DNA from: Rhodobacter sp. 24-YEA-8
GTDB taxonomy: Bacteria; Pseudomonadota; Alphaproteobacteria; Rhodobacterales; Rhodobacteraceae
Assembly: GCF_900105075.1 (NCBI RefSeq)
Contig: NZ_FNSK01000001.1
Coordinates: 509,001 to 573,000, forward strand
Length of the DNA stretch: 64,000 nt
Direction: 5' to 3'
The notes under the pieces are model-generated. The model was not told where the DNA came from and did not search any database. It saw only the letters and a program-made list of their open reading frames with translations. The first letter of the stretch is position 1, and each line of letters begins with the position of its first letter. Below, piece by piece: positions 1-64,000 of the stretch. Both the position numbers and the translations under genes were made by a program.

Positions 1-1550
1 CTTTCAGCAGCCGAGAGGATCAGGCTGGCATCGGGCGAAGAGAGGGTGATGATCTCGGGGATCAGCAGCACCTGACGCGGGATCTCGCGGCTGGCCATCT
101 GCGCCTTCAGCCGTTCATAGACGAGGCGTTCATGTGCGGCATGCTGGTCGACGATGACGATGCCGTCCGGCGTCTGGGCGATGATCCAGTTTTCGTGCAG
201 CTGGGCACGCGCGGCGCCGAGGGGGAAGCTCTGCGGCGCGGGCGCGGGCCCTGCCGGATCCTGATCCCGGATCTGCGCCGGGGTCGCGCCCAGGTCTGCA
301 ATCGTGTTGACCTGAGGGGCTTCGGCGAAGCCCGGGGCGGGCAGGGGCGCCTGAAAGGCGAAGGCCTGGGCGAGGCTGCTCTGCGCAGGACGGTGCGGCA
401 GGTCATGCGCATAAGTCGGTCGCATCGGCTGGGGCGCGAGGCTCTGGCCCGGCCGGAAAGCCCCGATTGTCTCGGCCCCCACGGTGGTCGAGGCCCGATG
501 GCCCGCTCCGCTCAGGGCCGTCCGGATCGCGGTGACGATCAGCGAGCGGGCGGCATCGGGCTCGCGAAACCGCACCTCGGATTTCGCCGGATGCACGTTC
601 ACATCCACCCGTTCGGGATCGACAATCAGGTTCAGCACCGCCGCCGGATGGCGGTCGCGTGACAGCACGTCGAAATAGGCGGCCCGCAGCGCACCGAGCA
701 GCAGGCGGTCATTCACCGGGCGACCATTGACGAAGAGATATTGCTGCGTCGAGGATCCGCGCGAATAGGTCGGCAGCGCGGCATAGCCCAGCAGGGCGAG
801 ACCGTCGCGGCTGGCATCAATCGCCATGGCATTGGCGGTGAAATCCGCGCCGATGACCCGCGTAAGCCGCCCCTGCAATGCGTCAAACAGATCGCCCTGT
901 TCGGGGTCAAGGCGCAGGATCACTCTTGGCCCGTCTGCGGTAACCTCGGACAGGGTAAAGCCCACCGCCGGCTCGGCCATGGCAAGACGTTTGACCACTT
1001 CATGGATCGCCTGGGCCTCGGCCCGGTCTGATCGCATGAATTTCAGCCGTGCGGGCGTTGCATGGAACAGATCGCGCAACTCGACCACGGTGCCCGAGGT
1101 CAGTGCGGCCGGTCGTGGCCCGTCAAGCCGCCCGCCGGTGCAGGTGATCAGGGCTGCGTCAAATCCCGCCGCGCGCGAGGTGATCGCCAGCCGCCCGACG
1201 GCGCCCAGGGAGGGCAGCGCCTCGCCGCGAAACCCGAAAGACCGGATGTTCAGCAGATCACTGCCGTCGATTTTCGAGGTGGCATGGCGGCTCAGCGCCA
1301 GCGGCAGATCCTCGGGCGTCATGCCGCAGCCATCATCGGTGACCCGGATCAGCGTCTTGCCACCATCGGTATATTCGATCCGGATCCGTGTCGCGCCTGC
1401 GTCTATCGCGTTTTCCACCAGCTCTTTCACGGCGGATGCGGGCCGCTCCACAACTTCACCTGCGGCGATGCGGTTGATCGCGGCTTCGTCCAGCTGACGG
1501 ATCACAGGACGCGTGGTTTCTTGCGAGAGGTTGGGGGCGAACTGGCTCAT
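1..1550 (-). CDS. mutL: DNA mismatch repair protein MutL (3' end outside window)
   Basis: This is the N-terminal part of MutL, the GHKL ATPase that couples MutS mismatch recognition to downstream repair. The reading frame starts at the ATG at 1550 and stays open to base 1, so the C-terminal dimerisation region is cut off by the window edge. The protein begins MSQFAPNLSQETTRPVIRQL and continues into the conserved DEAAINRIAAGEVVERPASA block. Next come the Bergerat-fold ATPase motifs, with the catalytic E in KELVENAIDAGA, then DDGCGM and the MutL signature GFRGEAL. A second fold-type segment carries NGRPVNDR and the VDVNVHPAKSEVRF motif. The gene is separated from the M16 peptidase gene on the same strand by about 170 bp holding a strong hairpin. 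Identification is firm; only the length is unknown. Confidence 0.96.
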   Translation of the reverse strand, partial: MSQFAPNLSQETTRPVIRQLDEAAINRIAAGEVVERPASAVKELVENAIDAGATRIRIEYTDGGKTLIRVTDDGCGMTPEDLPLALSRHATSKIDGSDLLNIRSFGFRGEALPSLGAVGRLAITSRAAGFDAALITCTGGRLDGPRPAALTSGTVVELRDLFHATPARLKFMRSDRAEAQAIHEVVKRLAMAEPAVGFTLSEVTADGPRVILRLDPEQGDLFDALQGRLTRVIGADFTANAMAIDASRDGLALLGYAALPTYSRGSSTQQYLFVNGRPVNDRLLLGALRAAYFDVLSRDRHPAAVLNLIVDPERVDVNVHPAKSEVRFREPDAARSLIVTAIRTALSGAGHRASTTVGAETIGAFRPGQSLAPQPMRPTYAHDLPHRPAQSSLAQAFAFQAPLPAPGFAEAPQVNTIADLGATPAQIRDQDPAGPAPAPQSFPLGAARAQLHENWIIAQTPDGIVIVDQHAAHERLVYERLKAQMASREIPRQVLLIPEIITLSSPDASLILSAAE

Positions 1551-1655
1551 GCCGCAATATCTAGCAGCGGATGGCGAGTCGCGAAAGGCCCGCCAGATCT
1601 TGCCCGGCCTGCGGGTCTCCCCGCACAGATCCCCCCGCGCGCGGCGGGGAGGGGG

Positions 1656-1678
1656 CCGGGGAGGGTAGCCCTCCCCGG
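1656..1678. terminator. Strong GC hairpin between M16 gene and mutL
   Basis: A perfect 10-bp inverted repeat, CCGGGGAGGG and CCCTCCCCGG, is separated by a 3-nt loop (tag). It lies just past the stop of the M16 peptidase gene (stop at 1723, minus strand) and before mutL. No T-run follows on either strand, so it is not a textbook intrinsic terminator. It may be a weak terminator or an mRNA 3'-end stabiliser. Confidence 0.5.
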
Positions 1679-1722
1679 CTTTGTTCAGGAAAACACCGCC
1701 CTGTCAGGTGCTGCGCCGCGCG

Positions 1723-3036
1723 TCACGGTGACGGGGTCACATCCACCGGCTGGCCCACCACCACGAAACGCAGGGCCTCGGGCTGATAAAGCCGCGCCGC
1801 GACCCGTTTCACATCCTCCATCGTGACCGCTTCGATCTTCGCATTGCGGGTGTTCGGATAGTCGATCGGCATCCCCTGCATCTGCATACCCACAAGGATC
1901 GAGGCAATCGGCGCATTGCCGTCAAAGCGCAACGGATAGGCGCCGGTCAGATAGGTCTTCGCATCGGTAAGCTCTTTCTCGCTGATCCCTTCGATCGCGA
2001 TTTTTGCCCATTGCGCCCGGATCACGCTGATCGCCTCGGCGACCTTGTCATTTGAGGCCTGGAACTGCCCGAGATAGCTGTCCGAATGATCCATCCCCAC
2101 GAGGTAGGTGCCGATCCCATAGGTCAGGCCGCGCTTGTCGCGTACCTCGGTCATCAGCCGGGCCGAGAACCGCCCGCCGCCCATCACCTCATTCAGGATG
2201 AAGGCGGCAAAGAAATCCGGATCCTTTTGCGAAATTCCCGACTGACCAAACACCACCACCGATTGCGGCGAGGGGAAATCGATCACGCTCACCCCCGGTG
2301 GCAGCAGCCAGGGCGCCGCCCCGGGCAGGGGGGCGCCGGCTTCCGGCAGACCGCCCAGCACGCGGTCGATGATCAGCCCCAGCTCTTCGGCGGTGATATC
2401 ACCTGCAGCCGAGATATAGACATTCTCGCGCGCAAGAGCGGTCTTCCATGCCTGGACGACATCGTCGCGGCTCAGGGCCGCAACCGATGCAAGCGTGCCG
2501 CGCCCGGTGCTGCCATAGGGATGTTCGCCATAAGCCAGCTGATCAAAGGTCTGCGACGCAATCGAAGAAGGATCGCGCAGGTTCGAGCGCAGCCCGGAGA
2601 GCACCTGTTCGCGCACCCTGATCACCGCATCTTCATCAAAGCGCGGCTTGTTCAGGGCCAGGGCCAGGAGATCCACCGCCTCATCGCGGTTCTCGCTCAG
2701 AAACCGGGCCGAGACCGAAAAGGTATCGGTTGAAGCCGCGAAGGAAAACGAGGCCGCAAGACTGTCTCGCGCCTCGGCAAAGCCCTTGCTGTCGAGATCG
2801 CCGGCGCCTTCCTCGATCAGCCCCGACATGAGGTAAATCGCGCCGCGTTTGCCCGGATCATCCAGCGAGGTGCCGCCGCGAAAGCGGATCTCCAGCGCGG
2901 TGAAGGGGATATTGTGATCTTCAACCAGCCAGGCGGTCAGCCCGCCTGGGCTTTTCACTTCTTTGATCGGAATATCGGCGCAGGCGAGACCGGGGAGAAG
3001 GATCGCAAAAGCTGCGACCAGAGCACGAAACATCAT
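1723..3036 (-). CDS. M16 family peptidase-like protein, non-catalytic partner
   Basis: The protein has 437 aa with a signal peptide (MMFRALVAAFAILLPGLACA, cleavage before DIPI), so it is exported to the periplasm. It has the M16 (pitrilysin/processing-peptidase) fold, but the HxxEH zinc motif is missing: the equivalent stretch reads YLMSGLIEEGAGDLDSKGF. The C-terminal-half R/Y motif is kept (RGLTYGIGTYL). This matches the inactive subunit of two-protein M16 systems, where one partner binds zinc and the other helps close the substrate chamber. Its ATG overlaps the stop of the upstream M16 gene by 4 bp, so the two are translationally coupled and probably form a heterodimer. Substrate is not known from sequence. 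Confidence 0.9.
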   Translation of the reverse strand: MMFRALVAAFAILLPGLACADIPIKEVKSPGGLTAWLVEDHNIPFTALEIRFRGGTSLDDPGKRGAIYLMSGLIEEGAGDLDSKGFAEARDSLAASFSFAASTDTFSVSARFLSENRDEAVDLLALALNKPRFDEDAVIRVREQVLSGLRSNLRDPSSIASQTFDQLAYGEHPYGSTGRGTLASVAALSRDDVVQAWKTALARENVYISAAGDITAEELGLIIDRVLGGLPEAGAPLPGAAPWLLPPGVSVIDFPSPQSVVVFGQSGISQKDPDFFAAFILNEVMGGGRFSARLMTEVRDKRGLTYGIGTYLVGMDHSDSYLGQFQASNDKVAEAISVIRAQWAKIAIEGISEKELTDAKTYLTGAYPLRFDGNAPIASILVGMQMQGMPIDYPNTRNAKIEAVTMEDVKRVAARLYQPEALRFVVVGQPVDVTPSP

Positions 3037-4505
3037 TCTGCGGCCTCCGTTTCACCTGTTGCCGGTTCCGTCCCGGGGGCTGCCTCAGCCGGAGAGGCGG
3101 ATTGGTCCGGTGACGCTTCCGGCGAGGCTTCCGGCGGGCGCTCCAGCCAGCCGGTCACCGCATTGTTGCGGTTCAGCACCTGATGCGCGGCCTGCATCAC
3201 ATCTTCGATGGTCACCTCATCCAGCACCGACGTATAGCTTTGGATATCCTCAAGGCCGAGGCCGACCGAAAGCTCCTCGCCGTAGAGTTTTGCCAGCCCC
3301 ATCGCATCGTCTTTGGCATAGATATCCGAGGCACGGATCTGGGTCTTGATCCGGTCAAACGCCTCCGGATCGGGGCCTTCCTCAAGGAATTTCGCCAGAA
3401 CCGCATCCATCGCGGCCTCTGCCTCGCCAAGGCTCACCCCGGGTGCGGGCACGACATAAAGCCCGAAAGTCGCGTCATCCAGCGCAGTGCCATCGTAAAA
3501 GGCCGAAGACCAGACCGCGACCTGGCTATCGAACTGAAGCGCGCGCGGCAGGATCGCCGTCTGACCATTGCCGCCGAGAAGCTCGGCCAGGATCGACAAT
3601 GCGGCTGCGGTCTTCTGATCGCCCGGATTGCGCTCCGGCGCCAGGTAAGAGCGGTAAACATAGGGGTCAGAGACCCGCTCATCGGCATAGGCCAGCCGGC
3701 GTTCCGCCAGATGCGGCGGCTCTTGCGGGCGGATGCGCGGTTTTATGCCTTCCGAGGGCGCGATGGGGCCGTAATATTTTTCGGCCAGTCCCTTCACCTG
3801 ATCGGGGGTCACATCGCCCGCGATGATCAGCGTGGCATTGTTCGGGGCGTAATACTGCTCATACCAGGCCAGCGCATCCTCGCGGGTCAGCTCGGCAATC
3901 TCATGGCGCCAGCCGATGATCGGAACGCCGTAGCGGTGGTTCAGGAACAAGGCCGCCCGCATCTGTTCGCCCAGCAGCGCGCCCGGATCGGAATCGGTGC
4001 GCTGCGCGCGTTCCTCAAGGATCACCTGGCGTTCGGTCAGCACTACGGCGGGGTCGAGTTTCAGCCCCCGCATCCGGTCGGCCTCCATCTCCATCACCAT
4101 TTCCAGCTTATCGGCGGCAATGCGCTGGAAATAGGCGGTGTAATCCCAGGAGGTGAAGGCATTGTCATCACCGCCATGCGCTTCGACCGTGGCCGAGAAC
4201 TGGCCGGCGGGCACTTTGTCGGTGCCCTTGAACATCAGATGTTCCAGAAAATGGGCGATGCCGGATTTGCCTGCAGTCTCATCAGCGGCGCCGGCGCGAT
4301 ACCATATCATCTGGACGACGACCGGGGCGCGGTGATCTTCGATCACCACCACATCGAGACCGTTTTCCAGCCGGAAAGCCGAAACCGTTTCGGCCTGGGC
4401 GGCAAAGGCCGACAGTGCCGCAAGCAGCGGCAAGGCAGGCATGATCCTCGCAAAGCCGCGGGTTTTTCCCCTGGCTTTACGGGCAAGTCGGGTCACAAGA
4501 CGCAT
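3033..4505 (-). CDS. M16 family zinc peptidase, catalytic subunit
   Basis: A 490-aa zinc peptidase of family M16. A long basic N-terminus precedes a hydrophobic signal segment (PALPLLAALSAFAAQA before ETVSAF). The zinc and catalytic motif HFLEHLMF (HxxEH) is intact, followed by the downstream acidic helix region around AHGGDDNAFTSWDYTAYF that normally supplies the third ligand further on. The C-terminal 35 residues are a low-complexity Pro/Glu/Ala/Ser tail, unusual for the core family and probably a flexible extension. The stop overlaps the start of the non-catalytic partner by 4 bp. The expected role is a periplasmic oligopeptide- or protein-processing peptidase acting as a pair. Confidence 0.92.
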   Translation of the reverse strand: MRLVTRLARKARGKTRGFARIMPALPLLAALSAFAAQAETVSAFRLENGLDVVVIEDHRAPVVVQMIWYRAGAADETAGKSGIAHFLEHLMFKGTDKVPAGQFSATVEAHGGDDNAFTSWDYTAYFQRIAADKLEMVMEMEADRMRGLKLDPAVVLTERQVILEERAQRTDSDPGALLGEQMRAALFLNHRYGVPIIGWRHEIAELTREDALAWYEQYYAPNNATLIIAGDVTPDQVKGLAEKYYGPIAPSEGIKPRIRPQEPPHLAERRLAYADERVSDPYVYRSYLAPERNPGDQKTAAALSILAELLGGNGQTAILPRALQFDSQVAVWSSAFYDGTALDDATFGLYVVPAPGVSLGEAEAAMDAVLAKFLEEGPDPEAFDRIKTQIRASDIYAKDDAMGLAKLYGEELSVGLGLEDIQSYTSVLDEVTIEDVMQAAHQVLNRNNAVTGWLERPPEASPEASPDQSASPAEAAPGTEPATGETEAAE

Positions 4506-4619
4506 CCGTCCTCCGATGTTTTTCCGCTGTATTCCGTGCGCTGCCCGGCAAGAGGCAGGTTTAACGGGCTCCTGGCGGCTGAGGTCCGGGGCGCGCGGCT
4601 TACGGGCGCATCCCCGACA

Positions 4620-5207
4620 TCAGAACAGCTGGAGGCCGCCGCGCTTCTTCTTCTGGCGTTCCTTTTCTTCCTTCTGCTTGTCATAGCCTTCCGGCGGAGC
4701 AGATGGGGTCAAAAGACCGCGAGAACGCCAGTATTCCAGTTCACGATACTGATTCAGCGACTGGTCTTTATAGGCGCGGTAATAGGTGTTGACGCTGAAC
4801 ATGCGCTCAAGAATGCGGCCCTTGTTGTCGCGGCGCCATTGCAGATCTTCCGAGGCCAGCTGGCTGCGGATATCGGCCTGGGTGCCATTGCGCGCGGCAT
4901 GGGCGTAAAGTGCGGAATCAGCGGCGGGGATGCCACCCGAGGCGCCGGGCTTACCGCCAAGCGCCACCACAGCATCATCAAGCGGGCGCTGATCGGTGCG
5001 GTTGCCGCCGCCCGGCGTGGGCGCGGGCAGGTCCTTGAGACTGGTGGGCATTTCCAGCGCCTTCGGCGGCAGGACCGCGAATTCATCCGGCCCGTCTTTC
5101 GAGCGCAGCCGCATCAGATCGGTAGAATCGCCCTTGTCGGCGGCACATCCGGACAGCACCAGCGCAATCGTCAGCGCGATCATGCCCTTGCCCGGTCTTG
5201 CCTGCAT
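4620..5207 (-). CDS. DUF3035 family lipoprotein
   Basis: A predicted lipoprotein of about 195 aa. The N-terminus MQARPGKGMIALTIALVLSG is followed by C, giving the lipobox LSGC, and then AADKGDS. The start at 5207 is preferred because GGGGAA lies just upstream; an in-frame ATG at 5222 is possible. The rest is soluble, with a proline-rich stretch (LPPKALEMPTSLKDLPAPTP) and a basic C-terminus (KQKEEKERQKKKRGGLQLF). It resembles the alphaproteobacterial family DUF3035, whose function is not established. It sits immediately downstream of lspA, the peptidase that matures lipoproteins, and before the M16 pair. The protein is therefore likely a substrate of its neighbour and acts in the outer membrane or periplasm. 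Confidence 0.8.
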   Translation of the reverse strand: MQARPGKGMIALTIALVLSGCAADKGDSTDLMRLRSKDGPDEFAVLPPKALEMPTSLKDLPAPTPGGGNRTDQRPLDDAVVALGGKPGASGGIPAADSALYAHAARNGTQADIRSQLASEDLQWRRDNKGRILERMFSVNTYYRAYKDQSLNQYRELEYWRSRGLLTPSAPPEGYDKQKEEKERQKKKRGGLQLF

Positions 5208-5337
5208 CCTGTTCCCCGGCATTCGTCTTTCCGTCTTATGCTGCCCTTCGGCCTTTGAAGTCTCTTAGCCTATGGGATTGGTCGCGTCACGGGGTCTTTC
5301 GGCCAGGGCACCGGCCCGGCACCGTCAGAAATCCGGC

Positions 5338-5832
5338 TCAGCCCTTTTTTGCCCCCGATTTCCTGCCCTCAGCCGGCTTGCCGGTAAAGAGTACCAGGCC
5401 AAGGGCCCCGGCAAAGATCGCGATATCGGCGACGTTGAACGCATAGGGATTCTCGAATCCGCAGCAGGACGTATTGAGGAAATCCGCCACCGCGCCGTAC
5501 CAGATCCGGTCGATCACATTGCCAAGCGCACCGCCGACAAGCAGACCGGCGGAAATCTGCGCAAGGGTGCCAGGGCGCGAGCGCCGCACCCAGATCCAGA
5601 CCCAGCCCGAGATCACCAGCGAGACCAGAACGATTCCCCACCGCACCGCCTCGGCATCCCCGGCAAAGAGGCCGAAATTGATGCCGCGATTCCAGGCCAT
5701 GCGGAAGACGAGGAAGGGCGGCCAGACATCGATCTCGCCGCGGCTGATAAGATCGAGCCCCTGGACCACCGCCAGTTTGGACGCCTGGTCGAGGCCGAAG
5801 GTGATGAGGGCGGAAAGCCAGGCTGCGCGCAT
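5338..5832 (-). CDS. lspA: Lipoprotein signal peptidase (signal peptidase II)
   Basis: Signal peptidase II, an inner-membrane aspartic protease that removes signal peptides from diacylglyceryl-prolipoproteins. The 164-aa protein starting [12 protein letters not shown] fits the family length (about 160). The start at 5832 lies 1 bp after the purH stop, whereas an in-frame start at 5898 would overlap purH. Family motifs are clear: DQASKLAVV in the first third, NRGINFGLF, then the two catalytic aspartates in [15 protein letters not shown] and [12 protein letters not shown]. Four membrane spans are visible. It is probably co-transcribed with purH upstream and the DUF3035 lipoprotein gene downstream. 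Confidence 0.95.
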
Positions 5833-5833
5833 G

Positions 5834-7447
5834 TCAGTGCCGGAAATGGCGCTGGCCGGTGAAGACCATCGCAAGACCAAGCCGGTCCGCGGCTTCAATC
5901 ACATCGGCATCTTTCATCGAACCGCCGGGCTGGATCACGGCTTTCACACCATTCCCCGCCAGAACTTCGATCCCGTCGGCAAAGGGGAAGAAGGCGTCCG
6001 AGGCGACGACCGAACCAACCGCCGGACTTTCGCTCAGCCCCAGTGCCTGGGCGATCTCGCCGGCTTTCCTCGCGCCGATCATGGTGCTGTCGACGCGGCT
6101 CATCTGGCCCGCGCCGATGCCGACCGTGGCCCCGTCTTTCACATAGACGATGGCGTTCGATTTGACATGTTTCGCGACTTTCCAGGCGAAGAACAGGTCT
6201 TCCAGCTCCTGGTCCGAGGGGGCGCGTTTCGTCACCACTTTCAGATCGGAGGGCGTGATGGTGTCAACATCCGAGTCCTGGACAAGAAAGCCACCCGCGA
6301 CCTGGCGGAACGAGAGCACGCCCTGCGACGCATCCGGCAGCGCGCCCGTGGTCAGGAGGCGCAGGTTCTTTTTCGCCGCAAAGACCGCTTTCGCCGCATC
6401 GGTGGCCGAAGGCGCGATCACGACTTCGGTGAAGATCTTCACGATCTCTTCGGCGGTGGCAGCGTCAAGTTCTTGGTTCAGCGCGACGATGCCGCCGAAA
6501 GCCGAGGTGGTGTCGCAGGTCCAGGCGCGCTGGTAAGCCTCGAGCAACGAAGACCCTTTGCCGACGCCGCAGGGGTTCGCATGTTTGATAATGGCAACCG
6601 CCGGGCCCTGGCCCGCAAACTCCGCAACCAGCTCGAATGCGGCATCGGTATCGTTGATATTGTTGTAGCTGAGCTCCTTGCCCTGCCACTGTTTTGCGGT
6701 GGCGACGCCGGGCCTGTTCGATCCGTCCAGGTAGAAGGCCGCTTTCTGATGCGGGTTCTCGCCATAACGCAGGGTCTGTGCAAGTTTGCCGGCCATGGCG
6801 CGGTAACGTGGCGCGGGTTCCGCAATCGCCGCCGCCATCCAGGTCGACACGGCGGTATCATAGGCCGCGGTGCGGGCATAAGCGGTCAGCGCGAGCCGCT
6901 GGCGGAACGCATAGCTCGTGCCGCCATTCTGTTCGATTTCTGCAATTACACCGGCATAATCTTCGGTATCGGTCACCACCGCGACAAAGGCGTGGTTCTT
7001 GGCCGCCGCCCGGATCATCGCCGGGCCGCCAATGTCGATATTCTCGACTGCGGTGGCATAATCGGCGCCCTTCGCCACGGTCTCTTCAAACGGGTAGAGG
7101 TTCACGACCAGGATATCGATCGCGCCGATCCCGTGATCCTCCAACGCCGCGACATGATCTTTATTGTCGCGCAAAGCTAGCAGCCCGCCATGCACCATCG
7201 GATGCAGTGTCTTGACACGGCCGTCCATCATTTCCGGGAAACCGGTGATCTCGGCCACGTCCTTCACCGGCAGATCCGCCTCGCGCAGCGCTTTTGCAGT
7301 GCCGCCGGTCGAGAGCAGTTCGACCCCGTGGCCATGCAGCGCGCGTGCAAACCCGATCAGCCCGGTCTTGTCCGATACCGACAAAAGGGCGCGGCGCGGG
7401 CGGACGGGCGTCGTAGGGGCAGCGGAGCTGGGCGCGGAAATCGACAT
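5834..7447 (-). CDS. purH: Bifunctional AICAR transformylase / IMP cyclohydrolase PurH
   Basis: PurH carries out the last two steps of de novo purine synthesis: formylation of AICAR with 10-formyl-THF and ring closure to IMP. The 537-aa length matches the family. The N-terminal MGS-like cyclohydrolase domain (about residues 18-165) holds [20 protein letters not shown] and [13 protein letters not shown]. The larger transformylase domain follows, with [35 protein letters not shown] and the C-terminal [12 protein letters not shown] and IQPGGSMKD blocks. The first 15 residues form a poorly conserved Ser/Pro/Ala leader. It lies between a heparinase-like gene and lspA on the same strand. Confidence 0.98.
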
Positions 7448-7468
7448 GGGGCCTCTCTGACGGGTAAT

Positions 7469-9325
7469 TCAGATGGGAACCGGGTCATCCCGGTCCAGAT
7501 CGCGGATCGCGAGCGGAGTATCCTGGGCTTTCGCAAGCGTCCAGCCGATACGGTTGTCATAGTGCTGGGCAAAGCCCAACAACACGATCTGTTGTGCATG
7601 GCGGGGCGCAAGCCGGCCACGTTCAAGCCAGGCCGAAGGCTCCAGCGACAGATCGGCGCCGCTGTCATGGCGGAAAACCCAGATCTCGCCGGAGCGCAGC
7701 TGCATCGACACCGCCGCGCCCCCCATATCCAGCGAGGCATCGACATCGGGATGCAGATGAAAGCGGATGGTGAAGGGCAGTCCCCCGAGCGGCGAGCGTT
7801 CTACCATCCGGTCGAACTGCGCGCGGGCATCCGGTGTGGTCGAGGACAGAAGATCCGTGCCGCTCAGCCGCCGCCCGTCAGGCGAGAGATGCAGCTCGCG
7901 TGTGGCGATGAGGCCGTGACCTGCCTGCCAGCCATCATGGCTGAGCCGCACGAAAGCACCGTCGGCTCCGGCGAAATGCAGGTCCGAGACATGGGCGCGC
8001 TCGCTCAGATGGCTGGTCGAGGTTCCGAAGCGCGACGAGGAAAACCCGGTCAGCGACAGGGCCGAATGCGACTGCGTCGCCCGTGCCGCGAGCCGCCATT
8101 CCGGCCCGGCGCTCTGACCCGGGCCGCAATTGACGATCAGCGGGCGGCGCCCGGAACTCAGCTCAAACGCGGTGGTCGAGGCATGTGCATGAAGCGCCGC
8201 CGGGCCACCGGGCGGGTCGGCCACATCAAGAATGACGCTGGTGCGGGCGGCGGAAAGCCGTGCATAGCCCATCGCCAGAGTAACATGCCCCGCCGCGGGC
8301 AGCGCCCGTGAGGCAGCGAGTGCCTGGTCAAGCCGCCCCTCCGTCCCTGTACCGCCGGAATGGAAGCGCGCCAGCCCGCCATCGGAATGGCGCAGCGCGC
8401 GCAGGCAGGGCGCGATCCGATCCAAAGCCGCCGAAAGCGCTACCGGAACCGTGTGCCCCGCATCCGAGAGGCTTTGCACCACCCAGCCGAGTAGGGTAAA
8501 AATCTCCAGCAATTCCTCGGGGTTGCGGCTGTTGATCGCGCCGCTGCGGTCAATGCGCTCGTCGCATTCCTTTGCCAGAGCGGTCAGGGCCTGGGCCAGT
8601 TTTGGCGCCTCTTCCTCCAGCGAGAGATGGGTGTAGATCAGGCCGGTCAGCGCCTCGATCCTGGCAAGGCCAGGTCGGGCCGAAGCCGCGCGGCGCGCCA
8701 GAAACCCCGCCTGCCGCGCGAGAGAGGCGAAGAATCGGGCGCGGTCTGAAGGTGCTTCGCCCTCGAGCAGGAAATCGGAATGGTGGATCCAGCGGATCAG
8801 CCGTCTGCCCGTCAGCGCCGGGGTCCAGCCGGGGCGGGTGCCATCGCCGAATCGCCGGATCCAGCTCCAGGTCCAGGCACGGGCCCGGTCGCGCGCCCGC
8901 GATGTGCCAAGCGCTGCCAGGTCATCAAGCCAGGTGAAGCCATGCGCCTCTTCGGTAAAGGCGGGGTCGGGCGCGGTCAGATCCCAGATCTCGGCTTCGG
9001 CAGTTGCGTCCCCGGCCTCGACCAGATGGCCGGCCAGGACGATATTCCCGGCCATGATCTGCTTGCCGCGCGCATAAAGCCCGATGGAGCGTGGTTCGGG
9101 GCGCAGCGAAAAGCCGTCCGCCGGTTTTGCATGGCGCGCGGCCCAGGCTGCATAGCGATTTGCCAGCCGCTCGCGCCGGCCCGGCGCCTCAGCGCCCCCC
9201 GCAAAGATGCGATCACCGATGCGATCATTGGCGCGTGTCACCCGCTTCTGCCCTTCCTGCCAGACGCCCTCCGATTGTTCCCCGGAGGCGGCGCGGAGAA
9301 TAGCCGCAGCCCGGAGGAATGTCAC
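7469..9325 (-). CDS. Heparinase II/III family protein
   Basis: A 618-aa protein with the layout of bacterial heparinase II/III-like polysaccharide lyases: an alpha-helical toroid in the N-terminal half (DDLAALGTSRARDRAR and SDFLLEGEAPSDRARFF), then a beta-rich domain. The beta domain includes TTAFELSSGRRPLIVNCGPG, followed by ATQSHSALSLTG, the conserved segment of this family. There is no clear signal peptide, and the N-terminal 30 residues are weakly conserved in style, so the true start may be downstream (for example the GTG near VTRANDRIGD). It sits directly upstream of purH and is transcribed away from the polysaccharide locus that starts at 9508. Substrate is not predictable; a role in turnover of uronate-containing glycans is inference. 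Confidence 0.82.
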   Translation of the reverse strand: MTFLRAAAILRAASGEQSEGVWQEGQKRVTRANDRIGDRIFAGGAEAPGRRERLANRYAAWAARHAKPADGFSLRPEPRSIGLYARGKQIMAGNIVLAGHLVEAGDATAEAEIWDLTAPDPAFTEEAHGFTWLDDLAALGTSRARDRARAWTWSWIRRFGDGTRPGWTPALTGRRLIRWIHHSDFLLEGEAPSDRARFFASLARQAGFLARRAASARPGLARIEALTGLIYTHLSLEEEAPKLAQALTALAKECDERIDRSGAINSRNPEELLEIFTLLGWVVQSLSDAGHTVPVALSAALDRIAPCLRALRHSDGGLARFHSGGTGTEGRLDQALAASRALPAAGHVTLAMGYARLSAARTSVILDVADPPGGPAALHAHASTTAFELSSGRRPLIVNCGPGQSAGPEWRLAARATQSHSALSLTGFSSSRFGTSTSHLSERAHVSDLHFAGADGAFVRLSHDGWQAGHGLIATRELHLSPDGRRLSGTDLLSSTTPDARAQFDRMVERSPLGGLPFTIRFHLHPDVDASLDMGGAAVSMQLRSGEIWVFRHDSGADLSLEPSAWLERGRLAPRHAQQIVLLGFAQHYDNRIGWTLAKAQDTPLAIRDLDRDDPVPI

Positions 9326-9507
9326 CGGGCGGTCGGTGGGCGGGCGCGTGAAACTGCGGGCGTCACGCGGCGACGTGGCGGGCAGGGGCCGGTTTTCGCA
9401 TCGTTTTCAGCCTGGAAACGCAGCTTTTTCTGCCCCGCTGTGGTAACTGCGAAGAATTAAGGGCAAAATCATCCGGTGATCCTTCTGTGGCAGCCAGGGA
9501 ACAAGCT

Positions 9508-10467
9508 GTGAAAAAGCCGATTCTTCTGCTGGCGGGCGCCATTCTGGCCTGCGTCGTTCTTCTGGGCGCGGTGCTGAGCCTGCCATTCGTGCTGCCCGGC
9601 GCGGCGCTGGGGCGCGAATTGTCGCAGGAGGAATTTGCCGCGCGCTATGAGGTGCCGCTGGCACTACCGGTCGGGCCGGTTGCGGTCTACCATCTGGGCC
9701 ATTCGCTGACCGGGCGCGATATGCCGGCGATTCTCGCGGGCTTCGCCGGGCATGACTGGAACAGTCAGCTCGGCTGGGGGGCAAGCCTGAACGCGCATCG
9801 CAAGGGCGAAGTCGCCGGAATGGCTGAGGAAAACGCGACAACCGCCTTCCGTCCGGCGGGTGAGGCCATTGCCAGTGGTGAATATCCGGTGGTGGTGCTG
9901 ACCGAGATGGTGGCGCTGGAAGACGCGATCCGCTGGCATGATGCGCCGGGCGCGCTGGCCTTCTGGGCGGCCGAGATCCGCAAGGCGCGTCCTGATGCGC
10001 GGGTCTATCTTTACGAGACCTGGCATTCGCTGAACGACACGTCGAACGACCCCGGCGACTGGCTGGGGCGGATCGGCCAGGACCTGCCCGCCCTGTGGGA
10101 GGGCGCGCTGCTCCGCCCGGCCATGGCGGCAGAGGGCACCGGCACCATCCATGTCATCCCGGGCGGCCAGGTGATGGCCGCAGCAGTTCGCGCGGCAGAG
10201 GCGGGTGAGTTGCCTGGCCTTCGGGGTGTCGAGGATTTCCTGAGCGATGACATCCATTTCAACGATACCGGCGCCTGGCTGATGGCGGTGGCACATTATG
10301 CGGTGATCTATGGCCGCTCGCCGGTGGGGCTGCCCGTCGCAGTCTCCCGTGCCGATGGCAGCCGCATCAATATTGATCCGGTGGCGGCAAGGCGGATGCA
10401 GGAAATCGCCTGGGATGTCGTGACCGCCTATCCGCCAAGCGGTGTGGTACAAAGGCGGGAGCCGTGA
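9508..10467 (+). CDS. Membrane-anchored SGNH-hydrolase-like protein of the polysaccharide locus
   Basis: A protein of about 319 aa. The GTG at 9508 is preferred because AGGGA lies 7 nt upstream; the GTG at 9487 lacks such a site. One N-terminal hydrophobic span (ILLLAGAILACVVLLGAVLS) acts as an anchor or uncleaved signal, so the bulk is periplasmic. GHSLTGRDMP near the start of the soluble part and DDIHFNDTGAW near the end resemble the block I serine and block V Asp/His of SGNH hydrolases, spaced as expected. This is a resemblance only. The stop overlaps the GTG of the next gene (GTGA), so it is coupled to the exported glycoside-hydrolase-like protein. Removal or addition of acyl groups on the exported glycan would fit the context. 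Confidence 0.6.
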   Translation: MKKPILLLAGAILACVVLLGAVLSLPFVLPGAALGRELSQEEFAARYEVPLALPVGPVAVYHLGHSLTGRDMPAILAGFAGHDWNSQLGWGASLNAHRKGEVAGMAEENATTAFRPAGEAIASGEYPVVVLTEMVALEDAIRWHDAPGALAFWAAEIRKARPDARVYLYETWHSLNDTSNDPGDWLGRIGQDLPALWEGALLRPAMAAEGTGTIHVIPGGQVMAAAVRAAEAGELPGLRGVEDFLSDDIHFNDTGAWLMAVAHYAVIYGRSPVGLPVAVSRADGSRINIDPVAARRMQEIAWDVVTAYPPSGVVQRREP

Positions 10468-12179
10468 GGGTGGCGCTGACCCGCCGGGCTTTTGGCAGAA
10501 CCGTTGCGGGCGCTGTTTCGGGCGCGATGGCTGTGCCGCTGTTGCCCGGCATCGCCTGGGCAGAGGCGAGGGCGCGGGGCCTCGGCATGGGGCTTTTGGG
10601 CGGGCGCGACTGGTCGCCGGAGCAGCCCTTCCTTGATGTGATGAAATCGGCGCGCGACTGGATCGGGCATCAGCCGGGGCAATGGGGCGGCCAGGAGCAT
10701 GACGCGCTGGCAGCGGCGGGCGTGCTGGATGATCAGGGCTGGCCGCGGCGCATCCCCGAAGGACTCGACGCCATCGGCACCGTGCTTCTGACCGATATGC
10801 CGCCCGGCGCGCGCGATCTGGCCGGCCGTTATCTCGTGACCTGGGGCGGCACTGGTGATGTTGCGGTTGGCGGGCTTGCGCGCAATCCGCGCAGGGATGG
10901 CAGCCGGATCATCTTTGATTTTACGCCAGGACCGGGGCTCGTCGATCTGCGCATCACCGCCAGCGATCCCGCCGATCCGGTCCGCGACATCCGCGTCTTG
11001 CGCGAAGACCGTGAGGCGCTCATGGCGGCGGGTGAGGTTTTCAACCCCGATTTCCTTGCGCGGCTCAAAGGGATCGGGCTTTTGCGCTTCATGGACTGGC
11101 TGCAGACCAATGACTCGCTGCTGATCACGCCCGAAGACCGGCCCCGGCCCGGGGATTACACCTGGACGCGGCGCGGCGTTCCGGTCGAGATCGTGGTAGA
11201 GCTTGCGAACCGGCTGGAGGCCGATCCCTGGATCACGCTGCCGCATATGGCGTCGGATGCGCTGCTGCGCGAGATGGCGCAGATTGTGGCAACAGGTCTG
11301 GCGCCGGGCCGTATGGCTTGGGTGGAATATTCCAACGAGGTCTGGAACTGGCAGTTTTCCCAGGCCGCATGGGCGGATCAGCAGGCAAAGGCCCGCTGGG
11401 GCGGGGAGGGCGGCTGGCTCGCCTTTTATGCGCTGCGCGCGGCCGAGGCCATGGCGATCTGGGCTGAGGAAATAGCTGATCCGGCGCGGCTGGTGCGGGT
11501 CCTGTCGACCCAGACCGGCTGGCTGGGGCTGGAAGAGCATATTCTTGCGCCAAAGCAGGTGACGGATGAGGGGCGGCCCGCACCGGTGATCAGCTTTGAT
11601 GCCTGGGCGGTGACCGGCTATTTCTCGGGCGCGCTGGGCCATGAGGACCGTCTGCCGATGATCCGTGCCTGGCTTGACGAAAGCAAGGCGGCAGCAACGG
11701 ATCACGCGGCGCGGCTGGGGCTTGAAGGTCGGTCACTGGAGGCCTGGGGCGAGAAATACGGGCTCGACGAGGCGATTGAGCGCGCGGTGGCCGAGCTGCG
11801 CGATGGCGCGGTTTCCGGCAGGCCTGATGACACGCTTGCCCATCTGATCGATGTGGTCTGGCCCTATCAGGCTGAAATCGCAAGAAAACACGGGCTTCGC
11901 CTGGTGATGTATGAGGGGGGCACCCATGTGACCGGGATCGGACCGGTCGCCGATGACGCCGAGGTTACTGCCTTTTTTACCGCTCTGAATTACTCGGACG
12001 GAATGGGTGTGCTTTATGAGGACCTGCTCGCGTCCTGGGCTGCGCTGACCGATGCGCCTTTCACCCATTACGGCTTTGTCGCGACGCCTGGGCGGCATGG
12101 CAGCTGGGGGGCGCTCAGGCATCTCTCGGATGACAATCCGCGCTGGCGGGCGCTGATCCGGGCCTGTGGCACATGCTGA
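10464..12179 (+). CDS. Tat-exported clan-A-like glycoside hydrolase / cellulose-binding-like protein
   Basis: A 571-aa protein starting with GTG, with a twin-arginine-type leader (TRRAFGRTVAG, hydrophobic run, PLLPGIAWA). The middle contains EYSNEVWNW, an N-E pair typical of the acid/base strand of clan GH-A enzymes. Near the C-terminus YEGGTHVTG supplies a glutamate in the position expected for the nucleophile. I recognise the overall family from Rhodobacteraceae polysaccharide loci, where it is often labelled a cellulose-binding-like protein, but cannot name a CAZy family. It is coupled to the SGNH-like gene upstream and overlaps the next glycosyltransferase by 7 bp. The likely role is trimming or processing of the locus's own polysaccharide in the periplasm. 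Confidence 0.65.
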   Translation: MRVALTRRAFGRTVAGAVSGAMAVPLLPGIAWAEARARGLGMGLLGGRDWSPEQPFLDVMKSARDWIGHQPGQWGGQEHDALAAAGVLDDQGWPRRIPEGLDAIGTVLLTDMPPGARDLAGRYLVTWGGTGDVAVGGLARNPRRDGSRIIFDFTPGPGLVDLRITASDPADPVRDIRVLREDREALMAAGEVFNPDFLARLKGIGLLRFMDWLQTNDSLLITPEDRPRPGDYTWTRRGVPVEIVVELANRLEADPWITLPHMASDALLREMAQIVATGLAPGRMAWVEYSNEVWNWQFSQAAWADQQAKARWGGEGGWLAFYALRAAEAMAIWAEEIADPARLVRVLSTQTGWLGLEEHILAPKQVTDEGRPAPVISFDAWAVTGYFSGALGHEDRLPMIRAWLDESKAAATDHAARLGLEGRSLEAWGEKYGLDEAIERAVAELRDGAVSGRPDDTLAHLIDVVWPYQAEIARKHGLRLVMYEGGTHVTGIGPVADDAEVTAFFTALNYSDGMGVLYEDLLASWAALTDAPFTHYGFVATPGRHGSWGALRHLSDDNPRWRALIRACGTC

Positions 12180-13006
12180 ACCCGCCGTCCGCGCTCAGCG
12201 TCATCATCCCGGCCTCGAATGAGGAGGCCTGGATCGGCCCCTGCCTCATGGCGGTCTTTGCCTCGGATCCTGTGCCAGGAGGGGCCGAAGTGATTGTGGT
12301 GGCTAATGGCTGCCGCGACCGCACGGCAGAGTTCGCGCGGCGGGTCGCGGTGCCGGAGGGCTGGGAGATGACGGTGCTTGATCTCGCCGAGGGCTCGAAA
12401 CCAGGCGCGCTGAATGCGGGCGAGGTGGTGGCGCGGGGGCGCATTCTCGCCTGGCTTGATGCCGATTGCCTGGTGTCACCGGGGGTGATGGCGGGGCTGG
12501 TGGCGGCGCTGGCCAGCCCCCGCGCGCTTTATGCCGGGGCCACGCCGCGGATCCCGCGGGCGAAGTCATGGATCACCCGCGCTTATGCGCGGTTCTGGCA
12601 GCGCCTGCCTTTCGCACAGAGCACTGCGCCGGGCTACGGGCTTTACGCCACCAACCCGGAGGGCCGCGCGCGATGGGGGGAATTTCCCCGGCTGATCTCG
12701 GATGACACTTTCGTGCGGCTGCAATTCGAGCCTGAGGAGCGGGTGCAGATCGCCGCACCTTATTCCTGGCCGATGGTCGAAGGCTTTGCCGCCCTGGTCA
12801 GGGTACGCCGCCGTCAGGATCTTGGCGTGCGCGAACTCGCCGCGACCTGTCCCGGCATTCTGGAACGCGAGGGCAAGGCCTCTTTGGGCGCGGGCGGGCT
12901 GATGCGGCTCGCGGCGCGCGACCCGCTGGGCTTCGCGGCCTATGCGGCGGTTGCACTGGCGGTGCGGCTCAGGCGCGGCACTACGGAGTTCACCCGTGGT
13001 CGCTGA
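12173..13006 (+). CDS. Glycosyltransferase family 2
   Basis: A 277-aa GT-A fold transferase. The N-terminal nucleotide-binding strand reads SVIIPASNEEAWI, followed by VVANGCRDRT, and the DxD metal motif is in LDADCLV. A later acidic motif, LISDDTFVRLQF, matches the ED-type catalytic region of GT2 enzymes that make or extend polysaccharides. A C-terminal hydrophobic stretch (LGFAAYAAVALAVRL) suggests a membrane-associated tail. The gene begins inside the end of the glycoside-hydrolase-like gene, so translation is coupled. Its 3' end overlaps the convergent GT4 gene by 17 bp. Donor and acceptor sugars cannot be read from sequence. Confidence 0.85.
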   Translation: MLNPPSALSVIIPASNEEAWIGPCLMAVFASDPVPGGAEVIVVANGCRDRTAEFARRVAVPEGWEMTVLDLAEGSKPGALNAGEVVARGRILAWLDADCLVSPGVMAGLVAALASPRALYAGATPRIPRAKSWITRAYARFWQRLPFAQSTAPGYGLYATNPEGRARWGEFPRLISDDTFVRLQFEPEERVQIAAPYSWPMVEGFAALVRVRRRQDLGVRELAATCPGILEREGKASLGAGGLMRLAARDPLGFAAYAAVALAVRLRRGTTEFTRGR

Positions 13007-14252
13007 CCGGATCCTGGCCTTCGGCCGGCAGGCGCATCGCAGCGCGGAAATGGCGGGCGAGCTTTGCGGCTTCGATATTGATGTCATGGCGGGCAAAGAC
13101 ATCGGCCCGCGCCTCGCGCCCCATCCTGGCCAGCACCCCGACCGGCACCGCGGCAAAGCCGCGCATCGCATCGGCCAGCGCATCGGCGTCACCTGCGGGC
13201 ACCAGCCAGCCGGTGCCGGGCGTGACCAGTTCCGGAATGCCGGCAATGGCGCTGGCAATCGCGGGGCGCCCGGCGGCGAAAGCCTCCATCAGCACCATCG
13301 GCAGGCCCTCGGCGAAAGAGGGCAGCACGAGTGCATGGGCGCGGGCGAGTTCATCGCGGACACCTGCCTCATCAAGCCAGCCGGTCAGGGTGATGCGGTC
13401 CTCAAGCCCCGCCGCGCGGATCTGCGATTCGATCATCGGGCGCAGCTCGCCCTCGCCGATCAGGGTGAGGCGCAGATCGGGCAGATCGGTTTTCACCCGC
13501 GTCATTGCCTCGATCAGCAGCGGAAAGCCCTTTTGTTCCGACATGCGGCCAATGGCGACCAGGCGGCGCGGTCCGGTATCGCGCATCGGTGCGGGCTCGG
13601 GAAAGCGCCAGGTCTCGATGCCGCAATGCACGACCTCGATCGTTGGCCAGTCCTGCACCCCGGCCCAGCGGCAAAGCTGCGAGCGCCCGAAAGACGAAAT
13701 CGCCACCGAGAAATCGGCGCGCGCGGCTTTCTCACCGAGATTATGGGCGCGGGGGGCGTCGAACTCTTCGGGCCCATGCGTGGTGAAGGAAAAGCCAAGC
13801 CCGCCGATTTCGGCCGCAAGCATGGCAACCGTGGTGGAATTGGTGCCGAAATGCGCGTGAATATGCGGCAGGCGCGCCAGGTGGCAGCGCCGCGCGACCT
13901 CGGCCCCTTCGATCCAATAGACCAGATGACGCAGCCGCCCGCCGGTTCCGGGCGCGCCGCCCGCGCCATTGGCCCCGCATTTCAGCGCCAGTCTGAGGCT
14001 GCGCCAGGCTGCGCCAGGGCGGCGCAGGGCGAAGGGCATGGCGCTGCGGATCAGACGGAACAGCCCGTGTTCCAGCAAATGTTCGGTGCGGCTGTCTTCG
14101 GCAATATCGGCGGCTTCGACCAGTGCCGCGTGTGCCGAGCGCATGGCGAAACGATGCACCTGCCAGCCCATCCGCTCCAGCGCGTGAATCTCGCGGCGGA
14201 TGAAAGTCTGCGAGGGCAGCGGATAGCTGTTGACCAGATAGGCGAGTTTCAT
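12990..14252 (-). CDS. Glycosyltransferase family 4
   Basis: A 420-aa GT-B fold retaining glycosyltransferase. The N-terminus MKLAYLVNSYPLPSQTFIRR is typical of colanic-acid-type and exopolysaccharide transferases. The C-terminal donor-binding domain contains LVAIGRMSEQKGFPLLIEA, LTLIGEGELRP and the EX7E motif in EGLPMVLMEAFAAGRPAIAS. There is no membrane span. It is the only minus-strand gene in the stretch from 9508 to 20880, convergent with the GT2 gene and divergent from the flippase gene; the 194-bp gap upstream probably holds both promoters. The expected role is to add a sugar to the undecaprenyl-linked repeat unit. Confidence 0.9.
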   Translation of the reverse strand: MKLAYLVNSYPLPSQTFIRREIHALERMGWQVHRFAMRSAHAALVEAADIAEDSRTEHLLEHGLFRLIRSAMPFALRRPGAAWRSLRLALKCGANGAGGAPGTGGRLRHLVYWIEGAEVARRCHLARLPHIHAHFGTNSTTVAMLAAEIGGLGFSFTTHGPEEFDAPRAHNLGEKAARADFSVAISSFGRSQLCRWAGVQDWPTIEVVHCGIETWRFPEPAPMRDTGPRRLVAIGRMSEQKGFPLLIEAMTRVKTDLPDLRLTLIGEGELRPMIESQIRAAGLEDRITLTGWLDEAGVRDELARAHALVLPSFAEGLPMVLMEAFAAGRPAIASAIAGIPELVTPGTGWLVPAGDADALADAMRGFAAVPVGVLARMGREARADVFARHDINIEAAKLARHFRAAMRLPAEGQDPVSDHG

Positions 14253-14446
14253 GATCCGAATTTATGGCAGCGGCAGCGAATGCCAGGATCGGGTGCGGCC
14301 GTGCCGCTTGCAAGCGTAAAGCGCCCGGGCCAAAGGGATGAGGGCAAAGCGTTGCACAGGGGCACTTATGGCGGCACTGACGGCGGTACTTCTGGCCGCA
14401 TCATGTGTCGTATGACGGGCCGGGGCAGGGCAGAAAAGGGCAGATC

Positions 14447-15790
14447 ATGGAACTGACCGGAGGCAAGAGCCTCTTCCGGCGTGCGCTTGGCGGCGGTGCC
14501 TTTGTCGCGGGGTCTTACGTTTTCGCGCAATTCGCCCGGCTGTTGTCGAACCTGGTTCTGACGCGGCTTTTATATCCCGAGGCCTTCGGGGTGATGGCGC
14601 TGGTCATGGTCGTGCTGGTCGGCCTTCAGATGTTTTCCGATGTCGGCATCGGCCCGGCGATCTCGCGTTCTGCGCGGGGCGATGACCCGGATTTTCTGAA
14701 CACCGCCTGGACGCTGAATGTGTTTCGTGGTGCGGGGCTCTGGGTTCTGACCTGCCTTGTCGCCTGGCCCGCTGCCTGGTTTTACGGCGTGCCGGAGCTT
14801 GCACTTATGGTGCCTGTCGCGGGGCTGACGCTGCTGATCGGTGGCTTTAACCCGACGCGGATCGACACGGCGAACCGACATCTGCTTCTGGTGCGGGTGA
14901 CGCTTCTTGATCTCGCGGCGCAGATCGGCGGCATTGTGGTGATGGTGGGTTTCGCCTGGATCACCGGCTCGATCTGGGCGCTGGTGGTGGGGGCGGTGGC
15001 GCAGGTCCTGCTGAAACTGTGCCTCAGCTCGGCCTTCCTGCCCGGAGCCGCCAACCGTTTCCGCTGGGAACCCGACGCCGCGCGCGAACTGGTGCATTTC
15101 GGGAAATGGATCCTTGCCTCGACGGCCGCGGGGTTCCTGCTGACCCAGGGCGATAAGGCGGTGCTGGGGTCTTATCTCAGCATGGCCGATCTCGGGCACT
15201 ATAATATCGGCTTTTTCCTTGCCTCCTTCCCGGTACTGTTGGCGGGGCTGGTGGTGACGCGGATCATGATCCCGATCTACCGCGAACTGGGCCCGCATGC
15301 CGATCCGGCGGGCGTGCGCAAACTGCGTCATTTGCGCTTTGGCCTGACGATCCCGATGCTTTTGGTGATGGGCGCCATGGCGGCGGGCGGCGACCTGATC
15401 GCCGGCGTTTTATACGATGCGCGCTACCAGGATGTGGGCGTGATCATCTCGGCGGTGGCGATGGCGCAGATGCCGATGCTGATCGGGCTGACCTATGACC
15501 AGGCGGCCCTGGCGGCCGGAGACGGGCGGGGCTTTTTCTTCGTTCAGGCGATAAGGGCGGCGTTGCAGACCACGGCGCTGATCATCGGCGCAGGCTGGGG
15601 CGGGCTTGGCGGCGCCCTTCTGGGCCAGGGGCTGGCGCTGGCGCTGACACATCCCTTCCTGATCCGGCTGGCGCGGCGTCACAAGGCCTGGGATCCGCGC
15701 CATGATCTGACGGCCGCCGCGCTGGCACTGGTGCTGATAATTGCACTTTGCTGGTCCGGGCGTGACGAATTGCTGACATTATTTGGATAG
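14447..15790 (+). CDS. Wzx-type polysaccharide flippase (PST/MOP family)
   Basis: A membrane protein of about 447 aa with twelve or more hydrophobic spans. It starts METLTGG-like (MELTGGKSLFRRALGG) at 14447; an in-frame ATG at 14405 would add an unlikely polar leader. The order FARLLSNLVLTRLLYPEAFG, then FSDVGIGPAISRS, then FWLNTAW-like FLNTAWTLNVFRG, matches oligosaccharide-repeat-unit flippases that move undecaprenyl-linked glycans across the inner membrane. A second-half signature, LLTQGDKAVLGSYL, followed by LGHYNIGFFLA, is also typical. It is followed after 160 bp by the rhamnose operon and belongs to the same Wzx/Wzy pathway as the initiating transferase, Wzz and the polymerase-like gene in this window. 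Confidence 0.9.
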   Translation: MELTGGKSLFRRALGGGAFVAGSYVFAQFARLLSNLVLTRLLYPEAFGVMALVMVVLVGLQMFSDVGIGPAISRSARGDDPDFLNTAWTLNVFRGAGLWVLTCLVAWPAAWFYGVPELALMVPVAGLTLLIGGFNPTRIDTANRHLLLVRVTLLDLAAQIGGIVVMVGFAWITGSIWALVVGAVAQVLLKLCLSSAFLPGAANRFRWEPDAARELVHFGKWILASTAAGFLLTQGDKAVLGSYLSMADLGHYNIGFFLASFPVLLAGLVVTRIMIPIYRELGPHADPAGVRKLRHLRFGLTIPMLLVMGAMAAGGDLIAGVLYDARYQDVGVIISAVAMAQMPMLIGLTYDQAALAAGDGRGFFFVQAIRAALQTTALIIGAGWGGLGGALLGQGLALALTHPFLIRLARRHKAWDPRHDLTAAALALVLIIALCWSGRDELLTLFG

Positions 15791-15950
15791 ATATGACGGA
15801 TGCGGCCTGTTCCGTGCCCCGAAAGCTGCAGCACTTGCGACAGGCGGCGCGGGGCTTATGGAGGGGCAATGCCCGTTGATGACGATGCCTGATTGTGACC
15901 CCGACTGATTGTGCCCGCCCCGATTGCGACCCCTGAGGAAGACCACCCAG

Positions 15951-16520
15951 ATGCAGACCGAAGCCACCGCCCTTCCCGAAGTCCTCCTGCTGACGCCGAG
16001 CCGTTTTGGCGATGCGCGGGGCTGGTTCACCGAGACGTTCAATGCGCTTCGGATGAAAGAGGCCGGGATCGATATTGACTGGGTGCAGGATAACCATTCT
16101 TTTTCCGCCGCAAAAGGCACTTTGCGCGGCCTGCATTACCAGTCCTCCCCCCATGCCCAGGACAAGCTGGTGCGCTGTTCCCGCGGCGCGATCCTTGATG
16201 TGGCGGTGGATTTTCGCGAAGGCTCGCCCCGCTTTGGCAAATGGGTCGCCGAAGAGCTGTCGGCAGAGAACGGGCGCCAGCTTCTGATCCCGCAGGGCTT
16301 TTTGCATGGCTTTGTCACCCTGACCCCGGATGTCGAGGTGCAATATAAATGTTCCGATTTCTACGCGCCCGACTGTGACGGCGCCGTCCGCTGGGATGAC
16401 CCGGAGATCGGGATTGACTGGGGCCTCGACGGCGCGCAGCCGGTTTTGTCCGACAAAGACAAGGCCGCGCCGATGTTGAAAGATGCGGGCCGCCCCTTCC
16501 GATATGAGGTGAAAGCATGA
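15951..16520 (+). CDS. rfbC: dTDP-4-dehydrorhamnose 3,5-epimerase
   Basis: RfbC/RmlC epimerises dTDP-4-keto-6-deoxyglucose at C3 and C5, the third step of dTDP-L-rhamnose synthesis. It is 189 aa from the ATG at 15951, with GAGGAA about 10 nt upstream. The cupin motifs are intact: [27 protein letters not shown] with the catalytic His, [18 protein letters not shown], then IPQGFLHGF and VQYKCSDFY with the catalytic Tyr. It is the first gene of a four-gene operon (C-B-D-A). Its stop overlaps the rfbB start by 4 bp (ATGA). Confidence 0.97.
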
Positions 16521-17566
16521 AGCTTCTCGTGACCGGGGGCGCGGGGTTCATCGGATCCGCCGTGGTGCGGCTGGCGGTCTCGCGTGGGTACAGTGTTGTG
16601 AATGTCGATGCGCTGACCTATGCGGCCTGCCTGGAAAATGTCGCCGCAGTCGGGAACAGCCCACTTTACGCATTTGAACAGGCTGATATCCGGGACCGGG
16701 CGGCGCTTGACCGGATTTTCGACGCGCATAAGCCCGATGCAGTGATGCACCTGGCGGCGGAAAGCCATGTTGATCGCTCAATCGACGGGCCGGGGGACTT
16801 CGTCGAGACGAATATTACCGGCACCTATAACATGCTTGAGGCCGCGCGGGCCTGGTGGACGCGTGCCGGCAAACCTGCGGCTTTCCGGTTTCACCATATC
16901 TCGACCGATGAGGTCTTCGGCTCGCTGCCGCGTGATCCGGCGGTGAAATTCACTGAAGACACCGCCTATGACCCGCGCTCGCCCTATTCGGCATCGAAAG
17001 CGGCCTCGGATCATCTGGTGCGCGCCTGGGCCGAGACTTACGGCCTGCCGGTGGTGCTCACGAATTGCTCGAACAATTACGGGCCGTTCCATTTCCCGGA
17101 AAAGCTGATCCCGGTGATCATCCTGAACGCTCTGGCCGGCAAACCGCTGCCGATCTATGGCGATGGCTCGAATATCCGCGACTGGCTTTATGTCGAGGAT
17201 CACGCCGATGCGCTGCTGCTGGTTGTGGAAAAGGGTCAGCTGAACCGCAGCTATAATATCGGCGGCGAGAATGAGCGTACCAATCTGGAACTGGTACAGA
17301 CGCTTTGCGCCATCCTTGACCGCAAACGCCCGAAAGGGGCGGGCTCTTACACCGATCAGATCACTTTCGTGACCGACCGGCCCGGCCATGATGCGCGCTA
17401 TGCGATTGACCCCTCGCGCATCCGTGAGGAACTCGGCTGGCGGCCGTCGGTCACCGTCGAAGAGGGGCTGGAGCGCACGGTCGACTGGTATCTCGCCAAT
17501 GAGGCCTGGTGGCAGCCATTGCTGGCCCGTCGGGGCGTGGGCGAGCGGCTGGGGGTTAAGGCATGA
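16517..17566 (+). CDS. rfbB: dTDP-glucose 4,6-dehydratase
   Basis: RfbB/RmlB is a cytoplasmic NAD-dependent short-chain dehydratase that makes dTDP-4-keto-6-deoxyglucose. The 349-aa length is normal. The Rossmann motif [11 protein letters not shown] is at the N-terminus. [21 protein letters not shown] and the [10 protein letters not shown] motif (YxxxK) give the active site, and [15 protein letters not shown] and [15 protein letters not shown] are family signatures. It overlaps rfbC and rfbD by 4 bp on each side, so the operon is translationally coupled throughout. Confidence 0.98.
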
Positions 17567-18417
17567 AGCTGCTCGTTTTCGGAAAGACCGGCCAGGTCGC
17601 GACGGAATTGCAGCGCCGTCTGCCGGCGGGCGTGCAGGCGGTGTTCCTTGGCCGCGATCACGCGGATCTCGCCGACCCCGCCGCCTGTGCGGCCGCGATC
17701 GCCGATGGGCGGACCGAAGCGGTGATCAATGCCGCTGCCTGGACCGCGGTCGACAAGGCCGAAAGCGAGGAGGCGCTGGCGAGTGTGGTCAATGGGGACG
17801 CGCCCACCGCCATGGCCCAGGCCTGCGCAAAAGCGCGGATCCCCTTTCTGCATATTTCGACCGATTACGTCTTTTCGGGCCGGGGCGATCAGCCCTTCTG
17901 CCCTGGCGATCCGGTCGCGCCGCTGGGCGCCTATGGCCGCTCGAAGCTGAAGGGCGAGGAAGGCGTGCGCGCCGCCGGCGGTCAGCATCTGATCCTGCGC
18001 ACCTCCTGGGTATTTTCGGCCCATGGCGCGAATTTCGTCAAAACCATGCTGCGGCTCGGGCGCGAGCGTGAGACTCTGAACGTGGTTTCAGATCAGCATG
18101 GCGGCCCGACCCAGGCTTCGGCAATCGCCGATGCACTGCTGGTGGCCGTGCAGGCGATGAAGGCGGGGGCGCCGGGGGGCACACATCATTTCTCTGGCGC
18201 GCCGGATACGACCTGGGCGGATTTCGCGCGCGAGATCATGACCCGTGCCGGGCTTTCCTGCCGGATCGGGGGTATTCCGACCCGCGAATATCCGACCCCG
18301 GCGCAGCGGCCGCTCAATTCGCGGCTGGACTGTTCAGCGCTGGAGGCGGCGTTCGGCATCCCGCGTCCTGACTGGCGGAGCGGGCTTGATGAGGTTCTGA
18401 AGGAGCTGGCGGTATGA
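17563..18417 (+). CDS. rfbD: dTDP-4-dehydrorhamnose reductase
   Basis: RfbD/RmlD reduces dTDP-4-keto-L-rhamnose to dTDP-L-rhamnose, the last step. The 284-aa protein carries the NAD(P)-binding [10 protein letters not shown], then [31 protein letters not shown] (YxxxK) and ILRTSWVF. The C-terminal [13 protein letters not shown] block is the substrate-binding signature. It overlaps rfbB upstream and rfbA downstream by 4 bp each. Confidence 0.97.
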
Positions 18418-19298
18418 CACAGGGCATGGCACGCAAAGGCATTATTCTGGCGGGCGGTTCGGGCACGCGGCTCTATCCGATCACCATGGGCGTCTCGAAA
18501 CAGCTGCTGCCGCTTTATGACAAGCCGATGATTTACTATCCGCTCTCGGTGCTGATGCTGGGCGGCATCCGCGAGATTGCGATCATCACCACGCCAGACG
18601 ACCAGATGCAGTTCCAGCGGCTGATGGGCAATGGCAGCCAATGGGGCCTTTCCCTGACCTGGATCACCCAGCCCTCGCCCGATGGTCTGGCCCAGGCCTA
18701 TCTGCTGGCCGAAGATTTCCTCGATGGCGCGCCTTCCGCGATGGTACTGGGCGATAATATCTTCTTCGGCCATGGTCTGCCGGAAGTTCTGGCCTCGGCC
18801 TCAGAATGCGAGACCGGCGGCACGGTGTTCGGCTATCACGTCTCTGACCCGGAACGATATGGCGTGGTGGATTTCGACCGCGACGGCAATGTGCGCGCAA
18901 TCATCGAGAAACCGGCCAATCCGCCATCGAATTTCGCCGTGACCGGGCTGTATTTCCTTGACGGTCGCGCATCGGAACTGGCGGCGCGGGTGAAGCCTTC
19001 CGCACGCGGTGAGCTGGAGATTGCGGATCTGCTGGAGATCTACCGGGCCGAGGGCACTCTCCGGGTCGAGCGGATGGGGCGCGGCTATGCCTGGCTCGAC
19101 ACCGGCACCCATGGCAGCCTGCTCGATGCGGGGAATTTCGTGCGCACGCTGACGCTGCGGCAGGGGCTGCAGGTGGGCTCGCCCGATGAAATCGCCTTCC
19201 GTCAGGGCTGGATCGACGCGGCGCAGCTGGCCGCGCGGGCCAAGCTCTTCGGCAAGAATGATTATGGCCGTTATCTGTCAGAGCTGGCCGCCGACTGA
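18414..19298 (+). CDS. rfbA: Glucose-1-phosphate thymidylyltransferase
   Basis: RfbA/RmlA makes dTDP-glucose from dTTP and glucose-1-phosphate, the entry reaction of the rhamnose pathway. It is 294 aa; an internal ATG five codons in is an alternative start. The nucleotide-binding loop GGSGTRLYPIT is followed by KQLLPLYDKPMIYYPL, then GLAQAYLLAEDF, VLGDNIFFGHGL and IIEKPANPPSNFAVTGLYF. The end (FGKNDYGRYLSELA) matches family C-termini. It closes the rfbCBDA operon. All four enzymes being intact means the cell can make dTDP-L-rhamnose for the glycosyltransferases of this locus. Confidence 0.97.
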   Translation: MTQGMARKGIILAGGSGTRLYPITMGVSKQLLPLYDKPMIYYPLSVLMLGGIREIAIITTPDDQMQFQRLMGNGSQWGLSLTWITQPSPDGLAQAYLLAEDFLDGAPSAMVLGDNIFFGHGLPEVLASASECETGGTVFGYHVSDPERYGVVDFDRDGNVRAIIEKPANPPSNFAVTGLYFLDGRASELAARVKPSARGELEIADLLEIYRAEGTLRVERMGRGYAWLDTGTHGSLLDAGNFVRTLTLRQGLQVGSPDEIAFRQGWIDAAQLAARAKLFGKNDYGRYLSELAAD

Positions 19299-19523
19299 GA
19301 GCCTCCTCCGCCTGAATCGCCTGCCGGCTGTGTCACCCTGTGACTGATATCCCTGGCAGGCGAGCGGGCTGCCCTGTGGTTTTTCTGCGCAACATTCGGC
19401 AATTATTAACCTGTTTTACAGCAATCCTTGCAAAATTCCTGCTTTTGCGCTGTTCTGAGGGGAGTAGCCGCGGCCCCAGGTCGGGACACGCCGCGTTGCA
19501 GGTAGTGTAAGTAGCGGTGACAT

Positions 19524-19712
19524 ATGATAGCAGGATATCTCGCGCTCTCGGTTCTGGTTGCTGGTCTTGCGCTCAGTCTCTCTGTCATGGCGGGCCACCC
19601 GCCTCTGGCCTGGCTGCTCTGCTATTCCGGGGCAGGGGCTACCTCTCTTATGACGATGGCTTTTTTCCACACAGGCGACTGGGAAGAGACCTCGGGCGCC
19701 GGTGACGCCTGA
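19524..19712 (+). CDS. Possible small membrane protein (62 aa)
   Basis: A short open frame, MIAGYLALSVLVAGLALSLS followed by VMAGHPPLAWLLCYSG, with two hydrophobic stretches and a polar tail ending TGDWEETSGAGDA. The composition is consistent with a real small inner-membrane protein. The ribosome-binding site is weak and no family is recognised. It lies alone in the 870-bp gap between rfbA and the initiating sugar transferase. It could be a chance frame. Confidence 0.35.
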   Translation: MIAGYLALSVLVAGLALSLSVMAGHPPLAWLLCYSGAGATSLMTMAFFHTGDWEETSGAGDA

Positions 19713-20169
19713 AAAACCGCGCGGCGATACGCCTGTTGCCAGGGGGCAGAGCGGCCAGATCTCGCCGATTGTAATAGAATACGAAACAACATTTTGGGAC
19801 TTTTCAGCCGCCTCACCGAAAGCCCGCAAGCTGTTCGGCGATCAACGGCTCCGAATCGCGTCTGGGACTTTGTGTCCTTCGCCGGGCGCTTCCGGGCCGG
19901 AACGTGACATTTCCGGCGCGAAGACAGGAGCTTCCCCCCTGTTATGGCCAAAAATCTCTGAATTGCGTCGGAATTGTGGTGATCACATGGCGATCATGCT
20001 TTTCGCGCCCCATCGCCATCGGATAAAATAGTCCCTGGGGGCATTCTGACCGGGTGCTGTAAATGTGGTTAAAAGTTCTGCCAAATTTTGATGTGGCGAC
20101 GGTGAATATCGTCACCCGGGGGGTCTGTGCTGTGCCTCATTCGCCGAATTTGTTGACCGAGCGCTGACA
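19713..20169. other. Long leader region upstream of the initiating sugar transferase
   Basis: About 460 bp without a convincing gene. Base composition is lower in GC than the flanking genes, with A/T-rich patches near 19780 and 20060-20095. I see no clear hairpin terminator or operator palindrome. It presumably contains the promoter for the sugar transferase at 20170, but no -35/-10 pair stands out. Confidence 0.4.
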
Positions 20170-20880
20170 ATGTCAATCATGTCAGCAAAAACCGCAGGGG
20201 CTGCGGGCGCTTCACCATTGTTGCGGAAAGCACCTGATAATGGCGAGCAGGTGTTGAACCTGCCCGGCCGTGGCGGTGTCTATCGCCATGCTTTCAAACG
20301 GGCGCTGGATCTGTTCGCCATATTGGCGGCGGTGCCGATTATGGTGCCGGTGGTTCTTGTGCTGGCGATCCTTGTGGCGCGCGATGGCGGCAGCCCCTTC
20401 TACAGCCAGATGCGGATCGGCAAAGGCGGGCGTGCGTTCCGGATGTGGAAGCTGCGCTCGATGGTGGTTGATGCGGATCAGCGGCTGGAAGCCTGGCTGG
20501 CGGCCAATCCCGCGGCGCGCGCGGAATGGGACAGCACGCAAAAACTGCGCAATGACCCGCGTGTCACCCGGTTTGGCCATTTTCTGCGTCGCTCGTCGCT
20601 GGATGAGCTGCCGCAGCTCTGGAACGTCTTCATCGGCAATATGAGCCTTGTCGGCCCGCGACCGATGATGCTGAACCAGCGCGACCTCTATCCCGGCACG
20701 GCTTATTATGCGCTGCGCCCGGGTGTGACAGGCTACTGGCAGACCGCAGGCCGCAACCGCACGACCTTTGAGGCGCGGGCGGAATATGATGCGGTCTATG
20801 AGGAACAGCTCTCTCTGATGACTGACCTGCGTATTCTGGCACGGACGGTGAGCGTGGTGCTGCGCGGCACTGGCTGCTGA
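20170..20880 (+). CDS. Initiating sugar transferase (polyprenyl glycosylphosphotransferase)
   Basis: A 236-aa enzyme of the bacterial sugar-transferase family (WcaJ/PglC catalytic core) that puts the first sugar-1-phosphate onto undecaprenyl phosphate. A soluble N-terminus of about 40 residues is followed by the single membrane hairpin [20 protein letters not shown]. The family core follows: [32 protein letters not shown] [29 protein letters not shown], then [18 protein letters not shown]. The long N-terminal membrane region of the WcaJ-type enzymes is absent, so this is the short form. It is the only initiating enzyme seen in the locus and should start the Wzx/Wzy repeat unit. Confidence 0.94.
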
Positions 20881-20897
20881 AACACGGATGTCTATGA

Positions 20898-20918
20898 GCG
20901 GGGCGTTTTTGCCCCCGC
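20898..20918. terminator. GC hairpin downstream of sugar transferase
   Basis: The inverted repeat GCGGGG / CCCCGC, with a 9-nt T-rich loop, lies 18 bp past the stop of the sugar transferase. An A-run follows it on the plus strand, so it lacks the U-tract of an intrinsic terminator. It could still separate this gene from the convergent wzz transcript. The rest of 20919-21172 shows no gene. Confidence 0.4.
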
Positions 20919-21172
20919 AAAAATCCTCTAAAGCTTTTCACTACAAGGATGCAGATCCGGCCTCGCGGCCCGATGTTACGGGACGCGGCCAGTAGACTGG
21001 TCAGGGCTGCGCGGGGCGGTGAAGGAGGTGCCGGGATATCTGGTCGCGAGATCCAAAAGCGCGTCCAGCCGTAATGCCGGCTCGCGCTGCACTCAGAAAT
21101 GTCTGCGACCCAAGCCCCCCGTGGCGCATAGCGCCGATGTAAGCGGCGGAGCGATTGCCTTGTCCTTGCAGA

Positions 21173-22435
21173 TCATCCTGACGCGCTGGCGCCTGCCCGT
21201 TTGTGATGGCCGGTAGGGTGGATTTCCGGCAAGGCAATGATCGGGCGCAGACCAAGTTCGCGTTCCATCTGCGCTGACGTGCGGATCACCGGCCTCAGCA
21301 GATCGAGCAGGAAGGCAAGGATCAGCCCGCCGAGCAGCCCCGCAATCGCCCCCGCTGCCACGAACATCTTGCGGCGTGGGCCGTCGGGATGTTCGGGCGT
21401 GATGGCGCGGTCGAGAATGCCGAAACGTTCGCCCTGCTGGCGTTCGGCCAGCCGCACCTGAGAATCTGCTTCGGCCAGCGCATCCGACGCCTGGTCGAAA
21501 TTGCGCTGGATCTGACCAAGGTCCCGCTCGAGATCCGCGAGACCGCGTTCCGCCACGGCAACTCCCGCGAGCCCGGCTTCGATGCCGGCGGCACGGGTCT
21601 TCAGCGCCGCTTGCTGGCCCGCGATCAGCGTGGTCTGGTCATCCAGCTCGCGCAGCCGCTGCCGGTCGGTCGGGCGCAGCGTCTCACGCGTCGAGATGCG
21701 GCGGCGCTCTTCATCGACCAGCAGCAGATCACGGTCGAGCCCGCGCAGATCGGTTTCGATGGTTGTCAGTTCTTCGCGCCGCGTCGCCGATACCGGCGGC
21801 AGCATTTCGGCATTTGTGTTGCGCCAGGAGATGATCTTCGCCTCCTGCGCCTGGATCTCGGTGTTCAGAACCGCCAGCCGGTCGGAATGGAAAGTGTAGC
21901 TTTCGCGCGCCCGTGCAAGCTGGCCCGAGGCCGAGAGATCCACCACGCTTTGCGCCAGATCATTGGCGATCCGCGCAGCATTGTCGGCATCCCCGAAGGT
22001 CGTGCTGATCACCACCGCAGAGACCTGGGTCGGCTGGCCATAGGCGGGATCGCCTGAAACCTCGACCGTGTCAAAGCGGATCGCCGCGCGCAGGGCGGTC
22101 ACTTTCGCCTCGGTCGACATCGCCGGCAGGTCGCTGAACAGCTTGTGCCGTTCGATGATCGTGACCAGGTTTTGCCGCGTTGTCAGCCGATGTTGCAGCG
22201 ATTGCACCAGCTGCGCCGAGCCGGAGGCCTGATTGGCCTCGGCCGGCTGTCCGACGACCGGCACCCGGACCTGGGCGGTCTGGATCTCGATCGAGGCCCA
22301 GGCGGTATAATTGTCAGGGCGGGCTTTGGCGTAAAGCGCGGCCAGCACGACCGCGATCAGCGCGCAAAGCGCGATCAGCCAGCCGCGCCGCAGCAGAAAG
22401 CCAAGAAGATCTTCGATATTGCGCAGATGTCCCAT
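21173..22435 (-). CDS. Wzz-type polysaccharide chain-length determinant (PCP family)
   Basis: A 420-aa inner-membrane protein with two terminal membrane spans: LRRGWLIALCALIAVVLAAL near residue 20 and VAAGAIAGLLGGLILAFLLD near residue 370. A long periplasmic region lies between them, with much predicted coiled coil (ERGLADLERDLGQIQRNFDQ). This is the Wzz / polysaccharide co-polymerase layout that sets chain length in Wzx/Wzy systems. A short cytoplasmic tail ends in HHKRAGASASG. The kinase-like ATPase is encoded by the next upstream gene as a separate protein 12 bp away, as in CpsC/CpsD-type pairs. The two are transcribed together. Confidence 0.88.
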   Translation of the reverse strand: MGHLRNIEDLLGFLLRRGWLIALCALIAVVLAALYAKARPDNYTAWASIEIQTAQVRVPVVGQPAEANQASGSAQLVQSLQHRLTTRQNLVTIIERHKLFSDLPAMSTEAKVTALRAAIRFDTVEVSGDPAYGQPTQVSAVVISTTFGDADNAARIANDLAQSVVDLSASGQLARARESYTFHSDRLAVLNTEIQAQEAKIISWRNTNAEMLPPVSATRREELTTIETDLRGLDRDLLLVDEERRRISTRETLRPTDRQRLRELDDQTTLIAGQQAALKTRAAGIEAGLAGVAVAERGLADLERDLGQIQRNFDQASDALAEADSQVRLAERQQGERFGILDRAITPEHPDGPRRKMFVAAGAIAGLLGGLILAFLLDLLRPVIRTSAQMERELGLRPIIALPEIHPTGHHKRAGASASG

Positions 22436-22447
22436 GGTGTTCGTCCC

Positions 22448-23437
22448 TCAGCCGCGCCCGAACCAGCGGCTGATCGTGCCCCCGAACAGGCGGTCGGCCA
22501 GGCCCTGGCCCGCCAGCAGCCCGCGATCCTGGGCCCGGTTCAGCACCACCGCGAGCAGCGGCACGCGGCCCTCGAACATCCGTTCGCAGGCGGTGATATC
22601 GGCGGCGGTGGTACGGGTGCCATCCACCACCAGAAGCACCGCATCGACCTGGCCGCTCAGCGCAATCATATCGTCATATTCCAGCGCCGGCGGCGTATCG
22701 AAAAGCTGGATATCGGGCTGCAGCAGGTCACTTGCCGATTGCAGCGCGGCGGTGGTCTGCGGATCCTGGAGTGTCTCGGCCGGGCGGGCGACAGGCTCGC
22801 TGTTCAGCGCCAGCGCAAGGTTCGGGCCGATGCGGCGGAACTGGCCCTCAAGCGGCTGTTCGCCCCGGAGGAATTCCAGCAGCTGCGGCGACGGTGTTTG
22901 TGCAAAGAGGCTTGCGAGGCGCGGGTGGCGCAGATCGAGATCCATCAGCACCGTCCGGCACGAGGGCAGCCGGCCCAGCGACAGCGCGAGATTGGCGGCG
23001 ACATAGCTCTTGCCACAGCCGGCGCGCGGCGAGGTGATGGCAAGCCGGCTCATTCCTTCTTTGGTCATCGCCTGGGCGATGCGGGTGCGCAGCATGTCGA
23101 AATAGCGGGTGATCTGGTGGTGTTCCGGTTTCATGAACAAACCGTTTCTGACCAGTCGGGCCGCATCGACATGGATTTCTCCGATTGATTCCCAGACTTT
23201 CGACGGGTTCGGGCTGGCAAAAACTGCGGGCGAGATAGAGATCTCGCGCCCGGTGCGCTGGTCGAGCGCGATGGGCAGATTGATGCGCGGATGGCCGGGT
23301 TTGAACAGTGAGACAGCGGTGCCGCGCGCGGCGGCCCCGGCTTTGCGATCCTGGTTGTTATCTTCTGCGCCCATCAGGGGAAATCCCATATCCAGGGGGT
23401 TTGAACCGAAAGGGCCATGTATGTTGTGGCGGCTCAT
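22448..23437 (-). CDS. CpsD/CapB-like P-loop ATPase (BY-kinase family) lacking a tyrosine tail
   Basis: The partner of the Wzz protein. The protein from the ATG at 23437 is about 329 aa; starts at 23389 or 23374 are possible, and the frame open to 23800 is unlikely because it runs into the divergent GT2 gene. Walker A is SPRAGCGKSYVAANLA, Walker A' is VLMDLDLRHPRLASLF, and the Walker B region is QLFDTPPALEYDD. Family members control polymerisation by cycles of autophosphorylation on a C-terminal tyrosine cluster. Here the C-terminus reads LADRLFGGTISRWFGRG with no tyrosine, so it may be an ATPase regulator without autokinase activity. The N-terminal 100 residues are unlike the family and probably disordered. 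Confidence 0.85.
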   Translation of the reverse strand: MSRHNIHGPFGSNPLDMGFPLMGAEDNNQDRKAGAAARGTAVSLFKPGHPRINLPIALDQRTGREISISPAVFASPNPSKVWESIGEIHVDAARLVRNGLFMKPEHHQITRYFDMLRTRIAQAMTKEGMSRLAITSPRAGCGKSYVAANLALSLGRLPSCRTVLMDLDLRHPRLASLFAQTPSPQLLEFLRGEQPLEGQFRRIGPNLALALNSEPVARPAETLQDPQTTAALQSASDLLQPDIQLFDTPPALEYDDMIALSGQVDAVLLVVDGTRTTAADITACERMFEGRVPLLAVVLNRAQDRGLLAGQGLADRLFGGTISRWFGRG

Positions 23438-23780
23438 CTGTAATCCGGTTCCGACAGAAGGGCCGCAGCAGGACTGCGCGCCCGGAATTGATACCCCCTG
23501 CCGGATGGCAGGCGCGATGCCGGTCCCGGATGCGGGATCTCCTCCGGGGCCGGTCTGGCCTGAAGGATGCAGCCTGGAGTCCGGGCCCCCGCCCAGAAGA
23601 GCATTCCTAACAGATGGAGGGTAAAAATGAAACCCCGGCGCAGGGGAAATGGCTGTGATCTCAGCTACTTTACCGGCCGCGCGGGGGGCGCCTGTGGCAC
23701 CCCGCTGCCCGGGCCGGGGCGGGCGGGGGCGCGGCCGCTGCACAGGGCTTTGACTTTGAAACCTGGCGGGCTTAGGCGTG

Positions 23781-24812
23781 ATGGTCATGACAGCCGACAC
23801 GCCTCATATCCCTGCGCGACGGGACCCGTCTGCCCCAGCCGGGCCGGTCGTTGATGCCGTGGTGATTGGCCGCAATGAGGGGGGCCGGCTTGCCGCCTGT
23901 CTCGCCTCGCTCAAAGGCCAGGTGCGGCGGCTGGTCTATGTCGACAGCGGCTCGACCGATGGCTCGCAGGCGCTGGCGCGGGGGGCAGGCGCGATTGTGG
24001 TCGGGCTTGACCTTTCGCGCCCCTTCACGGCGGCGCGGGCGCGCAATGCCGGTGTGCTTGCGCTGGCTGCAGCGGGCGCAGCGCCCGATTACGTCCAGTT
24101 CGTCGATGGCGATTGCGAGGTGGTGCCTGGCTGGGTGGCGCGCGGGCTGCGGGGCTTTCGCGACCACCCCGGTGCTGTGGTGATCTGTGGCCGCAGACGC
24201 GAGCGGCACCCGGAGGCTTCGGTCTATAACCGGTTCTGTGACCGCGAATGGAACACGCCTGTCGGCGAGGCGCTGGCCTGCGGCGGGGATGCGCTGATGC
24301 GGCTGAGGGATTTCCAAACGGTGGGCGGCTACCGCGAGGACCTGATCGCGGGTGAGGAGCCGGAGCTTTGCCAGCGGCTGCGCCGGGCGGGCGGGCAGAT
24401 CTGGCGGATCGACGCCGAGATGACGCTGCATGACGCAGCGATGACGCAGCTGTCGCAATGGTGGCGGCGCACGAAACGCGCGGGACATGCTTTCGCCGAA
24501 GGTGCGGCCCTGCATGGGCGCGGCCCCGACCGCCATTGGCGCCGCGAAACGGCGCGCGCTTTGGTCTGGGGCGCCTTACTGCCGGTTTTGGTAGTGCTGG
24601 CGGGGCTGACCCATCCGGCGTTCTGGCTCGCGGGTCTGATCTGGCCCTTGCAAATGCTGCGTCTCGGATTTCGCTGGCGCCATGAGGGACGCGCGGGCGC
24701 TGAGGCCGCGGTTCTGACGGTCCTGGGGAAGTTTCCTGAAGCCCTGGGCGCGCTTGGCTATCTGCGTGACAGGGTGTTGCGTCGCAGGCGTGGCCTGATC
24801 GAATACAAATAG
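23781..24812 (+). CDS. Glycosyltransferase family 2 with C-terminal membrane helix
   Basis: A GT-A transferase of about 343 aa. Starts at 23778 (GTG), 23781 (ATG) and 23787 (ATG) are all possible. The motifs are VIGRNEGGRLAACLASL, VYVDSGSTDGSQALA and the DxD in FVDGDCEVVPGW, with GGYREDLIAGEEPELCQRLR supplying the catalytic ED region. A C-terminal hydrophobic segment, LLPVLVVLAGLTHPAFWLA, suggests membrane association. It is divergent from the CpsD-like gene. Its last 237 bp are antisense to the end of the convergent TagA-type gene, an unusually long overlap. Confidence 0.88.
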   Translation: MVMTADTPHIPARRDPSAPAGPVVDAVVIGRNEGGRLAACLASLKGQVRRLVYVDSGSTDGSQALARGAGAIVVGLDLSRPFTAARARNAGVLALAAAGAAPDYVQFVDGDCEVVPGWVARGLRGFRDHPGAVVICGRRRERHPEASVYNRFCDREWNTPVGEALACGGDALMRLRDFQTVGGYREDLIAGEEPELCQRLRRAGGQIWRIDAEMTLHDAAMTQLSQWWRRTKRAGHAFAEGAALHGRGPDRHWRRETARALVWGALLPVLVVLAGLTHPAFWLAGLIWPLQMLRLGFRWRHEGRAGAEAAVLTVLGKFPEALGALGYLRDRVLRRRRGLIEYK

Positions 24813-25619
24813 ATCTTGCGACCGCAGCTGCCAAGCCTTCCTGATCTCATCCGGCAGGATCGCGAAGCAGGCGGCATAGCGCGGCAGCAGCCGGCGCGGC
24901 GAAGCCACCGCCCGCCAGGCCCATTCCAGCGCGATTTTCCGCACCCATTGCGGAGCGCGCGTCTGATCGCCCGAGAGAAATTCGACCCCGGCCCCGACGG
25001 AGGCAAAGCCCATCCGGGGCGCAAGGCTGCGGCCAAGGGCGGCAAAACGTTCCTGCTTGGGCGCGCCAAGCGCGATCAGGCACAGGCCAGGCCCAAGCGC
25101 GTCAAGGCGGGCGAGGGCGTCGCGAGCCTCCGGACCTTCGGGGTCAAACCCCATGGGCGGCGCGATCAGAAGCCCTTTCCGATAGCCGGGGAGTACCCGT
25201 GCGAGCTGCTCGCTGGCGCCTTCCAGCGCAGCTTCGGTGGCGCCCAGCATCGAGACCGGCAGACCTGCCTCCGAAGCGAGCCAGCACAGCGGCACCACCA
25301 GATCCGACCCCGGCATCAGATCGACGGGCTTTTTCGCGAGCTTCGACAGCCAGACGATCGGGTTGCCATCCGCAACCACCATATCCTGACGCGCATAGGC
25401 TTCGAGAAATGCCGGGTTTCGACGCAGTTTGACGAGATGATCAACGTTGATTGTCGCCAGCGCAAAGCCCTTGCCCCGACGCATCAGCCGTTCCACATCG
25501 TCAAGCAATGCGGTGCGGCTCGCGTGAGTCACCTCGATACAGGTCTTTTGAATGGTGAACTGCAAGGCGATCATCCTGACAGGGCGGGCTGATATCATTG
25601 TAGCGCGTGCGAGCGTCAT
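24576..25619 (-). CDS. WecG/TagA/CpsF family glycosyltransferase
   Basis: A GT26-type transferase acting on lipid-linked intermediates. The core occupies residues about 15-270: FALATINVDHLVKLRRNPAF, then VVADGNPIVWLSKL with the catalytic Asp, then PGSDLVVPL, VSMLGATEAALE, LIALGAPKQERFA and FASVGAGVEFLSG. From about residue 275 the sequence turns polar and poorly conserved in style (GFRKLPQDRQNRGLSARA), and this is the part antisense to the GT2 gene. Normal family members end near residue 245-270, so the stop may have moved. Starts at 25598 or 25574 are possible; none has a good ribosome-binding site. The function is transfer of a sugar onto the polyprenyl-linked repeat. Confidence 0.88.
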   Translation of the reverse strand: MTLARATMISARPVRMIALQFTIQKTCIEVTHASRTALLDDVERLMRRGKGFALATINVDHLVKLRRNPAFLEAYARQDMVVADGNPIVWLSKLAKKPVDLMPGSDLVVPLCWLASEAGLPVSMLGATEAALEGASEQLARVLPGYRKGLLIAPPMGFDPEGPEARDALARLDALGPGLCLIALGAPKQERFAALGRSLAPRMGFASVGAGVEFLSGDQTRAPQWVRKIALEWAWRAVASPRRLLPRYAACFAILPDEIRKAWQLRSQDLFVFDQATPATQHPVTQIAKRAQGFRKLPQDRQNRGLSARASLMAPAKSETQHLQGPDQTREPERRMGQPRQHYQNRQ

Positions 25620-25777
25620 AGGCGACTGGTTCCCGAGGTCAACACTCTGTTTCCAACTCGTGCAGAGTGGGGGCGACGCCGCGCCCTGTCCCGGCCTCGC
25701 CTCGGGGAGCGGCTCATGCTAGGGTACAGGCTTAAATTGCGCCCGGTTAAAGCGCGAGCAGAACGGATCCCGGCCGG

Positions 25778-27175
25778 ATGTCATCTACGATTGCCCTGCT
25801 GGCGCTTTTGATCTGGCCCTTTGTGGTCTGGGTTTTCTACAACCGGATGGCGCCGGGCCGGGCACTGATCTGGTCGGTTCTGACCGGCTATATGTTCTTG
25901 CCAGAGCTGGCGAAAATCGACCTTCCGATGCTGCCGGACCCCGATAAACACATGCTGCCGGCGCTGGCGGCGGCGGTGATCTCCTGGCTGATGCTGGGCA
26001 GGACCCTGCCGGTTTTCACCGGCAATATGATGGTCAGGGTTCTGGTTGCGGGTTTTCTGATCTCGCCGGTTTTTACCGCCCTTCTGAACACAGATCCGAT
26101 TTTCCTTGGCCATGGCCGCGAGATCCAGGGCATGCGAATCTATGATTCCATCGCCATCACGGGCACCGAGGCGATGTATCTTCTGCCGCTGTTCCTTGCG
26201 CGGCGCGATCTCGCGACGCCCGAGGCGATGCGCGACCTTCTGATGGCACTGACGATTGCGGCGCTGCTTTATACCGGGCCGATTCTGATCGAGACTGTGA
26301 TGTCGCCGCAGCTGCATATCTGGGTCTATGGTTATTTCCAGCACGACATGTCCCAGGCGGTGCGATTTGGCGGCTGGCGGCCCTTTGTCTTTATGCCGCA
26401 CGGGCTTTGGGTGGCGTTTTTCGTGCTCTCCTGCCTGATCGCGGCGGGGATGCTGCTCCGGCTGGGTCCGGCGCCGGCGCGGGTCTGGCAGTTGCCGGTC
26501 TTCCTTCTGACCTGTGCGCTTCTGATTATGTGCAAAAGCTTTGGTCCCATCGCCTATGCGCTGGCCGCCGCGCCGCTGGTCTTTCTTGCGACCCCGCGCC
26601 AGATCCTTGGCGTTGTCGGGCTGCTGGCGGTGGTGGTGATCCTGTATCCGCTTTTGCGCGGCGCCCATCTGGTGCCGGTTGATTATATTTCCAGCTTTGC
26701 CGGCGATCTGAGCGAGGACCGCGCCCAGAGTTTTGGTTACCGGCTGATGAATGAGGATCTGCTGCTGGCCCGCGCCGCAGAGCGGCCGCTCTTTGGCTGG
26801 GGCGGCTATGGGCGCGGTTTCCTCTATGATCCGGTGACCGGCATCGTCGAGACGGTGGCAGATGGCGCATGGATCATCCGGATCGGGGCATTCGGCTGGG
26901 TCGGCTATCTCGTGCAATTCGGGCTTTTGTGCCTGCCCTTATGGCTTCTTGCGCGCGAGGCGAGGCTGCAACCCGGATCGGTCGGCCTGCCGGCGGCGGG
27001 GGTGGCGCTGATCCTTGGGCTGAACCTTGTTGATCTTTTGCCCAATGCGACGCTGACGCCGCTGAGCTGGCTGATGGCCGGCGCGCTCCTTGGTCAGGCC
27101 GAGGCTTTGCGTGCCATGCGCGAGGCCTCACTTGCAGAAGTACGGCGAACCCAGCCGCGCCGCACCATTATCTGA
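25778..27175 (+). CDS. Polytopic membrane protein, probable Wzy-like polysaccharide polymerase
   Basis: A 465-aa protein with about ten to twelve hydrophobic spans, starting with LLALLIWPFVVWVFY. A larger hydrophilic loop (residues about 300-345) contains FAGDLSEDRAQSFGYRLMNE and FGWGGYGRGFLYDP, similar in position to the periplasmic loop of O-antigen ligase/polymerase proteins. No enzymatic motif can be assigned. In a locus with a flippase, chain-length regulator and initiating transferase but no other polymerase candidate, Wzy is the best role. It ends 253 bp before the PKS gene. Confidence 0.7.
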   Translation: MSSTIALLALLIWPFVVWVFYNRMAPGRALIWSVLTGYMFLPELAKIDLPMLPDPDKHMLPALAAAVISWLMLGRTLPVFTGNMMVRVLVAGFLISPVFTALLNTDPIFLGHGREIQGMRIYDSIAITGTEAMYLLPLFLARRDLATPEAMRDLLMALTIAALLYTGPILIETVMSPQLHIWVYGYFQHDMSQAVRFGGWRPFVFMPHGLWVAFFVLSCLIAAGMLLRLGPAPARVWQLPVFLLTCALLIMCKSFGPIAYALAAAPLVFLATPRQILGVVGLLAVVVILYPLLRGAHLVPVDYISSFAGDLSEDRAQSFGYRLMNEDLLLARAAERPLFGWGGYGRGFLYDPVTGIVETVADGAWIIRIGAFGWVGYLVQFGLLCLPLWLLAREARLQPGSVGLPAAGVALILGLNLVDLLPNATLTPLSWLMAGALLGQAEALRAMREASLAEVRRTQPRRTII

Positions 27176-27428
27176 GCAGGTCTCGCCATCAGATTGACGG
27201 AAACCTGGTCGGGGCTGCGCCAAATGCGGCATAAATGCGGCGCTAATGCGGCGGGCTTGTGGCATTGTTGCCTCGCGGGATAAGAACTGGTCACGGGTGC
27301 GCTCAGGGTATGAGTTTGCCTTAAATTGAGCTAGATTAACGCGGATAATCAACAGACTGGCAGGGGGCTGTCTGTCAGGGAGGGAACGCTTCTGTTCCAC
27401 CCCGGATCCCCTGAGCCACTGAACCGAA
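27176..27428 (+). promoter_or_regulatory. Probable promoter region of the PKS/NRPS set
   Basis: A 253-bp gene-free stretch. It becomes A/T-rich between about 27310 and 27355 (tttgccttaaattgagc is part of it), the only such patch before the PKS gene, so a promoter there is likely. A gapped palindrome-like segment (cagactggcagggggctg) lies near 27352-27375. No operator can be assigned. Confidence 0.35.
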
Positions 27429-30400
27429 GTGATGGATGATATGACGCGCAGACCCTCAGGTGTGGCCGCGACCGACATAGCGATTGTCGGCATGGCCGCG
27501 CATTTGCCGGGTGCGGGTGATATCTCCACCTTCTGGGCCAATCTGCGCGCTGGCGTGGAATCGATCCGGGTGCTGTCGCGCGACGAGCTGCTGGCCGCGG
27601 GCGAGAGCGCGTCAAAGATGGCGCGACCGAATTACGTTCCAGCCGCCGCCGTGCTGGACGGGTTCGAGACCTTCGACGCCGACTTCTTCGGCTTCTCGCC
27701 GAAAGAGGCCGCGATCCTTGATCCGCAGCACCGCCAGTTCCTCGAAGTGGCCTGGGAGGCGCTGGAAAATGCCGGCCACCCGCCAGAGAAATTCCCGGGC
27801 GCCATCGGGGTCTGGGCCGGCTGCGGCATGGGGTCGTATTTCTATTTCAACCTCTGTTCGAACCCGGATCTCGTCGAAGAGACCGGTATGTTCCTTTTGC
27901 GCCATACCGGCAATGACAAGGATTTCCTCGCCACCCGCGCGAGCCATATCCTTGATCTCAAAGGCCCTTCGGTGAATGTGCAGACCGCCTGTTCAACCTC
28001 GCTGGTGGCGATCCATTACGCCTCACAGGCGCTGTTGAACGGCGAATGCGATATGGCGCTGGCGGGCGGCGTCACCATCGAATTGCCCCATGCGCGGGGA
28101 TATCTCTTCCAGGAGGGCGAGATCCTGTCGCCCGATGGTCATTGCCATGCCTTTGACCACCGCGCGCAGGGGACGGTGTTCGGGTCGGGCGCGGGCTGTG
28201 TGGTCTTGCGCCGTGCGGTCGATGCGATCCGTGACGGCGATCATATCTGGGCGATCCTGAAGGGCACCGCGATCAACAATGACGGCGCGGCCAAGGCGGG
28301 TTATCTTGCACCATCCGTCGACGGGCAATCGGCCTGCATTGCCGAGGCCCAGGCCCTGGCGGGCGTCACCGCCGATACCGTGACCTATATCGAATGCCAT
28401 GGCACCGGGACATATCTCGGCGACCCGATCGAGGTCGCGGCGCTGACCGGGGCCTTCCGCGAGACCACGGATGCGGTCGGCCATTGCCGTATCGGCTCGG
28501 TCAAAACCAATATCGGCCATCTCGACACGGCCGCCGGGGTGGCGAGCCTGATCAAGGTCGCGCTTTCGCTGCATCACCGCGAATTGCCGCCGAGCCTTGG
28601 CTATGAGGCGCCGAACCCGTCGATTGATTTCGAGACCTCGCCGTTTCGGGTCAATGACCGGCTCACGCCCTGGCAGGCGCCGGTGCTGCGCGCGGGCGTC
28701 AACAGCCTGGGCGTCGGTGGTACCAATGCCCATGCCGTGCTGGAAGAGGCGCCCTTGCGCGCCGCATCGCAAGACAGCGACTGGCCGTTCCAGCCGCTGG
28801 TGATATCGGCGCGTTCAAAAGCCGCGCTTGAGGGCCAGGCGAGCCGGCTTGCTGCCCATCTGCGCGCGCATTCGGATCAGAAACTGGCAGATGTGGCCTG
28901 GACGCTGAAAGAGGGCCGTCGCGCCTTTGAGAAGCGCAGGGTGATCGTGGCGGAAAGCCACGCAGAGGCGGCGGACCTGCTGGAAGGCGCCAATCCGCGT
29001 CTTGTCTTCAATCATGATCATCTGGGCGAGAACCCCGAAGTCATCTTCATGTTCCCCGGCGGCGGCGCGCAATTTGCCGGCATGGCGCGCGACCTTTACG
29101 AGACCGAGCCGGTTTTCAAAGACTGGATGGATCGCGGCCTGGCGGTGCTGGAGCCGCAGTTGGATTACGATATCCGCGCGCTCTGGCTGCCCGTGAAGGG
29201 GGCTGAAGCGGCGGCGGATCAGGCGCTGAAAAAGCCCTCGGTGCAGCTGCCGCTGATTATGATCACCGAATACGCGCTGGCGAAACTTTATGAAAGCTGG
29301 GGCATCACCCCCGCCGCGCTGATCGGCCATTCGATGGGCGAAAATACCGCCGCGGCCTTGGCCGGTGTGATGTCATTCGAGGATTGCATCGGGCTGGTCC
29401 TTTTGCGCGGGCGGCTTTTTGACACGGTGGCACCGGGGGGCATGCTGTCTGTGCCGCTGCCCGAGGCAGATCTGGCGCGCTACTGGGCCGATGATCTCGA
29501 TATGGCCTCGGTCAATGCGCCGGGGCTTTGCGTGGTCTCTGGGCCTGACGCGGCGCTGGATGCGCTGGCCGCAAGGCTCGCGGCAGATGAGATCGAGACG
29601 CAGCGAATTGCGATCGATATCGCCGCACATAGCCGGATGCTCGCACCGATCCTGCCCGCCTTTGGCGATTACCTGCGCGGCATTCGTCTCTCTGCGCCGC
29701 AGATCCCGATCATTTCGAACCGCTCGGGCAAGGTGCTGACGGATGCCGAGGCGACGGACCCGGATTATTGGGTTGCGCATCTGAGGAATACCGTGAATTT
29801 CCAGGCCGGGCTGGCGGAACTGACCGCGACCCCGGGGCGGGTCTATATGGAAATGGGGCCGGGCCGTGCGCTGTCCTCGCTTGCGGGCGCCAATGGGGTC
29901 GGACCGGGCCAGGTGGTGCCGGCCTTGCGGCACCCCGAACAGAAAATCGACGATGATGCCTGGCTGGTCGGATCCATCGCGCGGCTCTGGGCCTGCGGCG
30001 TCGCGGTCGACTGGGGTCAGATCTGGGGCGGGCGTCTGCGCCAGCGCGTACCGCTGCCGGGCTATGCCTTTCAGCGCAAACCGTTTTTCATCGCGCCGGG
30101 CGAGGCGGCGCCGGTGGCGGCAGAGCTGCCCGCGCGGGTGGAAGACCTGACCGGCTGGGGCTGGAAACGGCATTGGACCCCTTCGCCTGCAGGCTTTGAC
30201 ATTGATGATCTGGGCGTGGCGGCACCGGCAAGCTGGCTGGTCTTTGCCGATGATGCAGGGCTTTGTCTGGCTGCGGCAGACCGGCTGCGCGCGGCGGGGC
30301 ATCGGGTGATCCTGGTGCATCCGGGTGACAGTTTCCGCGCCCTCGGCGAGGATCGCTACAGCCTTGCGCCCGAACGCGGGCTGGAAGGGTATGAGGCGCT

Positions 30401-33400
30401 GATCCGCGATCTGGCGGGACGGGGCATCGCGCCCGCGCAGGTGCTGCATGGCTGGCTTGTCACGAAAGACGAAAGCTTCCGGCCCGGGTCAAGTTTCGCG
30501 CAAAGGCTGATCGAACAGGGGTTCTGGTCGGCTTTGTTCCTGTTGCAGGCCATGGCGGGAGAGAACCTTGCCCAGGGGGTGAAGTTCACTTTCCTGACGA
30601 ATGGCGCGGCGGCGGCGAAAGGCACTGTGCTGCGCTGGCCGGAAAAGGCGCTGCTGCGCGGGCCGGTGCTGGTGGCGGGCAAGGAATTGCCGGGCGTTGC
30701 GCTGGCGCAGCTGGATCTGGAGCTGCCGGTATTGCGGCGCGGCGAAAGCCTGCCCGACTCGCTGAGTGATGCGGTGATCGAAGAGGCGCTGGCGCCAGAG
30801 GGTGGTGTGGCGGTCTTGCGCGGCGCGCGGCGTTACACCGAGGCGCTGCGCCCGGCGCCCTTGCCCGAGGCGGGGTTCGAACTGCCATATGGCGCGCATG
30901 TGCTGATCACCGGCGGCTTCGGCGGGATCGGGCTGACGCTGGCAGAAGACCTGATCCGGGAGCGCGGTGCGAAAGTCACGCTGATTGCGCGCTCGCGCCT
31001 GCCGGAGGGGGCTGCTCGCGCAGCCTGGCTGCGGGCCCATGCGCCAGAGGATGCGGTCTCGCGGCGGATTATGGCGGTGGAGCGGCTCGAAGCACTGGCG
31101 CGTGAAAGCGGCGGCGGGATTGCGCTGGCCCGGGCCGATGTGGCCAATCTGTTCGAGATGCAGGCGGTGGTTGAGGCTGCGATCGCGCGCATGGGGCCGG
31201 TAGATGCGGTGATCCATGCGGCGGGGATGGTGGCGGATGGGCCGATCCTCGGCAAGGATCCGGGCAGTGTGGAAGAGGTTTTCGCGCCGAAGCTGCATGG
31301 AACCGAGGTCATCGACCGGCTGTTCCCGGATGGGGCACTGAAGCTTCTGGTGCTGTTTTCCTCGACCTCGACGGTGACGGGGCCGGCGGGACAGGTCGAT
31401 TATGTGGCGGTGAATGAATATCTGAATGCCTTTGCCGAGGCGCGGGCCGGGGGGGCTACGCGTGTGGTCGCGCTGAATTGGGGGATCTGGCAGGGCGTCG
31501 GCATGGCGGCCGAGAGCCTCGCGGACCGGATGGGGCGCGAGGCGGCGCCGCCGGTGCCGGTGCGCCAGCCGATGCTGACAGCAGCCGGGTTTGATGTTGC
31601 GGGCAACCGGGTCTTTACCGGCGATCTGTCCTGTCAGCAGTGGATCTTTGATGGCCACCGCACCCGCGAGGGTCAGGCTTTGCTGCCGGGGACCGGTTAT
31701 CTGGAACTGGCGGCCGAGGCCTGGGCCCTGCAGGAAGGGGCGGTCGGGGTGCCGGGAACTGGCGCCGGGTTCGGGATCCGCGATCTGACCTTCTTTGCGG
31801 CGCTTGATCTCGCGGAAAGCGAGACGCGCCCCCTGCGGGTGCGGCTGAGCCGCAGCGAGGCAGGCTATGATTTCGAGGTGCAGACGCTGATGCGGGCGGG
31901 AGGCCGGGATGGCTGGGCCACCCATGCCACGGCGCGGCTGTTTGCGCTGACCGGGGCGCAGGCTGCGATCTCGCCGGGGATCGACCCCGGCGAGATCGCG
32001 GCGCGGCTTCGCGCGCCCGAGATGGGCCAGCCGCAGGAGGGGGAGGCAGATGGCTGGCTCTCCAGCCCGCAGGAGGCGCATCTCGCTTTTGGCCCGCGCT
32101 GGAGGGTCTTGCGTTCGCGCGCTTATGGTGCGGGGGAGGGGCTGGCGCGGCTGGCGCTGCCCGGGCGGTTCCGGCGCGAAGTGTTCGGCGGCGATCCGGT
32201 TGCGGGCGATCCGGTTACCAGTGAGCCGGCGGGGGGCTGGCTTTTGCATCCGGCGCTGCTGGATCTGGCCACCGGCTGGGCGATGGATCTGATTGCAGGC
32301 TACCAGCCGGACCGGCTCTGGGTGCCGCTGTCTTACGGATCGGTGCGGGTCTTTGCGCCCCTGAGCGCTGACCTCGTCAGCCATATCCGCAATGCAGGCG
32401 AGAACCGCGCTGACCGGCCGACCGCCGTGTTTGACATCACGCTTGCCACAACGGATGGCCGGGTGCTGGTCGAGATCACCGGCTTTACCATCCGCCGGCT
32501 GGATGCGGCTTTGTCCTTTCCGGCCCCGGATCCGCGCCTGCTGGAGGCGCCCGAGGGCGGCCCCGCTCGGGCGCTGTCACCGGCGGAAGAGCGGCTGATG
32601 ATGGCGTTCCGTCAGGGCATCCGCCCGGAAGAGGGGACCCGGGTCTTTGGTCGCGCGCTGAATGCAGGGCTGTCGCAGATCCTTGTGTCTTCGCTGGATC
32701 TGCCGGCCCTGGTGCGCCAGACTGCGGCAGTCATTGAAGCGCGCAAATCGGGGCAGAGTTTTGAACGCCCCGATCTCGACACGGATTACATCGCGCCGCG
32801 GGATGATATCGAGCGCAGCCTGACCGGCTTCTGGCAGGATCTGCTCGGGGTTTCGCAGGTGGGGGTCGAGGATAATTTCTTCGACCTCGGCGGGCACAGC
32901 CTGATCGCGGTCCGGCTTTTCGCGATGGTGAAAAAGACCTGGGCGGTCGACTTCCCGATCTCGGTGCTTTTTGAGGCGCCGACAGTGGCGGCCTGTGCGG
33001 GCCTGATCCGCGAGGCGGCGGGGATCACCGGTGAGAGCCTCGTTGCACCCGGGGGCGCGGGTGCAGACCCGGTGCCGGTGGCAAAGGCCGTGAAACAGTC
33101 GCGCCGCTTTACCCATCTGGTGCCGATGACGCCCGGGGCAGGGAAATCCGGCGCATCGCAAGGGGCGAAGACACCCTTCTTCCTCGTCTCGGGCATGTTC
33201 GGCAATGTGCTGAACCTGCGCCATCTGGCGCAGCTGGAAGGGCGGGACCGGCCGTTTTACGGCCTCCAGGCCCGCGGGCTTTACGGCGAGGATCGGCCGC
33301 ATGATGATTTCACCGAAGCCGCGCGCGATTACATCGCCGAGATCCGCCAGGTGCAGCCTTCGGGCCCTTACCTGCTGGGCGGTTTCTCGGGCGGCGGGCT

Positions 33401-33962
33401 GATCGCCTGGGAAATGGCGCGCCAGCTGGAGGCTGAGGGGGAAGAGGTGGCGCAGCTTGTGCTCCTGGATACGCCTTTGCCGATGCGACCCGGCCTCAGC
33501 CGCCGCGACAAGGCGCTGATCAAGCTCGCAGAGCTGCGGCGCAAAGGGCCGGGCTATCTGGCGGAATGGGCGAGAAACCGGCGCGACTGGGAGCGGCGCA
33601 AACGCGCCGGCGCCCCGGTCGGGGAAGAGGGCTTCCATAACAGCGCCATTGAAGCGGCGTTCCGCGCCGCGCTGCCGCGCTATCAGATGCGCCCGCGCCA
33701 AGGCGCGACGGTGCTGTTCCGGCCAGCCCTCGATCGTCATTGGCAGGTCACGGGCGGGAGATGGGTCTCGGCGGCGAAGGAATTTGTTTATGATGATAAT
33801 GACCTGACCCGCTTCGCCCCGAAGCTGCGGGTGATCGAAGTGCCCGGTGATCATGATTCGATGGTGCTGGAGCCGAATGTACGGGTGCTGGCGGCGGCGC
33901 TGAAGGCGCTGCTGGCCGAGGCTGAGGCGCAGGACGACACAGTGGCAACGGCGGCGGAATAG
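27429..33962 (+). CDS. Type I polyketide synthase, KS-AT-KR-DH-ACP-TE
   Basis: A 2177-aa single-module synthase (numbering from the GTG at 27429; ATG at 27432 or 27441 is possible). KS spans about 15-445, with the active Cys188 in VQTACSTSLV and the two His motifs ECHGTGTYLGDP and KTNIGHLDTAAG. AT is about 535-830, with Ser635 in GHSMGEN; the specificity motif reads IAAHS, neither the malonyl HAFH nor the methylmalonyl YASH form. A structural KR subdomain covers about 905-1150. The catalytic KR has the NADPH loop ITGGFGGIG and Tyr1325. A DH follows, with His1410 in HRTREGQALLP and Asp1612 in HPALLDLA. ACP Ser1824 is in LGGHSLIA, and TE Ser1987 is in GGFSGGG. KR before DH is unusual. No ER. 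It is followed 3 bp later by a GT2 gene and then the NRPS. Confidence 0.93.
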   Translation: MMDDMTRRPSGVAATDIAIVGMAAHLPGAGDISTFWANLRAGVESIRVLSRDELLAAGESASKMARPNYVPAAAVLDGFETFDADFFGFSPKEAAILDPQHRQFLEVAWEALENAGHPPEKFPGAIGVWAGCGMGSYFYFNLCSNPDLVEETGMFLLRHTGNDKDFLATRASHILDLKGPSVNVQTACSTSLVAIHYASQALLNGECDMALAGGVTIELPHARGYLFQEGEILSPDGHCHAFDHRAQGTVFGSGAGCVVLRRAVDAIRDGDHIWAILKGTAINNDGAAKAGYLAPSVDGQSACIAEAQALAGVTADTVTYIECHGTGTYLGDPIEVAALTGAFRETTDAVGHCRIGSVKTNIGHLDTAAGVASLIKVALSLHHRELPPSLGYEAPNPSIDFETSPFRVNDRLTPWQAPVLRAGVNSLGVGGTNAHAVLEEAPLRAASQDSDWPFQPLVISARSKAALEGQASRLAAHLRAHSDQKLADVAWTLKEGRRAFEKRRVIVAESHAEAADLLEGANPRLVFNHDHLGENPEVIFMFPGGGAQFAGMARDLYETEPVFKDWMDRGLAVLEPQLDYDIRALWLPVKGAEAAADQALKKPSVQLPLIMITEYALAKLYESWGITPAALIGHSMGENTAAALAGVMSFEDCIGLVLLRGRLFDTVAPGGMLSVPLPEADLARYWADDLDMASVNAPGLCVVSGPDAALDALAARLAADEIETQRIAIDIAAHSRMLAPILPAFGDYLRGIRLSAPQIPIISNRSGKVLTDAEATDPDYWVAHLRNTVNFQAGLAELTATPGRVYMEMGPGRALSSLAGANGVGPGQVVPALRHPEQKIDDDAWLVGSIARLWACGVAVDWGQIWGGRLRQRVPLPGYAFQRKPFFIAPGEAAPVAAELPARVEDLTGWGWKRHWTPSPAGFDIDDLGVAAPASWLVFADDAGLCLAAADRLRAAGHRVILVHPGDSFRALGEDRYSLAPERGLEGYEALIRDLAGRGIAPAQVLHGWLVTKDESFRPGSSFAQRLIEQGFWSALFLLQAMAGENLAQGVKFTFLTNGAAAAKGTVLRWPEKALLRGPVLVAGKELPGVALAQLDLELPVLRRGESLPDSLSDAVIEEALAPEGGVAVLRGARRYTEALRPAPLPEAGFELPYGAHVLITGGFGGIGLTLAEDLIRERGAKVTLIARSRLPEGAARAAWLRAHAPEDAVSRRIMAVERLEALARESGGGIALARADVANLFEMQAVVEAAIARMGPVDAVIHAAGMVADGPILGKDPGSVEEVFAPKLHGTEVIDRLFPDGALKLLVLFSSTSTVTGPAGQVDYVAVNEYLNAFAEARAGGATRVVALNWGIWQGVGMAAESLADRMGREAAPPVPVRQPMLTAAGFDVAGNRVFTGDLSCQQWIFDGHRTREGQALLPGTGYLELAAEAWALQEGAVGVPGTGAGFGIRDLTFFAALDLAESETRPLRVRLSRSEAGYDFEVQTLMRAGGRDGWATHATARLFALTGAQAAISPGIDPGEIAARLRAPEMGQPQEGEADGWLSSPQEAHLAFGPRWRVLRSRAYGAGEGLARLALPGRFRREVFGGDPVAGDPVTSEPAGGWLLHPALLDLATGWAMDLIAGYQPDRLWVPLSYGSVRVFAPLSADLVSHIRNAGENRADRPTAVFDITLATTDGRVLVEITGFTIRRLDAALSFPAPDPRLLEAPEGGPARALSPAEERLMMAFRQGIRPEEGTRVFGRALNAGLSQILVSSLDLPALVRQTAAVIEARKSGQSFERPDLDTDYIAPRDDIERSLTGFWQDLLGVSQVGVEDNFFDLGGHSLIAVRLFAMVKKTWAVDFPISVLFEAPTVAACAGLIREAAGITGESLVAPGGAGADPVPVAKAVKQSRRFTHLVPMTPGAGKSGASQGAKTPFFLVSGMFGNVLNLRHLAQLEGRDRPFYGLQARGLYGEDRPHDDFTEAARDYIAEIRQVQPSGPYLLGGFSGGGLIAWEMARQLEAEGEEVAQLVLLDTPLPMRPGLSRRDKALIKLAELRRKGPGYLAEWARNRRDWERRKRAGAPVGEEGFHNSAIEAAFRAALPRYQMRPRQGATVLFRPALDRHWQVTGGRWVSAAKEFVYDDNDLTRFAPKLRVIEVPGDHDSMVLEPNVRVLAAALKALLAEAEAQDDTVATAAE

Positions 33963-33965
33963 GCG

Positions 33966-34976
33966 ATGGCAACGGTTCTCACCATCATTCTCAACTGGCG
34001 CTCGCCGGAGATGACGCTGCGCTCGGTCGAGGCCGCGCTGGTCGCGATGCGGGGGATCCCGGGCGCAATCACCATCATCGATAACGATTCCGGTGACGGA
34101 TCTTTCGAGATCATGCAGGCAGGGGTTGCGGAGCGCGGCTGGGACCGTGCGGAAACCCCGGTCCGGGTGTTGCAATCGGGGCGGAATGGCGGCTTTGGCG
34201 CCGGGAATAATGTTGGTATCCGGGCGGGTCTGCCGGATGGATTTGCGGGCGGGTCACGACCGGATTACGCCTATGTGCTGAATTCGGACGCCTTTCCGGC
34301 GCCGGATGCGATCCGGGTGCTGCTGGATCATCTGGAACGAACACCTGCAACTGGCTTTGCCGGCAGCTATATTCACGGCGAAGACGGCACGCCGCATCAC
34401 ACCGCCTTTCGCTATCCGACCGCGCTGAATGATTTCGAGCGTCATATCCGGCTGGGGGTGGTTTCGCGGACGATGAAGGACAGCATGGTCGCGATGCCGC
34501 TGCCGGATCGGGTGACGCGGGTCGACTGGCTGGCGGGGGCCAGCCTGATGATGCGGATGGATGTGCTGGACCGGATCGGTCTCTTTGATGAGCGGTTTTT
34601 TCTCTATTACGAAGAAACCGATCTTTGCCTGCGCGCTGCCCGGGCCGGTTTCCCGACCGATTATGTGCCCGAAAGCCGGGTGGCGCATATCGGTTCGGTC
34701 TCGACCGGGATGGGGAAATGGCAGCGCATTCCCGGTTTCTGGCTGGATTCGCGGTTGCATTATTTCGCCAAGAACCACGGGCGCGCCTATGCGGCGGCGG
34801 CGACGGTTCTGGCAGCCCTTGGTGGCGCAATCTGGCGGGCGCGGCTTCTGGTGCAGCGCAAGCGCGACCGCATCGATCCGCCACATTACCTCCGCGATTT
34901 GATTCTACATGATATTCGTCGTGGCTTTGGCATGAGCCCGGAGCCCGTGACCGACCATTCCCGGAAAGAGACCTGA
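33966..34976 (+). CDS. Rhamnosyltransferase-like glycosyltransferase family 2
   Basis: A 336-aa GT2 enzyme. The motifs are VLTIILNWRSPEMTLRSVEA, IIDNDSGDGSFEI, GRNGGFGAGNNVGI and the metal site LNSDAFPAPDA. VDWLAGASLMMRMDVLDRIG and DERFFLYYEETDLCLRA are the typical second half of rhamnosyltransferase-type GT2 proteins. It lies 3 bp after the PKS stop and 3 bp before the NRPS start, so it is co-transcribed and probably acts on their product. With a complete dTDP-L-rhamnose operon 15 kb upstream, rhamnose is a sensible guess for the donor. The C-terminal basic region (LLVQRKRDRIDPPHYLRDL) may contact the membrane. Confidence 0.85.
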   Translation: MATVLTIILNWRSPEMTLRSVEAALVAMRGIPGAITIIDNDSGDGSFEIMQAGVAERGWDRAETPVRVLQSGRNGGFGAGNNVGIRAGLPDGFAGGSRPDYAYVLNSDAFPAPDAIRVLLDHLERTPATGFAGSYIHGEDGTPHHTAFRYPTALNDFERHIRLGVVSRTMKDSMVAMPLPDRVTRVDWLAGASLMMRMDVLDRIGLFDERFFLYYEETDLCLRAARAGFPTDYVPESRVAHIGSVSTGMGKWQRIPGFWLDSRLHYFAKNHGRAYAAAATVLAALGGAIWRARLLVQRKRDRIDPPHYLRDLILHDIRRGFGMSPEPVTDHSRKET

Positions 34977-34979
34977 GAT

Positions 34980-37900
34980 ATGAGCCTGACCGCCATTCTG
35001 ATCGGCAATGAGACGCTGACGCGCGAATGTGGCGCGCTCTGGCTGGCGCGCGGGCATCGGATCGTCGCGGTGGTCAGTGAGGCGGGGCAGGTCAGGGACT
35101 GGGCGCTGGGGGCGGGGCTGATGCTTTGCGATCCGGAAGATTTACCGGAGGCGGAGTGGATCCTGTCGGTCGCCAATCTGCGGCTGCTGGGGCCCGGGGT
35201 GCTGGGACGGGCGTCAGCGGGTGCGGTGAATTTCCATGACGGACCCTTGCCCGATCATGCCGGGCTGAATGCGCCGGTCTGGGCGATCCTCGCGGGTGAG
35301 GCGCGGCATGGCGTGACCTGGCATATGATCGAGGGTGGCATCGATCAGGGTCGCATCTTTGCGGAGCGCCGCTTTGACCTCGACACCGATGAAACGGCGC
35401 TGACGCTGAACACGCGCTGTTTCGAGGAAGGGCTCGACAGTTTCCCCGAGGTGATGGCGGCGCTGGAAAGCGGTGCGGAGCCGCGTGCGCAAGCGGCGGG
35501 GGGCGGCGTGATGCATCGCGGCGCGGATCGGCCGGCGGCGATGGGGCGGATCGATTTTGCGCGGCCTGCGACCGAGGTGGTGCGTCTGGTCCGTGGCCTT
35601 GATCACGGGCGCTACTGGAATCCGCTGACAACGGCAAAAATTGACACCGGGTCTGAGGTGCTGAATGTCGGTTCGGCCGGACTGGCAGCGGGGGGGGGCG
35701 CGCCGGGCGCGGTGCTGCATGCCGGGCCGGAGGGGCTGGTGGTGGCCTGCGGTGAGGGGGCGGTGCGGCTTGACCGGCTGAGCTGCCAGGGCTCGGGCCG
35801 GGCGGTGGCGGCAGATGTGGTGAAAGCGGCTTCCCTGCCGCTCCTCGCTGCGACGGAGGCGGAGGTGCTGACGGCGGAGCTTGCAGCGGTTGCGCCGCAG
35901 GAGGCGCGGCTCCGGGCGGCGCTTCTGGCGCTGCATCCGGTGGCGCTGCCGGTGGTGTCGTCTATGGTGTTGCGGGCAGAACAAGGCGGCGCGGCTGAGT
36001 GGCACCGGATCCCGTTCGGGCGCCGGCACGGTCTGGGGGAACTTGCGCTGGCCGGCCTCCGCGCGACCGGAACCACCGCCGGCGATTTCGCGAGGGCGGC
36101 TAAGGGCCGCGCCGGATATATCGCGGCCTGGGAGCCTTTGCGCGCGGGTGGCGGGGCCGCCGGTGAGACGGTGACGGCGGCGCTGGCCTCGGTCGAGGCG
36201 GCTCTGGCGCGACCGGCGACCGGCTGGCCGCTGGATCTGATGGCGCGGGATGCGGCGCTCCTGGGCGTGGCGGTGCCACCGGTCGCATTGTCTGAGGCAG
36301 AGCCGGTTCCGGGGGCGGGGCTGGTGCTGACGCCGGAGGCGGTGCTCTGGAATGCGGCGCGGCTGGATGAGGCGGCGGCACAGGCGCTGGCTTTGCGGAT
36401 CGACTGGCTGGCGGGTGAGGTTACGCGGGTGGTTGCCGCAGCCGCAGATCTGCGTCTTGCGGATCTGCCGGCGCTGACGCCTGCGGAATATGACCTTGTG
36501 ATCAAGGACTTCAACCAGACGGCGGTAGACCATGACCGCGCGATCCTGGTTCATACTGCCTTTGAGGCGCAGGTGGCGCGGACACCCGATGCACCGGCGC
36601 TGGCCTTTGAGGGCGAGGAGTTCAGCTATGCCGCGCTGAATGCGCGGGCCAATCGGGCGGCGCATGTGTTGCGCGAGATGGGGGTCGGGCCGGGCGTGCT
36701 GGTCGGGCTGTCTGCCCGGCGCAGCGTCGATCTGGTGGCCGGCGCGCTTGCGATCCTGAAGGCGGGTGGCGCCTATGTGCCGATGGATCCGGCCTATCCG
36801 GCCGAGCGCCTGGCTTTGTTCGCGGAAGACAGCGGTGCCCCGGTGATCGTGACGCAATCGGATCTGGCGGCAGGTCTGCCCGCAGGGGTGGAGAAGCTGG
36901 TGCTGGACCAGGACCCGCGCCTTGCCCTGGCCCCCGAAACCAATCCGGAGAGCGGCGCGCGGCCCGAAGATGTCGCCTATATGATCTATACCTCGGGTTC
37001 GACGGGGCGGCCCAAAGGGGTGCAGGTCGAACACAGGAATGTTGCGAATTTCTTCACCGGCATGGATCAGCGGATCGGGCCTGAGCCTGGGGTCTGGCTC
37101 GCGGTGACCTCGCTGTCTTTCGACATCTCGGTGCTCGAGCTGTTCTGGACACTCGCGCGCGGGTTCAAAGTGGTGATTTCCTCGGATGAGAACCGGGCGC
37201 TTGTGTCGGGCGCGCCGATCACCTCGGTAAGGGCGATGGATTTCTCGCTGTATTACTGGGGCAATGATGACGGGCCGGGGCCGAAGAAATACCAGCTTTT
37301 GCTGGATGGCGCGCGTTTTGCCGATCAGCATGGGTTCTGCGCCGTCTGGACGCCGGAGCGGCATTTCCACGCCTTTGGTGGCCCCTATCCGAACCCGAGC
37401 GTGACCGGCGCCGCGGTGGCGGCGGTGACCACGAATATCGGGGTCAGGGCGGGGTCGGTGGTGGCGCCGCTGCATCATCCCGCCCGGATCGCCGAGGAAT
37501 GGGCGGTGATCGACAATCTGACCGCAGGGCGGGCGGGGCTCGCCTTTGCATCGGGCTGGCACCCGGATGATTTCGTGCTGCGCCCGGAAAATGCGCCGCC
37601 GAAAAACAAGGCGGCGATGTTCCAGGCGATCAGGGATGTGCGGGCGCTGTGGCGCGGCGAGGGTGTGGATTTCCCCAAAGCGGATGGTACGACTTTTACG
37701 GTAAAGACCCAGCCGCGACCGGTGTCTGCAGAGCTGCCGGTCTGGGTGACGACCGCCGGCAACCCGGAAACCTGGGCCGAGGCGGGCCGCGCCGGGGCCA
37801 ATGTGCTGACCCATCTTCTGGGCCAGTCGATTTCCGAAGTTGCGGAAAAGATTGCCCTTTACCATGGCGCGCTGCGCGAGGCCGGCCATGATCCGGCCGA

Positions 37901-39698
37901 TTTCACCGTCACGCTGATGCTGCATTCCTATATCGCGGCCACGCGGGAGGAGGCGCGGGCTGTCGCCGAAGCGCCGATGAAATCCTATCTCGCCTCGGCG
38001 GCGGCGTTGGTGAAGCAATATGCCTGGGCCTTCCCGGCCTTCAAGAAACCTGCGGGCGCGGCCAATCCTATGGATATTGACCTCGCGGCTTTGTCGGCAG
38101 AGGAGAATGAGGCGATCCTCGATTTCGCTTTCCAGCGCTATTTCGACGAGTCGGGCCTGTTCGGCACGGTCGGGGATGCGCTGGACCGGGTGGAGGCGCT
38201 GAAGGCGATTGGCGTGGACGAGGTGGCCTGCCTTGTCGATTACGGCATCGCGCCGGAGGTGGTGCTGGAGGGGCTGAAGCCTTTGGCAGAGGTTGTGCGG
38301 CTGGCCAATCAGGGCGGGCCGGCGCCGGATGATTTCTCGATCGCGGCGCAGATCCACCGTCATGGGGTTACGCATCTGCAATGCACGCCTTCAATGGCGC
38401 GGATGATCCTGATGGATGATGAGAGCCGCCGCGCGCTTGCGGGTGTCCGGACGATGATGGTTGGCGGTGAGGCCTTGCCGGGCGCGCTGGCGGCCGAGCT
38501 GAAAGCAGCCGGGGTGGGGCGGCTTCTGAACATGTATGGCCCGACGGAAACGACGATCTGGTCTTCGGTGGAGGAGGTTCTTGCGCCGGAGCCGGTGGTG
38601 AATATCGGGACGCCGCTTGCGAACCAGCAGCTTTACGTGCTGGACGGCGCGCGCAGGCCCGTGCCGCCAGGCGTCGAGGGTGAGCTCTGGATCGGCGGCG
38701 AGGGTGTGACCCGGGGCTATTGGCAGCGGCCTGACCTGACGGCGGAGCGCTTTGTCGAAAACCCGTTCCATCCCGGACCAGGGGCGGCGGGGCGGATGTA
38801 TCAGACCGGAGACCTCGTCCGGCTGCGCCCCGATGGGCGGGTCGATTATATCGGACGGGCCGACGCCCAGGTGAAGCTGCGCGGCTACCGGATCGAGCTG
38901 GGGGAAATCGAGGCGGTGCTTGAGGCGCAGCCGGGGGTGACCCAGGCGGTGGTGATGGTGCGGGAAGATCAGCCGGGTGATCTGCGGCTGGTGGTCTATA
39001 TCAGCGGCGCTGCGGGTGAGGCGGGACTGCGCGCGGCGCTGGCGCGGGAGCTGCCGGACCATATGAGGCCTGCGCATTATGTTGCGGTGGAACGCTTCCC
39101 GCTGACACCGAACCGCAAGGTTGACCGTAAGGCGCTGCCGGCACCGATCCGCTTCTTGCCCGACACCGGGCCAGCAGCGCCGGAGGCCCTGGCGCCTGTG
39201 GTGGCGTTTGCTGTCGCGCCGTCGCAGCCTGGCGTCGGGCGGGGCGGGGTGGGCCCCGTGACTGGCCCGGCGACTGGCCCCGCAAATGGCGCCGCAAATG
39301 GACCGGCGCTCGGCACTGAGATCGCGAAGATCTGGGCGCGGGTGCTGGGGGTGGCGCGGGTCGGGCCGAAGGACAATTTCTTCGCGCTTGGCGGCCATTC
39401 GCTTCTGGCGGTTCAGACCCATCGCGAGATTCGCGAGCGCCTGCCGCAGGTGAAGGTCTCGATCACCGATATCTTCCGCTTCCCGGTGCTCGACGCTTTG
39501 GTTGCGCATATCTCGGGCGGTGCACCGGCTGCGGTTGTGCCCGTGCGGGCGCCGGTTTTTGCGCCCGCTTCAGCCCTGGTGGCGGCTGTGGCTCCGGTTC
39601 AGGTCTCGCCTGCTCCCGTGGCGGTTGCGACCGGGCTTGACGAGGCCATGGCGCGGCGGAGGGCGATGCGGCTGGCGCGGCGGGGCATGGATGCCTGA
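34980..39698 (+). CDS. NRPS module: formyltransferase, adenylation domain with embedded flavin monooxygenase, PCP
   Basis: 1572 aa. Residues 1-170 are a formyltransferase-like domain with N84 and H86 in [12 protein letters not shown] and Asp in EGGIDQGRI, followed by an FMT C-terminal-like segment (to about 280). Residues about 290-500 have the length and end-linker of a condensation domain but no HHxxxDG motif. The adenylation domain starts near 530 ([11 protein letters not shown] about 670). It is interrupted at about 748-1100 by a luciferase-like FMN monooxygenase of the MupA/Atu3671 type ([29 protein letters not shown]), then resumes to MYGPTETT and [12 protein letters not shown]. The PCP has Ser1474 in LGGHSLLAV, followed by a 90-residue Ala/Pro/Val tail. 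Embedded oxygenases of this type oxidise the loaded aminoacyl group (known for myxothiazol-type systems). Without a working C domain it looks like a starter module. Confidence 0.9.
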
Positions 39699-40338
39699 CG
39701 CGGGCGGGACCCTGGCGGCGCGGGCGGCGGAATTGCTGCCGGCGGGGTGCTTTACCGCCTCTGCCGATCCGCGGCGCACCTGGCCGCTATGGCAGGGTGA
39801 GGAGGGCCAGGGCATGGTGCCACGGCGCCTGGCCGAGTTTTCCGCCGGGCGTCAGGCGGCACGGCTTGCGATGGGTGCGGCAGGGCTGCAGCCGGTCGCG
39901 GTTCCAAAGGCGCCGGACCGGGCGCCGGTCTGGCCTTTTGGCCTTGCGGGTTCCATCAGCCATTCTGATCTGGCCTGTATCGCGGCGGTCTCGACCGGTC
40001 TTGCGGGTCTCGGTCTGGATCTGGAACCGCTGCGCCCCCTTGACCCCGCAGTTGCGGCGCTGGTGACGGGGCCTGAGGACCGGGTCGTTGCAGACGGGGA
40101 TCCGGGGCTGCTGGTGTTCTGTGCAAAAGAGGCGGCTTACAAGGCGCAATATCCGCTGACGCGCCGGCTTTTCGGGCCGGAGATGCTGGCGGTGATGATC
40201 ACGGGCGAGGGGTTCCGGGCGCGATTTCGCGGGGCGGTTGCGCCCTTTGAGAGGGGTGCAGAGATTGAAGGGCGCATCACCCTCTGCGCCGGGCATGTGC
40301 TGGCGGTGGCCTGGATTGCAACCCGGGCCACCGCCTGA
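39691..40338 (+). CDS. 4'-phosphopantetheinyl transferase (EntD-like)
   Basis: A 215-aa enzyme that activates carrier proteins by attaching phosphopantetheine from CoA. The ATG at 39691 overlaps the NRPS stop (atgccTGA); an in-frame start at 39502 inside the NRPS would add an arginine-rich leader with no support. The family motifs are the Mg-binding GLGLDLEPL and [13 protein letters not shown] (KEAxxK), plus [14 protein letters not shown]. It is the natural activator for ACP Ser1824 of the PKS and PCP Ser1474 of the NRPS, and marks the end of that transcription unit; the next gene is convergent. Confidence 0.93.
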
Positions 40339-40344
40339 ACGCGG

Positions 40345-40578
40345 TCAGGCCGGATCGGGGCGGCGGATCTTTTCAGAGGCCTTGATCACCAGCGGGCGCA
40401 GGCCCTCGCCACCGGCGTCGATCAGCTGAAAGAACTGGCGGCGCATCCGGGGTTCCCAGAAGTCATTGATATGGCTGGAAAGACCCTCGATGCCTTCGGC
40501 CTCGGGCTTGCTCTCCATGAACATGGCGATCTGGTTGGCCATGCGCGTGATTTTCGGGTTGATGCCGTCAGTTTGCAT
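40345..40578 (-). CDS. fdsD: NAD-dependent formate dehydrogenase delta subunit
   Basis: A 77-aa small protein at the end of the formate dehydrogenase operon. KITRMANQIAMFMESKPEAE is followed by SHINDFWEPRMRRQFFQLID and a short tail, the conserved core of the FdsD family. In soluble NAD-dependent molybdenum formate dehydrogenases this subunit is needed for activity or stability of the complex. Its start overlaps the end of fdsC by 11 bp. The gene is convergent with the phosphopantetheinyl transferase, with 6 bp between stops. Confidence 0.92.
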   Translation of the reverse strand: MQTDGINPKITRMANQIAMFMESKPEAEGIEGLSSHINDFWEPRMRRQFFQLIDAGGEGLRPLVIKASEKIRRPDPA

Positions 40579-41386
40579 GGGATTGCTCCGTCACGATGCG
40601 GTCAGAATGGGTGAAAAGCTCGAACCGCTCCGGGCGGGCGAGCGCGATTACAGTGATGCCGAGATGGTCGGCCAGCGCCACGGCATCAGCGGTCGGGGCC
40701 GAGACCGCGATCAGCATCCCGGCGCCGATGGCCGCGACCTTCTGCACCATATCGGTCGAGACGCGGCTGGTCAGGACCACCGCGCCTTCGGGATGATCGT
40801 GGCGGATCAGATGACCCGCGAGTTTGTCGAGTGCATTATGCCTTCCGACATCTTCGCGCGCCGCGAAAAGCCCGCCCGGCACCCAGTAAGCGGCACAATG
40901 GGCGGCGCGGGTGATATCATGGAGCGGCTGATGCGCGGGCAGGGCTGCAATGGCCTCGCGCACCTGAGCGGGGGTCATGCGGAAGGGAGAGGGCGGCACG
41001 GGGGGCAGGTCGCGCAGCGCCTCGTTGATGCTGTCGATACCGCACAACCCGCAGCCGACAGGGCCTGCCATGGTGCGGCGGCGTTTGGCCAGCCGCGCCT
41101 CGGCCTCCGGGACCAGCCAGGACTGCACATCGATGCCGCGCTCACCTTCGACCACGGTGATCTCTTCGACCTCATGTGGGCGGGCTATGCCTTCGGTCAG
41201 CGCGAAACCATAAGCGAAATCAACCAGATCATCGGGGGTCGCCATCATCACGGCCTGTGTCGTGCCATTGAACGACAAGGCCACCGCAAATTCCTGCGGC
41301 AGGGTGCGATTGCCCTGTTCGATGGTATCCCCACCCTCCCGCGCCCCGAAGAAGAGGCGCGGAACCGGTTTCGCTCCGATGGTCAT
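40568..41386 (-). CDS. fdsC: Formate dehydrogenase accessory sulfurtransferase (FdhD/FdsC)
   Basis: A 272-aa FdhD-family protein that sulfurates the bis-MGD cofactor before insertion into the dehydrogenase and chaperones it. The CxxC motif is present in VGCGLCGIDSI, and the hallmark REDVGRHNALDKL is complete; GALVLTSR-like AVVLTSRVSTDMV and GAGMLIAVSAPTADAV follow. It is the fourth of the fdsGBACD order, 13 bp after the fdsA stop. The name fdsC is used for the operon-borne homologue; fdhD is the general family name. Confidence 0.93.
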   Translation of the reverse strand: MTIGAKPVPRLFFGAREGGDTIEQGNRTLPQEFAVALSFNGTTQAVMMATPDDLVDFAYGFALTEGIARPHEVEEITVVEGERGIDVQSWLVPEAEARLAKRRRTMAGPVGCGLCGIDSINEALRDLPPVPPSPFRMTPAQVREAIAALPAHQPLHDITRAAHCAAYWVPGGLFAAREDVGRHNALDKLAGHLIRHDHPEGAVVLTSRVSTDMVQKVAAIGAGMLIAVSAPTADAVALADHLGITVIALARPERFELFTHSDRIVTEQSHAN

Positions 41387-41399
41387 TTCCGCTCCGCCC

Positions 41400-44309
41400 T
41401 TACTCTGCGGCAGGCAGGATCCGACGCGACAGGGTAGCCTGAGCGTTATACTCTTCCTGCCAGTCCGATGGCCCGTTCGAGGGGCTGACCTGCACCGCCG
41501 TCACCTTATATTCCGGGCAGTTTGTCGCCCAGTCCGAGAAATCGGTGGTGATGACGTTAGCCTGAGTGTCGGGATGGTGGAAGGTGGTATAGACCACGCC
41601 CGGCGAGACTTTGTCGGTGATGTCGGCCCTGAGCGAGGTCACACCGGCGCGCGATGCAAGCCGCACCCAGTCCCCATTGCGGATGCCCCGGTTTTCGGCG
41701 TCATGCGGGTGGATTTCCAGCATATCCTCGGGGTGCCAGGCGGTGTTGTCGGTGCGCCGCGTCTGCGCGCCGACGTTATACTGGCTGAGGATGCGGCCGG
41801 TGGTCAGCAAGAGCGGGAATTTCGGCCCGGTCTTTTCATCGGTCGCGACATATTCGGTGCGGATGAACTTGCCCTTGCCGCGCACGAAACCGTCGACATG
41901 GACCAGCGGCGTGCCTTCCGGCGCCTTGTCGTTCACCGGCCACTGCACCGAGCCCATGGTCTCGATCTTCTCATAGCTCACACCGGCGAAAGACGGCGTG
42001 GTCATGGCGATCTCTTCCATGATCTGGGCGGGGTGGGTGTAGCCCCATTTCGCCCGGCCCTGGTCTTCCAGCATGCGGTTCGCGAACATCTGGGTGATTT
42101 CCCAGTCGGCATAGCCCTGTTTCGGGGCCATCACCTTGCGGACCATATTGATGCGGCGTTCGGCATTGGTGAAGGTGCCGTCTTTTTCCAGGAAGGACGA
42201 GCCCGGGAAGAAGACATGCGCGTAATTCGCGGTCTCGTTCAGGAAGAGGTCATGGACGACGACACATTCCATCGCGGCAAGGCCCGAGGCGACGTGATGG
42301 GTGTCGGGGTCGGATTGCAGGATGTCTTCGCCCTGGCAATAAAGACCCTTAAAGGTGCCCTCGACCGCCGCGTCCAGCATGTTCGGGATCCGCAGACCGG
42401 GTTCCGGGTCGATCTTCACATCCCAGAGCGTCTCATAGATCGCGCGGACTTCCGGGTTTTTGACGTGGCGATAGCCGGGCAGTTCATGCGGGAACGAGCC
42501 CATATCGCAGGAGCCCTGGACGTTGTTCTGACCGCGCAGCGGGTTCACGCCAACGCCGGGGCGACCGATATTGCCGGTCAGCATCGCGAGGTTTGCGATC
42601 CCGATCACGGTGGTCGACCCCTGGCTGTGCTCGGTCACGCCGAGGCCATAATAGATCGCCGCATTGCCGCCGGTGGCGTAAAGGCGGGCCGCGCCGCGCA
42701 CCTCTGCCGCCGGAACGCCGGTCAGCATCTCGATGGCTTCGGGCGAATGGCGCGGGTCGGCGACGAATTCCATATAGTCCTGGAATTCATCCCAGTCGCA
42801 GCGGGTGCGGATGAATTCTTCGTTGTAAAGACCCTCGGTCACGATCACATGCGCCAGTGCGGTGACCACAGCCACATTGGTGCCGGGCTTCAGCGCGAGG
42901 TGATGTTTCGCACGGTAATGCGGGCCTTCGACCGATTCCGTGCGACGCGGGTCGACGACGATCAGCTTGGCCCCCTTGCGCAGGCGCTTTTTCATCCGGC
43001 TGGCAAAGACCGGGTGGCCGGAATGCGGGTTGGCGCCGATTACGAGGATCACGTCAGCCGCTTCGACCGAGTCGAAATCCTGGGTTCCGGCCGAGGTGCC
43101 GAAGGTCTGGCCAAGCCCATAGCCGGTCGGCGAATGGCAGACGCGGGCGCAGGTATCGGTGTTGTTGTTCTGGAAGACGGCGCGGGTCAGTTTCTGAACG
43201 AGGTAGGTTTCCTCATTGGTGCAGCGCGAAGAGGTGATCACGCCGACCGACTGACGGCCATATTTTTCCTGGATCGCCTTCATCCGCGACGCGGCGAAAT
43301 CCATCGCTTCGGTCCAGGAGACTTCCTGCCAGGGATCGTTGATGCTGTCGCGGATCATCGGGCTGAGGATGCGGTCCTTGTGGCTGGCATAGCCATAAGC
43401 AAAGCGGCCCTTGACGCAGGAATGGCCACGGTTCGCCTTGCCATGCTTATAGGGCACCATGCGCACCAGCTCGTCGCCGCGCATCTCGGCCTTGAACTGG
43501 CAGCCGACGCCGCAATAAGCGCAGGTGGTGACGACGGATTTGTCCGGCGTGCCGATGTCGAGCACCGATTTCTCGATCAGGGTCGCGGTGGGGCAGGCCT
43601 GAACGCAGGCGCCGCAGGAGACGCAGTCCGAGGCGAGGAAGCTGTCATCCTTGACGCCGGCATGGACGCGGCTCTCAAAGCCACGGCCCTCAATGGTCAG
43701 CGCGAAAGTGCCCTGGACTTCCTCGCAGGCACGAACGCAGCGGTTGCAGACGATGCATTTCGACGGGTCGTATGAGAAATAGGGGTTCGAGTCATCCTTC
43801 GGCAGCCAGTCGATATTGGCCTCGCCCGAAGTGTTTTTCGCCAGGAAGTGATTGGCTTCCGCCTCATAGCGCACATCGCGCAGGCCCACGGCACCGGCCA
43901 TATCCTGCAGCTCGCAATCGCCATTGGCGCCGCAGGTCAGACAGTCCAGCGGGTGGTCGGAGATATAAAGCTCCATCACGCCTTTGCGCAGCTGCTTCAG
44001 CTTGCCGGTCTGGGTCTTGACCTTGATCCCGGGCGCGACGGGCGTGGTGCAGGAGGCCGGAGTGCCATTGCGACCCTCGATCTCGACCAGACAAAGCCGG
44101 CAGGAGCCGAAGGCGTCGATGGAATCCGTGGCGCAAAGCTTCGGCACGGTGATGCCAAGCTCGGCTGCGGCGCGCATGATCGAAGTGCCTTCGGGCACGG
44201 TGACCTCAAAGCCGTCGATCTCCAGCGTCACTTGCGTCTTCGACTTCGACGCGGGCGTGCCCATGTCGCGGTCGGAGAACATCGGGGCGGGGATGATGAA
44301 ATCTTTCAT
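41400..44309 (-). CDS. fdsA: NAD-dependent formate dehydrogenase alpha (catalytic, Mo-bis-MGD) subunit
   Basis: A 969-aa catalytic subunit that oxidises formate to CO2. The N-terminal [2Fe-2S] domain has Cys ligands in FGSCRLCLVEIEG. A His/Cys cluster follows in HPLDCLTCGANGDC, and two [4Fe-4S] sites lie in CIVCNRCVRAC and CVSCGACVQACPT. The molybdopterin domain starts with CAYCGVGCQFKAEM. The Mo-ligand cysteine is Cys391 in VCHSPTGYG, the usual formate dehydrogenase motif. The C-terminal Mo-bis-MGD domain contains TTGRILSQYNVGAQTRR. It works with FdsB and FdsG, which pass electrons to NAD+, and is oxygen-tolerant in studied relatives. A DUF4287 gene separates it from fdsB. Confidence 0.97.
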   Translation of the reverse strand: MKDFIIPAPMFSDRDMGTPASKSKTQVTLEIDGFEVTVPEGTSIMRAAAELGITVPKLCATDSIDAFGSCRLCLVEIEGRNGTPASCTTPVAPGIKVKTQTGKLKQLRKGVMELYISDHPLDCLTCGANGDCELQDMAGAVGLRDVRYEAEANHFLAKNTSGEANIDWLPKDDSNPYFSYDPSKCIVCNRCVRACEEVQGTFALTIEGRGFESRVHAGVKDDSFLASDCVSCGACVQACPTATLIEKSVLDIGTPDKSVVTTCAYCGVGCQFKAEMRGDELVRMVPYKHGKANRGHSCVKGRFAYGYASHKDRILSPMIRDSINDPWQEVSWTEAMDFAASRMKAIQEKYGRQSVGVITSSRCTNEETYLVQKLTRAVFQNNNTDTCARVCHSPTGYGLGQTFGTSAGTQDFDSVEAADVILVIGANPHSGHPVFASRMKKRLRKGAKLIVVDPRRTESVEGPHYRAKHHLALKPGTNVAVVTALAHVIVTEGLYNEEFIRTRCDWDEFQDYMEFVADPRHSPEAIEMLTGVPAAEVRGAARLYATGGNAAIYYGLGVTEHSQGSTTVIGIANLAMLTGNIGRPGVGVNPLRGQNNVQGSCDMGSFPHELPGYRHVKNPEVRAIYETLWDVKIDPEPGLRIPNMLDAAVEGTFKGLYCQGEDILQSDPDTHHVASGLAAMECVVVHDLFLNETANYAHVFFPGSSFLEKDGTFTNAERRINMVRKVMAPKQGYADWEITQMFANRMLEDQGRAKWGYTHPAQIMEEIAMTTPSFAGVSYEKIETMGSVQWPVNDKAPEGTPLVHVDGFVRGKGKFIRTEYVATDEKTGPKFPLLLTTGRILSQYNVGAQTRRTDNTAWHPEDMLEIHPHDAENRGIRNGDWVRLASRAGVTSLRADITDKVSPGVVYTTFHHPDTQANVITTDFSDWATNCPEYKVTAVQVSPSNGPSDWQEEYNAQATLSRRILPAAE

Positions 44310-44310
44310 C

Positions 44311-44535
44311 TCATATGTCCTTCTGGCTCAGCGCATGAGCAACAAGCGCATTGGCGTGGCCGTGGCCAAGACCGTGGTTTTCTTTCAGCCACCCGACAAT
44401 CTTCATATGGGGCTGGCCGGTTTGTGTCGCAATGAGGTCCAGCCAATGTTGTATTGGCTGGCCATATTTCGCCTCGATCGAGGGAAAGTAAGAGGCGGGC
44501 CCCTTAACCTGTCCGCTGATCGGGGCGTTGGTCAT
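44311..44535 (-). CDS. DUF4287 domain protein inserted in the fds operon
   Basis: A 74-aa protein. The DUF4287 pattern is visible: a substrate-like helix SYFPSIEAKYGQPIQHWLDL, then PHMKIVGWLKENHGLGHGHA and NALVAHAL. No function is known for the family. The ATG overlaps the fdsB stop by 4 bp and its stop lies 1 bp before the fdsA start, so it is tightly coupled on both sides and should be made in step with the complex. The usual operon in other bacteria is fdsGBACD without this gene. Confidence 0.85.
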   Translation of the reverse strand: MTNAPISGQVKGPASYFPSIEAKYGQPIQHWLDLIATQTGQPHMKIVGWLKENHGLGHGHANALVAHALSQKDI

Positions 44536-46067
44536 TCGGCGGCCTCGCGGGCGGCGCCCGTGAAATCATCCGGGAAATGCGTCAGCGCCGACATCACCGG
44601 GTAGGGGGTAAAGCCGCCAAGCGCGCAGAGCGAGCCGGATTTCATCGTCTCGCACAGATCCGTCAGCAGCGGGATCGCCGCTGTGTCTCCGCGCGCGATG
44701 CGGTCAAGCGTCTCGACGCCGCGCACCGCACCGATCCGGCAGGGCGTGCATTTGCCGCAGCTTTCAATCGCGCAGAATTCCATCGCGAAACGCGCCATCG
44801 CCATCATATCGGCGGTGTCATCGGCAACGGTCAGACCGGCATGGCCGATCAGCGCATTCTGGCCGGCATATTCCTCATAGCCGAAAGGCGTGTCGAACTG
44901 GCTGACCGGGATCCAGGCGCCCAGCGGGCCGCCAACCTGCACCGCCTTGACCGGGCGACCGGACGCCGTGCCGCCGCCGATCTCATTGACGATCTTGTCA
45001 AGCGTCAGACCAAAGGCGATTTCAAAAAGGCCGCCATGTTTGACATTGCCCGCGATCTGCAGCGGGATGGTGCCTTTCGAGCGGCCGATGCCGAAGCTTG
45101 CATAATGCTCGGCGCCTTCCGCCAGGATCACCGGCACCGAGGCCAGCGAGATGACGTTGTTCACCACCGTCGGGCGGCCCATGAACCCCTGCAGCGCCGG
45201 CAGCGGCGGCTTGGCGCGCACCGTGCCGCGCTTGCCCTCAAGGCTGTTCAGCAGGGCGGTCTCTTCGCCGCAGACATAGGCGCCGGCGCCGACGCGCAGT
45301 TCCAGCTCGAACACCTTGCCCGATCCGAGCACGTTCTGCCCCAGGAGCCCCTCGACGCGGCCCACCGCGATGGCAGCCGCCATCACCTCATTCGCGTCCG
45401 GATATTCCGAGCGGGAATAGATAAAGCCCTTGGTGGCGCCGACCGCGATCCCGGCAATGATCATGCCTTCGATCAGGGTGAAGGGGTCGCCTTCCATGAT
45501 CATGCGGTCGGCGAAGGTGCCGGAGTCGCCTTCGTCGGCATTGGTGACGATGTATTTCTTCTCGCCCAGTTCCGGCTTTATGGGCGCATCATGGACGGTT
45601 TTCCATTTGATGCCGGTGGGGAAGCCCGCGCCGCCCCGGCCGCGCAGGCCGGAATTCAGCACTTCCTGAACAACTTCGGCGCCGGTTATTGCCAGCGCCC
45701 GGGTCAGGCCTTTGAGGCCGCCATGGGCCCGATATTCATCCAGCGAAACCGGATCGATGATGCCGCAGCGGGCGAAAGTCAGACGGGTCTGCGCCTTGAG
45801 CCAGGGCAGGTCTTCGGTCAGGCCAAGCGCCAGCGCGCCACCGTCGAAAATCTGCGCCACGTCTTCCGGCGTCATCGGGCCAAAGGCCACGCGGCCTTCA
45901 GGCGTTTCCACCTCGACCAGGGGTTCCAGCCAGACCATACCGCGTGATCCGTTGCGGGTGATCGTCACCTCAACACCACGGCGCGCCGCCTCGGCCTTCA
46001 CGGCCGATACAACCTCTTCAGCTCCAAGCGCTTTTGCGCTTGCGTCGCGGGGGATCCAGATCCTCAT
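44532..46067 (-). CDS. fdsB: NAD-dependent formate dehydrogenase beta (NADH/FMN) subunit
   Basis: A 511-aa NuoF-like flavoprotein that carries FMN and the NAD+ site. An N-terminal thioredoxin-like region (to about residue 110) is fused to the NuoF core, the layout of FdsB. The motifs are GRGGAGFPTGIKWKTV, NADEGDSGTFADR, EYPDANEVMAAA and GAYVCGEETALLNSLEGKRG, and the [4Fe-4S] site ESCGKCTPCRIGA. Its start shares a base with the fdsG stop (TGATG). Electrons from the alpha subunit reach NAD+ here. Confidence 0.96.
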   Translation of the reverse strand: MRIWIPRDASAKALGAEEVVSAVKAEAARRGVEVTITRNGSRGMVWLEPLVEVETPEGRVAFGPMTPEDVAQIFDGGALALGLTEDLPWLKAQTRLTFARCGIIDPVSLDEYRAHGGLKGLTRALAITGAEVVQEVLNSGLRGRGGAGFPTGIKWKTVHDAPIKPELGEKKYIVTNADEGDSGTFADRMIMEGDPFTLIEGMIIAGIAVGATKGFIYSRSEYPDANEVMAAAIAVGRVEGLLGQNVLGSGKVFELELRVGAGAYVCGEETALLNSLEGKRGTVRAKPPLPALQGFMGRPTVVNNVISLASVPVILAEGAEHYASFGIGRSKGTIPLQIAGNVKHGGLFEIAFGLTLDKIVNEIGGGTASGRPVKAVQVGGPLGAWIPVSQFDTPFGYEEYAGQNALIGHAGLTVADDTADMMAMARFAMEFCAIESCGKCTPCRIGAVRGVETLDRIARGDTAAIPLLTDLCETMKSGSLCALGGFTPYPVMSALTHFPDDFTGAAREAAE

Positions 46068-46534
46068 CAGCGCATACCCTTCACGATAGCGTCAAGTTTC
46101 GCCTCGGTCAGGCGGCCAACCACTTTGCCGTCGACCAGCGCCGACGGGCCGCAGGCGCAAAGGCCAAGGCAGAAGATCGGCTCCAGCGTGATCTTTCCGT
46201 CGGGTGTCGTCTCATGCCAGTCGAGGCCCAGGGTCTCTTTCGCATGGGCCGCCACACGGTCCGCACCCATGGTCTGGCAGCTTTCGGCACGACACAGCTT
46301 CAGCACATGGGTTCCGGCGGGTTTGGCCCTGAAATCATGATAGAATGTCATCACGCCATAGGCTTCGGCCTTAGAGATATTCTGGTGCCGCGCGATCTGC
46401 GGCAGCACCTCCTCCGGCACGTAACCAAAGCTTTCCTGCACCGAATGCAGAATGGGCAAAAGCGCGCCCTCGGTGCCCGAATGGGCGGCGAGGATCTCTT
46501 CTACACGGGCGGCGATGTCTACAGAATCAAGCAT
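46067..46534 (-). CDS. fdsG: NAD-dependent formate dehydrogenase gamma (NuoE-like [2Fe-2S]) subunit
   Basis: A 155-aa thioredoxin-fold ferredoxin. The four cluster cysteines lie in LCRAESCQTMG and FCLGLCACGPSALVDGK, as in NuoE. The N-terminal helices contain LLPILHSVQESFGYVPEEV. It is the first gene of the operon. Its ATG at 46534 follows a 128-bp promoter region with a LysR-type operator palindrome. Confidence 0.95.
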   Translation of the reverse strand: MLDSVDIAARVEEILAAHSGTEGALLPILHSVQESFGYVPEEVLPQIARHQNISKAEAYGVMTFYHDFRAKPAGTHVLKLCRAESCQTMGADRVAAHAKETLGLDWHETTPDGKITLEPIFCLGLCACGPSALVDGKVVGRLTEAKLDAIVKGMR

Positions 46535-46574
46535 ATGCGGGCCTTTCGCTGGCCCGTTGATTTGTAAACCTTAT

Positions 46575-46624
46575 GATAGGTCAATCAATTCATATTGCCC
46601 GTTATGCGATAGGATTTTCCTATC
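46575..46624 (-). promoter_or_regulatory. Operator palindrome and half-site upstream of fdsG
   Basis: A perfect 7-3-7 inverted repeat, GATAGGA-TTT-TCCTATC, spans 46608-46624. A further GATAGG half-site lies at 46575-46580. Both sit 41-90 bp upstream of the fdsG start codon and just after the LysR gene. The arrangement (dyad plus nearer half-site) is that of LysR-type recognition and activation sites, so binding by the adjacent regulator is likely. The -35/-10 boxes would lie around the half-site. Confidence 0.65.
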
Positions 46625-46662
46625 AAATCTCGAGAGATTTGGTTGGTTTTGCCTTTCGGATC

Positions 46663-47550
46663 TCAGCGCCGCGCGCGGTACTTCTGCGCCTCGTCAATCA
46701 GCGCTGCGATGACGGGCGTTTGTGGATCGCGCCGCGCGCAGATCAGGCCGACCATATGTTCGACTTCGGGTTCGACCAGCGGCACGGTGACGATCTGGCC
46801 GCCGCCGGCAAAGATATCGGCCAGGCGTTTCGAGACGATGGAGCACCAGTTGCCCGTCAGCACATGGCTCACCAGCACGATCGAGGAATTGCTTTCGACG
46901 CCTGGCGTGCGCAGCCCCCCGGCCGCCGCGAGATTCTGGTCGACAATGCGGCGGTTCTGCATGTCCTGGGTCAGCAGGCAAAGCGGCTGCGTCGCGGCTT
47001 CGGACCAGGAGATGCGGTCGCGCCCCGCCATATCCGACCCCGGCGTGCAGATGAACCTGTAGAATTCCGGATAGAGCGGCGCCTGGGTCACGCGCCCCAG
47101 CGGCTCATTGTCGAGATAGGTGATGCCGGCATCCAGATCGAGGCTCTCGATCCCGGTCAGGATCTCGGTCGATGTTCTCGACAGCACCGAAAGGGTAACA
47201 TTGGGGTGGCGGGTAAGGAAAGGGCGGGTCAGTTCTGCCACCATCGGCAGTGCCGTCGGGATCACCCCGATCCGCAGATGCCCCGAAAGGCCCGAGCGCG
47301 CCACGCGCATTTCATCGCGCAACGCACGCACATCGCCGACGATCTGCACCGCGCGTTCCAGCACGCGTTTGCCTTCGGGCGTCAGCCCCTGAAAGCGCGA
47401 ACCACGATGCACAAGCTGCACACCGAGCGTCTCTTCCAGCTGGCGGATCGCAGAAGACAGCGAGGGCTGGGTGACGCCGCAAGCCTCGGCCGCGCGCCCG
47501 AAATGCCGTTCTTTCGCCAATGCGATGAACATCTGCAGCTTGTCGATCAT
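46663..47550 (-). CDS. LysR family transcriptional regulator, probable regulator of the fds operon
   Basis: A 295-aa regulator. The N-terminal winged helix-turn-helix is complete (RHFGRAAEACGVTQPSLSSA, followed by IRQLEETLGVQLVHR), and the linker helix and periplasmic-binding-like effector domain follow (GHLRIGVIPTALPMVAELT, SSIVLVSHVLTGNWCSIV). It precedes fdsG on the same strand with 128 bp between them; in the studied Cupriavidus and related operons a LysR gene (fdsR) also accompanies fds genes. The effector is unknown; formate is a guess. Confidence 0.93.
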   Translation of the reverse strand: MIDKLQMFIALAKERHFGRAAEACGVTQPSLSSAIRQLEETLGVQLVHRGSRFQGLTPEGKRVLERAVQIVGDVRALRDEMRVARSGLSGHLRIGVIPTALPMVAELTRPFLTRHPNVTLSVLSRTSTEILTGIESLDLDAGITYLDNEPLGRVTQAPLYPEFYRFICTPGSDMAGRDRISWSEAATQPLCLLTQDMQNRRIVDQNLAAAGGLRTPGVESNSSIVLVSHVLTGNWCSIVSKRLADIFAGGGQIVTVPLVEPEVEHMVGLICARRDPQTPVIAALIDEAQKYRARR

Positions 47551-47952
47551 TCCGGTTTCCGGCCACTATTATTATTTGCTAATTTTTCATGCGGTTATGG
47601 CAATGGGATCTGCCCGCAGACCTGCATATGCTCCGTCACACGCAGCTATATACAGAACCCTGAACATCGCCAGAACGCAAGGCCGCGCAAATGGACCTGC
47701 TGCCCGCCCTGCCGGAAGCGCCAGGCATGGCCAGGCGCCTCATTATTTTCAGTGAGCTGCGGGCGGCCCCATTGCCCCGGCTGTGTCATCCGGTCTCTCA
47801 GCCCGGAAGCCTGGCAGGTGGGGTATTCCGACCTGTCGCAGACGAGCGAAAGCTGGCTTGTCTTAATTGTTTTCTGCTTCCGCAACCGGGCCCGGACGCG
47901 TAGCATTCGCGCGACGGCCCCGGCATCGGGGGCAGAGTGATCCGGTTGTTTG
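47551..47952. other. Intergenic region between the LysR gene and the AAA+ cluster
   Basis: About 400 bp with no credible gene. A/T-rich sequence at 47565-47600 (ttattatttgctaattttt) suggests the LysR promoter on the minus strand. The GC-rich end at 47890-47940 precedes the first gene of the AAA+ cluster, whose promoter should be here. Confidence 0.4.
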
Positions 47953-49035
47953 ATGGAGGGCAGATTGTCGAATTTTGAAGCTCAGATCCTTGAGAGTGAA
48001 AAACAGGTCCGGGTGGCCCAGGACAAGATCACCGCGATCACATCGGTGATTGAAAGCGCACGGATCAAGGCCGATCAGGGCATCGAGATCGATGTGGAAA
48101 ATGCCACGCTGGAAGATGTGCACAAACATACCGATGTGATGAATGCCAATATCGCCGAGCTGATCATGGGGCTTGACGATGTGACCGCCGCTTTCTCGAA
48201 AGATTTCGACGAAATGCGGACCAAGACCGGCTGGGAAAGCTTTGTCGGCATCTTTTCCTCGGGAAAATCGGAAAGCCTGCGCCAGGAGCGGCTGCGCTCG
48301 GCCACCATCGACGACAAGCTGCAGGATCTGATCTCGAAATCGGATGTGATCGTAAAGCTGCTGCAGGGTCAGCTGGAGCTTCTGAACGGGCAGAAGGCGA
48401 AGGTCGAGACCAATCTTGCCGCGACCCTGACCGATCGCGAAACCACTGTTGCTGAACTTGAAGCGGTGCGCCGTGAAGTGGCCGCGATGGATCCGGGGCT
48501 GATCGAGCTGGAAAACCGGATCGCGGTCGAGATGGATGCAGCGGCGCGGACCCGGCTTGAGACCGAACTTGCCGGGCTGAATGCGAAACACAATGCGCTG
48601 ATCCAGGATGAGCAGGTCAAGCTTGCCCGCAGCCAGACGCTGGAGCGCTATATCGAAAAGGGCAAGACCTGGGTCGATAGCCTGACCAACCAGGCCGCGA
48701 CCCAGCTGGTGCTGATCAACAAGCTGCAGACCGATACCCGCCAGCGCGTGGTGCTTTATGACGCGCTGACTTCGTCACTGAAAACCGCGCAGCAGCAGGA
48801 TGTCGCGCATCGCATCAATGAGATCGGGGTCAAGACCGATCAGGAAGCCCAGGCGGCCATGGCGGCCATCGGCTCGGCCACCAATGCGAAAATGGCCGAT
48901 ATGCTTGAGGCGCATGAGGGCAATATGGTCTTCGCCCGCAAGATCCTTGAGGAAAAAGCCAAGGCGGATGAACGCTTCGCCCGCCGCTTTGCTGCGATTG
49001 TCGAGAAGCACGACAAAAGCAGCTACGGCGGATGA
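47953..49035 (+). CDS. Coiled-coil protein, first gene of the AAA+ cluster
   Basis: A soluble, almost entirely helical protein of about 360 aa. The ATG at 47953 has no ribosome-binding site, while a TTG at 47965 sits 4 nt after GGAGGG, so the start is uncertain. Heptad-rich runs include ILESEKQVRVAQDKITAITS, VETNLAATLTDRETTVAELE and ARRTRLETELAGLNAKH-like AARTRLETELAGLNAKH. A short non-helical patch is TGWESFVGIFSSGKSES. The order of helical segments loosely recalls TelA-type toxic-anion-resistance proteins, but I cannot claim homology. The last part (GSATNAKMADMLEAHEGNMV) is the best-ordered. It overlaps the next small membrane gene by 4 bp. It may be the scaffold or substrate-linking arm of the complex. 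Confidence 0.8.
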   Translation: MEGRLSNFEAQILESEKQVRVAQDKITAITSVIESARIKADQGIEIDVENATLEDVHKHTDVMNANIAELIMGLDDVTAAFSKDFDEMRTKTGWESFVGIFSSGKSESLRQERLRSATIDDKLQDLISKSDVIVKLLQGQLELLNGQKAKVETNLAATLTDRETTVAELEAVRREVAAMDPGLIELENRIAVEMDAAARTRLETELAGLNAKHNALIQDEQVKLARSQTLERYIEKGKTWVDSLTNQAATQLVLINKLQTDTRQRVVLYDALTSSLKTAQQQDVAHRINEIGVKTDQEAQAAMAAIGSATNAKMADMLEAHEGNMVFARKILEEKAKADERFARRFAAIVEKHDKSSYGG

Positions 49036-49304
49036 GGGGGATCCGGCTGCCTGGCCGGGTCTTCCCGGCAGGACTGGCATTGATCGCGCTTGGGATCGTT
49101 ATGATCGGGCTGGGCGCGATTCTCGACCATTACGACATGACCCGGGCCGAATGGTATATCGGCGAAAGCGGCCTTTTTGTGCTGGGGGCCGGCAGTGTCC
49201 TCGCGCTTGTTGCGGTGCTGGTTGTGCTGATGGGCGGCGGCGATGTTTCGGGGCCTGCTGCGGGAGGGCCAACCGGGGGAGAGGATGGAGGCGCGAATGG
49301 CTGA
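49032..49304 (+). CDS. Small membrane protein with two spans (90 aa)
   Basis: The first span is GLALIALGIVMIGLGAILDH and the second GLFVLGAGSVLALVAVLVVL. The two are joined by a short polar loop (YDMTRAEWYIGESG), and the tail is Gly-rich (GGPAAGGPTGGEDGG type). The start overlaps the upstream gene by 4 bp (ATGA). Its stop lies inside the start of the next gene. No family is recognised. A membrane anchor for the AAA+ cluster is the simplest reading. Confidence 0.75.
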   Translation: MRGIRLPGRVFPAGLALIALGIVMIGLGAILDHYDMTRAEWYIGESGLFVLGAGSVLALVAVLVVLMGGGDVSGPAAGGPTGGEDGGANG

Positions 49305-50421
49305 TAACAGCGTCAGGGAAGCGCTGGTCAGCGATCACGCCGAAATCTACGATACCGCCCAGGCGCGGCGATACTTCGCAAAATTCGGCAGGATCGGCGG
49401 CTATCTGGCCAGGATCGCGGCGGAATTCGAGAAAGAAGGCCGCTTCAGCCGGGGCGAGACACGGATACTGGCCGCCTATCTGAACGGGGTGATCGGCACG
49501 TTCAGCGCGCTCAGCCATAAATACCTGATGTCAGGCCTTGCCGAAGGTGCGCCACGCCTGACCATCGACCGCCATGAAAGCGGCTTTCCGGTGGTTCAGG
49601 AACTCATGATGATGGCCGTCGATGCCCAACAGGCCGAGCGTCATCTCTCGGGCATGGCCTCGGCTGCAGAGCTGCGCGACCGCATGATCCGCACCATCCT
49701 GGGCGAGCGCAAAGTGCCGGTGCAGCTCCAGTTCGCGCTGAGCCAGCGGCTTTACTATGAGGCGGTGCGTGCGGGCGGATTGTTTCACGCGAGGAATGAT
49801 CCGGAAGCGCAATGGCTGGGGCAAAACGGTGACCGCCGCCGCTATCTGATCCATTGGGCGGTCTGGGATTCCGGGCTTAACCTGCCGGTGGTCTATCTGC
49901 TGGAGATGGAGGATACCGGCCGCCGCCCGCTGCCCGAAGACGCCTGGCGCTGGCCCGGGATCCAGCAAAAGCTGCTGGCGCAGAGCGTGGGCGGGCTGAA
50001 GCTGGTGACCATGGCCACCGGCTTTGACAAGGATTTCGAGGACGCCTGTCCAAAACGCCTGCGCCGCATCACGCTGGGGCCGATGTATTCCTCGGGCTTC
50101 ACGCTGCAATCGGGCCCGATCTCGCATGTGCTGGAAGATGCGCGCGCATCGGAAGGCGAGGATTGGGCGCTGGTCTGGACGCTGGAAGATCTGATCTCGG
50201 ATCGTGAGGAGCTGGTGAAAGATGGCTGGTTCTCGACGCGGCCCGGGCAGATCTGGCGTCTCGCGCCGGTGATCGGGGCCGATACGGGGACGACGGTGAC
50301 AGAACGGATGATCGTGCTGCCGGAGCGCCCCTATCAGGTGCTGGTCGAACAGGACCCGCCGGGCCTGCGGGGAATCCGGAAATTCGTGGTGGGCGCCGGG
50401 GGCAGGCTGATCCCGGGCTAG
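49297..50421 (+). CDS. Uncharacterised cytosolic protein of the AAA+ cluster (374 aa)
   Basis: The start at 49297 (MADNSVREALVSDHAEIYDT) is chosen for the GGAGG 7-8 nt upstream and its overlap with the previous stop (ATGgcTGA). The protein has no signal peptide or membrane span. The N-terminal half is helical (ARRYFAKFGRIGGYLARIAA), and the second half is mixed alpha/beta, with LIHWAVWDSGLNLPVVYLLE and RITLGPMYSSGFTLQSGPI. I associate it from memory with the DUF6384 family, of unknown function; this needs a profile search. It is followed by a triple-hairpin repeat and then the ATPase gene. Confidence 0.72.
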   Translation: MADNSVREALVSDHAEIYDTAQARRYFAKFGRIGGYLARIAAEFEKEGRFSRGETRILAAYLNGVIGTFSALSHKYLMSGLAEGAPRLTIDRHESGFPVVQELMMMAVDAQQAERHLSGMASAAELRDRMIRTILGERKVPVQLQFALSQRLYYEAVRAGGLFHARNDPEAQWLGQNGDRRRYLIHWAVWDSGLNLPVVYLLEMEDTGRRPLPEDAWRWPGIQQKLLAQSVGGLKLVTMATGFDKDFEDACPKRLRRITLGPMYSSGFTLQSGPISHVLEDARASEGEDWALVWTLEDLISDREELVKDGWFSTRPGQIWRLAPVIGADTGTTVTERMIVLPERPYQVLVEQDPPGLRGIRKFVVGAGGRLIPG

Positions 50422-50515
50422 GGGGCGCTGCCCCCGCCCGCGCCTGCGGCGCGGACTCCCCCGGGATATTGAGAGACAGATGAAAGACGCTTTTTCATCT
50501 GTCCTTAAATATCCC
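50421..50515 (+). repeat. Three-hairpin intergenic repeat element
   Basis: Three consecutive dyads fill the gap between the 374-aa gene and the ATPase gene. They are GGGGGC-gct-GCCCCC (50421-50435), CCGCGCC-tgc-GGCGCGG (50438-50454), and a long nested stem pairing 50463-50470 with 50508-50515 (GGGATATT / AATATCCC) and 50475-50485 with 50493-50503 (GACAGATGAAA / TTTCATCTGTC). GC-palindrome-plus-hairpin intergenic elements of this look are common in Rhodobacteraceae genomes. It may act as an attenuator or mRNA stabiliser inside the operon. Confidence 0.75.
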
Positions 50516-50566
50516 CGCCGGAGGCATGAGCGGTTGAAGCCGGGGGTTCCGGCAGGAAGGTAAGAG

Positions 50567-52495
50567 ATGGTTGCGCGCGATACGATGGAACTGAAAGAAG
50601 AGGCGATCCGGGGCCAGTATGAGGCGGCGCTCGGGCTTGTTTCCGGGTTCGATCATGCGCCGCGGCTGGCGAAACCGCAGGAGGCAGCGCCGGCATCTGA
50701 GCGCTCGCCGGGAGTGGGCGCGCGACCGCGATTTCGCTCGACGGTGCCGGGGATGGCGGCCCGTCCGGCGGTGCGGCCGGGGGGCGTGCGGATCCTCGAT
50801 CGGATCGAGGCGCTTTCTGACGGGCTGCTCTCTCCGGGCCAGGCGGCGGCGCTGAATATGCTCCGGCGGTCTCTGGCGATTGCTTTGGCTATGGGCGAGA
50901 CCTTTGCGGCGCAATCGGGGCTGGCGGAGCTGAAGCGTAGCAATCTCGAAGGCCGGCTTCCAGAGGCGCGGCGCGCGGAATTTGGTGAATTGCTTCAGGC
51001 CGAGGCGCTTGCGGTGCTTTATACATTCGCCAATGCGACAGCGTTTCTGATCGCGCCGCATCTCGGCAGCCAGACCGTCGAAATTGGCGAGGTCGAAGAG
51101 GTGCTGACCGACAATGCGCCGCTCGCGCTGCAGGGGGCGCTGTGGGAGCTGGATCAGGACATTGCTGTCCTGGCCACAGATGATCTTCGACTTGTCGCGG
51201 TGATTTCGGCTTTTGCAGAAGCACTGATGCAGAAAGTGGCGCTCCGGGCCGAGACGGCGCCGCGCCTTGCCGCCTATTCCGGCGGGTCCTGGAAGGTCGA
51301 AGCTGATGGGTTGCTGATTGCCGGGTTCCGTCCCGCGCGGGCGGCAAAGGGCGGTCAGATCACCATGGCGTTTAAAAAGCCACATGAGGTGGTCGGCAAT
51401 CATATCGCGAAATATCAGAGCCTCCGTCTGGCAAAGATGCTGATGGCCTATGATTTTGAGCGCCGGTTGAATCCCTTTGCGGAACTGGGCGGGTTTATTT
51501 TCACCTTCATGGGAGATGGCAAGCCCGGCACCGGGAAGACCACGCTGATCCAGATGATGGCAGGGCTATTGAATGATTATTGCCAGAATGCGGGATATCC
51601 GTTCCGGTATCAGAATTTCTCGATTGATCAGATAGACTCCTATCAGGGAAAATCGGGTCAGAACGCGAAATCCTTTGTCGAAACCATTCTTGATCCTACG
51701 GCAATTGGATTTGGCACGATTGACGATATAGATCAGGTCGCGGGGAAACGTGGTGATCGGCAATCAAGTGCCGGTCAGCAAGAGGTGACCGCTGTTTTCA
51801 TGGGCACCTTTGCCGGATCCGGAACAGTGGTGCGCGGGAATTGCACCTTTGGCATGTTTTCTAATTACCCGGAGAATGTCGATGACGCGCTGCGGCAAAG
51901 GGCCGGGGCGCGGTTTCTGGTTGACGGGCCGCAGACACGCGAGGATTATATCGACATTCTGTCGCTGCTTCTGGGGAAGAACCATTCCATTCCTTTGGGA
52001 GAGCATGATCTTTTTGCGGCTCAGGAAATCAAAAAGGCAGTGCAGGCCAGTTTTGCCGGCCATTCCCGCCCGCATGAGGCCGGTCTGGTGAAGGTATGGG
52101 AAGATGTCGGCGCAAAGCTTGGGCCACTTGATACGATTGCGAAAATCGGCGCCTATCTGAAAGCTATCCAGATGGCGGATGAGCGGTTCACCGGGCGCGC
52201 CATCAAAAACATCACTGATGCTGTCAAGGTCCGGGCAATGGATTTCGAATTGCCGGATGAATGGATGGAAGAGCCGGATCGCTTTCTTTTCAGGTCATAT
52301 GATGAAAAGATGCAGATGATACGGGAGCTTATGACCCCGATTACGGTTGACATGGTGGTGCAGGAAATCAACCGCTATGCCGACAGTGAATTCCGCTATG
52401 CCGATAATTCGGATGAAGTCGCGGTGCAGAACATGATGCGTGACTTCGCGCGCCAGGAAGAGGCGAAGCGGCGTTATCTTGAGAGCAAGAGCTGA
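50567..52495 (+). CDS. AAA+ ATPase, core of the uncharacterised cluster (642 aa)
   Basis: The start has a good ribosome-binding site (GGAAGG, 9 nt upstream). An N-terminal helical region (residues 1-290) has no recognisable family motif. The AAA+ module follows, with Walker A GKPGTGKTT (G318-T326), K324 being the catalytic lysine. The Walker B strand reads GFGTIDDIDQ (D386, D387, D389), not the usual hhhhDE, so the catalytic acidic residue may be D387 or D389. A sensor/arginine-finger stretch follows in NYPENVDDALRQRAGARF. The C-terminal helical lid holds FTGRAIKNITDAVKVRA. There is no membrane span. Base composition falls well below the neighbours from about 51550 to 52480. It is coupled to the next gene (TGATG). 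Confidence 0.85.
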   Translation: MVARDTMELKEEAIRGQYEAALGLVSGFDHAPRLAKPQEAAPASERSPGVGARPRFRSTVPGMAARPAVRPGGVRILDRIEALSDGLLSPGQAAALNMLRRSLAIALAMGETFAAQSGLAELKRSNLEGRLPEARRAEFGELLQAEALAVLYTFANATAFLIAPHLGSQTVEIGEVEEVLTDNAPLALQGALWELDQDIAVLATDDLRLVAVISAFAEALMQKVALRAETAPRLAAYSGGSWKVEADGLLIAGFRPARAAKGGQITMAFKKPHEVVGNHIAKYQSLRLAKMLMAYDFERRLNPFAELGGFIFTFMGDGKPGTGKTTLIQMMAGLLNDYCQNAGYPFRYQNFSIDQIDSYQGKSGQNAKSFVETILDPTAIGFGTIDDIDQVAGKRGDRQSSAGQQEVTAVFMGTFAGSGTVVRGNCTFGMFSNYPENVDDALRQRAGARFLVDGPQTREDYIDILSLLLGKNHSIPLGEHDLFAAQEIKKAVQASFAGHSRPHEAGLVKVWEDVGAKLGPLDTIAKIGAYLKAIQMADERFTGRAIKNITDAVKVRAMDFELPDEWMEEPDRFLFRSYDEKMQMIRELMTPITVDMVVQEINRYADSEFRYADNSDEVAVQNMMRDFARQEEAKRRYLESKS

Positions 52496-52845
52496 TGGAG
52501 GGACAGGCCTATTCAGGTGAATTCGAAAGCATGGTGATCTGGGCGATCATCGCTTTGATCTGGCTGGCTTTGACCTTTATGGTCTTGCGGGCTTTGCCGG
52601 GGATGCGAGGCGGGATGCGGGTCGGGGGATATGTTCTCGGTGTATTTATGACGGCAACGGCAGCGGCCCCGGCCTGGTTTTTTGTCATGCTGATGCTGTT
52701 TGCGATGGGCAGCTCCGGGCCGGAAGGTCCGGTGGGGATCGGTGGACCAGCCATCGTTTCCGGAATTGTTCTTGGCATTATCTCCGGCCTCGTCATCTGC
52801 ACGGTTGCGAACAAAAGGCGCCCGACTGAGGGGCGCCAATCATGA
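52495..52845 (+). CDS. Small membrane protein with three spans (116 aa)
   Basis: An integral membrane protein with spans at VIWAIIALIWLALTFMVLRA, YVLGVFMTATAAAPAWFFVM (continuing to LMLFAMG) and GPAIVSGIVLGIISGLVICT. A short basic C-terminus (ANKRRPTEGRQS) faces the cytosol by the positive-inside rule. The ATG shares a base with the ATPase stop, and its own stop overlaps the next gene by 4 bp. No family recognised. Confidence 0.8.
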   Translation: MEGQAYSGEFESMVIWAIIALIWLALTFMVLRALPGMRGGMRVGGYVLGVFMTATAAAPAWFFVMLMLFAMGSSGPEGPVGIGGPAIVSGIVLGIISGLVICTVANKRRPTEGRQS

Positions 52846-54248
52846 AGCGTCTCATCGAAAAAGGGCTGATGTATGGAAATCTGATCGAGGTTTCCTCGCC
52901 CCAGCTTGTGGCCCGCTATAACCGTGCGCTGAAGGCATTGATCGGGCGCGAAACAAGCCTGACAGATTTCCATATCGACCTGTCGGGGTTCTCACCCGAG
53001 ATCGGGGATGAATTCAATGATCCTTGGTATCTCAACCCGAATGGGGCAAACCGGCAATTCATCCTGCTGACCACAGCGCAGAAATCTGCGCCTTTGCTGA
53101 ATATCCGCTTCTCGACCTCGCGCGGCATTCTTGTGCAATTCATCGAGGCCAATGAGGCGCAGCTTTTTGCCCTTACCGCTCGCGATGTCGTGGCGGGTGA
53201 ATTGCAGGGATCGGTCTTTTCGGTCGAAAAACCCGAACAATTGTTCCGGATGCGCCGCGTTACGGTCGAGGCCGATACGATCGGCGGCCATGTCGCCGAT
53301 GCGGAAAAGCTCACGACCCTGATTGAGCGGTTCCGGGCCGAGCCCGATGGCTGGCGCGACGAGGCGCTGATCGCAGAGATGATCGCGCTGGCCGCGCGCA
53401 CCGGCGATGTGACGCGGGTGCCGATCAATTTGCCGGCGATGACCTTTGAGCAGCCCGATTTCTGGTCGGCCCTGTTTGGCGGCATCTATATCTTTCAGGG
53501 GCAGAAGTTTCCCGCCGCCATCACCCGCCGTCCGATGATGGAATTCGGCACACTGCCCATCGCGCAGGTGATGGATTTCAGCCATCGCAACCACATTGCC
53601 GACTGGCTGGAACGCAATCAGCTGGTCGAACCTGTAGTGCAGTCGCGCAGTGGTGGACCGGGCGGCGCCGGGGCAGGGGCGATCCTCCGGCAGAAGATGG
53701 ATTTCATCCTGATCAGCATTGCCGATCAGCTGGGGTTCGAGGTCGGAACGGCGCGGCGGACCGAATTGCGCAAGCTGGCTTATCGTCTGGGCGAGGCGCT
53801 GCCCGAGGAATTCCTCGGTCTTGCTGCCATGCTGTCCTGGGTGGAAGCGGCCGGACCCTGGCCCCGCATTTCCAGCGAACATCCGGCCTATTTCTACACG
53901 ATCCGCGCCCGACCCGGCCCGGATCGCGATCTGGTCAATATGCTTCTCTCAGAGCTTTCCGTGCTGGATATCCGCCAGCTCTTCATCACCCATAAAGAGC
54001 GGTTTTATGAGGAATATCGCGGCTGGTCCGAGGTAAAGCGGCAATATGTGGTCGATTTTCTCGAACGTGAATATATGGTCGACAAGGAGGGCGCGCGTGA
54101 GACATTGTTCGGACCAGAGCCGAAAATGGACGAGCTTGCGCGACCCGAGATGAGAACCGGGATGGGATCAGGGACGCCGAGCGGTACAGGTACCGGATTG
54201 CAGGGGAGCCGCAGACCCGCGGGACCATGGGGCAGAGCCCTCTCCTGA
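52842..54248 (+). CDS. Uncharacterised soluble protein of the AAA+ cluster (468 aa)
   Basis: A large soluble protein, starting MKRLIEKGLMYGNLIEVSSP. There is no signal peptide. The N-terminal third has a beta-rich section (WYLNPNGANRQFILLTTAQK, and a run of short strands to VFSVEKPEQLFRM). The middle contains GIYIFQGQKFPAAITRRPMM, and the C-terminal third is helical (DLVNMLLSELSVLDIRQLFI). A Gly/Arg-rich disordered tail ends it. I associate it from memory with the DUF6638 family, with no known function. It overlaps the preceding membrane gene by 4 bp. Confidence 0.75.
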   Translation: MKRLIEKGLMYGNLIEVSSPQLVARYNRALKALIGRETSLTDFHIDLSGFSPEIGDEFNDPWYLNPNGANRQFILLTTAQKSAPLLNIRFSTSRGILVQFIEANEAQLFALTARDVVAGELQGSVFSVEKPEQLFRMRRVTVEADTIGGHVADAEKLTTLIERFRAEPDGWRDEALIAEMIALAARTGDVTRVPINLPAMTFEQPDFWSALFGGIYIFQGQKFPAAITRRPMMEFGTLPIAQVMDFSHRNHIADWLERNQLVEPVVQSRSGGPGGAGAGAILRQKMDFILISIADQLGFEVGTARRTELRKLAYRLGEALPEEFLGLAAMLSWVEAAGPWPRISSEHPAYFYTIRARPGPDRDLVNMLLSELSVLDIRQLFITHKERFYEEYRGWSEVKRQYVVDFLEREYMVDKEGARETLFGPEPKMDELARPEMRTGMGSGTPSGTGTGLQGSRRPAGPWGRALS

Positions 54249-54387
54249 GATGGGCGCCAGACTGCAGGCCGGGAAGGCAGACGAGGGCGCCGGGTCACAG
54301 GAGCAGGGGTGCCGCGCCGGATCACGAAGCCGGAGCATTTGGCCAGAGGGGGAGGCGCAGGATGCAGAACGGAGATCGGGACACCTT

Positions 54388-54657
54388 ATGATCATCGGCT
54401 GGATCAGACTTGCTTTCTTCATGCTGATCGGCCTGACGATCGCCTATTTTCTCGCATCGGTCTATTCCCGCTCGGTCCGGCGCGAAAAGCTTGAAAAGCA
54501 CTGGGACGCGCGCGCCCTGGAAGGCGACCGCACCGCCTTTATCGAGCGCGGGATGCAGGCCTATCAAAGGGGGCTGAAACGGCGGCTCTTATGGCTTATC
54601 TATATCCTGCCCATGGTCGCCTTTAACGCGATCTTCTTTTATGTGAACTGGTTCTGA
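54388..54657 (+). CDS. Small membrane protein with two spans (89 aa)
   Basis: MIIGWIRLAFFMLIGLTIAY starts the first span. A cytosolic loop rich in charge (REKLEKHWDARALEGDRTAF) follows, then the second span LLWLIYILPMVAFNAIFFYV. The start at 54388 is preferred; an ATG at 54250, 1 bp after the previous stop, would add a 46-residue polar stretch with no fold. It is followed 4 bp later by the DUF1523 gene. Confidence 0.72.
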   Translation: MIIGWIRLAFFMLIGLTIAYFLASVYSRSVRREKLEKHWDARALEGDRTAFIERGMQAYQRGLKRRLLWLIYILPMVAFNAIFFYVNWF

Positions 54658-54661
54658 CCCT

Positions 54662-55333
54662 ATGCGCTACGTCAAATGGACCCTCTGGCTGGCTGTCATT
54701 CTTCTGGTGGGCAGCTTCCTGCATTACAATTTGCCGCAACATGACATTGTGCGCATTGTCGGTACCGAGAACCGCCGCGTTGATATTGGCGAAAACTCCC
54801 TGTTCTGGAGCCGGGCAGAGGTTGGCATGACCAACTCCACCTCGCGCGATGTGTTCTTTATCAATGCCGTGACGCCTGGTGGCAGCCCGATGGAATATCG
54901 CAACGAGGATACCGGCTGGGGCTGGCCGCCCTATTTCAAGATCGACAGTTTCGGGCTGCAGACGCGGGCAAAGGATCTTGTCTCGACCCCCGCCGACCCG
55001 ATTTGGGTCGAGGTCACGCATTACGGCTGGCGCAACAAATTCTTTACCATCTTCCCCAATGCAGTTTCGGCCAAGCGGGTCGCGGGTCCGGATGTGACCG
55101 TGATCCCCTGGGTCTCGATCGTGATCCTTCTGGTGCTGGCCTTCCTTTTGTTCATGCTTCGCCGCATGTGGATGCAGTTTCGCGAGCGGATGATCGACCC
55201 GGCCATGGTCAGGGCCGAACAGGCTTTCGACCGTGTCGATGCCGGAGTTGATGACATGCGGGCGGGGGCCAAGGGCATCTGGGGCAGGCTGCGCGCCTGG
55301 CTCAACAGCTGGAAATCTAAGCCGCGGCGCTGA
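54662..55333 (+). CDS. DUF1523 family membrane protein
   Basis: A 223-aa protein. An N-terminal span (VKWTLWLAVILLVGSFLHY) is followed by the family signature (LPQHDIVRIVGTENRRVD, then GENSLFWSRAEVG, YRNEDTGWGWPPYFK, THYGWRNKFFTIFPNAVS). A second span, VIPWVSIVILLVLAFLLFML, precedes a cytosolic basic tail. The segment between spans is therefore periplasmic. DUF1523 has no assigned role. It closes the eight-gene co-directional cluster. Confidence 0.88.
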   Translation: MRYVKWTLWLAVILLVGSFLHYNLPQHDIVRIVGTENRRVDIGENSLFWSRAEVGMTNSTSRDVFFINAVTPGGSPMEYRNEDTGWGWPPYFKIDSFGLQTRAKDLVSTPADPIWVEVTHYGWRNKFFTIFPNAVSAKRVAGPDVTVIPWVSIVILLVLAFLLFMLRRMWMQFRERMIDPAMVRAEQAFDRVDAGVDDMRAGAKGIWGRLRAWLNSWKSKPRR

Positions 55334-55559
55334 CGGGCAGGCGGCTTTCCGCGGCCCCGCCCAGTGCCTGGTTTGACGCCGGACCGTGGGCGAGATGGGG
55401 GCGCTGTCAGATCCCGTCTTCGACGCCTTCAACCGCGATCCGCGCCTTGCTGAGATTGGCGGCGCTGAGATCAACTGCCACATAAAGGAATACCAGCGGG
55501 TTCGAGGCCAGCGGGCGGATCAGGTGGAACTGGTCTCCCTGCGTTTGGTGCGAACGACT

Positions 55560-55763
55560 TCAGTATTGGCGGCAGCCGCAGTGTCGATGTCGAATCTCGC
55601 CGATTTTACTTCTGAGAGGTTCTGTCGGACCGCTCGTTGCTGGGCTGCGAACCATGTGGGCAGTGGGCGGATAAGCGAAGTCTTCTGCACGGGCTTCGTT
55701 ACGGGCGCGATAGACGTCTCGGGCTTTGCATTCGGTTCTCTGTGTAGAGAAGAAGCACTCCAT
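55560..55763 (-). pseudogene. Decayed IS3-family transposase C-terminal fragment
   Basis: The minus-strand frame reads MECFFSTQRTECKARDVYRA followed by RNEARAEDFAY. This matches the end of IS3-type OrfB proteins (CFFSxLKTE...VYRTRxEARADVFDY). The sequence then loses the expected YNPxRRHSxLGY block, so it is a relic. No terminal inverted repeat was found around it. Confidence 0.65.
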
Positions 55764-57014
55764 TGCAGAATTATCCCGGACCTTGCCCGCACGGCTCGAG
55801 CTCGCAGCCAGTGGAAGTCTGGAGGCTCTGGCCTGGCGCTGACGAGGGCCGTTTTCTGAATTCTGAACCGACGCTGGCGGCGCCGGCCAGCGGCGTTCCG
55901 ACGCTATAGCTCAAGCGCAAAGCCGCCGGGGCAAAGAAGCCACGTGTTGGGCCGATCTGTGTAGCAGAGGTCGCGCCGCTGCTGGTCACCTGCGGCAGGT
56001 ACTTATCCGTCTTTCCCCCGCGCCACGTGTCAGGCCAAGGAGGCGTCAGGAAGCATCAAAGAAACGGGGCGCCCCATTCCCTGAGCGCCCCGCAAGTCCA
56101 ACAGGGAAAACGACGATCCGATGTGGTCCATCGGTTGTCACGGGGAAAACCAGCAGACAGCGATCTGGTTCCCTGAGAGATGTGATGACGCTGCGGAAAA
56201 CATGAGAATAAGCAAGATGACGCCATTGGAGATCAGCCTGCCCGACGCGGCGGCTGGCCGATGTGAAAGGCACTGACCTGTTGTCCCGCCGCGCGCCAGC
56301 GCTGACCAACAGATGGACACGGTCGATGCTGGGATTTTCGACGACCCATATTTGCGACGCTCTGCTCTCAGCGTGCTTCCGCCCGACACCAAAAGACGGC
56401 GTACACTGCGATGGATCGCGACTGGCGCGGGCTGATCACGCGGCGGCACTGGCGGTCTCGCCGGATGACCGGGCGGTGGTGAACATGGCCCGGCTGACAG
56501 CCCTGTTGAGGCAAGGCGCCAGGTCTGATCCCGCTTTCGTGGCGACAGGTCAGATACCATTCCGCAGTGGTCGCTCCATACCCATAAGTGCTGCCTGAGC
56601 TTGACCGCGCAGCCGGCGGCACGGGCAAACTCAGGCAGCACAGATGGCGCGTCCCCGGCGCCTGCCGACGCGACATAGCGCGCGCGGCTTGATTTGCCTG
56701 ATCGTCCTCTCCTGACACAGGTAAGTTGGGTGCTTTCGGGCAGGGGGTCAGATGAGTGGGCATGGACGACCAGGGAATTGGTCTTATCATTGTTCATTGT
56801 ATGTTCGCGTCGCGCACTGGCTGTGCGCTCACCCGTTCCCGGCTCAGCGCGGATTGATTGCGGCTGACATCCGGATTGCAGACCCCTCGGGCAACCGGGA
56901 GCTTGTTGGCTCAAGAACAGAACAGGGCCAGAACGGGAATGTTGAGAACATTGTTGAGAGCGGGCCTTGCGGATTTTTCAATGGTCGTCTAAACGATTGA
57001 TCAATCTGGACAAC
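55764..57014. other. Gene-free region between the AAA+ cluster and tRNA-Cys
   Basis: About 1.25 kb without a recognisable gene in either strand; open frames here have the skewed composition of chance frames. One clear dyad, CGGGGCGC / GCGCCCCG with a 12-nt loop, is at 56065-56092. The end of the stretch (56740-57010) is lower in GC and should hold the tRNA promoter. Confidence 0.5.
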
Positions 57015-57088
57015 GGCGGGTTGGCGGAGAGGTTACGCAGCGGATTGCAAATCCGTGAAGACCGGTTCGATTCCGGTACCCGCCTCCA
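57015..57088 (+). tRNA. tRNA-Cys (anticodon GCA)
   Basis: A 74-nt cloverleaf. The acceptor stem GGCGGGT pairs with ACCCGCC, followed by T and the encoded CCA at 57086-57088. The D arm lies in TGGCGGAGAGGTTACGCA. The anticodon arm GCGGA-TTGCAAA-TCCGT gives anticodon GCA, and the T arm is CCGGTTCGATTCCGG. An integrase gene lies 63 bp beyond its 3' end, the normal layout for an element integrated at a tRNA 3' end. Confidence 0.97.
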
Positions 57089-57150
57089 AATCTTTTCAAT
57101 CACTTAGTTATCCTCTCGTTGCTGAACGGCATCGCCGTTTACAGTTGCGT

Positions 57151-58233
57151 TTACATTTCATCTTTTTTCGCGGCCTTTTTGGCGGCATCCAGTTTCTCCA
57201 AGACCTCATCCGTCTCGGCTGGTGAAACCATCGCATAATGCTCGATCACAGCCGATGCATGCTTCAGGCTCCAGCCCATGATGGTTGCGATCTGACGCAG
57301 TGACATGTCCAGATTGAGCAGTCTCGTGGCTGCCGTGCCCCGTGCGTCTTGAAGGCGCAGATCATATCCAAGCGCCGCAGGCGTCAGCCCCGCCTTGTCC
57401 CGCCACTGCCGAAGCCCTTCAGACGCGCGATGCTCCGTCAACGGTTTGCCGTTGGTGTTGGTCAGAATGAGGTCACGTCCTTCAGGCGTCGCATCAATCA
57501 CTTCGGCCATAGCCTGCGTCACAGGGATGATCGCCATCTGATTCCTCTTGTTCGTCCGGATAACGATCCGCCGCCCCTTTTGTGTGTCCTCAATGTGCGC
57601 CCGCGACAAACGGATAAGATCCCCTACGGGTAGTCCGGTCTCGCACGCGGCGACCAGTAGCCTACATACCCAATCGGGAGCCTTTGCTATGACGGTTTCA
57701 ATAAAGGCTGTGGTCCAGACAATGAGTGACCTATCTACCTCATACACCTTGGAAAATCCTCCACAGTAGTGAACACGGAGCTTGCCAGCTTCCTTCCACG
57801 CCCAGTTGAGAATCCGTGTCACAACCGTTCCCGAATAGTCGTACTGTCGCGGGGAATGCGCCCATGCTTTTCGCCATTCGTTCACCTCGGCACGCGCCTC
57901 CGGTTCCTCGAACATCTTTGCCGGGTCATCTTTGAAGGCCTCGGCAAACCGCAGACCCCAGAGCCGATAGTCCGCTTGGGACCGTGCCCCTCGAGGCATG
58001 TGAGGGCTGGACAGGAAGTCATCGACCATCGTTGCAGTCATATAGGATTGCTTGACTTGCGGGAGCTTCACAGCCTCTGCCAAGGCGGCGAAAAAGGCCG
58101 GATCGTCCGGATACCGCTGCGTCGAGGCCCAGAATTTCGGGCCACCGCGCCAAGCATAGAAATGGAATTTCGGCCCGTTGTTGGTCATGCGCCGCACGCA
58201 GTGAACTCCCTTTGGCAACCTAAAGCGCGCCAT
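57151..58233 (-). CDS. Tyrosine recombinase / integrase of the tRNA-Cys island
   Basis: A 360-aa site-specific recombinase reading toward the tRNA. The SAM-like N-terminal DNA-binding region is followed by the catalytic domain (about 180-345). The active-site tyrosine is in ASAVIEHYAMV, and the second Arg is in DARGTAATRL. The first catalytic Arg, expected in TGLRxGDL, is replaced by Pro (CETGLPVGDLIRL), and the HxxR histidine position reads Q. It is therefore full length but may be inactive, or it belongs to a divergent branch. It overlaps the excisionase-like gene by 14 bp. Confidence 0.9.
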   Translation of the reverse strand: MARFRLPKGVHCVRRMTNNGPKFHFYAWRGGPKFWASTQRYPDDPAFFAALAEAVKLPQVKQSYMTATMVDDFLSSPHMPRGARSQADYRLWGLRFAEAFKDDPAKMFEEPEARAEVNEWRKAWAHSPRQYDYSGTVVTRILNWAWKEAGKLRVHYCGGFSKVYEVDRSLIVWTTAFIETVIAKAPDWVCRLLVAACETGLPVGDLIRLSRAHIEDTQKGRRIVIRTNKRNQMAIIPVTQAMAEVIDATPEGRDLILTNTNGKPLTEHRASEGLRQWRDKAGLTPAALGYDLRLQDARGTAATRLLNLDMSLRQIATIMGWSLKHASAVIEHYAMVSPAETDEVLEKLDAAKKAAKKDEM

Positions 58234-58483
58234 TGCGGGCTCTTCGCTGCATCACGAGACTCGTCGAAATGTTGGCTTCCGGCGTGGGCACCTGCAAACC
58301 TTGCGCCTGATCCAATCGACGCCGAACCAGTCTGGGATCGTACCAACCTCGCCGTCCCGGAACCGGCACGATCTTCATCGAGCAGCACCACATCCTGAAG
58401 GCATCGCTCGGTCCGGAGTAGCCGAAGGCGCGGGCCAGATCGGCGGCAGAAATCAAGCTGATGCTTTCGACCGCGGCGCTCAT
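58220..58483 (-). CDS. Excisionase-like small DNA-binding protein
   Basis: An 87-aa protein from the ATG preceded by GGAGGGG. The segment SISLISAADLARAFGYSGPS followed by DAFRMWC resembles a MerR/Xis-type winged helix, with a basic region GRRGWYDPRLVRRRLDQ. It lies directly upstream of the integrase on the same strand and overlaps it, as excisionase genes do. A TTG 15 bp upstream is another start. Assignment rests mainly on context. Confidence 0.65.
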   Translation of the reverse strand: MSAAVESISLISAADLARAFGYSGPSDAFRMWCCSMKIVPVPGRRGWYDPRLVRRRLDQAQGLQVPTPEANISTSLVMQRRARNGAL

Positions 58484-58539
58484 TCGTGGCCCCTCCAACC
58501 CTTTGAAGTCGGCTCAACTGTTCTCGCGGCGAGGTAGTC

Positions 58540-58793
58540 CTCTATTCTACCGCAGTGGCGCAGGGGCCGAGGTCGATCTGGTCCTGACCCTGCCGGGCGG
58601 CGCGGTTTGGGCCATTGAGGTCAAGCGCAACCTCGCCCCCAAGGTCGAGCGCGGCTTCCATTCGGCCTGCGAAGACCTGCAACCCGAACGGCGGATCGTG
58701 ATCTACCCGGGCACCGAGGCTTTCCCGCTGCCGAACGGGATCGAGGTCATCTCGCTGCACCAACTGGGCCAGGACCTTCTGGCGCTGCGCTGA
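58540..58793 (+). pseudogene. C-terminal fragment of a DUF4143 / AAA+ ATP-binding protein
   Basis: From about 58540 the frame reads FYRSGAGAEVDLVLTLPGG, then WAIEVKRNLAPKVERGF and IVIYPGTEAFPLPNGIEVIS. This is the end of ATPases with a C-terminal DUF4143 restriction-nuclease-like domain (D-E-K pattern in EVDLVL and IEVKR). About 300 residues of N-terminus are missing. The break lies next to the excisionase-like gene, so it was cut when the island formed. Confidence 0.8.
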
Positions 58794-58796
58794 GGA

Positions 58797-59723
58797 TCAC
58801 TCCCGCGCCACCACCCGGAACATCCGCCCATTGTAGTGGGCGCGATCAGACAGGCCCGCCGCCCGCCATGGCCGGATTTCCTGCCCTTCCGGCACGACAA
58901 TGGTGATGCGGGATCGGGTTTCAACCAGTTGGATGCCGAGCCGGTCGCGAAGATCGGCAAACTCCTCCAGCTCCGCCACCAGCCTGTCACGTTCACCCGT
59001 CAGTTCCGACAGCTCGACACCGGCCACCGCGATGCGCCGCTCAATCTCACCCTGTTGGGCCGACAACTCCTCATGCAGGCGGGCAATCGCGCGCTGGCCT
59101 TCCTCACGGGCGCGCAGCAGCTCGGATGCATTCGCAGCGCGGATCGTATCGGCCTCCAGACCGGCCTTGTCGATCAGCCGCACGCCGCCCCATATCGCCA
59201 ACGCAATGATCGCAGCGGCGGCGAAACATGCACCGCCAAGGGCGATCCATGCCCATCGGGCTTGCCGCCGCAGCAAAGCCGCGTTGGCGTCGATCTGTTC
59301 ACCAAGAGCCTGATGGCGCTGATCAATTTCCTCGGCAGCCTGTAACGCTTCGGCGGCGAGCTTCCCAGCATTGGAAAATTCCAGAACCCGGTCGATGAAT
59401 TCACCCTCCAGCATCGTCCTGATGCCGTCTGCATGTTCCGTAAGCGCGGATTTCTGGTGATCCAGCTCGGCACCCGCCTGCATCTTTGCCAGGGAGAGGG
59501 TTCCCGCCGCGCGGGATGCGAGGGGTTTTTCCCAGTCGTGACCGGCCAGCAGGTGAATGTCCTCGCCCGCCTCGATCCGGTCAGAGAAGGCCAGAGCGGC
59601 GAAGATCTCCCGCCGCCCGGGTGCAAGCTCGGTTTCCGCGCCATAGGGGAACGCCGCCCGAAGGTGGGTTGCCCCACCCTCGCTGCGCAATTCCAGCCCG
59701 CCGAGAGACGCACCCCAGAGCAT
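58797..59723 (-). CDS. Chimera of prohead protease N-terminus and mobilisation-type membrane coiled-coil protein
   Basis: About 308 aa from the ATG at 59723 (MLWGASLGGLELRSEGG). The first 78 residues match the start of HK97-type prohead proteases: REIFAALAFSDRIEAGED and LLAGHDWEKPLASRAAGTLS. The frame then passes without a stop into an unrelated protein with helical FIDRVLEFSNAGKLAAEALQ, a membrane span WAWIALGGACFAAAAIIALA, a long coiled coil (EELSAQQGEIERRIAVAG) and a basic end (RAHYNGRMFRVVARE). The second part looks like a plasmid mobilisation accessory protein; I infer this from style and the nearby mob genes. The protease lacks its catalytic end. Confidence 0.7.
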   Translation of the reverse strand: MLWGASLGGLELRSEGGATHLRAAFPYGAETELAPGRREIFAALAFSDRIEAGEDIHLLAGHDWEKPLASRAAGTLSLAKMQAGAELDHQKSALTEHADGIRTMLEGEFIDRVLEFSNAGKLAAEALQAAEEIDQRHQALGEQIDANAALLRRQARWAWIALGGACFAAAAIIALAIWGGVRLIDKAGLEADTIRAANASELLRAREEGQRAIARLHEELSAQQGEIERRIAVAGVELSELTGERDRLVAELEEFADLRDRLGIQLVETRSRITIVVPEGQEIRPWRAAGLSDRAHYNGRMFRVVARE

Positions 59724-59748
59724 TATTCCGCCGCCAACTGCAGGCCGG

Positions 59749-59970
59749 TCAGCAGCTGCAGCGCGTTTCCAGCTCGGCACCGGCGGCGCGGCGTTCGGTG
59801 CTTTCCGAGGTCAGGGCGGCACGGAAACGGACTTCATTGGACTGAAACTCTTTGTCCAGCTCATCCATTTCCTTGGTTTCGTCCTCGGTCGGCTTTTCCT
59901 TGCCAGCGAGGTTTGCCAGCTTCTGGCGGATCTCCGATTGGCGACGGGTGATTTTGACGGATTCCAGCAT
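59749..59970 (-). pseudogene. N-terminal fragment of a phage major capsid protein
   Basis: 73 aa: MLESVKITRRQSEIRQKLAN, then KEKPTEDETKEMDELDKEFQ and RFRAALTSESTERRAAGAEL. This is the delta (scaffold) domain start of HK97-fold capsid proteins in rhodobacterial prophages. It stops at ELETRCSC, while the full protein is about 400 aa. The last bases run into LLTGLQLAAE-stop in another frame, probably the end of a portal gene, so a deletion joined the two. Confidence 0.75.
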
Positions 59971-59972
59971 GT

Positions 59973-60206
59973 TTACTCCTTAGCCGGGGTTGCGGGTTCC
60001 GCTGCCAGATCGGCAACGGCATCAGCCCAAGCACGTTGCTCGGGGTCGTTTCGGACGGGCGCGAAGCCCATTTCTTTGCGGGTTTTCGAGGCATGGCAGC
60101 GGCTGCACAGCGCCTGGAGGTTTGCCGGGTCGAATGCCCGGTCAGGGGCTTTGCGCACCGGCTGAATGTGGTCGATTTCGAGGCGCCCTTTTCGGGTGGG
60201 TAGCTA
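59973..60206 (-). pseudogene. HNH endonuclease fragment
   Basis: The frame after a stop near 60208 reads LPTRKGRLEIDHIQPVRKAP, then DPANLQALCSRCHASKTRKE. This gives the HNH motif (DH...N...H) of small phage-linked endonucleases. The N-terminus (about 30-40 residues with the first zinc cysteines) is missing, and no start lies at the proper place. The end (AADLAAEPATPAKE-type) is normal. Confidence 0.75.
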
Positions 60207-60370
60207 TGATCGGAGGCTATCAGCCCGCTCAGAAATGGCTTAAGGATCGCAAGGGCCGCGCCTTGGGCTTTGATGACGTGAAACACTATCGGGCGATCAT
60301 CAAAATCCTGCTGGAAACATCGCAGATCATGGGCACAATCAGCATGACGCTGGATGCCTCCACGATATAG
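60206..60370 (+). pseudogene. C-terminal fragment of a type ISP restriction-modification / DNA methylase protein
   Basis: 54 aa: MIGGYQPAQKWLKDRKGRAL, then FDDVKHYRAIIKILLETSQIM. This short end matches the C-terminus of large type ISP restriction-modification enzymes (IGGYQPAQKWLKDRKGR...). More than 1000 residues are missing upstream. It abuts the HNH fragment head to head, marking a deletion junction. Confidence 0.7.
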
Positions 60371-60449
60371 CGGAAACAAAAAAAGAGGGTGCGCGCTTTC
60401 GTGCCCCCTTTATGCTATGATAAAGCAAGGTGGAGTATTTCAGCCTCGT

Positions 60450-60725
60450 CTATCGGGCCACGATTCCGGCGATGATGGATAATATAATCCCACCCGCCGC
60501 CACCACGTTCGCAATAGCCCGGATGGCGGGCATCAGCGGTTTGGGCCTGACTATGGCCTGCACCAGTGCGACCAATCGCCGTGAAGCCCCCAGTCTTGTA
60601 AGGTCGGCATCATTGGCAATGGTATCGGCAAGAAGAACCAAAGCCTCATCTCGAATGTGCAACCCGCGCACACGGTAGTCGTTGAGGATATCGGATAGGT
60701 CTGGGATCATAAGGGCAAGCCCCAT
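60450..60725 (-). CDS. Uncharacterised protein with C-terminal membrane span, 5' end probably lost
   Basis: 91 aa from the ATG at 60725, ending with the span AIANVVAAGGIILSIIAGIV. The frame is open upstream to a stop at 60951-60953 with sensible sequence (for example WPQDDDSLRNTARHEAFHLS) but no ATG, GTG or TTG there. So either the annotated start is internal or the N-terminus was lost. No family recognised. Confidence 0.45.
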   Translation of the reverse strand: MGLALMIPDLSDILNDYRVRGLHIRDEALVLLADTIANDADLTRLGASRRLVALVQAIVRPKPLMPAIRAIANVVAAGGIILSIIAGIVAR

Positions 60726-61115
60726 AGCCTCATCCCTGATCGCGTCGATATCCTGCCACCTCCCCGATTCATCAATGACGAGAAGTGAAAGATGAAATGC
60801 CTCGTGCCTGGCTGTGTTCCGCAGGGAGTCATCGTCCTGTGGCCAAAGCAGGCTTATCGAATTATTATTGCAAGTTCTGAGCAGTCCCGGATTCGATTTT
60901 TCATCGAAATATTTTAGCCGATGCCAAATTCCAGAAATTTTGGCTATGCTCTACCAAATCTGCATGTGTCGTATGAATCCCGGCCCCATGCCTTGTTTCC
61001 ATAAATACGCCAACTTATAATAGTGAGATATGGTATCAAGATCAGCAAGAAATGTTTTTACCGGACAAATGCCGGATAAAACTCGCCTACGGATATAAAG
61101 GGTAAGGATGGTGCT
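60726..61115. other. A/T-rich region between the truncated gene and mobC
   Basis: About 390 bp. The 60850-61090 part is the lowest-GC stretch of the window (for example tcgaattattattgcaag). It lies directly upstream of the mobC-like gene, where an origin of transfer and the mob promoter are expected. No clean nick-site motif was recognised. The 60726-60950 part is still open in the minus-strand frame described for 60450-60725. Confidence 0.4.
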
Positions 61116-61433
61116 ATGGTCGCACGACCGCATCGCATTGAATTTCGGGCCGCGCCCGAAGAATGGCGATCCGTCAATGAAAAGGCAAAACGGATCGGAA
61201 TGCCTGTGGCAACTTATGCGCGGCATTCTGCCTTGATGCAGCCGATGCCCGAGCAATCAACTAGGATCGACGCCGAGGCCGTCGCCGCGCTCAATCGGCT
61301 CGGCGGCAATCTCAATCAAATTGCCAAAAGTGCGAACGGACGTGGCCTGACTCCGCAACAGGTGCAGGCCTTGGCCATCCTTGGGCGCAAGATCAATGAC
61401 ACCGTGAATAGCCTGAAAGGACTGATGAAATGA
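61116..61433 (+). CDS. mobC: MobC-like relaxosome accessory protein
   Basis: 105 aa. The N-terminal ribbon-helix-helix is seen in HRIEFRAAPEEWRSVNEKAK and RIGMPVATYARHSAL. The C-terminal MobC block LNRLGGNLNQIAKSANGRGL is followed by LAILGRKINDTVNSLKGLM. Such proteins help the relaxase open DNA at oriT. It overlaps the next gene by 4 bp and leads into a truncated relaxase, so the transfer unit is no longer functional by itself. Confidence 0.9.
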   Translation: MVARPHRIEFRAAPEEWRSVNEKAKRIGMPVATYARHSALMQPMPEQSTRIDAEAVAALNRLGGNLNQIAKSANGRGLTPQQVQALAILGRKINDTVNSLKGLMK

Positions 61434-61852
61434 CCGCATTTCCCGTTACAATCCCCAAATCTCTTGAAAAATATGCCGCTGAAGCCGAGCGGGCAGTGGT
61501 CGCGGTATCCCGCGAGCTAAAGGTTCATATTGCCTGCGAGCAGGAGTGCTTCCGGTCGTTGATGGCAACGACATCCAGCGAGGAAATCAGAAAGGCGATC
61601 TATATCGTCAGTGAAGATGGCGCGTGCGACCTCCTGAGTTTCGCAAAGGACAACTGGATTCGCGCTGAGAACGACATGTTTCAGCGGGGTGGCGGCATCG
61701 ACATATGCGACATGAATGTCATCTATGTCGGATCAAGCGACGCAAAGGAGGCCTTGACCGAGTTTGCGATCCTGATCGGGTCACATAGCGTCATGAACAC
61801 TATTTCCATTCCGGCGGAACGGGCGCGAGAAATGGCCCTGAGGCGATCATGA
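61430..61852 (+). CDS. Hypothetical protein between mobC and the relaxase gene
   Basis: 140 aa, acidic, no membrane span. MTAFPVTIPKSLEKYAAEAE is followed by a helical region and a possible strand pair around ICDMNVIYVGSSDAKEALTE. It overlaps mobC and the relaxase gene by 4 bp each, so it belongs to the mob operon. I do not recognise a family. Confidence 0.7.
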   Translation: MTAFPVTIPKSLEKYAAEAERAVVAVSRELKVHIACEQECFRSLMATTSSEEIRKAIYIVSEDGACDLLSFAKDNWIRAENDMFQRGGGIDICDMNVIYVGSSDAKEALTEFAILIGSHSVMNTISIPAERAREMALRRS

Positions 61853-62154
61853 TTGCAAAGATCAGTAAGGGTAGTGATTTTTCAGGACTGGCGCGATACT
61901 TGACCAAGAACGAGCGCGGGAATGTCCTCGCGCTCGACAACCTGTCATCGGATACGCCCGATGATGCGGCGGGCGAAATGCAAGTTGCGGCGGCGGTGTC
62001 GCGTCGCACGAAAAGCCCGGTCATGCATGTAGTGGTCAGCTATGCTCCGGGTGAGAAGCCTACCGATGACCAGATGCGCGCCGATGGACGTGAGGTTTTG
62101 CGCGAACTGGGCTTGTCGGAAAACCAAGCGGTGGTGATCGCCACAATGCTCTGA
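61849..62154 (+). pseudogene. Relaxase (MobA-type) N-terminal fragment
   Basis: 101 aa. The start MIAKISKGSDFSGLARYLTK is the conserved beginning of MOBP-like relaxases, with the likely nicking Tyr in ARYLTK. SPVMHVVVSYAPGEKPTDDQ and LGLSENQAVVIAT follow. At that point a HxDxxHxH metal triad should come, but the frame ends at ATML-stop and the next bases belong to a phage gene. The truncation removes the catalytic metal site. Confidence 0.85.
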
Positions 62155-62170
62155 CGCGCAGGAGGCGCCT

Positions 62171-62308
62171 TTGACTGACATAACGCCGCCCGATCCCGGC
62201 CTGATTGCAACCATCAACCAATTCATCGGCGGGGCCGCGACTGCGCTGCTGGCCGCGTTCTCTGGTCGCGCGATGTATCACGCGGGCGAAGTCCGGGCCC
62301 GGCGCCGG
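62171..62308 (+). pseudogene. Phage holin-like protein, truncated by the IS element
   Basis: It starts with TTG after GGAGG: TDITPPDPGLIATINQFIGG, then a hydrophobic stretch AATALLAAFSGRAMYHAGEV and RARRR, when the IS left end begins at 62309. I know this opening from small membrane proteins in rhodobacterial prophages, usually called holin-like. About 60 residues are lost. Confidence 0.6.
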
Positions 62309-62376
62309 TGGAATGCGCCCACTGAAGTGGTCCAGCCACAGGGATATGCTTATCCCGTTTTCAGGAGGACCAGATT

Positions 62377-62655
62377 ATGGCTGGCAAGCGAGAGAAGCCC
62401 GAAGCTATCGTTCTGAAGCTGCGGCAAGTTGAAGTGCTGCACGGCCAGGGCAAGTCGGTCTCTGATGCTGTGCGACAGATCGGAGTGACGGTGCAGACCT
62501 ATTATCGATGGCGCAAGGAATACGGCGGTATGAACCGCGATCAGCTCAAGCGGCTGAAGGATCGTGAGGCGGAGAACCAGCGGCTCAGGCGAGCGGTTTC
62601 GGATCTGCCCCCGGACAAGATGATTTTGGCTGAGGCTGCCCGGGGAAACTTTTGA
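62377..62655 (+). CDS. IS3-family transposase OrfA
   Basis: 92 aa with AGGAGG 8 nt upstream. The helix-turn-helix region is in GKSVSDAVRQIGVTVQTYYR, and a leucine-zipper-like helix follows (LKRLKDREAENQRLRRAVSD), ending in LAEAARGNF. It binds the IS ends. It overlaps orfB by 4 bp; a programmed -1 frameshift would give OrfAB. Confidence 0.92.
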   Translation: MAGKREKPEAIVLKLRQVEVLHGQGKSVSDAVRQIGVTVQTYYRWRKEYGGMNRDQLKRLKDREAENQRLRRAVSDLPPDKMILAEAARGNF

Positions 62656-63503
62656 GCCCTTCGCGCCGCCGCCAATGCATCGACCATGTGCGGCAGCCCC
62701 TGCGGATTTCCGAACGCCGGGCCTGTCGCACGCTGGGTCAGCACCGATCTACGCAGCGCAAAGTGCCCTGCGGCCTGGCCGATGAAGAGCGGCTGACCGA
62801 GGACATCATCGAGCTGGCGCGAGAGTTCGGGCGATATGGCTACCGCATGATCACCGGCATGCTGAACAACAGCGGCTGGCATGTGAACCATAAACGGGTC
62901 GAACGGATCTGGCGGCGGGAAGGGCTGAAAGTCCCGCAAAAGCAGGCCAGGAAGGGGCGGCTTTGGCTGAACGATGGCTCTTGCGTTCGGCTGAGGCCGG
63001 AGCGCCCCAATCACGTCTGGTCCTGTGATTTCGTCCAGGACCGGACCCGGGATGGGCGGATCTTCCGCACGCTCAACATCATCGACGAGTTCACGAAGGA
63101 AGCACTGGTGATCCGCGTCAAGCGCAAGCTAAACTCGACCGACGTTGTCGACGCCCTGACTGATCTGTTCATCCTGCGCGGCCCGCCCGAGTTCATAAGG
63201 TCCGACAATGGCGCCGAATTCATTGCCAAAAAGGTGCAGGCATGGATCGGGGCGGTGGGTGCCAAAACGGCATTCATTGCGCCAGGATCACCGTGGGAGA
63301 ACGGCTACTGCGAGAGTTTCAACGCCCGGTTCCGGGACGAAATGCTCAACGGCGAGGTCTTCCACACCCTGCACGAGGCACAGATCCTGATCGAAAGGTG
63401 GCGACGGCACTACAACACCGTCAGGCCCCACAGCGCTCTGAACTACCGGCCACCGGCCCCAGAGACCTTCGTGCAAATGGACCACAGGCCGACAATGCAC
63501 TAA
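62652..63503 (+). CDS. IS3-family transposase OrfB (DDE integrase core)
   Basis: 283 aa. The HTH_21-like region FGRYGYRMITGMLNNSGWHV is followed by the DDE core: first Asp in VWSCDFVQDR, second Asp in IRSDNGAEFIA, and the Glu in PWENGYCESFNARFRDEMLN. The end RRHYNTVRPHSALNYRPP is typical. All three acidic residues are present, so it should be active. It is expressed as OrfAB by frameshifting. Confidence 0.94.
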   Translation: MSPSRRRQCIDHVRQPLRISERRACRTLGQHRSTQRKVPCGLADEERLTEDIIELAREFGRYGYRMITGMLNNSGWHVNHKRVERIWRREGLKVPQKQARKGRLWLNDGSCVRLRPERPNHVWSCDFVQDRTRDGRIFRTLNIIDEFTKEALVIRVKRKLNSTDVVDALTDLFILRGPPEFIRSDNGAEFIAKKVQAWIGAVGAKTAFIAPGSPWENGYCESFNARFRDEMLNGEVFHTLHEAQILIERWRRHYNTVRPHSALNYRPPAPETFVQMDHRPTMH

Positions 63504-63537
63504 CATTCAAACCGGACCACTCAGTGGGGGCATTCCA

Positions 63538-63758
63538 AAGTATGCTTCGATTGTGCCGAACAAAGTTCGACACAACGGCTCGTGCCGAGCCGGATCATCC
63601 AGATGAAGCGTGAAGGTGATGCAGCGTTTATCCAGATCAGCGAAGCTGGTCATTCCAGATGCAGTTACTGCTAACGATTCATGACTCAGATCATACTTCC
63701 AGAATGAAGTTGATTGTGAATTATAATTAAAATTCAATGATTTGATTCTTTCAGACAT
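63538..63758 (-). CDS. Open frame of unknown function, 3' end cut by the IS
   Basis: 73 host-side codons from the ATG at 63758: MSERIKSLNFNYNSQSTSFW, then DLSHESLAVTASGMTSFADL and HLDDPARHEPLCRTLFGTIE. The frame then enters the IS right end and stops at 63507. The lower GC and amino-acid use differ from core genes. It may be a real gene disrupted by the IS; no family recognised. Confidence 0.4.
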
Positions 63759-64000
63759 TATGTGGTCATCGCCCGAAAAAGGGCATTGCGGTCGCGTGTA
63801 AAAGAGGCTTTGGAGTCCGGCTCAGGGGACGCCGCAGCATCCCCAATCTTGCCCTCACTGCCGCAAGACGAAGCCCAGAGAAGGACCGTCACCGTGGTCG
63901 GCGGCGGTCGTTTCTGAGGCAAGGCTGCGTTCCCGCAGTTCCCTGACTATCATCATGATGATGGCACTGGTTACCTGAAAAGCCTTTCCCGCTGTAGAAG
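63759..64000. other. Right edge of the window
   Basis: About 240 bp with no feature I can support. One short dyad, GCCCgaaaaaGGGC, lies near 63771-63784. A gene may begin beyond base 64000. Confidence 0.3.

Follow-up and report, generated by a model that had tools for sequence, protein, structure and literature searches.

Roseobacter genomes are described as harboring an orphan cluster of PKS, glycosyltransferase (GT), NRPS and phosphopantetheinyl transferase (PPTase) genes, which a passage of PMC4337385 places in 28 of 57 sequenced genomes while asking for its product, and whose product is likewise called unknown in a passage of PMC5014874. The same passages attribute the cluster to Martens et al., and it is treated as secondary metabolism in sections of PMC5014874 and PMC8273931. 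A literature search, which drew on excerpts of published papers, found neither a product name for this cluster nor a link to polysaccharide. As far as these excerpts extend, the published accounts do not mention a polysaccharide locus, an F-A-MOx-PCP architecture or an SGNH partner, and record the cluster in neither Hydrogenophaga nor Hyphomicrobiales.

MtaG and MelG are MOx-bearing glycine modules of the melithiazol/myxothiazol type. Conglobatin has an N-formylglycine starter and an initiation module of the F-A-PCP type, and the A domain of LgrA, which belongs to the F-A-PCP initiation module of linear gramicidin, is not known to contain a MOx. In the myxothiazol and melithiazol systems, MOx is located between A4 and A5 of the glycine A domain, as stated in a passage of PMC10204066, and an excerpt of PMC12283262 gives the code DILQLGMIWK as common to four MOX-bearing glycine A domains.

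The locus described here resides in a 64,000-nucleotide stretch of Rhodobacter sp. 24-YEA-8 DNA (the window), and its features are as follows.

9487..10467, + strand, membrane-anchored extracytoplasmic SGNH-fold hydrolase or acyltransferase (predicted)
10464..12179, + strand, protein, Tat-like signal judged by eye, no Pfam match
12173..13006, + strand, GT2 glycosyltransferase (Pfam)
12990..14252, - strand, GT4 glycosyltransferase (Pfam)
14405..15790, + strand, Wzx-type oligosaccharide flippase (Polysacc_synt_3, Pfam)
15909..19298, + strand, rmlCBDA dTDP-rhamnose operon (Pfam)
20170..20880, + strand, initiating sugar-phosphate transferase (Bac_transf, Pfam)
21173..22435, - strand, Wzz chain-length determinant (Pfam)
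24576..25619, - strand, WecG/TagA/CpsF glycosyltransferase (Pfam)
25778..27175, + strand, Wzy/O-antigen-ligase-like polymerase (weak match; Wzy_C PF04932, 21.3 bits, cut-off 31.7)
27429..33962, + strand, type I PKS, 2177 aa, KS-AT-KR-DH-ACP-TE (Pfam): KS about 27471-28604, AT 29043-29861, KR 30897-31493, DH (PS-DH) 31599-32510, ACP 32820-33005, TE 33243-33866
33966..34976, + strand, family-2 glycosyltransferase, generic GT2, 336 aa (Pfam)
34980..39698, + strand, NRPS, probable loading module, 1572 aa (Pfam and NCBIfam): formyltransferase 35148-35819 (N and C Pfam domains), A domain 36561-37196 and 38340-39146, luciferase-like MOx (Bac_luciferase) 37242-38294, PCP 39318-39512, Arg-rich C-terminal tail
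39691..40338, + strand, PPTase (4PPT_N 70.4 bits, ACPS 25.1 bits, Pfam)

An ORF check of the window finds the last four genes (27429-40338) all open and co-directional, with gaps of 3 bp between PKS and GT and between GT and NRPS. The PPTase ORF is listed from 39502, but from its likely start, the ATG at 39691, the gene overlaps the NRPS end by 8 bp. ORFs and Pfam matches therefore bear out the preliminary description of a closely spaced, co-directional set inside a polysaccharide locus. That description also held the combination not to be a described pathway, which proved incorrect: the same four genes constitute the conserved roseobacter cluster of PMC4337385 and PMC5014874, in the passages noted above. 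Three Ruegeria loci (L089, L090 and L093) carry the four genes in the window's order, PKS-GT-NRPS-PPTase, and their NRPSs group with the window's in one tree. By the description in those passages, together with the Ruegeria loci, the window's set is a member of the orphan roseobacter cluster.

Among 80 named relatives' loci, the PKS is present in 79, the GT lies just 5' of the NRPS in 77 (L036, L085 and L098 have none just upstream) and the PPTase lies just 3' of the NRPS in 71. Because the four-gene set is conserved among these loci, chance gene grouping is excluded. Variants include a plasmid copy (L158), in which the first three genes are followed by a hypothetical gene and a transposase, and an Aminobacter copy without a GT between PKS and NRPS. 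A carrier-protein activator is encoded in the set, as had been claimed, and the set's self-sufficiency holds in part, but the PPTase was rejected as the sole activator because the genome has a second ACPS-family gene at C1:37284 (two were found in all). A GT2 gene does lie between the synthases, but the label of rhamnosyltransferase-like is not supported for it, with a score of 29.7 bits to the NCBIfam rhamnosyltransferase model TIGR01556 that is below the curated cut-off of 200.55. Judged by sequence, only a generic GT2 identity is established for this protein, which shares 51-57% identity with three plasmid-borne copies and with one from Hydrogenophaga and has no PDB match at E<=0.001.

PKS active-site residues, whose catalytic roles we presume, are 92-98% conserved in a 79-row alignment (KS C188/H324/H364, AT S635, KR Y1325/N1329, DH H1410/D1612, ACP S1824 and TE S1987/D2014/H2142). 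In the NRPS, the F-domain residues N84/H86/D122, which we take to be the Asn-His-Asp triad of the formyltransferase, and PCP S1474 are present in 100% of 81 alignment rows. The MOx is inserted between A4 and A5 of the A domain (Pfam/NCBIfam domains, with motifs placed by eye), and the protein scores 474.8 bits to TIGR04020. Pfam detects no condensation domain in the NRPS. A PDB search with NRPS and PKS matched LgrA, PuwE and hybrid or modular PKSs; these are single proteins and represent no known cluster, and thus do not identify a known product.

LgrA, to which the best PDB matches belong, shares the N-terminal formyltransferase followed by A and PCP, but the present module differs in its PKS partner and polysaccharide locus. 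The myxothiazol/melithiazol modules share the MOx position at A4-A5, and the conserved A-domain code DILHMGMIWK, which appears glycine-like, equals the MOX-Gly code at 8 of 10 residues. In contrast to those modules, a formyltransferase here replaces the condensation domain, and the module seems chain-starting whereas theirs are chain-ending. Lacking a condensation domain, the NRPS is not classed as a myxothiazol/melithiazol-type member, but may work similarly. Because it comprises formyltransferase, A, MOx and PCP domains without a condensation domain, the NRPS is probably a formyl-glycine/MOx loading module that feeds the PKS. The order NRPS then PKS is also indicated by the N-terminal F domain, the missing C domain and the gene order in three genomes (G306, G365 and G685), where the NRPS gene is directly 5' of the PKS gene; in G685, the PKS is fused to C-A-PCP-TE.

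The pairing of formyltransferase and oxygenase within one module could alternatively reflect hydroxylation of nitrogen by the MOx, yielding a metal-binding, siderophore-like N-formyl-N-hydroxy-glycine unit, and ZnuA and ABC-3 metal-transport genes do reside near the NRPS-PKS pair of G365. However, published accounts have A4-A5 MOx domains of glycine A domains hydroxylating the alpha carbon, and no receptor family occurs among the 25 commonest of 113 Pfam families in 134 flanking ORFs. Nitrogen hydroxylation is thus very improbable.

Upstream of the set, the flippase, Wzz, initiating transferase, WecG and GT genes are those of a Wzx/Wzy-dependent exopolysaccharide locus. Unlike ordinary loci of this kind, the one described here also encodes assembly-line enzymes whose product is not a sugar, and these are co-inherited with the flippase. 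A Wzy-like gene, noted earlier as flanking, adjoins the set in many relatives; the gene is there in the window, but its Wzy assignment falls under the cut-off. The predicted SGNH protein shows the fold with Ser and Asp-x-x-His motifs. Foldseek by itself yields a weak result for this protein (best E 3.1e-4, TM 0.38, with some unrelated folds among the matches), and its profile matches PDB entries only at E 0.036 or worse. The adjacent protein with a Tat-like signal is found in 18 of the 80 named loci.

A polysaccharide marker is present in 71 of 73 loci with at least 5 kb of flank, which supports the earlier placement of the set among genes for surface polysaccharide; the opposite pattern, a set mostly without such genes, was looked for in this locus comparison and was not found. 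PKS and NRPS also occur alongside polysaccharide genes in Hyphomicrobiales and Hydrogenophaga, and this context recurs on Ruegeria, Parasedimentitalea, Aminobacter and Paracoccus plasmids. Unrelated genes can gather on plasmids, as chance or merely regional co-location would have it. We disfavor this explanation as exceedingly improbable, given the marker frequency, the spread over several bacterial orders with differing gene orders, the co-occurrence of unlinked genes and the presence of just two Wzz-family and two Polysacc_synt_3-family matches in the window's genome.

Co-inheritance was assessed with 149 genomes of the family, 55 with the NRPS and 94 without. At strict thresholds, chosen after the lists were inspected, a flippase orthologue (E<=1e-110) is found in 52/55 NRPS-positive versus 1/94 NRPS-negative genomes and a GT orthologue in the same proportions, whereas the preset threshold of E<=1e-60 gives 53/55 versus 4/94 and 54/55 versus 6/94, respectively, all within one family of phylogenetically non-independent genomes. 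In the sole NRPS-negative genome with both genes at strict thresholds (G853), the set looks decayed. The SGNH protein is present in 31/55 NRPS-positive genomes (24 are without it) and in 0/94 of the others. Co-occurrence extends to unlinked genes: on single contigs, the flippase and SGNH genes of G794 lie 1.5 Mb and 0.58 Mb from the NRPS, and the flippase gene of G177 lies 1.9 Mb away. That set and polysaccharide form one system is well supported. Because the four genes travel with one particular polysaccharide-export machinery, these findings suggest that an unknown small molecule is made for the polysaccharide.

The main rival explanation is that the product is a small metabolite, with or without glycosylation, that stays free and is never attached, and that co-inheritance arises because both systems serve surface life or biofilm. 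The TE triad of the PKS is intact, and the sections of PMC5014874 and PMC8273931 noted above view the cluster as secondary metabolism. Moreover, the NRPS-PKS pairs of G365 and G685 lack clear polysaccharide genes among the 9 and 8 neighboring proteins scanned, and the pair of G899 resides within a larger NRPS-PKS cluster, and therefore the core chemistry is independent of polysaccharide. We nevertheless consider a free metabolite unlikely, because the flippase orthologue and GT follow the NRPS nearly one to one, even when unlinked, and the extracytoplasmic SGNH protein occurs only with the NRPS in the family sample. In addition, no exporter family is among the 25 commonest of the 113 flanking families, a count in which a rarer one could be missed.

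The RkpA PKS of the rhizobial K antigen has a proposed acyl or lipid-like primer or anchor role. A similar special primer or anchor of the polysaccharide would account for the same flippase and GT co-inheritance, and a PKS equipped with KR and DH might work repeatedly. However, the starter module is of the formyl-glycine/MOx kind rather than a fatty-acyl ligase, and Pfam finds no ER domain in the PKS, which makes this role improbable.

The rmlC-B-D-A (rfbCBDA) operon is intact upstream of the PKS, as previously noted, at a distance of 8.1-11.5 kb. The proposed link to rhamnose finds no support outside the genus: rml is near the set in 6/6 same-genus genomes whose stretch reaches there, but in 0/3 genomes of other genera. 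Two Ruegeria loci carry rml genes, and the count of 2/80 named loci is an underestimate because the stretches reach only ~4.6 kb above the PKS. In the family sample, rmlD barely tracks the NRPS (45/55 versus 61/94, p=0.039) and is within 25 kb of it in 4/55 genomes. Rhamnose was therefore rejected as a general partner sugar, and is incidental to the set beyond the genus.

We consider it about an even chance that the set works within one Wzx-dependent polysaccharide system, making for the polysaccharide an acyl unit that starts from N-formyl-(hydroxy)glycine and is extended by C2. The PPTase would arm both carrier proteins, and the A domain would place glycine on the PCP for subsequent formylation by the F domain. 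The inserted MOx might then hydroxylate the N-formylglycyl thioester at its alpha carbon, with the formyl group serving as the N-acyl that other MOx modules obtain from an upstream peptide. The PKS would accept the starter and add one malonate-type unit, followed by reduction and dehydration, and its TE would hand on a small acyl product, whose structure we infer from these steps. No dedicated acyltransferase was identified, but the acyl group may be placed on the repeat unit, or on one of its sugars, before Wzx flipping, with the co-encoded GT acting on the acyl-bearing unit. In many hosts, the extracytoplasmic SGNH enzyme could edit or move the ester. More tentatively, and with somewhat less than an even chance, we propose the full scheme of an NRPS-PKS line dedicated to a secreted polysaccharide, from alpha-hydroxylated formylglycine, which perhaps loses formamide to leave a glyoxylyl starter, and one PKS extension to a Wzx-flipped repeat and editing outside by a dedicated SGNH enzyme.

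New here are the F-A-MOx-PCP architecture, the co-inheritance with flippase, GT and SGNH protein, and the occurrence of PKS and NRPS beside polysaccharide genes in Hydrogenophaga and the Hyphomicrobiales. If the proposal is true, assembly-line chemistry feeds a polymer of the cell surface in aquatic bacteria of wide distribution, and searches confined to culture extracts would miss a product that serves the polysaccharide. A nearby formate dehydrogenase operon was considered as formyl supplier and rejected; it is present in 15/80 loci, every one of which branches near the window in the NRPS tree, and its adjacency probably reflects synteny.

The set comprises four genes that share one direction in the window (G000 C1:509001-573000, where G000 is the window's own genome). 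The set and its surroundings are arranged as follows.

9487-10467, extracytoplasmic SGNH-fold protein
14405-15790, Wzx-type flippase, upstream of the set, as are an initiating sugar transferase, Wzz, WecG, GTs and a weak Wzy
15909-19298, rmlCBDA, the dTDP-rhamnose operon, also upstream
27429-33962, PKS (KS-AT-KR-DH-ACP-TE)
33966-34976, GT2
34980-39698, NRPS (formyltransferase-A-PCP, with MOx within the A domain)
39691-40338, PPTase (start at 39691 likely)
40568-47550, opposite strand, downstream of the set, FdhD and an apparent formate dehydrogenase operon (read by eye)

The preliminary description did not recognise this gene combination as a described pathway. The same four-gene cluster appears in two earlier reports, in which its product is uncharacterised. 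PMC4337385 describes conserved NRPS, PKS, glycosyltransferase and phosphopantetheinyl transferase genes in 28 of 57 roseobacter genomes, and PMC5014874 reports likewise, with Martens et al. 2007 as its source. The PKS and NRPS genes listed for Phaeobacter inhibens in an excerpt of PMC4062626 may be the same pair, and a P. marcusii cluster is listed as an HSR-NRPS-PKS hybrid in an excerpt of PMC8273931. With the gene combination already known, the interest lies in a pointer to the possible destination of its product. The link between the set and one polysaccharide system is well supported; we infer both the chemical proposal set out below and the attachment of the product to the polysaccharide.

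Co-inheritance was assessed with one genome for each of 149 genera of the family, and 55 of these genomes carry the NRPS (E<=1e-200). At the preset limit of E<=1e-60, the flippase is present in 53/55 NRPS-positive genomes versus 4/94 NRPS-negative genomes, and the GT at 1e-60 in 54/55 versus 6/94. At limits chosen after the lists had been seen, the flippase (E<=1e-110) is present in 52/55 versus 1/94 (Fisher p=2.7e-35, ignoring shared ancestry) and the GT (1e-130) likewise in 52/55 versus 1/94. The SGNH protein, at its preset limit of 1e-30, occurs in 31/55 versus 0/94 (p=2.5e-17, ignoring shared ancestry), and the control rmlD at 1e-50 in 45/55 versus 61/94 (p=0.039, again ignoring shared ancestry). 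Distances from the NRPS along a single contig are 1.5 Mb (G794) and 1.9 Mb (G177) for the flippase and 0.58 Mb (G794) for the SGNH gene. Contig breaks ignored, rmlD lies <25 kb from the NRPS in 4/55 genomes (G000, G792, G794 and G841). Beside the SGNH gene, window positions 10464-12179 encode a protein with a Tat-like signal and 0 Pfam matches. In relatives, a frame of ~830-990 aa adjoining the SGNH gene matches the SGNH profile more weakly, which suggests a fused SGNH-like domain.

Under the strict limits, G853 is the sole NRPS-negative genome to have both flippase and GT. It carries the whole set (L163) with MOx missing, the PKS in two frames and the A-domain code intact. Its F triad and PCP serine are not conserved by pairwise alignment, and the set is apparently in decay. 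Three NRPS-positive genomes lack the flippase at 1e-110. G899 has an outgroup-like NRPS inside a larger NRPS-PKS cluster, G874 has a weaker flippase match (3.8e-96), and in G820 a flippase match was not found between the GT2 gene and PKS.

From 84,980 species genomes, the scan yielded at least 551 relatives among at least 596 matched stretches, and 80 loci were kept. These belong to Rhodobacterales, Hydrogenophaga and two otherwise-labelled records. The PKS is present in 79/80, a GT lies immediately upstream of the NRPS in 77/80, and the PPTase immediately downstream in 71/80. Using profiles grown from the window's genes, a polysaccharide marker was detected in 71 of the 73 loci with >=5 kb of flank (not in L033 or L060), and Wzx, Wzy, Wzz or an initiating transferase in 67/73. 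The FdhD/formate dehydrogenase operon adjoins the set in 15/80 named loci, all of which fall in the same part of the NRPS tree as the window. At the thresholds used, and with the window's genome included, 7/385 genomes of the class sample and 16/398 of the phylum sample match; in two of the latter 16 (G711, G673) the match is restricted to the A-MOx-PCP part.

The NRPS tree has 88 rows, with G365 left out. It places Hydrogenophaga as one clade (support 1.0) inside Rhodobacterales, Aminobacter with G536 and G646 forms the sister clade (0.999), and G306 and G685 form the root. The copies labelled Curvibacter and Exiguobacterium (L036, L054) are placed among Rhodobacterales, and these assemblies are probably mislabelled or misbinned. 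Neighbours of the Hydrogenophaga set include Wzz, WecG, GT and initiating transferase genes. In one such polysaccharide locus, the stretch from the set to the SGNH gene also holds another NRPS (L147:754-6681), which comprises two A domains, two PCPs, a single condensation domain and a TE. Plasmids of 89-367 kb carry copies in Ruegeria, Parasedimentitalea, Aminobacter and Paracoccus (L158, L159, L160, L161). Next to the Aminobacter copy, in which the PKS and NRPS genes diverge with no GT between, are genes for O-antigen ligase, export, BcsQ and a flippase. Glycosyltransferase genes surround the copies of Ruegeria, Parasedimentitalea and Paracoccus marcusii. On the Ruegeria plasmid, a transposase takes the place expected for the PPTase, after the NRPS. 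In P. marcusii, the annotation of plasmid pCP157_02 splits the formyltransferase from the A-MOx part, giving two genes that overlap (L161:18427-23018), and the PPTase is ~9 kb distant.

The A-domain code of the window's NRPS, DILHMGMIWK, was taken by eye from motifs. In the alignment it is exact in 60/81 rows and differs by one residue in the remaining 21, one of which also has an unread X. It is identical at 8/10 positions to DILQLGMIWK, which is common to four MOX-bearing Gly A domains in the part of a survey consulted (PMC12283262). The MOx, a luciferase-like monooxygenase of the MupA/Atu3671 family, is inserted between A4 and A5 (placed by eye). This resembles myxothiazol and melithiazol, for which sections of PMC10204066 and PMC11342130 describe a MOx at the A4-A5 site that hydroxylates the glycine alpha carbon. 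A condensation domain supplies the N-acyl-glycyl substrate of MOx elsewhere, whereas the F domain is proposed to do so here: capping of glycine by the F domain would provide this substrate. All 81 rows conserve the F-domain residues N84, H86 and D122 as well as the PCP serine, and PKS active-site residues are conserved in 92-98% of 79 rows.

No condensation domain is present among the domains of the NRPS. Judged from its sequence, the NRPS looks like a loading module, because it has an N-terminal formyltransferase and neither a condensation domain nor a TE, whereas the PKS ends in a TE. The Arg-rich tail of the NRPS, which we take to be a docking element, is conserved. The top PDB match to the KS-AT of the PKS is 8xju, followed by 8xjy, whose sequence is also in entry 8xjz, which includes a peptide synthetase chain. 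G306, G365 and G685, three genomes that fall outside the main clade, each have the NRPS gene immediately ahead of the PKS gene. The exact F-domain motif NFHDG is absent from G365. In G306, the sugar genes nearby are an epimerase, a GT, an aminotransferase and a UDP-sugar dehydrogenase, and a flippase was not found among nine neighbours scanned; polysaccharide genes were not found among nine (G365) and eight (G685) neighbours scanned. The PKS of G685 runs on into C-A-PCP-TE, and its locus (L139:5223-18952) is a three-module line, with a loading-type NRPS followed by this fused PKS. Elsewhere in the window's genome, a further NRPS A domain (G000 C1:1893301-1894941) may share the PPTase of the set.
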